Source of the DNA: a virus
Length of the DNA: 28,121 nt
IMG/VR virus record: IMGVR_UViG_3300009285_003389
Span: 1 to 28,121 of that record
Reading direction: 5' to 3' (one strand)
Made by a program: the position numbers and the translations under genes. This document shows positions 1 through 28,121 of this stretch, one piece after another (position 1 is the first letter of the stretch; every line of letters begins with the position of its first letter). The notes beneath the pieces are model-generated. The model made no database searches, had not been told where the DNA came from, and saw only the letters and a program-made list of their open reading frames with translations.

Positions 1-314
1 AGTTCAGCTTCTGCCACTTCGCGTAGCTCCCTCTCCACGATCAGGTTCGCCTCCGCCGTCTCCTTAGCCGCGCGCTCGCTCTCCAGCGCCGCTACCAGCG
101 CCGCCGGGTTGGCCTCCTGCGTGGCCGGGTCGATGCCGTGGGCGCGCTCCATCGTCACGACCAGCGCGTTCATGAGCGAGCCCAGCTTCTCAGCCACCTC
201 GTCTACGGTGGCGTTCCGCTGCAGGCTGCGGTACCAGCCAAGCGCCCGCTGCGCCCGAGCGACCCAAGCCGTGTCTACGCCCAACAGGGCTTCGACCTCC
301 TTGCTCTCGGCCAC
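1..314 (-). CDS. Hypothetical protein, partial (runs off the left edge)
   Basis: The reading frame starts at a GTG whose upstream sequence GGGAGG is a good ribosome-binding site, and it stays open to base 1, giving about 104 residues. The protein begins MAESKEVEALLG and the later part is rich in Ala, Glu and Arg with a pattern suggesting a coiled coil. Its start lies one base after the stop codon of the large fibre gene, so it is probably the next gene of the same leftward operon. No family is recognised. A late structural or tail-associated role is only an inference from position. Confidence 0.7.
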   Translation of the reverse strand, partial: MAESKEVEALLGVDTAWVARAQRALGWYRSLQRNATVDEVAEKLGSLMNALVVTMERAHGIDPATQEANPAALVAALESERAAKETAEANLIVERELREVAEAE

Positions 315-315
315 G

Positions 316-3024
316 TCAGTTCACCTCCCTCAGCAGGGCCAGTTCCCGGCGCAACTCCTCGATCTCTTGCTGCCGCGCTTCGACGGCCATCTCCAGATGG
401 GCCATCCTCGTGTCCAGAACGCTCGTGCGAATCCCAAGCTGCCAGATCGCTCCGTTATGCAGCCGCTGGAGCTGCGTGATGCAGACCAGGCCGCCTTCAC
501 TGCGTGGAGCCCCCAGGATGCCCGCCTTGACCAGGTCGTCCTCCCGGTACTTGACGTACTCGTCCCACTGGCTGCGGATCAGCCGGTCGCTGTTCCCGGC
601 CAGGTCGAAGGCACGGACAAGCTGCACATCGTCCACAGGATTGCCGTCTTCGTCTGAGTCGTAGACCGTCACGTCGGAGCCATTCGCGAATAGGTCTCCG
701 TCGGCATCCACAATGAATTGAGTAGTGCCATCGTTGAGCCGTACGGCGAAGAGGTTGGCATTGGTGCCTGGATTGGTAACACTTGTGCCTGACTTAGTAC
801 CGCAATACACCTCAAAAGCGGCGTTTCCTGCAGCCGTGTGAGTGACATCCTCTGTAGTGGCCATGGTGTACACGACCGCAGCGCGGGTCGCTTCGGTGAG
901 TACTCGCAGTTGCATGCCACCTTCCAGGGGAGACGCCTTGCGAAGCGCGAAGTAGTTGGCTGTTTCTTCTAGTGTAGTCATTCCATGCGCCACGTCTGTG
1001 CTTGAGAGAATCAGCGCATCGTCATCATTCGGCCCCTGCGCGATCAGCATGCTCGGCCCGGCGGCGTTGGCCGAGGCGGTGGCGGTGCCCACCAGGAGCT
1101 GGCCGGCGTTGGTGAGGGTCAGGGCTTGCGTCCAGGTGATGTCGGTGCCGGCGGTGCCAGATGCCGCTACACGCCAGTTATGCGTGCCATCCAGCATGTA
1201 GTAGTTAGCTGCCTCGTCTGTGCTGATGTATTTCCACGAAGCGTCGGTGTCGTAGTTGGCGTTCAGTGAGATAATGCACAGGTTACCGGCAGTGGTAGCC
1301 GTCAACCCGGTCATGGTAGCGTTGCCGCCAAGTTGAAACGCGGTGTATGCGGCATGCCACCCACTCGGCACCACCCCGATGCCGACGTTGCCGGAAGAGT
1401 TGATGATCACACGATCTGCTGCCGCCGTGCCCAGAACCATGGCATCCGTGGTGTGCCTGTAGTCGACGAACCCGCGATAAGTTGCCGCACCACCGGCGTC
1501 ACCGAAAGCAAGTCGGCCTGTGCCCGTGGCGGCAGTGAAGATGGTCACACCCTCGCTACCAACTCCACCACCGAGAATGGCGCGGTTGGCAGACGCATCG
1601 AAGTCAGCGGGGTTGTAGTAGCCGAGTCCGAGCGTGCCCGCCACGTTCAGGGTAGCAGCCAGGCCGGTGAAGACGTTGATCCCCACCAGGCCGGCGGCGT
1701 CCACCTGCACCGTCGGGTTCGGGCTCCCATCGCTGGCGCTCAGCTCACTGTGCCGGTGCAGCGCGTCGGCCATGCTGTCGTCGCGCAGCGTGTTCAAGTT
1801 GGCCATGCTCCCGGTGTAGGCCACGGACCCGAGCTGCCAGTTGGTGGCGGTGCCGACGTTGAGGATGCCGCTGGCCGTTAGGGTCCCCGAGAACGTCCCG
1901 GGCCCAGTGACGTCCAGTAGCCCAGTGGTTACATCCAGGTGGGCTGTGCCGCTGTTGAGTGTCAAGATGTTGTTACCGCTAGTGTCGATGGTCCCAACAG
2001 AGTCGAACGACAGCGTTGTCGCGTTGCTGCTAATCGTGCTAGCCGTTGCATTAAGCGTCGCCAAAGTCGCCGTGGTAAATGTCGCCGCAGCCGCGCTGGC
2101 CCCGCCAATGGTCACCCCATCCAGCGTGCCTCCATTGACATCCACTGTCGTCACAGCACCTAAGTTAGCCCAGGTGCCTGTGATAGTCACGGCATTGGCC
2201 AGGGTCCAAGCGCTGGGGTTGATGGTGAACGCATCCCCCGTAGCGTTGCCAATCGTAGTTCCACCTTGAAAGGAAACGTCCCCTCCGACTGTAAGCGTGC
2301 TATCCAACTGCACTGCACCGTCGTCTACCCACAGAGAGTAATTCCCCGTTCCACCCTCTGTTGGTGCCCCAGCAACATACACCGTCGCTGCGTCAGTCAC
2401 CGTTCCCGTCGCAGTGATATTCGGCTCATCAAACCGAGCCGTGGCCACCAACGCTGTCGTTCCCGCTGGGACTGTCTGGGCACCAGCAGGACGAAAGTAT
2501 GCTATGTAAGTACTCGTTGCGGCTGTGTGAGTCCTCGTTGGGGCATAGACGTCCAAGTATGTGTCTATCTTCCCAACAGTCACCCCTGCGGTCACTGTAT
2601 CCGCGACGTCCGTGCTCAGCCGGATATAAGCATTCACTGCTCCAGCCGTCGCAGCTTCCATAAGAACGTCAAAGTAACTCCGGTCTCCCTGCGTCCCCCC
2701 TGCGTCATCCGCGTAGAACGTCACCCGCATTCCATCACTTGCAGCTGCGGTTCCACTCCCTGGATTCAGACCGATCTTCAGCCCCTCTCGGACGCCACCA
2801 CCTCCTGCCCCCGTGTTCTCCAGAGTTTTCAGACCAGTGACGGTCTGCGCTAGACTCATCCCTACGATCCCCGTAGAGGACGACGTGTCTACGTTCCCCT
2901 CCTCAATATTCTTCGCCTCCAGAAAACTCAGGATGTTGTTTGTCCAGTCTCTAACCTGCTCCGCGTCCATGTCGTCGCCTGGGTCCGGCAATGAAACCGC
3001 TGGGCGTGTAACCGTGGCTACCAT
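316..3024 (-). CDS. Putative tail fibre / receptor-binding structural protein (902 aa)
   Basis: This is the longest gene of the window. The middle is rich in Ala, Thr, Gly, Asn and Val, with repeated beta-type segments such as INSSGNVGIG and LTLTNAGQLLVGTAT. Such segments are typical of trimeric phage tail fibres and side-fibre shafts. The last 45 or so residues form a likely coiled coil rich in Glu, Arg and Leu (EARQQEIEELRRELALL), which could drive trimerisation. I do not see a clear peptidase S74 catalytic motif. The ATG is preceded by GGAG eight bases upstream, and that GGAG is the end of a 23-base palindromic repeat. It probably forms the host-recognition fibre. Another low-complexity virion surface protein is possible. 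Confidence 0.72.
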   Translation of the reverse strand: MVATVTRPAVSLPDPGDDMDAEQVRDWTNNILSFLEAKNIEEGNVDTSSSTGIVGMSLAQTVTGLKTLENTGAGGGGVREGLKIGLNPGSGTAAASDGMRVTFYADDAGGTQGDRSYFDVLMEAATAGAVNAYIRLSTDVADTVTAGVTVGKIDTYLDVYAPTRTHTAATSTYIAYFRPAGAQTVPAGTTALVATARFDEPNITATGTVTDAATVYVAGAPTEGGTGNYSLWVDDGAVQLDSTLTVGGDVSFQGGTTIGNATGDAFTINPSAWTLANAVTITGTWANLGAVTTVDVNGGTLDGVTIGGASAAAATFTTATLATLNATASTISSNATTLSFDSVGTIDTSGNNILTLNSGTAHLDVTTGLLDVTGPGTFSGTLTASGILNVGTATNWQLGSVAYTGSMANLNTLRDDSMADALHRHSELSASDGSPNPTVQVDAAGLVGINVFTGLAATLNVAGTLGLGYYNPADFDASANRAILGGGVGSEGVTIFTAATGTGRLAFGDAGGAATYRGFVDYRHTTDAMVLGTAAADRVIINSSGNVGIGVVPSGWHAAYTAFQLGGNATMTGLTATTAGNLCIISLNANYDTDASWKYISTDEAANYYMLDGTHNWRVAASGTAGTDITWTQALTLTNAGQLLVGTATASANAAGPSMLIAQGPNDDDALILSSTDVAHGMTTLEETANYFALRKASPLEGGMQLRVLTEATRAAVVYTMATTEDVTHTAAGNAAFEVYCGTKSGTSVTNPGTNANLFAVRLNDGTTQFIVDADGDLFANGSDVTVYDSDEDGNPVDDVQLVRAFDLAGNSDRLIRSQWDEYVKYREDDLVKAGILGAPRSEGGLVCITQLQRLHNGAIWQLGIRTSVLDTRMAHLEMAVEARQQEIEELRRELALLREVN

Positions 3025-3032
3025 GTTCTCAT

Positions 3033-3055
3033 CTCCGTAACATTGTGGTACAGAG
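3033..3055. repeat. 23-bp palindromic repeat, copy 1
   Basis: Plus-strand reading has left arm CTCCGTAACA, spacer TTG and right arm TGGTACAGAG. It lies between the stop of the 3057-4625 gene and the ATG at 3024. On the minus strand its last bases, GGAG, are the ribosome-binding site of the fibre gene. Confidence 0.9.
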
Positions 3056-3056
3056 T

Positions 3057-4625
3057 TTATTCACCCATCCCCTCTAAGGGGGCGAATTCAACTTGATATC
3101 CTTCAATCGCTGCAGGGAAGTTCGAGTACCATTCCGGCTCAATGGTTGTGCAAACTCGGTTGATATATGTGTCCAACGGCCGAACCCCTGAGCCTGGCCA
3201 CTTAAGACCGCTATTCCACTTTAGACCCGTGTTCCATTGGTAGCTTGCCCGCAAACCCAGCACGGCCCGCACTGGAGTCTGCTGCCCCTCGTCGATATTG
3301 CACTGAAACGTCACTTCCTGGCTTCCTGTCCGCTTTCTATAGATAGTCTTTACGTTGACTACCAGCTTTTCTATTCCGGGAAGGCCCAGATCATTTGGAG
3401 CCATCTTGATTCGCCAGCTATACGCTGTCCCCGAATCGCTGGTATATACTGTGCGATTGCCCTTGTATAGATATCCCGCGTAGCTACCAAACCAGTCCAG
3501 CTCTTCATTCGACACAGTGACATGCTGAACAAAGTTCATTGAGTGCTTTGGTGTGTCAAGCCATACATCCCCCGTGTCCCAGTCCCACACCAGAATCTTG
3601 TTATGCCCTGTTGTATTCCCAGCTCCAGAGCACAGCAGCCGAACTTGGTGATCCTTCTCCCGCACAAACGCCTGGCTATACTGCCACCGCCCCTGGTTCA
3701 AACCCAACCAAGTATTTACATCGTCCGAGTTGACTATCTCCACACTCATGTCTGGGCGAACAACGAACAGCCCCTCCCGCGCTGCCCCGAACACGAACTC
3801 TGGCCTGGCTACGATGCTCATCCGGCTAATCGGTCTAAACCCCCTACGTGGCTCTCCCAACCGAAAGTCGTAGTGCCCCAGCTGATCATAGCTAATCCCT
3901 CCCGGATACAGTCCGTCTTCCTTAAAGATCAGCGCCGCCCCCCAGTTGTCCACACAGCCCACGATTTTCGGCCCTCCATCGTATATCTCGTACCGATTGG
4001 CCGTTGGCCAGCTCGTGATATCCACCGTATACGTCGAGCGGTTGATGTCGCACCACCGAACACGTGTAGGGTAGTAGACTCCCGACTCTGTAGTCCCCAC
4101 GAAAATCAGCAGGTTCTTATGCGACATCATAGCCACGGCTTTAGAGAACTGAATCCCCGTAAGATCCGCGGCCACAGTTGGCGTTGTATCGTCTCCGTCC
4201 CACGTCTGTGGCGTATCCACCCCGTTGTTTATAACCAGCTTGTCCTTGAGCAGAACAAACTCGCAGAGATTATCTGCCGTGCCCGTCAAAGCATCCCCCG
4301 TGAGAGCAACCCTTGTCGTCCCGTCGTCCGAGTAGATCTTCGTTGGGGTTACCACAACTCTTTTTGTGCTACCGGCTGCAAAGGCCCCCTCCCATAAGCC
4401 AACTACAGCCTCACCTGCAGGGAGCTGCGTGGAGTTATACAGATCATACCCAGTCCGACTCTCTGCAGTCCCCCGCTCGCTAAGATTCACGTCCTGCAAT
4501 ATAGTGCAGTTCTCCGCGGTCAACCGCGGATGCGGATACCGCCAACGAGAGCGCTGCCCACCCACCCTAAACATCCGGCTGGTCTGAACACCAGGAGTGA
4601 CCCGCGTTACCGCTCCAGTAGTCAT
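3057..4625 (-). CDS. Putative tail hub / DNA-stabilisation-type protein (522 aa)
   Basis: The protein has a run of beta-rich segments with recurring Gly, Asp and Trp (for example QTWDGDD, VVVTPTKIYSDD, GLYPGG, LVWDWDTGDVW). This is compatible with a beta-propeller such as those of podovirus tail-hub and stabilisation proteins. The N-terminal part contains NLSERGTAESRTGYD, resembling the start of such proteins, where an R-x-G segment is common. It lies between an adaptor-like gene and the fibre gene, which fits a tail-hub role. The ATG has CGGAAG upstream and overlaps the previous stop codon by four bases. The family assignment is from general resemblance, so it is moderate at best. Confidence 0.55.
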   Translation of the reverse strand: MTTGAVTRVTPGVQTSRMFRVGGQRSRWRYPHPRLTAENCTILQDVNLSERGTAESRTGYDLYNSTQLPAGEAVVGLWEGAFAAGSTKRVVVTPTKIYSDDGTTRVALTGDALTGTADNLCEFVLLKDKLVINNGVDTPQTWDGDDTTPTVAADLTGIQFSKAVAMMSHKNLLIFVGTTESGVYYPTRVRWCDINRSTYTVDITSWPTANRYEIYDGGPKIVGCVDNWGAALIFKEDGLYPGGISYDQLGHYDFRLGEPRRGFRPISRMSIVARPEFVFGAAREGLFVVRPDMSVEIVNSDDVNTWLGLNQGRWQYSQAFVREKDHQVRLLCSGAGNTTGHNKILVWDWDTGDVWLDTPKHSMNFVQHVTVSNEELDWFGSYAGYLYKGNRTVYTSDSGTAYSWRIKMAPNDLGLPGIEKLVVNVKTIYRKRTGSQEVTFQCNIDEGQQTPVRAVLGLRASYQWNTGLKWNSGLKWPGSGVRPLDTYINRVCTTIEPEWYSNFPAAIEGYQVEFAPLEGMGE

Positions 4626-4858
4626 GTTACAGCTTCCGCAGCTCTACGCAGGATTACGGCTACAGCTTCTTGCGGTTCTTTTACGCACAAACCCTTCCAT
4701 TGAAGCGTGCTCCGCCCAGTCCAAGTAAACGTTCCGTTTCCGTTGTCGGACAGCTCTGGGATCACCAATATAGCCATCCTGCTTGTTTTTACTGACCCCG
4801 TCATTACAGCGGTTATAACCTCTGTACTCACGCTGCCAGACTCATTCTGCAAGGCCAT
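4622..4858 (-). CDS. Hypothetical protein (78 aa)
   Basis: A small protein with a Thr/Val-rich N-terminal part, a central FTWTGRSTLQW segment and an Ala-rich C-terminal helix. A strong AGGGGG lies ahead of the ATG. Its start overlaps the end of the 4842-5837 gene and its stop overlaps the next ATG (ATGA), so it is translationally embedded in the tail operon. No family is recognised. It may be a small tail or head-completion protein, by position only. Confidence 0.6.
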   Translation of the reverse strand: MALQNESGSVSTEVITAVMTGSVKTSRMAILVIPELSDNGNGTFTWTGRSTLQWKGLCVKEPQEAVAVILRRAAEAVT

Positions 4859-5837
4859 AGTCGACCCCCTTTATCAGCGGCCTGTGAGGACGATTGCGTA
4901 GGCCCGTGGCTGATTGAACATCTGCAAAAGAGTGCACGCCAGCAACGCTCTTATTCATCTCCCGCTTCAGTCTGGTCTCCATCTCTTTATACGTGGCCCT
5001 ATGTTGGTTGGCCACAGCAGCCATGCCTTGCTTCCCCAACAGATCCTGTGTAACCCCAAACACGAGCATCATATGAAACGCCTCGGGGAGCTCAGGCCAG
5101 TCTTCGTCATTCACCAACGGCGGGCGTCGCATCTCCGCACGAATGTTGTAGTTAATAGCCGCGGCAGGGATTGGATGAAACTCAATCCAGGCATATTCAG
5201 GGCTATCCCACCACGTTGGGATTGTAGCTAGTACATTGTCCGCGGCGTCAGAGACGGTAACGTTCCCTGTAAATGACTTACCCGTAGACGGAGCCTTCAC
5301 CAGTCGTTCGACACCAAGGGTCGAGTCATACGTGTTGCTCGTGGACACCTCAGAGGTTCCGTTCATGGTGACCAGCTCAGTCACCAGCACCCCGGACGAA
5401 TTGAATCCAGTAACCCGAACTTTGAAACTCGACCCTGCGTCCGCCGTGCTATCGCTGACCAAAGTCAGCACACAATCCGTGGACGGGTGCCGCTGAACGC
5501 CCCTCACGTTAAGGGGGTAGCAAAACAGCGGCGTACCGCTATCCGTGGTTCCTGGATAGCTTAGATCAAACAACCTCCTGTTCAGTACATACACGAATCG
5601 TGGCGTCGTTGGGTCTTCTACATTCAGCACCTCCTTGACATACAACGGCATTCCGTACTGGCTTGTGCTTGCCACGCTAGTCAGGGTGAACTCCCGAGGC
5701 TCATTTGGGACCTCAGCAGAGGACAGAACATACTGATACTTTTCGTTCACCAATACCTTGACGTGGTTCTCGAACTCTCCACCTGAGCCCTGGCCAGCGA
5801 AATGCAGAACCTCTTCAACGACTTCCGAGAAAGTCAT
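4842..5837 (-). CDS. Putative head-tail adaptor / tail structural protein (331 aa)
   Basis: The N-terminus (MTFSEVVEEVLHF) is a helix followed by a segment on chain termini (NEKYQYVLSSAEVP). The middle is beta-rich. The C-terminal part has LPEAFHMMLVFGVTQDLL followed by a charged helix (YKEMETRLKREM). This order resembles phage adaptor proteins that join the portal to the tail, where a P-E-x-x-H near a hydrophobic helix is frequent. AAGGAGAAG precedes the ATG, and the stop of the upstream gene lies only four bases before it. The role is inferred from organisation and general resemblance. Confidence 0.5.
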   Translation of the reverse strand: MTFSEVVEEVLHFAGQGSGGEFENHVKVLVNEKYQYVLSSAEVPNEPREFTLTSVASTSQYGMPLYVKEVLNVEDPTTPRFVYVLNRRLFDLSYPGTTDSGTPLFCYPLNVRGVQRHPSTDCVLTLVSDSTADAGSSFKVRVTGFNSSGVLVTELVTMNGTSEVSTSNTYDSTLGVERLVKAPSTGKSFTGNVTVSDAADNVLATIPTWWDSPEYAWIEFHPIPAAAINYNIRAEMRRPPLVNDEDWPELPEAFHMMLVFGVTQDLLGKQGMAAVANQHRATYKEMETRLKREMNKSVAGVHSFADVQSATGLRNRPHRPLIKGVDYGLAE

Positions 5838-5841
5838 CGCG

Positions 5842-6462
5842 TTACTTCTCCTTTGCTGCTCCCTTCAGGGCCTGATTCACTGCGTCTTGCGCCGTCGGAG
5901 ACAAGTTGCCCTGTGCTTGCATCTGGGCCGCTCCAAGCCGGAACATCTGGGCAAACGCGTCGTACATCTCTGTCTGGGACCGTTGACGCTTTTGGTCCTC
6001 AGAGCGCGCCAGAGACGTCCTTTCTTCCGGTCCGTTGGTCTTCAGAACCCTACGGATACGAAAGTCCCATTTCTGATACATCGGAACTGGAGTATCACTA
6101 ACTGATTGGTAGTCCGCGAGCTGCTCTTCAGTCATGGGAGGTAGACCGCGCACGATTCCTACAAGGCCAGATAGCGTCCCTACGATATCGATGATCAGCC
6201 CATCGTCCACGTTCACGGCCCGAGGCTCTCCGTCTATCCCGAGGACAGTGATCTTCGCAGGCTGTCCTTTACGCCCTGTGTCAACGACCACCTGCTCAAG
6301 CCATTCACCTGCCGGCTGCCAGTCCGCATGGACTGGATCGTTGCTGATGTACTTCGTGAGAACTATCCCACCAGAATCGTCTCCAAGAATCAGCGGAACT
6401 CCAGTGTTAAGATCCCGCTTTTCTACCGTGGCCTCACGCTTAAGATCGATAAAGACAGCCAT
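5842..6462 (-). CDS. Hypothetical virion-region protein (206 aa)
   Basis: The first half is mixed alpha/beta (VVVDTGRKGQPAKITVLG, LIIDIVGTLSGLVGIV). The second half is helical and rich in Gln, Arg and Ala (LARSEDQKRQRSQTEMYD, AAQMQAQGNLSPTAQDAV). No family is recognised. GGAAGGG precedes the ATG. It lies between two structural genes, so it is probably a structural or assembly protein. Confidence 0.6.
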   Translation of the reverse strand: MAVFIDLKREATVEKRDLNTGVPLILGDDSGGIVLTKYISNDPVHADWQPAGEWLEQVVVDTGRKGQPAKITVLGIDGEPRAVNVDDGLIIDIVGTLSGLVGIVRGLPPMTEEQLADYQSVSDTPVPMYQKWDFRIRRVLKTNGPEERTSLARSEDQKRQRSQTEMYDAFAQMFRLGAAQMQAQGNLSPTAQDAVNQALKGAAKEK

Positions 6463-6473
6463 TTCAGCCCTTC

Positions 6474-6818
6474 CTATGCGTAATCCAGCGATACGTCCTG
6501 AGACGCCGCTGTGGAGCCAGTGGATGTGGTAGTCGAGGCGATAACTATTCCCAAGGAGAAGTAGAGCGGTCTATGCTGCCCGCGGTCAGTGACAGAACTA
6601 GCTAAGTTCCCGATCACGTACGTCGGGGCTGTGGCCCCCAGGGTGACATCCCCAGCTGCTGCTGCGTTGAATATCTGCACATAAGACACCGCAGCCACGT
6701 TGTTTATCACATTCCAGCCATACAGCAGTGCCTCCCCAGTTACTACCAGCAGAGGAGTATCAGCCAAGGCTGCTTGCTGGTATGGCAGCACGTATGGAAC
6801 GCCATAGTCAGATTTCAT
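6474..6818 (-). CDS. Small structural-type protein (114 aa)
   Basis: A beta-rich, Ala/Thr-rich protein with segments such as YVQIFNAAAAGDVTLGATAP and YFSLGIVIASTTTSTGS. Its composition is typical of small virion decoration or tail proteins. I chose the ATG at 6818 (MKSDYG), where AGGAAG lies eleven bases upstream within the palindromic repeat. A TTG three codons earlier would add three residues. It is the first tail-side gene after the glycosylation cassette. No precise family is recognised. Confidence 0.6.
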   Translation of the reverse strand: MKSDYGVPYVLPYQQAALADTPLLVVTGEALLYGWNVINNVAAVSYVQIFNAAAAGDVTLGATAPTYVIGNLASSVTDRGQHRPLYFSLGIVIASTTTSTGSTAASQDVSLDYA

Positions 6819-6827
6819 TTCCCCCAA

Positions 6828-6850
6828 CTTCCTACCAAGATGTTACGGAG
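6828..6850. repeat. 23-bp palindromic repeat, copy 2 (diverged arm)
   Basis: Plus-strand reading has left arm CTTCCTACCA, spacer AGA and right arm TGTTACGGAG. The left arm is the most degenerate of the set. On the minus strand it contains the TAA stop of the 6843-7763 gene and lies nine bases before the ATG at 6818. Confidence 0.85.
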
Positions 6851-7763
6851 TGTCAAATCCACACACCCTGAGTAGATCCTTCACTCTCTGCTCGTATGTA
6901 TGCCCCGCACGAACAAAAGCCTTCCCAGCTGCTGCAATCTTCTCTCTGCGCTCTATGTCAGTCAAAATCTCGCGGGCTTTCTCTACTGCCTCGTCTACCG
7001 TGTTCCAGCCCAGAAAGTGCACCCCCTCCTGAAAGCCAAGCTTATCCCACCCCACCATGTCAGCATTGCACAGCTGACACACCCCATAACTCATGACCTC
7101 AAAGAACCGCATGTTCAAGTCCTGACGAATACTCACGTTCAGCCCAACCCGTGCCTTGGCATAGCGAATTGCCGCTTGTTCGAAGAATACGTTGAACGCA
7201 AGCCAGGAGTTCGGAAACTCCTGGAACATTCGGTCCAAGAAAGCTACACGGTCATGACTCAACGGATCGTCTTTTACGCCTCGATTCAAGTACCCTACGA
7301 AAGCCAAATCCCACTCTCGTGTAAGATCCACCTTGTTACCCAGGTGTTTCGTTAGCTCCTCATAGCAAGGGTCAAGGTACGTATTACACGCTAGCGGAAG
7401 CCAGTCCACGCTCCCAATTCCGTCCCCAGCCATCCGCGCCACGTCTGGAAGCTGCGCTAGAAACACGTGATCAAAGCTTCGTGCCCACTCAAGCCGCTTG
7501 CTATACCCCAGATGCGTGTCGATCAACCAGCATGCGTTCGGCTTCGGCGGGAGCCATACAATATCGTCCCTGCCATCGTCAATAAACAGATTCAAGTCAT
7601 GCTCCGCGAAGTCATCTCCGGCCGGCCGGCTATATCGCTGGAACCCGCATTCCTTCATCCCTAGCCGGCACATAGCCTCTGTCACCCGGCGTGCGGTTCC
7701 GTTGTTCCGGATCTCTGCGTTGTAGAAGTTCCCAACGCTTGGCCAGCTCTTCTTACCGGTCAT
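6843..7763 (-). CDS. Glycosyltransferase, CgeB-like GT-B C-terminal type (306 aa)
   Basis: The C-terminal half carries the signature of the glycosyl transferases 1_2 / CgeB family: ARVGLNVSIRQDLNMRFFEV, then SYGVCQL at about residues 205-232 and a closing AGHTYEQRV segment. Members transfer a sugar from a nucleotide donor to an acceptor, and this region binds the donor. I chose the ATG at 7763 because AAGGAGCG lies just upstream and because it overlaps the stop of the previous gene by one base (TGATG). A start 15 codons earlier lacks this. It is one of five glycan genes in the late operon. The acceptor is unknown; a virion protein is an inference. Confidence 0.82.
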   Translation of the reverse strand: MTGKKSWPSVGNFYNAEIRNNGTARRVTEAMCRLGMKECGFQRYSRPAGDDFAEHDLNLFIDDGRDDIVWLPPKPNACWLIDTHLGYSKRLEWARSFDHVFLAQLPDVARMAGDGIGSVDWLPLACNTYLDPCYEELTKHLGNKVDLTREWDLAFVGYLNRGVKDDPLSHDRVAFLDRMFQEFPNSWLAFNVFFEQAAIRYAKARVGLNVSIRQDLNMRFFEVMSYGVCQLCNADMVGWDKLGFQEGVHFLGWNTVDEAVEKAREILTDIERREKIAAAGKAFVRAGHTYEQRVKDLLRVCGFDTP

Positions 7764-8932
7764 CAACCGCGCTCCTTCGGGTAGAAGCACAGAAAGTAGT
7801 AGTACCACGCCATCTTTGGGTGCCCAGTGTGCACAACTTCGTCGTTCATGCTAAAGCAGAGAACCCGACCAAAGTACCGTTCCAGAATCTCTAACAGCTC
7901 ATCGCGGTCGTAGCAGTGTACGTGAGACAGATAGCTTAGCTCACACTGGTACGGCTGCGAGTACACACTTGGACAGCCAAGTACTACCATTCCGTTATCT
8001 GCCACCACAAGCGACATTCTCTCAATTGCTTGCTTTCCCTGCTCTAGCGTCCAATGCTCAATCACATCCATTGCTACAACTGTGTCATAGCTGCCCAAAG
8101 GACCTTCGTGCACCAAAAAGTCCAGCTCCCGAAACTCCACGTTGTCTCGAGGACAGAACCGCGCAGCCTCAAGCACACAATCCAGCTGGACATCTACACC
8201 AACCACCTTCTGACAGAACTGCCCCATGAACACCGCCCCAATCCCATAGCCAGCTCCAATCTCAAGCACCCGATCTGTCTGCTTGAGCATCTTGGACACA
8301 AACTTATACCGCGCTAGCCGAATGGTGAGCATCAGTAGGTTGTCCGAGATGCACCTTGCGAATTCCGGCGGGAGCTGAGTATTCGGTACAGCGCTATAGA
8401 CGCTCTCAACAAGCTCCTTATATCCCACCGGATCTCGGTGGTAAGGACCAACGTCAAGGGATCGCTGCAGACTTGTGCTTGACAGCTTCTCTCCTGTAGT
8501 GATCACAAGACTTCCTCCATATTCTTCCAGTACTTTTCCCTCGCACTCCAGTAGAGCCGTCCTTGCTGGACCAGTAAGGGCATAGTCAGGCCCCTTGGAG
8601 TACAGCGCAGGCTGAAGAATCCGGAGGTTTTCTACCGGAGTCGCACAATGATCAATCACTACGTAGTCCACAATGCTGAGCGCTGCAAGGTTTAAAGCCC
8701 TGACATACTGATGGAACTTTGGGTGCCCATCTCCCTTTGCCAGAGCAACGTGCTTATCACAAGTCACTCCAACAACCAGCACGCTACCAAACTGCGCCGA
8801 CTGCTCAAGATGGCTAATATGCCCTGGGTGCAGCAAGTCCCACACTCCATGGCACATGACGACTTTCTCCCCCTCACACCTATCGCGGATTTCCTCTATC
8901 CCTAGAAGCTTCCTGCGATCAATCCTCTTCAT
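7763..8932 (-). CDS. Nucleotidyltransferase (HldE-C/RfaE type) fused to a SAM methyltransferase (389 aa)
   Basis: Two domains are visible. Residues about 20-160 match the cytidylyltransferase-like fold: GVWDLLHPGH at 29-38 holds the HxGH nucleotide-binding motif, followed by LVVGVTCD, KGPDY and a closing TTGEKLSSTSL, as in the adenylyltransferase half of heptose-activating HldE. Such enzymes join a sugar phosphate to a nucleotide. Residues about 200-360 are a class I methyltransferase: VLEIGAGYG (222-230) is motif I and MDVIEHW (288-294) follows. The fusion suggests one polypeptide that both activates and methylates a sugar or glycan. The start has GGAGGC upstream and overlaps the previous gene by 14 bases. 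Substrates are unknown. Confidence 0.85.
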   Translation of the reverse strand: MKRIDRRKLLGIEEIRDRCEGEKVVMCHGVWDLLHPGHISHLEQSAQFGSVLVVGVTCDKHVALAKGDGHPKFHQYVRALNLAALSIVDYVVIDHCATPVENLRILQPALYSKGPDYALTGPARTALLECEGKVLEEYGGSLVITTGEKLSSTSLQRSLDVGPYHRDPVGYKELVESVYSAVPNTQLPPEFARCISDNLLMLTIRLARYKFVSKMLKQTDRVLEIGAGYGIGAVFMGQFCQKVVGVDVQLDCVLEAARFCPRDNVEFRELDFLVHEGPLGSYDTVVAMDVIEHWTLEQGKQAIERMSLVVADNGMVVLGCPSVYSQPYQCELSYLSHVHCYDRDELLEILERYFGRVLCFSMNDEVVHTGHPKMAWYYYFLCFYPKERG

Positions 8933-10193
8933 CGCCAGCCTCCTTAACAGCCCTACACACAGTTGACCCCCACCCTATCGTACGGCACTCCATCACACGA
9001 AAGCCGCACCGCGAGATCAACCGCGGTAGGCTATTCGCTGTATATGCATGCACATGAGTACAGTCAAGTAAGATCGTGTTCATGCGCTCTTGGTCAGGTA
9101 CTGTAAGAAGAAGAGTCCCACCTGGTCGTAGCACTGCGTACCAGCGGTCTAGCGCAGCTATCGGGTCGACTAGGTGCTCCAGCAGATGCTGCGCCACAAG
9201 CACGTCCTGGCTTCCGTTCGCTACAAAGCCAAGCTCCGCCGCGTCTCCCACGACGTCTGGGGCAGCGGCGTCGAATTTCGTTCCCCCTGTTCCGCGTTCG
9301 CCCTTTGCGCTCTTGTCTACACCAACCAACCGCAGCCCAGGAGAGTCATACTTCGTGCTTCCGCAGCCCAGGTTGAAACCACTCCCACTAAGCTTGCTCA
9401 ATTGCCCCGACATCCAAGCCCCTTCATTCTCAGTATCGTGATTTTTCACTGTGCCCTGCGTGTAGCTCCATACAGGGTCAATCACCCGATACCAAGCATC
9501 CACTCCATGCTTCCTAATCAGAGCATTGTTTGTAGCTTCCTGCTGATCCTGGGAGTCCCACTGCTCACCAAACAGTCTCTTGCCTGTCTGCTGTCCAAAG
9601 TGGTGCAGATAGCAGTCCCTACGTAAGAGCAGCTGATACCCAGCCTTTACCAGCCGGATGCTCAAGTCTAGATCATCCCCGCCGGGCAAGTGACCATCTA
9701 GACCGCCCAGATCCTTCAAGACAGCAGTCCGCGTCATCAAACAGAACCCGATTAGCAGCCTTACATTCACGACCCCTGGCACAGTTAGGTTCATTAAACT
9801 TTGGCAGCCAGCCACAAAGTTGGAGCACGGGCCCACTGCGCCAACGGCTGGATCCTCTAAACCTTCCCACAGTAGTCGCCAGAACGTGTTGTGCCCAGGC
9901 AGAAACATCACGTCATCGTTCAACATGCAGAAGAGCTCAGTATCGCACTCTTCCAGCGCAGCATTAATCCCACCTATCCAGCCGACGTTCCGCTCCATGT
10001 GCCGTACCGTGAGCAGCTCTCCCACACTAGACCCTGAAACGTAGCCATCAAGCTGCGCCGAAGCCGGTGGATGGTTGTTCACCAACACAACACGGTATGG
10101 GAACTCCGTATACATGAACAGCGACCGAATGCACCAGTCCAGCTGTTGCATGTTGTTGAGCGTGGGGATAGCTATCGTAAGAATCGGCTTCAC
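8919..10193 (-). CDS. Family 2 glycosyltransferase fused to a SAM methyltransferase (424 aa)
   Basis: Residues 1-240 form a GT-A domain: TIAIPTLNN at the start, VVLVNNH, NVGWIGGINAAL, and the metal-binding LNDDV at 91-95, then GLDGHLPGGDDLDLSIRLV. This is the family 2 pattern. Residues about 268-400 are a methyltransferase of the Methyltransf_11 type: NLGCGS (274-279), LVAQHLLEH (332-340) and LRPGGTLLLTVPD. The GTG start overlaps the upstream stop (GTGA) and has GGGAGG before it. The enzyme probably adds a sugar and then methylates it, or caps a chain. The donor, acceptor and methyl position cannot be read from sequence. Confidence 0.85.
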   Translation of the reverse strand: MKPILTIAIPTLNNMQQLDWCIRSLFMYTEFPYRVVLVNNHPPASAQLDGYVSGSSVGELLTVRHMERNVGWIGGINAALEECDTELFCMLNDDVMFLPGHNTFWRLLWEGLEDPAVGAVGPCSNFVAGCQSLMNLTVPGVVNVRLLIGFCLMTRTAVLKDLGGLDGHLPGGDDLDLSIRLVKAGYQLLLRRDCYLHHFGQQTGKRLFGEQWDSQDQQEATNNALIRKHGVDAWYRVIDPVWSYTQGTVKNHDTENEGAWMSGQLSKLSGSGFNLGCGSTKYDSPGLRLVGVDKSAKGERGTGGTKFDAAAPDVVGDAAELGFVANGSQDVLVAQHLLEHLVDPIAALDRWYAVLRPGGTLLLTVPDQERMNTILLDCTHVHAYTANSLPRLISRCGFRVMECRTIGWGSTVCRAVKEAGDEED

Positions 10194-11101
10194 TTAGCCA
10201 GCCTCCCACTCCCAGTAACTGGATAGATCACCCCGTCGTCGCCCCGCTGGACCTCGCTAACCCCCGCGCCAAACAGATCCGCATAGGTCTGTCTGGCTGC
10301 CAAACGCTCCGGCCAGTAAGTCTCCTCACATGCCCAGCGGGCGGTATGCTCCTTGTGCATGGTCTTCACGCATGTGTCAACGTAGCGTGGAATGCCATGC
10401 TTGCTCAGCCGATGGCAGAAGAACCAGTCTTCCCCGCACCCTGTGCTGTTGAACCATGGCTTTGGAAGCTCCCGAAACACACGCATGTCGAACAGCACCA
10501 TCCCTGCACCAAACGCCAGCGGTCCACCAACCACAGCATCATCCAGCAACGCATCGCGTGGATAGTCCAGTACAATGTCGCTTCCGTCGATCACGTCGAA
10601 CCCCTGAGGATCCCGGTGGGTCCGCATACGGTAGATCACTGGATGTATCGGGTGTCTAGCCGTGAACGCCAACGCCGCACAGACAAGCTTCTGTCTACGC
10701 CACAGCTGCATAAATCCACTCACGGGGAACAGCATATCCGAGTCCCATGCAAGTAACCAATCTGCCCCCCACTCCTGTGCGCCCTCGACGACCATCTCCC
10801 TCGCCCGACCAACCATAGATAGCCGACTACGGTTTATCATCCCAATATCGAGAACTCCCAGCTTCTCGTAGTCCTCCGCTGTGGGCTCGGCCAGCCCCAT
10901 TGGGTCAATGAACCCCTCGGATAGAGGCGGCAAGCTGTCTTCAAGCAGCTCAAAGCCCACCACGTCCCCTTGAGCTTGCATCCGCTGCCTAAACAGCGTC
11001 CTTTGCCGCAGCGCCCCCAGATAGCCGAAGAAGTTCTGATAATACGGCGCCGTGTTGTCGTCAGGCCCTGCATACCAGTGCCCACTAATTGCCAACTTCA
11101 T
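10190..11101 (-). CDS. GT-A type glycosyltransferase (303 aa)
   Basis: The segment EWGADWLLAWDSDMLFP (residues 110-126) holds a DSD metal/nucleotide-sugar motif in the context typical of GT-A glycosyltransferases found in phages. The upstream NRSRLSMVGRAREMVVEGA is the helix that usually precedes it. A later GCGEDWFFCHRLSKHG resembles the catalytic GxDxxF region. The ATG (MKLAISGHWY) has GGGGGAGGA five bases upstream. The gene follows repeat copy 3 and overlaps the next gene by four bases. It is part of the same glycan cassette. Donor and acceptor are not identifiable. Confidence 0.75.
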   Translation of the reverse strand: MKLAISGHWYAGPDDNTAPYYQNFFGYLGALRQRTLFRQRMQAQGDVVGFELLEDSLPPLSEGFIDPMGLAEPTAEDYEKLGVLDIGMINRSRLSMVGRAREMVVEGAQEWGADWLLAWDSDMLFPVSGFMQLWRRQKLVCAALAFTARHPIHPVIYRMRTHRDPQGFDVIDGSDIVLDYPRDALLDDAVVGGPLAFGAGMVLFDMRVFRELPKPWFNSTGCGEDWFFCHRLSKHGIPRYVDTCVKTMHKEHTARWACEETYWPERLAARQTYADLFGAGVSEVQRGDDGVIYPVTGSGRLAK

Positions 11102-11116
11102 GCTATCCTCCCCCTG

Positions 11117-11139
11117 CTCCGTAACATTATGGTACAGAG
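11117..11139. repeat. 23-bp palindromic repeat, copy 3
   Basis: Plus-strand reading has left arm CTCCGTAACA, spacer TTA and right arm TGGTACAGAG. On the minus strand it holds the TAA stop of the 11127-11984 gene and lies 15 bases before the ATG at 11101. Confidence 0.9.
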
Positions 11140-11984
11140 TTTGTTGGAAACCACCTGGGAACAACCCGCTCCAGCTCCGCCGCCAAACTATCCCAGCTCC
11201 ACCCATACAGCAACATCGCGTTGTTTGCATCGTGCCCACCAGAGAGAACGTACCGGTGGTAGGACGCCAGCCCATACTTTCTAATAAGCTGGTTCCGCCC
11301 AAGCTCTCCCCAGGCCAGAATCTTAGCCGCAAGATCCGTCTCAACCTTGCTCATTGTAGCCGCTGGGTCATGGTGCACATAAGCCCGACGGTCTACCACA
11401 ATCTTGTATCCGGCTCGCCGAAGTCTAAGACACAGGTCTGAGTCAATGGCGTGCCACAGCCTTGGGTCCCAGCCTCCCACTTCGTCCAGTACATCCTTGC
11501 GAGCAAGAACAGCACTACCATGAACATGATTAGCCACAAAGCGCTCAGGCAGATCAACACGATGAAGCTGTTGCCCCTCATAGAGTTCATTAGAGCACGG
11601 AGCGACAAGACCAACCTCCTTGTACCATGCAGTTTCCACCAAATAGTCCCAAAACCTGCTGCTGCTCGGGGCAAAAGCCATATCGTCTTGCATGAACGCC
11701 ACAAAAGCTGTCCCAACAACATTGAGCAGCTCCTGCAGTGGGTATCGATTTTCTGCCGCCATGCGCGGGCCGAACAAGTTGTAACCGCAACCAAGAACCC
11801 GTCCTCTCTCCCCAAGCCAGTGGCTGCACAACCCACGCACGCGCTGCTGCTTCTCCACGTCTTCGTTGTTGTCCCACAACAGAACAAAGCCGTCAAAACC
11901 ACTGTATCGGACTAGCGTTCCAAGAAACCGCGCCAGCAAGTCACAGTTATCATACGTCATAAGACAGACTGTGACTGCCTTCAT
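11127..11984 (-). CDS. Family 2 glycosyltransferase (285 aa)
   Basis: The N-terminal MKAVTVCLMTYDNCDLLARF, the WDNNED segment and AFMQDDMAF (metal motif QDD at 99-101) are those of a family 2 GT-A enzyme. VGGWDPRLWHAIDSDLCLRLRR gives the usual acceptor-side motif. The ATG at 11984 has AGAAGGG upstream and overlaps the previous stop (ATGA). An in-frame start 14 codons upstream is less likely. The stop codon lies inside palindromic repeat copy 3. It is the first glycosyltransferase of the cassette in transcription order. Confidence 0.82.
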   Translation of the reverse strand: MKAVTVCLMTYDNCDLLARFLGTLVRYSGFDGFVLLWDNNEDVEKQQRVRGLCSHWLGERGRVLGCGYNLFGPRMAAENRYPLQELLNVVGTAFVAFMQDDMAFAPSSSRFWDYLVETAWYKEVGLVAPCSNELYEGQQLHRVDLPERFVANHVHGSAVLARKDVLDEVGGWDPRLWHAIDSDLCLRLRRAGYKIVVDRRAYVHHDPAATMSKVETDLAAKILAWGELGRNQLIRKYGLASYHRYVLSGGHDANNAMLLYGWSWDSLAAELERVVPRWFPTNSVP

Positions 11985-12280
11985 TCTCTGCCCTTCTGGG
12001 ACCACAGCACCATCCGCTCTCGCCATGTAAGCCGGTCAAGTAGCCCCAGCTTCATCTTTACAAAGTTCCACAGGCTGCTTTCCAGACACGGCCGGCAGAG
12101 ATGGCCAGCATGGAGTTTCTTGATCCTCTGTGGTGCGTTAATCCACATAACCCGCCCGCACTGACAACGCACCAAAAACCGCTTTCTATCCTCCGCATGA
12201 TGCGGCTCCAGCCAGTGTAGCCACCATGGCCACCGCTTAATCGGAGTGCACGGAGCTGGATTGTACTCACTCGCTTCCAT
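11981..12280 (-). CDS. Small zinc-ribbon-like protein (99 aa)
   Basis: Four cysteines are arranged as C39-x-C41 and C62-x2-C65, with the segments RCQCGRVMW and HLCRPCLES. This suggests a zinc-binding ribbon. The N-terminal part is rich in Trp and His. The ATG follows repeat copy 4 by eleven bases, with AGAGAAGGGG as ribosome-binding region. It opens the glycan cassette, after the three hairpins. Function unknown; a small zinc-binding accessory or regulatory protein is possible. Confidence 0.65.
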   Translation of the reverse strand: MEASEYNPAPCTPIKRWPWWLHWLEPHHAEDRKRFLVRCQCGRVMWINAPQRIKKLHAGHLCRPCLESSLWNFVKMKLGLLDRLTWRERMVLWSQKGRE

Positions 12281-12291
12281 CCGTGCCCCTT

Positions 12292-12314
12292 CTCTGTATC
12301 AAGATGTTACGGAG
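12292..12314. repeat. 23-bp palindromic repeat, copy 4
   Basis: Plus-strand reading has left arm CTCTGTATCA, spacer AGA and right arm TGTTACGGAG. It lies between the three-hairpin region and the start codon of the gene ending at 12280, and its minus-strand end contributes to that gene's ribosome-binding region. Confidence 0.9.
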
Positions 12315-12320
12315 CTTTTA

Positions 12321-12361
12321 GGAGAGACACCGAGTCAGGAGGAAGAACTCGGTGTCTCTCC
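12321..12361. terminator. Long perfect hairpin 1 (15-bp stem), possible terminator or mRNA stabiliser
   Basis: Arms GGAGAGACACCGAGT (12321-12335) and its complement (12347-12361) pair without mismatch around an 11-base loop. There is no clear T-run on either side, so classic intrinsic termination is not certain. It sits between the decoration gene and the glycan cassette. Confidence 0.55.
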
Positions 12362-12367
12362 AACCAA

Positions 12368-12390
12368 GGTCGAGGCGGCTAGCCTCGACC
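12368..12390. terminator. Hairpin 2 (9-bp stem, 5-base loop)
   Basis: Arms GGTCGAGGC and GCCTCGACC pair perfectly. It is the middle of three consecutive stem-loops in the intergenic space at 12281-12400. No T-run follows. Confidence 0.5.
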
Positions 12391-12391
12391 C

Positions 12392-12415
12392 ATCAGGCGC
12401 CTACAGCGCCCTGAT
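12392..12415. terminator. Hairpin 3, overlapping the stop codon of the decoration gene
   Basis: ATCAGGCGC pairs with GCGCCCTGAT with one bulged base and a five-base loop. Part of it is the last codons and stop of the 12401-12895 gene. With hairpins 1 and 2 it makes a compact structured 3' end for the head-gene message. Confidence 0.45.
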
Positions 12416-12895
12416 AAAGCAATGGTTCGCCCAGTTCGCTCCAACAGTGCCCAAGCTATGCAGTGTAGCCGTCACCGTATCCAAGGCAACGATCGGCCCG
12501 TAGATGTCATGGGCTCCCGTCGAGCTCATGCCAATGCTAGCCGACGCATCCCCAGGACCGACCGCTCCACCACAGATCACAGTAACCGACCCCACGATCC
12601 GCATGACGAGCCAGCTCTCGTGGTACCCGTACACCTGGGCAACACCAGTCTCGCCTGCAGCAACGTCCTCGTAGGCCAGACCTACAAATGTAGCCTCTCG
12701 TCCAGCCAGCAAAGCGCCAGCAATCCCAGTGCCTCCACCAGCCGTGCCGTACTCATTCGTTGACACACTCGCAGCGTTCACGTGCATGCTCATCTTGTGC
12801 ACCGCATAGTGCACCGTGAGACTAGCTGCCTGGCCGTTCGTCACGTTGATCCAGACACGCTCCGTGTCGCTCTTGTTTACCGTCTGCATCCACAT
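12401..12895 (-). CDS. Putative capsid decoration / head structural protein (164 aa)
   Basis: A Gly/Ala/Val/Thr-rich beta-type protein with WINVTNGQAASLTVHYAV and a long repeated small-residue middle part. This composition and the position two genes after the major capsid gene suggest a head decoration or cement protein. AGGAG lies eight bases ahead of the ATG. Its stop codon is built into hairpin 3. No family can be named with confidence. Confidence 0.55.
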   Translation of the reverse strand: MWMQTVNKSDTERVWINVTNGQAASLTVHYAVHKMSMHVNAASVSTNEYGTAGGGTGIAGALLAGREATFVGLAYEDVAAGETGVAQVYGYHESWLVMRIVGSVTVICGGAVGPGDASASIGMSSTGAHDIYGPIVALDTVTATLHSLGTVGANWANHCFIRAL

Positions 12896-12906
12896 TTCAG
12901 CTGCTC

Positions 12907-13188
12907 CTATATATACGTTGCCCTGAATCGGTAGGTATCCACCGATTGGTGGTTTCCCATCACCGCCGCCGTGCCGTTCACCGCAGTCCCCGAAGCATCC
13001 ACGTTCAGTTGCACCTGTGCCGACCCCACGCCGTCCTCATCAACGACCATGCAGTCGATCAATGTGCCCCCCGTGCCAGTCAGTGCAAACGCTCGCTTGG
13101 TATCATCCACTTCGATAACCCCAGTAAGCACCCACACATTCCCGTCCTGCTTCGGGTAACCATCAAGCGTCATGTCTCCTGCAGCCAT
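12907..13188 (-). CDS. Small head-region protein (93 aa)
   Basis: A beta-rich protein (VWVLTGVIEVDDTKRAFALTG, QVQLNVDASGTAVNGTAAV) of a size and composition common among small head proteins encoded next to the major capsid gene. GAAAGGGA precedes the ATG. It lies directly between the capsid gene and the 164-residue decoration-type gene. No family recognised. Confidence 0.6.
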   Translation of the reverse strand: MAAGDMTLDGYPKQDGNVWVLTGVIEVDDTKRAFALTGTGGTLIDCMVVDEDGVGSAQVQLNVDASGTAVNGTAAVMGNHQSVDTYRFRATYI

Positions 13189-13200
13189 GGCTATCCCTTT

Positions 13201-14181
13201 CTAAGTCAGACCAGTGAGCTTGCCCAGGGCCGCTCTCAGGTTGCATGCCATGTTCCCCTGCCAGATGATTGGGGCCACGAACGCATCCTGGTTGATCGGC
13301 TGCTGCTTTCCTGCAGGAAGCATGTTCATATCTGCGTCACGATGCACGAACATGAACAAGTGGTTCGAGTTCAGCACATACATAACGCCAGACTGGCACT
13401 TCGCCTCCCACAGAATCTTCGCGTTGCGGTACTTGGGCTTCGTGGACAGATCTGCCTCAGCGCCCCCAACATACCGCACAGCTGGAAGGGTTAGTGCCTC
13501 CAGAACCTCAGCGACCGTCTGCGTTGTAACCAGCGCGTCCGGCTCACCTTCCACGCTCGAAACCTCGGTGCAGTCGTTGTAGACCGTCCGCAGCGCAGGC
13601 AGAAGATTCGTTGCAGCGGCACCAACGCTTGCGCTGACTTGGTTCCGCCACTTCGTATTCACCGCTGTGTCAATCGCCGCATAAGTCCCAGACGTGATGG
13701 TCGTGGCGATCATAGCAAGCAGACCAGTGATCTGCCGACTTCCATCAGCAGTGCCATCACTGTACGCGTCCGTCGCCAGGTTGTCGCCCATTTCAGACTC
13801 AGCCTGCTGGATCTTCGTCTTCCACAGATCCCGAACTTGATTCTCCCCTTGGTTGTTCCGGCTATCCAGCCCCGAAATCACCGCTGCAGCCCCCGCCTGC
13901 TTCCAGTCGAAGAACACGTTGGTAATTCCATCGTAGCCAGTGACATTCAGAGGCTCGAGACCAGTGTACCGCCTGAAGTTTCCAGATCCCGCATACACCA
14001 AAGGCAGCTTGATTCGCTCCCCCGAAGTGATCCTTCGAATCCGCTTCCCCTCGTGCATCCACTTCCAGAACGGGCTCCTTTTGAACGCCTGGGTTCGGAA
14101 CATACCCGAGTCCAGGTAGTTCATCAGCGTGGTGGCCAGTACAGGCCCCCAAGTAAGAGTCGGATTTCCTTCCCCAACCAT
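13201..14181 (-). CDS. Major capsid protein (326 aa)
   Basis: The protein fits a phage major capsid protein in length and layout. It opens with a helical N-terminal arm, then RRITSGERIKLPLVYAGSG and YTGLEPLNVTGYDGITNVFF, a long helix region (RDLWKTKIQQAESEMGDNLA) and a beta-rich C-terminal part (VMYVLNSNHLFMFVHRDADM). The gene follows the scaffold-like gene and precedes small decoration-type genes, the usual order. CGGAGATATGGGATA precedes the ATG. It builds the icosahedral shell. I cannot tell which sub-family of the HK97 fold it belongs to. Confidence 0.82.
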   Translation of the reverse strand: MVGEGNPTLTWGPVLATTLMNYLDSGMFRTQAFKRSPFWKWMHEGKRIRRITSGERIKLPLVYAGSGNFRRYTGLEPLNVTGYDGITNVFFDWKQAGAAAVISGLDSRNNQGENQVRDLWKTKIQQAESEMGDNLATDAYSDGTADGSRQITGLLAMIATTITSGTYAAIDTAVNTKWRNQVSASVGAAATNLLPALRTVYNDCTEVSSVEGEPDALVTTQTVAEVLEALTLPAVRYVGGAEADLSTKPKYRNAKILWEAKCQSGVMYVLNSNHLFMFVHRDADMNMLPAGKQQPINQDAFVAPIIWQGNMACNLRAALGKLTGLT

Positions 14182-14214
14182 TATCCCATATCTCCGAGAG
14201 ATTCACTCTCTCCG

Positions 14215-15129
14215 CTATCGGTTTGTGACGCTTCGCTTAGCCAGTGCCCAGGCTCTGTCAAGAACATCATCACTTGAGTCTCCACGCTTCGGATCGTAGA
14301 TTTGAACTGGGTAGCGGGAGCCTGCACCACGCCTGGCCACCTGAGCGCCCGTCACTGGACGTCGTGGGCGGGAGGAGCGTGTAGACCCAGCCCCCAATCC
14401 ATTATCTCCGCGCTGGTCAGCAGCCTTCTGAGCTGCCGCAAGCGCTTGCCGGCCCTTTTCAATCAAGAATAGATCCAGCGGAGTTATTCCGCGGCTTCCA
14501 TCCTGCAGTCGGGCCAGATGCTTGGCTAGTCGCCCTGACACCCCTGGATCAACGGTTACGTTGCCGTCATCATCTACCGAGCCAAAGTCCTCTCCGAACA
14601 GCTCTACCCCCTCCAGTAGCGCATCGCGGACATAGCCTCCGGACACGCGCTCTTTATCTCGGGTTTCTAGCTCTTCGCGTGGGACATAGCCAAGGTGATC
14701 AGCAACTTGCTTGAACAGCCGCACGTTGTCTGCAGTCACGCCATCTGGGAGGGCGGCGGGCTCAGATTCACCAGCCGCCTCTCCAGATGTTTCTCCTCGG
14801 ACGTTTCGGCGTTCAAGCACCTGCTCCAGGGTGTCAATCAGCTGCTGCTGAAGCGTGCCAGTCTCGTTGATGTTCTTGCTCATGGTTTGCTGCATCGAGC
14901 GCAGAAGGCGGAATGCCTCCGGGTCACTCTCTCGCAGCCTAGCTAAGACCACGTCGGTTCCTTCACGGTGAGAAGGAGACTTCGTAGCGTCTAAGTCTTC
15001 CTCTTCCCCGTCCTCTTCCAGCTGAATCTCTTCTCCGGCGCCAAAGTCACGGGCCTGCTGGGCCATGAACTCCTCAAAGGTAGCCTGAGAGATTGAATCC
15101 AGCGTCTCGTTACGTGCCTCTTCGGTCAT
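14215..15129 (-). CDS. Putative capsid scaffolding protein (304 aa)
   Basis: A very charged, helix-rich protein: an acidic N-terminal stretch (EEIQLEEDGEEEDLDAT), a Gln/Glu-rich coiled-coil-like middle (GTLQQQLIDTLEQVLERR) and a basic C-terminal part (RSSRPRRPVTGAQVARRG). This acidic-to-basic layout and the location directly upstream of the major capsid gene are typical of scaffold proteins, whose C-terminal basic region binds the coat protein. No protease motif is visible. Confidence 0.72.
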   Translation of the reverse strand: MTEEARNETLDSISQATFEEFMAQQARDFGAGEEIQLEEDGEEEDLDATKSPSHREGTDVVLARLRESDPEAFRLLRSMQQTMSKNINETGTLQQQLIDTLEQVLERRNVRGETSGEAAGESEPAALPDGVTADNVRLFKQVADHLGYVPREELETRDKERVSGGYVRDALLEGVELFGEDFGSVDDDGNVTVDPGVSGRLAKHLARLQDGSRGITPLDLFLIEKGRQALAAAQKAADQRGDNGLGAGSTRSSRPRRPVTGAQVARRGAGSRYPVQIYDPKRGDSSDDVLDRAWALAKRSVTNR

Positions 15130-15179
15130 GGAATTTCTCCAGCCTTAGGTATGGAGTTACCAGCCAAACACTCAGTTGG

Positions 15180-15926
15180 TCAAACGTCTATCTGCGCCAT
15201 CCGGCGCGCCGGCCGGCGCTTACGACGAAGAGCTTCCTCAGTATCCCGTGGGACTACAGGGGCCTCCAAGACCGAGGTTGTGTCTAATCTCGGCCGCCCT
15301 TGCACAGGAACATCACGTATAGATGGGCGGGAGGAAGCAAACATCTTCTCTGGAGCCTCCTCTGGAGCCATCTGGAACTGCTTAGGCATGTTCATGTCAG
15401 GCATAGCTGGCGGGGGCGCTGCCGGCTTAGATCGCTTCTCCGCACGTCTCTCCGCACGTCTCTCCGCAGATTCACGAGCACGAATAGCCTTGGCCTTGCG
15501 CATGGCCTCGCTATAGCCAGGGATAGTCGGAGCGGAGGCAGAAGCAGTCTTTGCCTCTGTAACTGCCGCGGCAACCGCCTTTCCAAGAACCTTGGGGCTC
15601 GGTGCAGAAGAATCTAAACTACGCCCACGCGACATAGCTCCTTCATTCCGCCCTATTGCATCTGCCATCCTAGACTGCCCGCCCATGCGGTCAAACGCAT
15701 CTTCTAGCATGGACATGAATTTCTCGCTGAAGCTCTGCGCCCCAGGGTCCGGTGGAGGAGACTCAACCTCCTCTTCCTCCTCACTACCCCCACGACGCCC
15801 GCCCTTCATGGCCCATTCATTTCGACCCATTGCATCTACCATCCGAGACTGCCCACCCGTGCGGTCAAACGCATCTTCCAAGGCAGCCATAAACTTCTCG
15901 CTGAAGCTCCGTGCTCTCTTGCTCAT
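15180..15926 (-). CDS. Repeat-containing hypothetical protein (248 aa)
   Basis: The protein carries an internal duplication of about 39 residues near its N-terminus. RSFSEKFMAALEDAFDR and QSFSEKFMSMLEDAFDR each lead into GGQSRMxDAxGRNExAM, and an acidic linker separates the copies. A highly basic helix follows (ARESAERRAERRAEKRSK), then Pro-rich sequence and a basic C-terminus. The ATG at 15926 is preceded by CGGAG, the end of repeat copy 5, as ribosome-binding site; a TTG two codons earlier is possible. It sits between the zinc-ribbon gene and the scaffold gene. It may be an internal head or DNA-binding protein, by composition only. Confidence 0.6.
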   Translation of the reverse strand: MSKRARSFSEKFMAALEDAFDRTGGQSRMVDAMGRNEWAMKGGRRGGSEEEEEVESPPPDPGAQSFSEKFMSMLEDAFDRMGGQSRMADAIGRNEGAMSRGRSLDSSAPSPKVLGKAVAAAVTEAKTASASAPTIPGYSEAMRKAKAIRARESAERRAERRAEKRSKPAAPPPAMPDMNMPKQFQMAPEEAPEKMFASSRPSIRDVPVQGRPRLDTTSVLEAPVVPRDTEEALRRKRRPARRMAQIDV

Positions 15927-15932
15927 GTTCAA

Positions 15933-15955
15933 CTCCGTATCAAAATGTTACAGAG
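15933..15955. repeat. 23-bp palindromic repeat, copy 5
   Basis: Plus-strand reading has left arm CTCCGTATCA, spacer AAA and right arm TGTTACAGAG. On the minus strand its final CGGAG is the only ribosome-binding site of the ATG at 15926, six bases away. Confidence 0.9.
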
Positions 15956-15963
15956 CCTAGAAG

Positions 15964-16377
15964 TCAACTGACCTCTAGCTCACTGAACAGCTTTCCCTCG
16001 ATTAGCTCTCCCATTGAGTCAACCACTCCCACTGGCTGATCCCGCCGGATCACCTGAGCAGGCTCCCGCCCTTTCATAGGCAGCTTGCCTACATGTTCCG
16101 GCGCACGACGGTCAAAGTTGATCGCCCCACCAACACGGTCCCCTGCCTCGATCACGTCTAGCTGTCGCATAACCCGCCGGCGGTGGCTGGCCGAGTAGAT
16201 ATCACACCCCAGCCCTTCATCGAAGTACGGCTCCAAGATGTCCAGGTGCGGTAAGCTGAACTCCTTCCGCATCCCAGCCCCGCAGGCGCACTTGATCGAA
16301 GAATGCCGAGCGGCCACTGTGCGGAAGTACTCTTCCCGCGTACCGCACTCCGGGCAGCAGTAGCTATACAGAGGCAT
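15964..16377 (-). CDS. FmdB-type zinc-ribbon protein (137 aa)
   Basis: The N-terminus MPLYSYCCPECG and the later KCACGAGM give cysteines C8, C11, C30 and C32. This is the arrangement of the FmdB-like putative regulatory zinc ribbon seen in many phage and bacterial proteins. The remaining 90 residues have no recognised domain. The ATG lies one base after the stop of the small basic gene upstream, with GAGGAG as ribosome-binding site. It lies in the head gene cluster; its role in phage biology is not established. Confidence 0.75.
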   Translation of the reverse strand: MPLYSYCCPECGTREEYFRTVAARHSSIKCACGAGMRKEFSLPHLDILEPYFDEGLGCDIYSASHRRRVMRQLDVIEAGDRVGGAINFDRRAPEHVGKLPMKGREPAQVIRRDQPVGVVDSMGELIEGKLFSELEVS

Positions 16378-16378
16378 C

Positions 16379-16546
16379 TCAGTTTCTCCTCAAAGACTTC
16401 TTAGTCCCTTCCGGCACATGCAGCTCACGCTTGGGCCGCCAGCCCGTCTTCCGTAGCGTCCCATATACATATGCCGCCGCCCGCCTACCCTTCAGCCCCT
16501 TCCGGCGTGCCCTACAATTCAGCTGCTTTTCCAGCTTCTTGGGCAT
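16379..16546 (-). CDS. Small basic protein (55 aa)
   Basis: A short frame starting ATG at 16546 and ending TGA at 16379, coding for a Lys/Arg-rich protein beginning MPKKLEKQLNCRARRKG and containing AAYVYGTLRKTGWRP. The AYVYGT-x-R-K-T-G-W pattern resembles small basic proteins often found beside phage portal and head genes. The gene overlaps the portal stop by one base (TGATG) and has GGAGAGAG upstream. The role is unknown; a small DNA- or RNA-binding protein is plausible. Confidence 0.72.
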   Translation of the reverse strand: MPKKLEKQLNCRARRKGLKGRRAAAYVYGTLRKTGWRPKRELHVPEGTKKSLRRN

Positions 16547-18687
16547 CACGCTCTCTCCTGTGCGCCCTCAAGCCGCCCTGCGTTTGGCGCTGCTCGGTTA
16601 AATGTGTCTCGATCAAGCGGCCCAATATTCGCGTCCACCATCCGCCCGTCTTTCACTGCCTCCTGCGCCCCGCTGGCGGCAGGATTCGTGAACTCCGCCC
16701 CAGATCCTTGCCCCAAGATTCCCCCACCTTCTGGTGCCCCACCTTCTGGTGCCCCACCCGGCCCTAGCGCCCCCGCCTGCGCAATCTTATCGCTAGCCTG
16801 TTGCAGCATTGGAAGGATTTCCTCAACCGCCCTATCGTTGAACCCCCGTACCAGCAGGCGTCGAGCCAGCTCAGGCAGATTCGGTGGCATGCCAAAAGTC
16901 TGAATCATAACCGGCGTAAGCCCGGCAAACAGATTCAGCAGATCCATCCACTGACTCCGCTCAACCGACACCGCCGTGGCATGACTAGTCACGTCCATAG
17001 AGAACGAGTACTCTCCTCTTGACATCTCTGGGGACATCTTCACGAAAGTCTGTGCGTACTTGTCCAGCAGGAAAAGCCGGCTTGGTTGATACTGTGTGTC
17101 CAGCTGCCACATCTTTCGGGCTTTACGGACCTGAAACTCAGATAGCAGCCCGGACCGGCGGTTCTCTCGGCTAGTATTTCGCTTCTCGTAGATTGAGCTC
17201 TCCGTAGCCGTCCCGGAAAGCTGCACCGGCTGTGGTGTACCCATTGAGCGGTCGAACATCTGCTGCACGATGGATAGCAGCTGGGTTCTATCCGGGGGCT
17301 CCTGAAGGAACGGCAGCGGGACCACACTTTTCCCGCCGGCTTCACTTAGCCCAGGGATTTCTACTACCGAGCCATCTGGGGCAGATAGAATATCTTGCAT
17401 CATAGTCGTTGTAATCCCACTCTGGGGATCGACTAGCCAGATATTCTTCGTCTTTCGCACGATGTTCAGGTAGCTATCCAGAATCTCGTTCACCAGCCCC
17501 TGCGTGCTATCCGCCCCACCCATGAGCAGCGGAGACTTGTAAAACCACTGCCGCAGCCCCGGCTGAAAGACCAAGGCTTCCGCTGGGTAATCGTCCAAAT
17601 TCGTGTACGGCCACTCCTCGTGGTAGTTTAGAAACTCATCGTGATCTTCTGCTATCGTAAGAATCAAGTCCTGAAAGTTCCCCCGCCCAACAGGAAAGTT
17701 CTTAGCCCAAATCTCCCAGCCACGAACTACATCAAACCCGTCGCTCCAATCCCCAAACTTTTCTGGGGCGGCCTTCCAACGAACGGGCTTCAAACCCTTC
17801 GTGTGCTGGTAATTTGGGTCCGACTGAACTTCGTCAATCGGCAGCTCCCAACCAAACGCAATCCACCGTGCGTCTTGAACCCCCTCTTGGCTGAACGCAT
17901 CCGTGAGAAACATGTCTGGAAGCCAACGAACGGCGAACGGAGCCTCGAATCTTACGTTCGTGTTCTGGCTTGGCTGCTTCCGCTTCAAGAACGCACGGTG
18001 AATCCTGCAATGCTGGTCGAGCAACTCGCTAATCATGCCTTCCGAGTCGGCAGAGGCCATCAAGGTCCCGCCCTGCTGATACTCCAAATGGCTAGCCAGA
18101 TGCAGCCGATGATCTTGGAACTCTGTCACCCGTGTCTCTGTGCCGACCCCCAAGAACAAGTTCTCGTCCTCTGGGTCGTCCAGGACTAGCTCTACATCCT
18201 CCCCCTGCAAGAAATCCTGGAATCGCTTGTCAAAGTCCACTGTATATCCCAGCTTGGCCACCCCATACGGGCACAGAAAGGCGTCCGTGAACACGCGCTC
18301 ATCTACACGGAGCTGGTTTGTTTCCCTGTATCGGTAGTTCACTATCCTGCTCGCACCATAGGCTAGCGTTGGGGAGCTAGGATTCTGTGGGTCGATCTTC
18401 TGGGCTGCCTCGTCGGTCTCAGGGCTCAGCTGAAACACTGGATTCCGGTCTACCGCGTTGGCCACAGTCTGGTCGATCCACCCATATACAATCCCTGCCT
18501 TCGTCCGCCCCAGATGCTCCTCTTCGGTGCTTTCCAGCTGGTTCCTCTCCCGCTCTGAGCTTGGGTCTCCATAGAACTGGTTGATCAGTACCTCACTAGC
18601 ACGGAACATCGGCTCCATTCGGCGCCTGGCGTAGTCGATCTGACCAGTCCAGTACTTCACACGCTCAGAGGAGGCGCGAGGATACAT
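16546..18687 (-). CDS. Portal protein (713 aa)
   Basis: Its length, its order directly after the large terminase and its mixed helical sequence identify it as the portal, the dodecameric ring through which DNA enters the head. It opens with a YWTGQIDYARRRMEPMF helix, followed by VYGWIDQTVANAV and a long central region. A Gly/Pro-rich C-terminal tail contains APEGG twice. Portals of about 700 residues are usual for podoviruses, shorter ones for siphoviruses. I chose the ATG at 18687, which has GGGGGAG eight bases upstream; a GTG 19 codons earlier lacks a clear site. Confidence 0.78.
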   Translation of the reverse strand: MYPRASSERVKYWTGQIDYARRRMEPMFRASEVLINQFYGDPSSERERNQLESTEEEHLGRTKAGIVYGWIDQTVANAVDRNPVFQLSPETDEAAQKIDPQNPSSPTLAYGASRIVNYRYRETNQLRVDERVFTDAFLCPYGVAKLGYTVDFDKRFQDFLQGEDVELVLDDPEDENLFLGVGTETRVTEFQDHRLHLASHLEYQQGGTLMASADSEGMISELLDQHCRIHRAFLKRKQPSQNTNVRFEAPFAVRWLPDMFLTDAFSQEGVQDARWIAFGWELPIDEVQSDPNYQHTKGLKPVRWKAAPEKFGDWSDGFDVVRGWEIWAKNFPVGRGNFQDLILTIAEDHDEFLNYHEEWPYTNLDDYPAEALVFQPGLRQWFYKSPLLMGGADSTQGLVNEILDSYLNIVRKTKNIWLVDPQSGITTTMMQDILSAPDGSVVEIPGLSEAGGKSVVPLPFLQEPPDRTQLLSIVQQMFDRSMGTPQPVQLSGTATESSIYEKRNTSRENRRSGLLSEFQVRKARKMWQLDTQYQPSRLFLLDKYAQTFVKMSPEMSRGEYSFSMDVTSHATAVSVERSQWMDLLNLFAGLTPVMIQTFGMPPNLPELARRLLVRGFNDRAVEEILPMLQQASDKIAQAGALGPGGAPEGGAPEGGGILGQGSGAEFTNPAASGAQEAVKDGRMVDANIGPLDRDTFNRAAPNAGRLEGAQERA

Positions 18688-18763
18688 AGAGTTATCTCTC
18701 CCCCAACGGACGGGTGATTTTAGCCAAGACTGATTGAGTAGCACTTAGGGCAAGTAAGTTCAT

Positions 18764-18786
18764 CTCCGTAACATCCTGATACAGAG
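18764..18786. repeat. 23-bp palindromic repeat, copy 6
   Basis: Plus-strand reading has left arm CTCCGTAACA, spacer TCC and right arm TGATACAGAG. It lies directly after the large-terminase stop codon and before the portal gene. Here the minus-strand GGAG is followed at once by an ATG with no usable spacing. Confidence 0.9.
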
Positions 18787-18787
18787 T

Positions 18788-20437
18788 CTATTCCGCTGGG
18801 AACTCTGCCACCCCAATGTCCGGAACCATCATTGCCCCCCTTGGTACTCGCTGGCCAAGCCGCCTCCGACGATTCATGTCCACCAGGTCGCTGAATGTAT
18901 AAACCCGTGGAGTGATCTTTGGCTGCTCCGGCCGAGGGATCATCCGTCCCTTACCCTGCATAGAATCCAGCTTGATCCCGAAGAGCGCTAGCATGTCTAC
19001 CTGGTCGTCGTATTTCCCGCCGGGGAACTTACTTAGCTCATGGCATAGATCCCCAAGCCACGGTGCATTAAACGGTGCGTGGACGTAACCCAGCTGCATA
19101 GCACCAGCTATCGCACCCGCGCGGTCTGGGCTGTCCTTCCTGCCGCGCCCAATGACGGACACGTCCTCAACCAACGTCCACGCCTTCCGCTCTTTCCGGC
19201 GCTTGTCCAGCAGTGGCCGATAGACCCTTGCCATGCTGGTCTTTTCTAGGTAGAATTTTCGCGCCCGCCACTGAAGCATCAGCTCAATCGCCCGTTCAAC
19301 TCCTGCCTCTATCTCGCACTGCTCCCGCCAGATGTCCAGCAGCCACAAATGCCCCTCCGGACAGACACCGGCCACTCCCAAGACAGAAAAGTCCCCTTCC
19401 CCAGAAGATAGGGCAAAGTCTGAAGAGATATACAGAGTCAGCCTCTTCGGTAGCTCGCCAAGGCCAAAAAGTCGCAGCCAACTTGGCTTGAACATGTCCC
19501 CGTCGTCGCTGACCGGCTTCTGCTGATGTAGGGCCATGAACAGCCGTGCGGATCTAGACCTTAAGCTGGCCAGCTCTTCCATGCTGCGGCGGTTTGGTCC
19601 AGAGGGTAGAAGAACCTCCCCCGGCGCGCGCCCTAACATGTCTCCTGGCTCGGCAATCGACGGCAGCGAGACGATGTCCCACTGCTCCTCGCCCGTGGAG
19701 TTAAGTTTCTCTACCCTCCCACCAATGTCGTCGTCATGCCAGCGCTGCAAGATCAAGACTACCGAGCCCACTCCATCACGGTAGCTCCGCAGTCTATTGA
19801 GCAGGACTCCCGCAAACCAGTTCCACACCAGCTCTCTATGCTCCGGCGAGCTGGCCTGCTCCCAGTTCTTTATTGGATCGTCGATTACAGCGACGTGTGC
19901 GTGGAAGCCGATAAGTCCACCGCCGACTCCTTCGGCTTTATATTCTCCCCCTGACGTGAGCTTCCACTCATCCATCGCCGTGGCGTCAGGGGAGAGTTGA
20001 GCGTCAGGGAACAGTAGCTGAAAGCTTGGATGCTTGATTAGGTTACGAACGTTGCGACCGAATCCACGGGCGAGGTCATGGTCGTAGCTGGCCTGGATGA
20101 ACTCAAGCCGCGGGTTCCGGCCAAGAAACCAAGCGGGAAATAACTCCGAAGCTAGGCGAGATTTTCCCGAAGCTGGGGGGACAAAAATCGCCAGCCGTCT
20201 AATCCGCCCGGCTTCTATGTCTTCCAGCTTCCGGGAGATAAGTCTATGTACGGGGTATGGCTCATACAGCGGGTCGACGAACTGAGCAAAGTCGATTAGA
20301 TTCTCCCGCGCGCGCTCGCGGTGAAGCAGCGTGGAGATGAGATCTGCAGCGGATTCAGGTGGGAGCCCGCTAGCAGTTGCCTCTTCAGCCCCCACAAGCA
20401 ATCCAGCCAGCTCGTCCGCGCGCCCCAGAGCATTCAT
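18788..20437 (-). CDS. terL: Terminase large subunit (549 aa)
   Basis: It is the packaging motor and head-filling nuclease. The ATPase domain has a Walker A-like VPPASGKS (86-93) and Walker B VAVIDD (182-187). The C-terminal RNase H-like nuclease has ISSDFALS with D340, FYLEKTS with E399 and GKYDDQVDML with aspartates at 477, 478 and 481. All match the family. The ATG overlaps the small-terminase stop (ATGA), and the stop codon lies just before repeat copy 6. Length is within the usual range. Confidence 0.95.
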   Translation of the reverse strand: MNALGRADELAGLLVGAEEATASGLPPESAADLISTLLHRERARENLIDFAQFVDPLYEPYPVHRLISRKLEDIEAGRIRRLAIFVPPASGKSRLASELFPAWFLGRNPRLEFIQASYDHDLARGFGRNVRNLIKHPSFQLLFPDAQLSPDATAMDEWKLTSGGEYKAEGVGGGLIGFHAHVAVIDDPIKNWEQASSPEHRELVWNWFAGVLLNRLRSYRDGVGSVVLILQRWHDDDIGGRVEKLNSTGEEQWDIVSLPSIAEPGDMLGRAPGEVLLPSGPNRRSMEELASLRSRSARLFMALHQQKPVSDDGDMFKPSWLRLFGLGELPKRLTLYISSDFALSSGEGDFSVLGVAGVCPEGHLWLLDIWREQCEIEAGVERAIELMLQWRARKFYLEKTSMARVYRPLLDKRRKERKAWTLVEDVSVIGRGRKDSPDRAGAIAGAMQLGYVHAPFNAPWLGDLCHELSKFPGGKYDDQVDMLALFGIKLDSMQGKGRMIPRPEQPKITPRVYTFSDLVDMNRRRRLGQRVPRGAMMVPDIGVAEFPAE

Positions 20438-21114
20438 GGCTCTGTAACATCTTGGTACAGAGTGGCCGAGGCCGGAAGGTTGTTCTCTACCAGCTCTCCC
20501 TCTACCGCTTCTGTGCTGGTCTCATCCTTCCAGTGCCTTCGCAAGGCACGGCCAAGCAGCTCACGGTCTGTCTCGGGCAGCTGGGCCAATGCGGTCTCCA
20601 CGTCTACAGGGTCCCTCTCTGCGTGTTGGTCAAGTAGCTCAACCAGCCGCTGTGTCGGTGCGGCGGTTACGTGCACCTGCACGGAATCTATCTCCCGTCG
20701 CTCTGTGTATCCGCGGTCTTTGCCCAAAGTCTGCAGCAGCTTCCAACTGTAACCTAAATGCCCAGCTTCCACGGCCCGAAATATGTTGTCCTCAGCTGTG
20801 TCTACCATCCCCTGCCTTGACTCCAGATACACGTCCTTGAGCCGAGGGCAGCGAAGAATATGGTAGCGCACAGAGACGGGGCTGTCCATCCCAAGTTCCT
20901 GCGCTACCTTGCTCAAAATCCCTCGATGCTTAATGATCGCCTCAGCCAGAAGGCGCTCTCGCTCGCGAGCTTGGCTCCTTATTGCCTGCAGAACAGAAGC
21001 GTTACTCTGAGCGCGGTTCCAAATTACCGACGGGCTACAGTCGAGCAGCTGGCCCGCTTGCTCAATAGTATTAGTCCTCTGAAGCACTGCAACGATGTCC
21101 CCAGATTGGAACAT
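20434..21114 (-). CDS. terS: Putative terminase small subunit (226 aa)
   Basis: It lies immediately upstream of the large terminase and overlaps its start. Residues 1-60 look like a DNA-binding helix-turn-helix (VAVLQRTNTIEQAGQLLDCS), and a second such segment follows (GILSKVAQELGMDSPVSV). Both fit the DNA-recognition part of small terminases. The rest is helical. I chose ATG 21114, with GGGGAGGA six bases upstream; the open frame extends about 90 codons further upstream with no better start. The last eight codons (LYQDVTEP) are encoded by repeat copy 7, so the protein tail is repeat-derived. Confidence 0.72.
   Translation of the reverse strand: MFQSGDIVAVLQRTNTIEQAGQLLDCSPSVIWNRAQSNASVLQAIRSQARERERLLAEAIIKHRGILSKVAQELGMDSPVSVRYHILRCPRLKDVYLESRQGMVDTAEDNIFRAVEAGHLGYSWKLLQTLGKDRGYTERREIDSVQVHVTAAPTQRLVELLDQHAERDPVDVETALAQLPETDRELLGRALRRHWKDETSTEAVEGELVENNLPASATLYQDVTEP
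20440..20462. repeat. 23-bp palindromic repeat, copy 7, inside the small-terminase 3' end
   Basis: Arms CTCTGTAACA and TGGTACAGAG, spacer TCT. The outer seven bases pair perfectly. It is translated as the end of the small terminase and lies two bases before the large-terminase ATG. Confidence 0.9.
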
Positions 21115-21283
21115 CTTCGCTCCTCCCCTACCCATCTTCCAAGCTCTCTTTGGCTTTGCCTCTGTCAGCCGCTTCTGCTGCCCAGAAGGACTCCCCTTTA
21201 GCCCTCTCTGCATCCACGCAGCAACCACCAGGCTGACAGGTTTACGGCCGTGGTGGACGGCCACGGCGCCAAAATTGGCGCCT
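21115..21283. other. Short intergenic gap with two hairpins
   Basis: Directly after the stop of the membrane-protein gene is an 18-base near-palindrome (GGCGCCAA at 21265 and TTGGCGCC ending at 21282), followed by CCGTGG (21248-21253) paired with CCACGG (21261-21266). No T-run follows. A frame open on the minus strand continues the small-terminase frame upstream but has no good start here. Confidence 0.5.
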
Positions 21284-21712
21284 TCAACCTGCGCGCTCCG
21301 CGCTCCCTTTGGCCAGCCGGTGCAGCAACCGCAGCAGCCCAGCCAGCACTGCCGTTCCTGCCGCAGCTCGCAGCGTCTCAAGGCTTAGCGGAGTCTGGCC
21401 GATGGCCTCAATCACGCCCGCGGCAATCCCAGCCACAAACGGGACAATGACGTGCCGGGCCACGCTATATACATCTTCCCTATCTAGCTGCCCTCTTTTA
21501 CTCACTGCCGTCTCTCCACCTTGTTGTATCCGTCCTGCCCTCTGACTCTCTGACTCTCTGACTCTCTGACTCTCTGACTCTCTGACTCTCTGACTCTCTG
21601 ACTCTGGCCCGCGCAGTATGCGGATCAACGCCAACCGGGCGCCGAACCCTCCAGAAGCTAGATACTCCAGGGCGGCCCCTATCTCTCTATCTCTCTGCCC
21701 TCTTTTACTCAC
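21284..21712 (-). CDS. Octamer-array fusion frame, C-terminus holin-like (142 aa)
   Basis: A GTG at 21712 with AAGGTGGAGAGG upstream opens a frame whose product has three parts. Residues 1-38 begin MSKRGQRDRE. Then follows an eight-residue repeat (ESESQRVR) encoded by the octamer array. The last 73 residues begin VSKRGQLDRED and could be translated alone from an internal GTG at 21505 that has the same upstream sequence. That part has one or two hydrophobic helices (IVPFVAGIAAGVIEAIG, AAAGTAVLAGLLRLL) like a small holin. The two starts arise from a local duplication. A change in octamer number would split the frame into two proteins. Confidence 0.6.
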   Translation of the reverse strand: MSKRGQRDREIGAALEYLASGGFGARLALIRILRGPESESQRVRESESQRVRESESQRAGRIQQGGETAVSKRGQLDREDVYSVARHVIVPFVAGIAAGVIEAIGQTPLSLETLRAAAGTAVLAGLLRLLHRLAKGSAERAG

Positions 21713-21778
21713 TGCCGCCTCTCCACCTTGTTATATCCGCCCCGCCCTGCCCGCACAGTCTGCGGGTTAACGCCAACG
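21488..21778. repeat. Tandem duplication covering a gene junction
   Basis: Two copies of about 85 bases lie 207 bases apart at their left ends: 21488-21636 (interrupted by the octamer array) and 21695-21778. Both contain the same ribosome-binding sequence, GTG start and downstream codons on the minus strand, and the same CCGCGCAG/CCGCACAG segment. Confidence 0.8.
21541..21604. repeat. Octamer array, eight perfect copies of TCTGACTC
   Basis: Eight uninterrupted copies, 64 bases in all. They lie inside copy 1 of the junction duplication; copy 2 lacks the array. The array is translated on the minus strand with an eight-residue period. It is a candidate slippage (phase-variation) site. Confidence 0.95.
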
Positions 21779-21878
21779 CCTTCTCGGCCGCAGTGGCTAG
21801 CTTTACCCTTCTGTTCCACAAGTCTGCGACCTTAACCACCATCTTGGGGTGGGGTGGGGCGGAGGGGGAAACCACCAT
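21705..21878 (-). CDS. Small basic hypothetical protein (57 aa)
   Basis: The ATG at 21878 has GTAGGAG just upstream and is about 20 bases downstream of the predicted start of the leftward promoter, so this is likely the first gene of the leftward operon. The product starts MVVSPSAPPHPK and has a basic helix (LWNRRVKLATAAEKALALTR). Its C-terminal part is similar in frame to residues about 25-36 of the next product (ALALTRRLCG and LALIRILRG), so the two are partly paralogous. Its stop overlaps the next GTG start by eight bases. No family recognised. Confidence 0.6.
   Translation of the reverse strand: MVVSPSAPPHPKMVVKVADLWNRRVKLATAAEKALALTRRLCGQGGADITRWRGGSE
21846..21868 (+). other. G-rich tract with G-quadruplex potential
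   Basis: The plus strand has three runs of four G separated by single T, then GG and a run of five G. It lies within the first codons of the first leftward gene, just downstream of its promoter, on the template strand. A C-rich near-mirror of part of it lies at about 21984-22010. Confidence 0.5.
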
Positions 21879-21906
21879 GAATCTCCTACTGAAGGGACCC
21901 ACAATG

Positions 21907-21935
21907 AATATATGGTAGGGGAAGGGAGGTGTCAA
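21907..21935 (-). promoter_or_regulatory. Leftward sigma-70-type promoter
   Basis: On the minus strand TTGACA (21935-21930), a 17-base spacer and TATATT (21912-21907) match the consensus almost completely. Transcription would start near 21899, about 20 bases before the first leftward ATG. It probably drives the small-protein/terminase operon. Confidence 0.75.
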
Positions 21936-22011
21936 CCCATTTAAGGGGATATTTTTTCTAAGAGTTAGACGAGGTGAGCTTGTTCTCCGCTCCGCCCTGC
22001 CCCACCCCACA

Positions 22012-22034
22012 CTCTGTAACATCTTGATACGGAG
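22012..22034. repeat. 23-bp palindromic repeat, copy 8
   Basis: Arms CTCTGTAACA and TGATACGGAG, spacer TCT. Unlike most copies it is not next to a start codon; it lies about 77 bases upstream of the leftward promoter -35 box, in the divergent control region. Confidence 0.9.
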
Positions 22035-22219
22035 CTAGAAAACTAGGTGAGAATTTTTGGGGGTCCAGTCTTTAAATACCAGACCCCGCCCCCGGCATCC
22101 TGCCGGAGACTGGATGGCTGGGGAGGGCCGCCAGTTGACGTAAACGTTGCCCAGCGTAGGCTTCCGTAAGCGGAAGGATGCGCCAAGGGTGGCGGGCCGA
22201 GAGATCGGCTTGATGCCAT

Positions 22220-22315
22220 GTTGCCCCACGAAGGGACGCGTTGCCCCACGAAGGGCATCTCGTGGGAACAACAGGAATCCGTCGTGGAAATCTGAGACCC
22301 CCGTGGGAATCTGAG
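22220..22315. promoter_or_regulatory. Cluster of CCCACGA / TCGTGGG operator-like sites
   Basis: Two direct copies of GTTGCCCCACGAAGGG with a 20-base period are followed by inverted TCGTGGGAA (22259), and then by CGTGGAAATCTGAG and CGTGGGAATCTGAG with a 19-base period. The near two-turn spacing suggests protein binding on one face of the helix. Confidence 0.45.
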
Positions 22316-22327
22316 GCAGAGGGAGTA

Positions 22328-22354
22328 GGAAAGTCAGGGCAATCCTGACTTTCC
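22328..22354. terminator. Perfect 11-bp hairpin, possible terminator
   Basis: GGAAAGTCAGG and CCTGACTTTCC flank a five-base loop. The tail TTCCCTAATT is only weakly T-rich. It lies just upstream of the sigma-54-like site. Confidence 0.5.
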
Positions 22355-22390
22355 TTCCCTAATTGCCCCGTCCAAGGAGGCGAACACGAC

Positions 22391-22406
22391 TGGCACAGGA
22401 ATTGCA
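22391..22406 (+). promoter_or_regulatory. Sigma-54-like (-24/-12) promoter candidate
   Basis: TGGCACAGGAATTGCA matches TGGCACG-N4-TTGCA with one mismatch, and the GG and GC dinucleotides have the required ten-base spacing. It lies about 100 bases before the ATG at 22503. No enhancer-binding activator is visible in the window, so function is unproven. Confidence 0.5.
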
Positions 22407-22502
22407 TGTTATAGGGGCAGAGGGCCGAGTCCCAGAAGGTTCCTTGGCCCACGGGATCTTTGACAATCGAATCGGGAGGATTGCCGGCAAGCAGGAGGCG
22501 GA

Positions 22503-22958
22503 ATGCAGAACTACCTGGTGTCGACGAACTCCGGTCTCGGCAAGGGCGCCGGCAAGGGCCTGACCGTGACCGTGAAAATGGACGGGGTCACGCCCGACCA
22601 AGTCGAGGCCCTGGCCCGGTGCGAGGTGAACAGGACGTTCGCGGACCTGTTCCGGAGGGCGAAGGAAGATCTGGAGAACCGGAAGGCCGGCCGGGCACAG
22701 AAGTACGGACTCGCCGCTCTTTGGGAGACGATCCTTAAGGAGCGGAAGTACTCCTTCTCCGTCGCCACGCATCTGGCGCGGGCGAGAGGGGCGGTCACCG
22801 AAGGGGTGGCCCTGGCACTGCTGGCAGACGGTGGGATGACAGACGAAGAGATTCTCGAGGCCATCCGGGCCAGAAGGCAGAAGCCGGACGAGGAAGAGGA
22901 AGAGGAAGAGGAAGAGGAAGAAGAGGAAGAAGAGGAAGAAGAGGAAGAAGAGAAGTAG
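22503..22958 (+). CDS. Hypothetical protein with a C-terminal poly-glutamate tail (151 aa)
   Basis: AGGAGGCGG lies just before the ATG. The first 125 residues are a mixed helical protein (GVTPDQVEALARCEV, FADLFRRAKEDLENRKAG, MTDEEILEAIRARR). The last 25 or so are one unbroken glutamate tract encoded by GAGGAA/GAGGAAGAA repeats, ending in Lys. Such acidic tails can imitate DNA or bind basic proteins, but here nothing tells which. No family recognised. The frame on the opposite strand is only a serine mirror of the repeat. Confidence 0.75.
   Translation: MQNYLVSTNSGLGKGAGKGLTVTVKMDGVTPDQVEALARCEVNRTFADLFRRAKEDLENRKAGRAQKYGLAALWETILKERKYSFSVATHLARARGAVTEGVALALLADGGMTDEEILEAIRARRQKPDEEEEEEEEEEEEEEEEEEEEEK
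22888..22954 (+). repeat. GAA/GAG microsatellite coding for poly-Glu
   Basis: First (GAGGAA) units, then (GAGGAAGAA) units, all in frame, at the 3' end of the 22503-22958 gene. Codons alternate between GAG and GAA rather than being a single triplet. Length changes by whole units would keep the frame. Confidence 0.9.
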
Positions 22959-23005
22959 ACCAACAACCCGGCGGCAATCCCCCGATTCGATTGGTGATTC
23001 CTGAA

Positions 23006-23028
23006 CTCCCTACCAAGATGTTACAGAG
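23006..23028. repeat. 23-bp palindromic repeat, copy 9
   Basis: Left arm CTCCCTACCA, spacer AGA, right arm TGTTACAGAG. It ends two bases before GGAGG, the ribosome-binding site of the ATG at 23041. One arm position (C for G) breaks the outer pairing. Confidence 0.9.
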
Positions 23029-23040
23029 TGGAGGTTCAAC

Positions 23041-23181
23041 ATGGACTATGCAGCCAGCAACGTAATTCTCTACCACGTCCTTACCTTGGGGCTGGGACTC
23101 GCAAGTCTAGGCATCATAACCGCTGGTGTCGTGCTAGCGGTTATGGCGGGGATTGATCACATCAAAGGAAGCCGGCCCTGA
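23041..23181 (+). CDS. Small single-helix membrane protein (46 aa)
   Basis: ATG at 23041 follows GGAGG in a strong ribosome-binding position. The product starts MDYAASN and has one long hydrophobic segment at about residues 9-38 (LYHVLTLGLGLASLGIITAG continuing into VVLAVMAGI), then a short basic tail. It is long enough to cross the membrane once. Small membrane proteins of this kind in phages may act in lysis or superinfection exclusion, but no family signature is visible. A terminator-like hairpin follows 36 bases after the stop. Confidence 0.75.
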   Translation: MDYAASNVILYHVLTLGLGLASLGIITAGVVLAVMAGIDHIKGSRP

Positions 23182-23217
23182 CCGACGGGCGGAGGATACA
23201 CCGGAGTGATGAAGCGC

Positions 23218-23244
23218 AATAGGCCCATGACCCATGGGCCTATT
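23218..23244. terminator. Perfect 12-bp hairpin, terminator-like
   Basis: AATAGGCCCATG and CATGGGCCTATT pair without mismatch around a three-base loop (ACC). On the plus strand it is followed by ATGCTTTACC. It sits after the small membrane-protein gene and could end its message. Confidence 0.65.
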
Positions 23245-23292
23245 ATGCTTTACCACTCTGCCTCCCCTCCCCACCCCAGAGAAGTAACAAAA

Positions 23293-23439
23293 GATACATT
23301 TGACACGTTAGATGCACTCTCCTGAGAGCGAACAGATACATTTGATACATTAGGTCCTGTCTTTTAGGAGCAAACATCGTGCCTGAAACCTTAGGCACAT
23401 TTGACACACCCAACGCCCCATTCAGGGCATACCGGACAG
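23293..23439. repeat. Three-copy structured repeat (42, 42 and 46 bases)
   Basis: Copies at 23293-23334, 23335-23376 and 23394-23439 share an ACATTTGAyAC-type start and an ACA end. Between these, each has a small stem with different sequence: CTCT/AGAG, TCCT/AGGA and GCCC/GGGC. A separate hairpin GTGCCT/AGGCAC (23379-23398) joins copies 2 and 3. Confidence 0.6.
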
Positions 23440-23544
23440 ATGTGCCATGCATGGGTCTATGGACCTATGGACCCCTTGAGTGTATATTTCCCTGTAACCT
23501 ATTGGGGGACAAAGGAATAGGGCATATGCCATGGTTCCATAGTA

Positions 23545-23679
23545 CTAGCTCTCCCCCCATATGTTTAAAGGGAAAAGGAGGTCGGCTTTTTCCTTTTTTC
23601 TTTTTTTTTTTTTAAAAGCCAATACTAGACAAGACCAGCCAATCTCCCTTTCCCTTTAAACATATGGGGGGAGAGCTAG
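23545..23679. repeat. 36-base inverted repeat around a T-rich tract
   Basis: The arms 23545-23580 and 23644-23679 are complementary with one mismatch, both containing CCCCCCATATGTTTAAAGGG or its complement. The 63 bases between hold a run of 13 T at 23601-23613, itself framed by GGCTTTT and AAAAGCC. A large cruciform or RNA hairpin is possible. I see no transposase or target-site duplication. Confidence 0.85.
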
Positions 23680-23737
23680 CCTTATGGGATCATTGGAACC
23701 GGGGGCTTCCCCATCCCCAGCGGGGCTGACGCCCCTA

Positions 23738-23760
23738 CTCCGTAACATCTTGATACGGAG
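23738..23760. repeat. 23-bp palindromic repeat, copy 10
   Basis: Arms CTCCGTAACA and TGATACGGAG, spacer TCT, with perfect outer seven-base pairing. It lies about 120 bases upstream of the rightward promoter. Confidence 0.9.
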
Positions 23761-23879
23761 CTGGGGATTGGATGGCCTCATGGGCCAGCACGACGTCGGG
23801 GGATGGACTGGGGATGGGCAGGCGCGGGGGGAGCCCCCAGGAAAAGGGAAAGAATTTTTTCAACTGCCGAAGATTTCCC

Positions 23880-23908
23880 TTGACAGCGTGGGAGGAATTC
23901 ATTATATT
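23880..23908 (+). promoter_or_regulatory. Rightward sigma-70-type promoter
   Basis: TTGACA (23880-23885), a 17-base spacer and TATATT (23903-23908), identical in pattern to the leftward promoter. The start would be near 23916, about 55 bases before the ATG at 23970. It probably drives the rightward accessory genes. Confidence 0.75.
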
Positions 23909-23969
23909 ATGGGTACATTATTCGATGGGGGGAAGGCAAACACACCACGGATCCCGAAAGGAGATCGGT

Positions 23970-24149
23970 ATGGACTTGAATCAGTACTTCGGCGAACGCG
24001 GCTTGCAGATATATCTCCGCATGGCCGCGGAGGCTTTAAGGTCGGCAGAGAAGCCCCTGCGGGAGATTGTAGCTATGATTCTAGAGGCCATGGCGCAGGA
24101 CTTTGATGAAGAACTGCCGGAACCCCCGGAGACGATTTCCCCCGATTAG
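23970..24149 (+). CDS. Small hypothetical protein (59 aa)
   Basis: The ATG at 23970 has AAAGGAG upstream and lies just after the rightward promoter. The open frame continues upstream without a good site, so this start is preferred. The protein has a helical part (LRMAAEALRSAEKPLREIV, MILEAMAQDFDEEL) and an acidic proline-rich end. No family recognised. It is the first gene of the rightward accessory block. Confidence 0.65.
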   Translation: MDLNQYFGERGLQIYLRMAAEALRSAEKPLREIVAMILEAMAQDFDEELPEPPETISPD

Positions 24150-24235
24150 GTCTGGGCTGGCATTACATAAGGGAGAGCGTGCTATGATCTTGTCGGCTGG
24201 CCGGGAGACGTCCACGCACAGCGGAGGAGGACATC

Positions 24236-24475
24236 ATGGCTCGCCCACTGCACCAAATCGCCGAAGAAATCCGGCGCGAATGGATCCGGCCGTATTTCGC
24301 GGCAGAACCGTATCTCGCCGCGATGGGAGAGGTCACCCATATCAGCGATAGGTATGGGGCAGACAGCGCAAGGAGTGTAGTTCTCTACTTCTTGTGCAAC
24401 GCCAAAACCTGGCGTGGCCCTGCCGCCCGCAGAATCAAGCAGGAACTGAAGCAGATCCTGTCTGAGACGAAGTAG
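24236..24475 (+). CDS. Small conserved-type phage protein (79 aa)
   Basis: The ATG has GGAGGAGGA upstream. The sequence LHQIAEEIRREW, GADSARSVVLYFLCNAKTW and RGPAARRIKQELKQIL resembles a family of small phage proteins I have seen with the same ordering (a start helix, then DSAxSxVLYFLxNAxxxRG, then a basic helix). Its function is not known to me. It lies in the accessory operon and has no membrane segment or cysteine pair. Confidence 0.65.
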   Translation: MARPLHQIAEEIRREWIRPYFAAEPYLAAMGEVTHISDRYGADSARSVVLYFLCNAKTWRGPAARRIKQELKQILSETK

Positions 24476-24515
24476 CCCACGAGGCCATCTTGGTCCCCCG
24501 CGAGGAGGCTCCACA

Positions 24516-25439
24516 ATGCCATACAAGGTACTTACCCATGATTACCGTCCGCCCATACAGGGCGGAGATCCAATCTGGGACGGCGCGCCTGGCGCTCTCC
24601 TACCCGTAGTGCCACTGGACACGACGAAGAACGCGTGTGGCACACACGGGGGCTGGCACTACTGTGCCACCATAGAGGATGCCCTGGATATCGCTGGGCT
24701 CTGGCCCGATGGGTGGCCGTCTGTGGTTGCGGAGGTCAGCCCAGAAGGCCCTGTGATCTGGAGTGGTTCCAAGTACCGAACCAGCTCGCTACGCTTGGTC
24801 CGTGTTGTGCCTGAAGAGGAAGTCCAAGAGGGAGTCTACAGACTCTCGGCACCATTCGGCCCGTACCAAGATGATATGACCGCTGAGCAGATGCAATGGA
24901 GAGGAGCACTGAGTCGTCCGTTGCACGACCCGGAAGCCGTGGACCTACACCTCCATGTGGCCCTTGATGCCCGGGGACTACCGTGGATACTACAGCAGTT
25001 TGACACAAGGCGGGCTGTGTGGGATGCGCGCATTGCGTGGAATGCACAGAGTGCGGATGCTGCGTGGCATGCACGGGCTGCGTGGTCTAAGGGGACTACG
25101 TGGAATGAGGGGACTGCGTGGGTTGGCGTGCCATGGTCCACACGGGCTATGTGGGCTCCGCAGGCTACACAAGCTATGTGGGAAACGCGGAATGTGCGGG
25201 CTGCGTGGCAGATGCGGGATGTGAGGTATATGTGGGCTGTGGGGGATGCGTCTGATGCGCTCTTGGTGCAATACGCCGTCCGTCAAGGATGGTTCTCCGC
25301 CGACCCACAACTGCTCACTCTTGGGATACAAGATGCCTACGCTGCTGGTCTATGCAGCGCCGGCCCCACAGGACCTAGTACCCTTGGCTGGGCGATGGTC
25401 CCCATAGAGGAGACCAACGAGAGCCCGCTCGCTGGGTAG
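24516..25439 (+). CDS. Ala/Trp triplet-repeat protein with DUF7666-like N-terminal domain, paralog 1 (307 aa)
   Basis: Residues 1-150 are a domain beginning MPYKVLTHDYRPPIQGGDP, with WHYCATIEDALDIAGLWPDG and VVAEVSPEGPV. The G-x-H-x-C, dAL and eV-x-G order resembles the DUF7666-type domain; this is a tentative recollection. Residues about 165-248 are a low-complexity region where Trp recurs at spacings mostly of 6 and 9 residues, as in WDARIAWNAQ and WHARAAWSKG. The C-terminal VQYAVRQGWFSADPQLLTLG is shared with paralog 2. GAGGAGG precedes the ATG. Function unknown. Confidence 0.8.
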   Translation: MPYKVLTHDYRPPIQGGDPIWDGAPGALLPVVPLDTTKNACGTHGGWHYCATIEDALDIAGLWPDGWPSVVAEVSPEGPVIWSGSKYRTSSLRLVRVVPEEEVQEGVYRLSAPFGPYQDDMTAEQMQWRGALSRPLHDPEAVDLHLHVALDARGLPWILQQFDTRRAVWDARIAWNAQSADAAWHARAAWSKGTTWNEGTAWVGVPWSTRAMWAPQATQAMWETRNVRAAWQMRDVRYMWAVGDASDALLVQYAVRQGWFSADPQLLTLGIQDAYAAGLCSAGPTGPSTLGWAMVPIEETNESPLAG

Positions 25440-25482
25440 AGCAGAATGGGCGTTCTCAAACCGCAGAACGAAAGGATATACA

Positions 25483-25713
25483 ATGCACAAGCAAGTCCAG
25501 CTGGCCTACTCTCACTCCACAGGGTCATGCTATCTCTACGTGACCCCCGAGGGGGTCGAATGCCGTGGTGTAGCTTCAGACCCAGATACGGGGAAGTACT
25601 TAGCCACTCCCGGCATCCACGTAACCTGGGAGGAACTGCTCCATCTGCGTGGCCTAGTATCGTCAACTCCGTACCAAGATGTTACAGAGCCGGCCAGAGA
25701 AGGGAAGGAATAA
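25483..25713 (+). CDS. Hypothetical protein ending in a repeat-encoded tail (76 aa)
   Basis: The ATG follows AAAGGATATACA. The protein has a beta-type pattern (QLAYSHSTGSCYLYVTPEGV, GVASDPDTGKYLATPGIHV) and ends with TPYQDVTEPAREGKE, where YQDVTEP is read from palindromic repeat copy 11. It lies immediately upstream of the LuxR-type gene. No family recognised. The same YQDVTEP ending appears in the small terminase, because both genes run through the repeat in the same frame. Confidence 0.65.
   Translation: MHKQVQLAYSHSTGSCYLYVTPEGVECRGVASDPDTGKYLATPGIHVTWEELLHLRGLVSSTPYQDVTEPAREGKE
25667..25689. repeat. 23-bp palindromic repeat, copy 11
   Basis: Left arm CTCCGTACCA, spacer AGA, right arm TGTTACAGAG. 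It lies inside the 3' end of the 25483 gene and 28 bases before the ATG of the LuxR-type gene at 25718. Confidence 0.9.
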
Positions 25714-25717
25714 CCCA

Positions 25718-25978
25718 ATGGAACAAACCATTCCAGTCCCTCCACGGCTTCCAACCCCACGTACCCTAATTACCCGGCTAACCCATAGGGAGATTCAAGT
25801 AACCGCCCTACTGGCAGCAGGGTACACACAAAAGGAGGTTGCGGACAAGCTCGAAATCTCGTTCCGTACGGTGACGACACACCGCCACCATATAGGGACA
25901 AAAACAGGACTGCAGCTCAACACGGACCTTACCAGGCTGGCTATCGGTGCTGGTCTATTAATTGAGGAGGTCAGCTAG
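25718..25978 (+). CDS. Stand-alone LuxR/GerE-type HTH DNA-binding protein (86 aa)
   Basis: The GerE hallmark is clear: LTHREIQVTALLAAGYTQKE (residues 21-40), then VADKLEISFRTVTTHRHHIG and a K-T-G at about 61-64. It contains only the helix-turn-helix domain plus a short proline-rich N-terminus, without receiver or ligand domain. Such domains bind DNA as dimers on palindromes. The ATG at 25718 has GGAAGGA upstream; an ATG at 25679 in the same frame lies within the repeat and is less likely. The nearby repeat copy 11 makes self-regulation plausible. Confidence 0.88.
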   Translation: MEQTIPVPPRLPTPRTLITRLTHREIQVTALLAAGYTQKEVADKLEISFRTVTTHRHHIGTKTGLQLNTDLTRLAIGAGLLIEEVS

Positions 25979-26181
25979 TGAAGCAGCCCACAAGCAGGGC
26001 CTGCGTTGCAAGCGGGTGGCTGCACCACGATGCATGCTCATACTGTGCCCACTTCGACCTGCGCCGCGGCGAGGTTACTGACACCTGCCAGGAGTCCCTC
26101 GAAGTGCTCGTGGAACCAAGCAACCAGGAATTCACGCTCCTCTGCCAAGGCTGGGACAGCCGTCGAAAGGAGCAAGACTAG
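25978..26181 (+). CDS. Small cysteine-rich protein (67 aa)
   Basis: GTG start, one-base overlap with the LuxR-type stop (TAGTG), with GAGGAGG upstream. Cysteines at 9, 20, 23, 37 and 56 include a CSYC pair (20-23), so zinc or disulfide binding is possible. The sequence HHDACSYCAHFDLRRGE resembles a small metal-binding module. No family recognised. Its coupling to the LuxR-type gene suggests a partner role, but that is inference. Confidence 0.65.
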   Translation: MKQPTSRACVASGWLHHDACSYCAHFDLRRGEVTDTCQESLEVLVEPSNQEFTLLCQGWDSRRKEQD

Positions 26182-26182
26182 A

Positions 26183-27100
26183 ATGCCATACAAAGCGCTC
26201 ACGCACGATTACCGTCCGCCTATACAAGGTGGTGACCCCATCTGGGATGGAACGCCCGGAGCCGTGCTGCCCAAGGTCGAGACGGACTGCACATATACCG
26301 CGTGCAGTGCTGGATGGAACTACTGCGATACGGTGGCGCAGTGTCTTACCATCGCCGGACTATGGCCCGATGGCTGGCCGTCCGCTGTCGTAGAAGTGGA
26401 ACCTATAGGGAGCACATTTCGCTGCGAGAACAAAAGCCGCGCACCCTCCCTGCGCATCCACCGGCAGTTGAGCGAGTCTGAAATCCGCCCAGCCGTGGAA
26501 GAAATGTCAGTCCCCTTTGGGAGCTACCAGCAGGGGATGTGCGATGCACAGATGGCGTGGCGTACGGCACTATCTCGCCCCTTACACGACCGGGGACAGG
26601 TGGAGGCCGGCTTGGCTCAGGCGCTGAAAGTGCGCGGGCTCAAGTGGACGCTGCAGGACCTTAGGGTGGCTCGGGACGCCGAGAACGCCAAGGACGTGGA
26701 GAACGCCAGGGCTGCGTGGGCCGCTAGGGCCGCCAGGGACGCGTGGGACGCTTGGGCTGTCGTGACCGCGTGGAACGCTAGAAACGTCACGGCCGTCAGA
26801 GCAATCTGGGACGCCAGAGCCGCATGGACCACATGGCCCATCTGGGACGCCTGGGACAAGTGGGCCAACAGGGACTGGGCTGACATCTGGAACACGTGGG
26901 ACGCCTGGGACACCAGGGCTGCGTGGGCTGCCAGGGCGGCCATGACAGTCCAGTACGCTGCTCTGCAGGGCTGGATCCTCTTGGATCCTTTGCACCTTAC
27001 CACTGGGCTGCAGGACGCCTATCGCAACGGGCTGGACAGAGTCTCGCCCACGGGCAAGGACACACTCAGCTACACACTTCATAGGGAGACAGACACGTGA
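26183..27100 (+). CDS. Ala/Trp triplet-repeat protein with DUF7666-like N-terminal domain, paralog 2 (305 aa)
   Basis: Starts MPYKALTHDYRPPIQGGDP, nearly identical to paralog 1, with WNYCDTVAQCLTIAGLWPDG. I chose ATG 26183, with AAAGGAGC upstream, although the frame is open further upstream. Residues about 160-255 carry W-D-A / R-A-A type triplets (WDARAAWTTWPIWDAWDKW). The C-terminal VQYAALQGWILLDPLHLTTG matches paralog 1. Its end overlaps the next gene by four bases. Function unknown; a binding or scaffold role for the repeat is possible. Confidence 0.8.
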   Translation: MPYKALTHDYRPPIQGGDPIWDGTPGAVLPKVETDCTYTACSAGWNYCDTVAQCLTIAGLWPDGWPSAVVEVEPIGSTFRCENKSRAPSLRIHRQLSESEIRPAVEEMSVPFGSYQQGMCDAQMAWRTALSRPLHDRGQVEAGLAQALKVRGLKWTLQDLRVARDAENAKDVENARAAWAARAARDAWDAWAVVTAWNARNVTAVRAIWDARAAWTTWPIWDAWDKWANRDWADIWNTWDAWDTRAAWAARAAMTVQYAALQGWILLDPLHLTTGLQDAYRNGLDRVSPTGKDTLSYTLHRETDT

Positions 27101-27225
27101 AGCACAAGAAAAAGCTCGAGAAGCTAGCAGCCCTGCAGGCGTCCTATGACGCCATGATAATCCGGCTCGGGGCAAAGGTCCATCCGGGGCAGTATCACCG
27201 GCCGGGGTCGATTAAGGCACGCTAA
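27097..27225 (+). CDS. Small basic protein (42 aa)
   Basis: A GTG at 27097 overlaps the stop of paralog 2 (GTGA), with ATAGGGAGA upstream. The product begins MKHKKKLEKLAALQ and contains GAKVHPGQYHRPGSIKAR, giving a basic, helical start and a Pro/Gly-rich end. Translational coupling supports it as real. No family recognised. Confidence 0.55.
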   Translation: MKHKKKLEKLAALQASYDAMIIRLGAKVHPGQYHRPGSIKAR

Positions 27226-27239
27226 AGAGGAGGCCTTCA

Positions 27240-27383
27240 ATGCCCGCCGCACCAATCCGCCCGTTGGCATGCGCCCCGCCCGCCCTTGACGCGCCAGAGG
27301 GGCGATTCCCCAAGCATTGTTTCGTCCACATTGTCGAGCCGGCGCCCGAGCGCGCCAAGGAGGAGGCCCCCAATGCCCGCTGA
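27240..27383 (+). CDS. Small hypothetical protein (47 aa)
   Basis: AAAGAGGAGG lies just before the ATG. The product starts MPAAPIRPLACAPPALDAPEG and ends in a charged EPAPERAKEEAPNAR. It overlaps the start of the next gene by eleven bases. Its Pro/Ala-rich composition gives little evidence of a fold. It could be a short leader peptide that couples translation into the next gene. Confidence 0.4.
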   Translation: MPAAPIRPLACAPPALDAPEGRFPKHCFVHIVEPAPERAKEEAPNAR

Positions 27384-27948
27384 TCGCCTGTTCAAGGTGC
27401 TAGACGAACACGGCCGCTCGTGCCACGGCGGCTTCCTGCAGTGGAGCATGCCTAAGGATGACCAACCCGGCGAGTGGATGCCAAACATCGTAGGGCCGCT
27501 CGTGCCCTGCCAGCGCGGCTACCACCTGTGCCGTGACGCTGATCTGGTACAATGGTTAGGGCCGACGATCTACCTGGCCGAGGCGCGCCGCAAGCGCCGC
27601 TACTGCGGCGACAAGGTCGTAGTCCGCAAGGCGCGGCTGCTGCGCCGGGTCGACACCTGGACGGAGCAATCAGCTCGCCTGTTCGCCTGTGACTGCGCCG
27701 AGGAGGCACTGGCACAGGCCGGACCGTTACGCGCCGTATGCGAGCAGACCATTGCTATGGCACGGCGCTACGCCACTGGCGACGCATCGGCGGCGGAGTT
27801 ATATGCGGCCTGGAGCGCGGCAGAGAGCGCGGCCAGGGGCGCGGCAGAGAGCGCGGCAGAGAGCGCGGCCTGGAGCGCGGCCTGGAGCGCGGCCTGGAGC
27901 GCTCAGAACGTCGTGCTGGAGGCGCTGTTGTGGAGTCTCAGGCCATGA
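27373..27948 (+). CDS. DUF7666-like protein with four-residue Ala repeats (191 aa)
   Basis: Residues 1-115 have GYHLCRDADLVQWLGPTIYL and DKVVVRKARLLRRVDTW. The G-x-H-x-C, then W-L, then D-K order is like the N-terminal domain of the two triplet-repeat proteins and resembles DUF7666 (tentative). Residues about 145-176 are eight four-residue repeats of the AAWS, AAES or AARG type, encoded by 12-base units at 27805-27900. AAGGAGGAGG precedes the ATG. Its end overlaps the next gene (ATGA). Confidence 0.7.
   Translation: MPADRLFKVLDEHGRSCHGGFLQWSMPKDDQPGEWMPNIVGPLVPCQRGYHLCRDADLVQWLGPTIYLAEARRKRRYCGDKVVVRKARLLRRVDTWTEQSARLFACDCAEEALAQAGPLRAVCEQTIAMARRYATGDASAAELYAAWSAAESAARGAAESAAESAAWSAAWSAAWSAQNVVLEALLWSLRP
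27805..27900 (+). repeat. Eight 12-base tandem units (GCGGCnnnnnGC)
   Basis: Units alternate among GCGGCCTGGAGC, GCGGCAGAGAGC and GCGGCCAGGGGC. Being 12 bases each, they can expand or shrink without changing the frame of the gene that contains them. Confidence 0.9.
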
Positions 27949-28061
27949 ACCTCCACGCGATACTCGGGCGCTTCTGCCAGCGCCACGGGAAGCGGCGTCT
28001 GCGAGACGTGTTGGACGGTGAACGAGGGCGAGCCCCGGCGATGCAGGCCCCGCGTGGCTGA
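27945..28061 (+). CDS. Small basic protein (38 aa)
   Basis: ATG at 27945 overlaps the previous stop (ATGA). The product begins MNLHAILGRFCQRHGKRRL, then LRDVLDGERGRAPAMQ. It is Arg-rich and short. Its only support is the coupling to its neighbour; no family recognised. Confidence 0.45.
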   Translation: MNLHAILGRFCQRHGKRRLRDVLDGERGRAPAMQAPRG

Positions 28062-28121
28062 GCGCACCGAGTCCGAGATCACGCGCGAGATTCTGCGTGC
28101 GTGCAACCTACTGCCAGGCGT
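28054..28121 (+). CDS. Possible VRR-NUC domain nuclease, partial (cut by the right edge)
   Basis: A GTG at 28054, overlapping the previous stop, opens a frame with 22 residues before the edge (MAERTESEITREILRACN). The E-S-E-I-x-x-E-I-L start is like that of stand-alone VRR-NUC nucleases, which usually continue with a metal-binding catalytic core. Too little is present to be sure. Confidence 0.35.
   Translation, partial: MAERTESEITREILRACNLLPG

Follow-up and report, generated by a model that had tools for sequence, protein, structure and literature searches.

A glycosyltransferase cassette fixed between the capsid and tail genes of an uncultured phage lineage and its probable role in virion glycosylation

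Described phage glycosyltransferases and the cassette of the window

Small clusters of phage glycosyltransferase genes are familiar from the Gtr serotype-conversion cassettes of temperate phages, which include the membrane flippase GtrA and sit with integration genes. Phage genome papers, in their accessible parts, usually interpret glycosyltransferases as modifiers of DNA or of the host wall. Glycosylation of the virion of Mycobacterium phage Che8 was reportedly described by Freeman et al. in 2023. According to the accessible text of two papers, the Che8 capsid is glycosylated (PMC11256854, PMC12363180). The Che8 cassette comprises gp108, which combines GT2 and Methyltransf_24 domains, and gp109 and gp110 (GT25-like), with 4-base overlaps. 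In Cellulophaga phage phi18:1, gp41 is a glycosyltransferase located inside the structural module and kept through the genus, as stated in the available part of the description (PMC11946311). Ten other phages were stained and, in the portion of that report at hand, no glycoproteins were found (PMC12894461). A search of the literature on phage virion glycosylation and structural-module glycosyltransferases, with subscription papers mostly outside its reach, returned no account of the lineage described here. Virion glycosylation is known from few phages, and an arrangement that is fixed between capsid and tail genes, with extra enzymes that can be exchanged, appears to be novel.

The window, that is, the whole stretch of DNA that was analysed, is a complete IMG/VR phage record of 28,121 bases, possibly a fragment of a larger genome. 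It belongs to an uncultured lineage, the gene content of which suggests a podovirus-like morphology. The leftward operon encodes, in order, terminase, portal, FmdB-type zinc ribbon, scaffold, MCP, g93, g164, g99, the cassette, g117, g206, g331, g522, and g902. Among the window proteins of the operon, PHROGs recognises only terL, MCP, and g522; the portal, tail, and remaining genes were named from homology to syntenic relatives and from position. The features are:

18788-20437, minus strand: terminase (terL), recognised by PHROGs
13201..14181, minus strand: MCP, major capsid protein (phrog_9953, major head protein, E 2e-48; relatives)
12907..13188, minus strand: g93, small protein adjoining the capsid gene (alignment A13; duplicated in L002 and L040)
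12401..12895, minus strand: g164, small virion-type protein (alignment A9)
11981..12280, minus strand: g99, small protein with CxC and HxGH (alignment A8)
11127..11984, minus strand: GTa, accessory GT2-type glycosyltransferase (99.7% profile match to A7, the core GT2 family)
10190..11101, minus strand: GTb, core GT-A glycosyltransferase (alignment A5, 22 members; predicted model)
8919..10193, minus strand: GT2-MT, core fusion of a GT2 glycosyltransferase and a class I methyltransferase (PF00535, PF13489)
7763..8932, minus strand: CT-MT, accessory cytidylyltransferase/HldE-adenylyltransferase-like domain with a methyltransferase (PF01467, Methyltransf_25)
6843..7763, minus strand: GTB, core GT-B glycosyltransferase, Glyco_trans_1_2 (PF13524; alignment A6, 18 members)
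6474..6827, minus strand: g117, small protein separating the cassette from the tail genes (relatives of 37-46% at the same position)
5842..6462, minus strand: g206, conserved, closes the interval (syntenic relatives)
4842..5837, minus strand: g331, conserved tail-type protein (synteny; relatives of 31-58%; no match in the PHROGs search)
3057..4625, minus strand: g522, virion structural protein (phrog_3287, E 5e-18)

The five cassette genes (11984-6843, minus strand) are intact. As an earlier note on this DNA had described, with correct coordinates, they point leftward and lie between capsid-side and tail-type genes. They overlap or nearly so: the g99/GTa junction is an ATGA overlap, a gap of 25 bases separates GTa from GTb, GTb and GT2-MT share GTGA, GT2-MT and CT-MT overlap by 14 bases, and CT-MT and GTB share TGATG. 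The same note's assignment of four glycosyltransferases and a nucleotidyltransferase-methyltransferase holds on the basis of Pfam matches, the profile match of GTa, and the predicted fold of GTb; it had missed g99 and the fact that the GT2 gene also encodes a methyltransferase domain. GT2-MT matches PF00535 (E 3e-10, 40.6 bits against a curated cut-off of 23.3) and Methyltransf_23 (E 2e-10), and GTB matches PF13524 (E 7e-20, 71.9 bits against a curated cut-off of 25). The GTa Pfam score is below cut-off (8e-5), and the Pfam search with GTb gave no match. CT-MT matches PF01467 (E 2e-6) and Methyltransf_25 (E 2e-9); its CT domain belongs to the wider CTP_transf_like family (28.7 against a cut-off of 21), and its best full-domain likeness is the HldE adenylyltransferase model TIGR02199, at 94.6 bits and thus below the cut-off of 181.5. 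Relatives align with GTb from 11101, which is taken as its start, the TTG at 11344 being too early; the GTG listed for GTB at 7808 is likewise too early and was refined to 7763. No minus-strand terminator-like site was found between 14181 and 6843, in scans for promoters and terminators that yielded no more than shuffled sequence.

The window contains phage-encoded tandem glycosyltransferases, including a glycosyltransferase-methyltransferase fusion, as Che8 does. Both cassettes have tandem glycosyltransferases, 4-base overlaps, and a fusion of GT2 with a methyltransferase. However, the Che8 cassette is located at the right genome end, outside the virion operon, in a phage of Mycobacterium, whereas that of the window is within the virion operon. 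Comparison of Che8 gp108-gp110, entered as single sequences, with the three core enzymes gave hhalign probabilities below 1% in all four pairings tried. As an analogy, the likeness to Che8 is one of design and not of demonstrable descent. Phage phi18:1 gp41 is a single gene, unlike the multi-gene cassette, and is likened to it by its described place in the structural module.

We consider it probable (about 0.68) that the genes form a virion glycosylation cassette, which is hard-wired into the late capsid-tail operon, is made together with the particle, and acts on a presumed virion target. This reading is favoured because of the fixed place between capsid and tail genes, the gene overlaps, protein distances that track those of virion proteins, the fold of GTb, the Che8 precedent, and the gene families that are missing from relatives.

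Position of the cassette in related genomes

Relatives were collected with cassette-gene queries that ignored position, and their gene context was read afterwards. Single-sequence scans of viral_contigs with GT2-MT, CT-MT, and GTa found no relatives, and alignment queries alone reached cassette genes. The first syntenic relative, L002, has three of the five genes in the same order, with identities of 52-62%. Loci were counted as being at the same place if they lie among the capsid-side and/or tail-side genes of the operon. This is the case for 33 of the 33 loci from the GTB alignment scan, and for all 49 loci with at least 34% identity among the best 80 of 96 matches of the GTb scan. One contig contributes two entries, L035 with GTB alone and L048 with MCP to GT2. 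The two scans combined give 54 distinct IMG/VR contigs (hand count; the GTb part from the best 80 of 96), several of which are near-identical copies, so that they do not count as 54 separate events. In the standard arrangement, MCP is followed by g93, g164, g99, GTb, GT2 with or without the methyltransferase, GTB, a protein of about 105 residues, g206, and g331. The core junctions are 4-base overlaps in many loci. In near-full-length relatives the early genes are on the opposite strand, and the cassette is never placed with early genes in the 54 contigs. The refuting case named in the earlier note, relatives with the cassette beside host-takeover genes, did not occur in these contigs; the gene is always in the capsid-tail interval. 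Dozens of divergent contigs share the identical order, and a chance arrangement was rejected on that ground.

The core is retained in relatives whose MCP is as little as about 30% identical to that of the window. Among 34 MCP relatives, 12 have core genes, four end before the interval (L003, L047, L051, L054), five have other genes in it (L004, L059, L061, L062, L063), and the remaining one outside these groups, L060, has the coordinates of L059. In the 12 MCP relatives of lowest identity (26-30%), no cassette genes were found, and none of the other window proteins had a match. A separate search gave 12 records, of which six were read, the isolate relatives Mx9, ppBjS10J-1, BUCT555, and Mwe-JY13 and two uncultured ones; none of the six has a glycosyltransferase annotated at that place. 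Because distant MCP relatives and isolates lack it, the cassette is no general requirement of this capsid type.

Two further groups have a GTb-like gene near the capsid genes. L004, L059, L061, and L063 encode a GT-A-like enzyme of 330-354 residues behind g93/g164-like genes, and the protein at the position equivalent to g164 is a 90.8% profile match to it. L061 and L063 add a Methyltransf_24 gene, and L004 a similar one judged by its neighbours; zinc-ribbon-like ORFs adjoin the GT-A-like and Methyltransf_24 genes in this group. The enzyme is a remote relative of GTb, with a 92.4% profile match over 58 columns for the four sequences; the profile comparison with the L063 enzyme alone is not significant. 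In three Manatee Spring phages, a GTb relative (98.9% profile match for L012, the one compared) directly follows MCP and a gene of about 100 residues. These arrangements bear on whether tail or receptor-binding proteins alone are glycosylated, for adsorption, with the capsid spared. The cassette of the window is as near to tail genes as to capsid genes, and in many relatives the protein of about 105 residues follows GTB, which would suit a tail acceptor; however, the GTb-like genes of both groups are directly behind capsid-side genes, and we regard a tail-only target as improbable.

Outside the operon, the GTb family is broader. Only six of 31 GTb relatives of 22-32% identity, among the best 80 of 96 matches, have a virion neighbour recognisable with six virion models, and the wider enzyme family also occurs in contexts beyond the reach of these models. 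In tblastn searches of isolate phages, GTB and the L063 enzyme had no match, GTb matched four records, and GTa gave one short match; GT2-MT matched in its methyltransferase part only (four cyanophage records) and CT-MT in its CT domain only (26 records). When genome_contigs was scanned with GTB, a single close match (61%) appeared, L138, a 3.2-kb contig binned as Bacteroidales that contains core cassette genes; it is likely misbinned phage DNA, unusable as host evidence. The other 21 GTB loci (26-35%), the contexts of which were screened with phage queries only, are probably cellular glycosyltransferases.

Conserved core, variable slot, and inheritance

Judged by gene content, the core of g99, GTb, GT2 with or without the methyltransferase, and GTB is fixed, and GTa and CT-MT are extras of the window phage. 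The distance from GT2 to GTB, measurable in 35 of the 39 loci given, is -24 to 63 bases in 30 loci, and the other five have an insert. In the window this slot is occupied by CT-MT, in L095 and L100 by a second GT2, in L104 by epimerase and GT2 fragments with a broken frame, and in L106 by an uncharacterised 302-aa ORF together with Methyltransf_24. In L014, the sequence of which ends before GTB is reached, an epimerase occupies the slot, and in L034 a Methyltransf_24-like gene, just under cut-off, is located between GTb and GT2. Of 33 complete GT2 genes, 26 include the methyltransferase part and seven lack it. Since the slot inserts differ and the GT2 methyltransferase part comes and goes, the transferases appear to be fixed while the tailoring genes vary. 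PF01467 is absent from ten relatives, whose records may be fragments, and the CT domain is therefore considered an extra of the window phage. GTa, which is 31% identical to the extra GT2 gene of L095 and 25% to that of L100, reads as a paralogue of the GT2 domain and an additional gene of this phage. An origin as a moron or by recent insertion was rejected for the core but may apply to GTa and CT-MT.

Pairwise protein distances of GTb, GTB, and the GT2 domain correlate with those of MCP with r of 0.81, 0.85, and 0.59, respectively, compared to 0.89 for g331 and 0.82 for g522; these are distances and not trees, with n of 16-25, and each value reaches the lowest p obtainable from 500 permutations. 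The correlations with the portal are 0.89 for GTb, 0.80 for GT2, and 0.95 for GTB, and that of GT2 with g331 is only 0.51. Because their distances track MCP and portal as those of tail genes do, GTb and GTB resemble virion genes by this measure; recombination has probably been more frequent in GT2. Three transferases that travel with capsid and tail genes, accompanied by variable extras, suggest that glycosylation of the virion is a permanent feature of the lineage.

Fold of GTb, possible acceptors, and alternative substrates

The predicted model of GTb (pLDDT 88) has a GT-A fold, and the D-x-D and G-E-D columns are invariant in alignment A5. Its best structural match is STIV A197 (Z 16.6, rmsd 2.7, 174 residues, 15% identity), followed by LH3 (Z 15.9), COLGALT1 (13.9), Mimivirus R699 (13.6), and Mnn9 (13.2). 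LH3 and COLGALT1 are protein-glycosylating enzymes. The STIV coat protein is glycosylated. A197 is the suspected or likely STIV capsid glycosyltransferase, and is called essential in a review, according to the accessible parts of the sources (PMC4187194, PMC10551542). Like A197, GTb is virus-encoded and matches the GT-A fold, and the capsid is the suspected acceptor; in contrast to the cassette, A197 is one enzyme and not a set, and comes from an archaeal virus unrelated to this phage. We consider GTb a candidate protein-attaching glycosyltransferase. Both the predicted fold and the analogy with Che8 point to protein glycosylation; a shared fold is no proof of function, and fold and synteny name no substrate. 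Sequence profile searches of the PDB with GTb, GTB, g164, and MCP gave nothing useful.

Two alternatives place the sugars elsewhere. Late in infection the enzymes could modify the LPS of the host or its lipid-linked sugars, so that progeny no longer re-adsorb or superinfection is blocked. Lipid-linked glycans are possible substrates of soluble glycosyltransferases, late expression would suit progeny release, and the CT domain partially matches TIGR02199, HldE-like adenylyltransferases being enzymes of LPS-core synthesis; pelagimyophage glycosyltransferases have been interpreted as host-LPS modifiers, in the part of the paper that is available (PMC7029224). However, the distances of cassette proteins track those of capsid genes, the best folds for GTb include protein-glycosylating enzymes, and the five cassette proteins have no strongly hydrophobic segment (highest 19-residue Kyte-Doolittle mean 1.68). 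Moreover, GtrA (PF04138) was not found in ten relatives other than the window, records that may be fragments, and a role at the host surface is unlikely. A tyrosine integrase was likewise absent from these ten records. The other alternative, glycosylation of phage DNA against host nucleases, is an established role of some phage glycosyltransferases, and relatives also encode enzymes that modify or repair DNA (N6_N4_Mtase, UDG). Nevertheless, the thymidylate-synthase-type family PF00303, which includes hydroxymethylases, is absent from the same ten, possibly incomplete, records, the cassette is in a late virion operon, and three different transferases with methyltransferases better suit an oligosaccharide, which makes a DNA substrate very improbable. 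That no flippase, integrase, or thymidylate-synthase-type family turned up in these ten records argues against a serotype-conversion role and a DNA target. The earlier proposal of a virion glycan rather than one on the host wall is thus supported in part, by the operon place, the missing flippase and integrase families, and the fold of GTb, with the acceptor a matter of deduction.

If virion proteins are the target, GTb would attach the first sugar to a newly made MCP, g93, g164, or tail protein in the cytoplasm. It is proposed as the priming enzyme because its type is kept even where other transferases are missing, and it is the first enzyme to assay; a prediction for mass spectrometry follows directly. 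GT2 and GTB would extend the sugar chain, and the methyltransferase domain would O-methylate it. The core must use donors from the host, since no sugar-nucleotide gene is in the conserved part. In the window phage, CT-MT would probably make an additional, possibly methylated, nucleotide-activated sugar or sugar-like unit, and GTa would transfer it; the claim that the phage makes its own activated sugar would therefore apply to the accessory genes and not to the core. More tentatively, the locus may be a built-in glycan assembly line, in which GTb sets the first sugar on a protein of the capsid surface, the core extends this into a methylated oligosaccharide, and swappable enzymes plugged into the slot (CT-MT, a second GT2, an epimerase, or a methyltransferase) produce different coats. 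Related phages would then wear different sugar coats, as bacteria vary their O-antigens.

The small proteins next to the capsid gene may be involved. g93 may be a decoration protein or an acceptor, and g164, the predicted structure of which is poor (pLDDT 57), is a candidate for the same roles. On the tail side, the position of g117 is taken by a different protein of about 105 residues in many relatives. g99, which usually precedes the core, is the upstream neighbour of the glycosyltransferase genes, to which it is coupled. Its residues C39, C41, H57, and H60 are invariant among the 21 sequences of alignment A8, and the CxC and HxGH motifs form a putative metal site.

The g99 family and the glycosyltransferase GTb

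The small g99 family, which comprises the gene at 11981-12280 (-) in the window and its relatives (alignment A8), has invariant CxC and HxGH motifs. In both the window and the relatives, its genes are coupled to glycosyltransferase genes, and g99 is possibly a metal-binding partner of GTb, the core GT-A glycosyltransferase of the cassette. At L104:5275-6657, the GTb of the relative L104 is longer by several dozen residues, which are inserted in frame, and a broken epimerase-like reading frame is located downstream of it.

Other late genes of the relatives

The late operon of the relative L163 encodes a 782-residue protein (L163:13913-16261, -) that ends in a YkuD L,D-transpeptidase domain, and the gene is placed between the portal and scaffold-side genes. 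In the genomes of relatives (L169-L171 and L175-L177), late-strand genes encoding approximately 1,200-2,100 residues occupy the far end.

Repeat-containing reading frames and a LuxR-type gene

Two paralogues in the window share an N-terminal domain and contain long Trp/Ala/Asp-rich repeats:

24516-25439, +, Trp/Ala/Asp-rich repeat protein, first paralogue
26006-27100, +, Trp/Ala/Asp-rich repeat protein, second paralogue

In the first paralogue, the shared N-terminal domain has a weak match to DUF7666. A third open reading frame, at 27286-27948, is Ala/Trp-rich. A 99-residue DNA-binding protein of the LuxR type (GerE) is encoded at 25679-25978 (+), outside the virion operon.

Short tandem repeats are also present within reading frames of the window. 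The 8.2 perfect copies of an 8-base repeat at 21540-21605 could, by gain or loss of copies, shift the frame of the surrounding reading frame, and a GGAAGA-type repeat at 22886-22952 encodes the poly-Glu tail of the reading frame at 22503-22958.

Follow-up and report, generated by a model that had tools for sequence, protein, structure and literature searches.

The window, which comprises all 28,121 bp of the IMG/VR virus record IMGVR_UViG_3300009285_003389, belongs to a tailed phage with a large terminase subunit (TerL) and an SU10-type adaptor; its capsid-like, portal-like and TerS-like proteins were recognised by gene order and have counterparts in related contigs. The promoter-proximal end of its minus-strand structural operon has the order promoter, ORF A, ORF B, ORF C, TerS and TerL, all features being on the minus strand. 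The sigma-70-like promoter (21907-21935; TTGACA-17-TATATT, 11 of 12 consensus positions) lies upstream of ORF A (21705-21878), a gene of 57 codons that is the first after the promoter and whose terminal TAA overlaps a GTG at 21712. This GTG opens a frame of 142 codons (21284-21712, ending with the TGA at 21286-21284) that fuses ORFs B and C and is open at the eight repeat copies present in the record. Its B part (21506-21712) has a head copied from C and a tail copied from A, with an octamer array within it, while ORF C (21284-21505) encodes 73 residues from a GTG of its own, has two hydrophobic segments and is holin-like by size, hydropathy and position only. Downstream of C lie the putative small terminase subunit TerS (20434-21213), assigned by its place in the gene order beside TerL, and TerL itself (18788-20437).

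The octamer array

The array (21541-21604) consists of eight perfect copies of TCTGACTC on the plus strand, or AGAGTCAG in the register of the coding strand, and lies about 330 nt upstream of TerS. Tandem Repeats Finder reports it as one array at 21540-21605 with a period of 8, 8.2 copies and 100% match, and the region holds seven overlapping 16-mers as against 0.01 expected from shuffled sequences. The 142-aa ORF remains open through the array and contains (ESESQRVR)n; the eight perfect octamers that the initial annotation had described are found as stated, in an open minus-strand frame. The unit is free of stop codons in all three minus-strand frames, and since 8 and 3 share no factor each frame gives the same eight-residue cycle ESESQRVR. 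The array places an 8-bp unit, which is not divisible by 3, in an open minus-strand frame that is predicted to be translated. A further 8-bp repeat detected by Tandem Repeats Finder, AGAGATAG, occurs in 2.2 copies in the head of B (21679-21696, minus strand). A search of 788 kb from loci of related phages turned up no perfect array with a period of 7 or 8 and four or more copies; perfect arrays with four or more copies and a period of 4-15 numbered only six, and in five of them the period is divisible by 3.

A duplicated gene junction

Comparison of repeats within the locus revealed a 94-nt segment that is present twice in imperfect form, the copies matching over 65 nt at 89% identity and over 29 nt at 86% identity. 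The first copy (21684-21777, minus strand) spans the A/B junction and is without the array; the second (21477-21635, minus strand) spans the B/C junction and is split by a 65-nt insert bearing the array into the pieces 21477-21541 and 21607-21635. Each copy includes the final part of A, a ribosome-binding site (RBS), the overlap GTGAGTAA and the opening codons of C. The initial annotation had remarked that the GTGs at 21712 and 21505 share the same ribosome-binding sequence; the repetition is genuine, but it forms part of this larger partial duplication of the junction, which had gone unseen. The repeated RBS and start, which gave an impression of design, are explained by the A/C junction having been partly duplicated in tandem. 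When the insert is removed in silico, B becomes an ORF of 49 codons with its TAA over the next GTG, just as A ends, and the tail of this insert-less B matches that of A (LALIRILRG..GRTDTTRWRDGSE against LALTRRLCG..GADITRWRGGSE). ORF B hence looks like a product of such a duplication, and we infer that the duplication came first and growth of the array second. Even without any switch the locus is a clear case of an overlapping gene junction that has duplicated and yielded a new ORF with a microsatellite.

To place the locus we gathered relatives by scans with the capsid protein (MCP), TerL and portal, which brought together contigs at 52-67% identity; a TerL scan of genome contigs gave best relatives at only 36%. 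In L045 and L049 the ORF that immediately precedes TerS is similar to ORF A (shuffle P ~0.0008 for each), and in L113 the small ORF before TerS is more weakly similar to it (shuffle P ~0.006). No gene separates the A-like ORF from TerS in L045 and L049, while in L113-L115 the divergent gene (seen in L115) is followed by the A-like gene, a small gene and TerS, the small gene encoding a basic protein of 42 residues that is unlike C. Neither B, C nor the octamer array was found in any of the closest contigs (L044, L045, L049, L050, L052, L053 and L110-L116). In viral contigs a pattern search for relatives of C gave 141 matches, none of which was confirmed, and DNA patterns of the duplicated junction and of four octamers were not found. 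By these comparisons A appears to be a conserved gene, and B, C and the array are seen only here among the contigs compared.

Copy number and reading frame

We rebuilt the fusion ORF in silico for 0 to 14 octamer copies (n), which showed that: 1) at n = 2, 5, 8, 11 and 14 the GTG at 21712 is joined to the frame of the GTG at 21505, with 142 residues at n = 8; 2) at n = 0, 3, 6, 9 and 12 translation from 21712 meets a TGA beginning at 21504, the TGA in GTGA; and 3) at n = 1, 4, 7, 10 and 13 it meets a TAA beginning at 21500, the TAA in GTGAGTAA. The start region of C reads C-A-GTG-AGT-AA, and both stops of the unfused classes overlap or directly abut the GTG at 21505. The frame argument of the initial annotation holds up in each of its parts: the fusion from 21712 at eight copies has 142 residues, the other two frames end in TGA or TAA at the internal GTG throughout n = 0-14, and fusion is kept only at copy numbers differing by multiples of three, exactly those with n = 2 mod 3. 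A change in copy number, as in a contingency locus, shifts the frame between distinct predicted products across this range. Unlike in such a locus, no state removes the start or the RBS of C. The array cannot switch C off, because the stops of the unfused frames overlap its start codon and C keeps its own RBS; it could therefore only toggle C with or without a hydrophilic front end of 69 residues, and from the layout of the sequence C should be produced whatever the copy number. A stop placed over a start codon is the arrangement classically associated with termination-reinitiation. Occlusion of the RBS by mRNA structure over the array was also considered and was rejected, as the fold energy equals that of shuffled sequences. 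As a caution, a correct frame argument is not the same as evidence for a switch, and the fusion frame at n = 8 is a one-in-three event by chance alone.

A coding-potential scan ranked the fusion frame best before the array and in C, and gave it neutral to slightly negative values through the array itself, a pattern that fits either use or non-use of the 21712 start. When the stretch after the array is compared with its duplicate, the differences amount in the fusion frame to two synonymous changes, one amino-acid change and one lost stop (TAA to CAA), as against amino-acid changes at all four of four in the frame of A. These differences weakly favour use of the fusion frame, their number being too small for significance.

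ORF C as a holin candidate

The two hydrophobic segments of ORF C have hydropathy peaks of 2.29 and 1.50 (17-residue mean). AlphaFold2, run on the fusion as a single sequence without an alignment, gave a low-confidence model with two long helices (mean pLDDT 65, pTM 0.30). Searches of C against Pfam and the holin PHROGs returned no match up to an E-value limit of 10, and a phage tblastn search likewise returned none; as judged by these searches, C is an orphan. A weak match to an amidase PHROG falls inside a virion protein of 522 residues, and the Pfam and PHROG scans detected neither a further lysis domain among the ORFs they covered nor a clear endolysin in the window. The earlier description of this frame as holin-like agrees with the two hydrophobic segments, but no family match accompanies them, and it stands as a weak assignment. 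On size, hydropathy and position C is compatible with a class II holin, which we treat as a lead.

Origin of the array and rival explanations

In our assessment the array is probably a slippage-prone by-product in an ORF born by duplication, able to toggle between fused and separate proteins. Under such a scenario ancestral A and C would have been an overlapping gene pair sharing GTGAGTAA, and the partial tandem duplication of their junction, evident in the two copies, would have come next and created ORF B, its head taken from C and its tail from A. The 8-bp repeat now seen inside the second duplicate may then have grown by polymerase slippage, such that copy numbers of n = 2 mod 3 would fuse B to C and the other classes would end B on the C start codon. 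In the unfused states C would still be made from its own RBS together with termination-reinitiation, as the overlap suggests. Any variation in copy number would affect the presence of the 69-residue front end and not C itself, and the by-product would be tolerated because every frame leaves C expressed. Speculatively, and provided that C is a holin, its long form might inhibit the holin and so shift the timing of lysis.

The same features might alternatively mark a phase-variation switch under selection, in which slippage would produce phage subpopulations with and without the B-C fusion and selection would keep the heterogeneity, for example with a long holin-like form delaying lysis. Such a switch would account for a perfect, uninterrupted, non-triplet array without a stop in any coding frame, for its exact frame logic, for its position after a predicted strong promoter and for the removal of the post-array stop in the fusion frame; yet comparison with relatives of 52-60% TerL identity did not find the array, the present frame would be reached by chance in one case of three, C is expected in all states, and C has no family match. 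The use of hypermutable tracts by phage reportedly has a precedent (Sorensen et al. 2021, Cell Rep 35:109214, cited in PMC10877375). On this balance we consider a selected switch unlikely. Its fuller version, wherein an octanucleotide switch toggles a small membrane protein, possibly a holin, between a plain form and one with the hydrophilic front end, the other frames being buffered by termination-reinitiation and the population hedging its lysis time by slippage, seems to us somewhat less plausible still.

A role of the repeat as DNA or RNA, for example as pac or cos direct repeats recognised by TerS and placed upstream of terS, or as a binding array, would fit the short distance between the array and TerS. 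In the related contig L050, hexamer repeats that contain AGTC, (GTCGAA)n, also lie upstream of TerS (3784-3807 and 4057-4091 of that contig), with an in-frame EVEVEVE tail. Across 97 TerL loci, however, the two bins upstream of TerS contain tandem repeats at densities of 0.38 and 0.13 per kb as against 0.39-0.42 further upstream, and arrays upstream of terS as pac or cos sites were rejected for this lack of enrichment. With no such array in L049 or L113-L115, and with regional RNA folding no better than in shuffles (z -0.02), we regard a DNA or RNA role as very unlikely. We think it similarly improbable that the length of the array or the duplicated junction was misassembled or missequenced, even in a virus record from the IMG/VR collection with direct repeats 207 nt apart: the duplicates differ by 11-14%, enough to tell them apart, the array, at 66 bp, would fit within a short read of ordinary length, and all units are identical and bounded by unique flanking sequence.

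Comparison with known systems

The bacterial simple-sequence-repeat contingency loci, such as the octanucleotide and tetranucleotide loci of H. influenzae, undergo translational phase variation by slipped-strand mispairing. The array shares with them a perfect short repeat with a unit not divisible by 3, near the 5' end of a frame that here is predicted to be translated; it differs in belonging to a phage, in having only eight copies, in leaving the downstream protein expressible in every frame and in being known here from sequence alone. The octanucleotide 5'-GCATCATC-3' upstream of hmwA homologues, in 12-15 copies, lies in the promoter region and not in a coding frame (PMC3309571). Dual-start holin/antiholin genes, namely lambda S107/S105 and phage 21 S71/S68, have extensions of 2-3 residues (PMC9671378). 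Like these, the fusion and C would be two versions of a small membrane protein made from alternative starts in one frame, of which the longer has additional charged residues at its N terminus, whereas here the extension has 69 residues and is in frame only at some copy numbers, and C is a holin candidate only.

In T7 the holin gene 17.5 precedes gene 18 (terS). C resembles it as a small protein, predicted to have two helices, encoded just upstream of TerS; no sequence match links the two, and the Pfam and PHROG scans identified no endolysin in the window. Campylobacter phages reportedly have hypermutable polyG tracts (Sorensen et al. 2021, cited in PMC10877375). Like the present array these would be slippage-prone tracts in a phage genome, there reportedly serving diversity, and they differ from it in being homopolymers and not octamers. 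If copy number does vary and the fusion is made, the microsatellite would let the phage make a single membrane protein in two forms while always retaining that protein, which would set it apart from the usual on/off phase variation; were C also a holin, this would be a simple route to bet-hedging of lysis time.

Other features of the window

A 23-bp palindrome, CTCYGTAnCAnnnTGnTACRGAG, is present in eleven copies of 23 nt each, mostly intergenic (positions 3033, 6828, 11117, 12292, 15933, 18764, 20440, 22012, 23006, 23738 and 25667), and a search allowing at most three mismatches gave 12 matches against 0.18 expected. It also occurs in L113-L116 at matching sites, one upstream of A and the other separating TerL from portal. 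The palindrome looks like the operator of a dimeric regulator (CTGTA-N9-TACAG, which comes close to a lux box) or like a stem-loop between genes; some copies do not preserve the RNA pairing. A small helix-turn-helix protein of the GerE/LuxR type (25679-25978, plus strand; PF00196, E 2.5e-13), which was not found in the incomplete records of the relatives, is a candidate for binding the palindrome.

Within the structural operon a cluster of glycosyltransferase, methyltransferase and cytidylyltransferase-domain genes (7763-12026, minus strand) suggests phage-encoded sugar modification. Two plus-strand proteins (24516-25439 and 26184-27100) have a common opening, MPYK.LTHDYRPPIQGGDPIWDG, and long imperfect runs of Trp/Ala-rich repeats, with tandem repeats in the DNA at 26674-26942. 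A divergent gene of 151 codons ends in a poly-Glu tail encoded by (GAAGAG)n (22886-22952) and has relatives in L050 and L115, where they are divergent too. An inverted repeat (23531-23587 and 23637-23693), with 57-nt arms that are 86% complementary and 49 nt apart, surrounds a poly-T tract.
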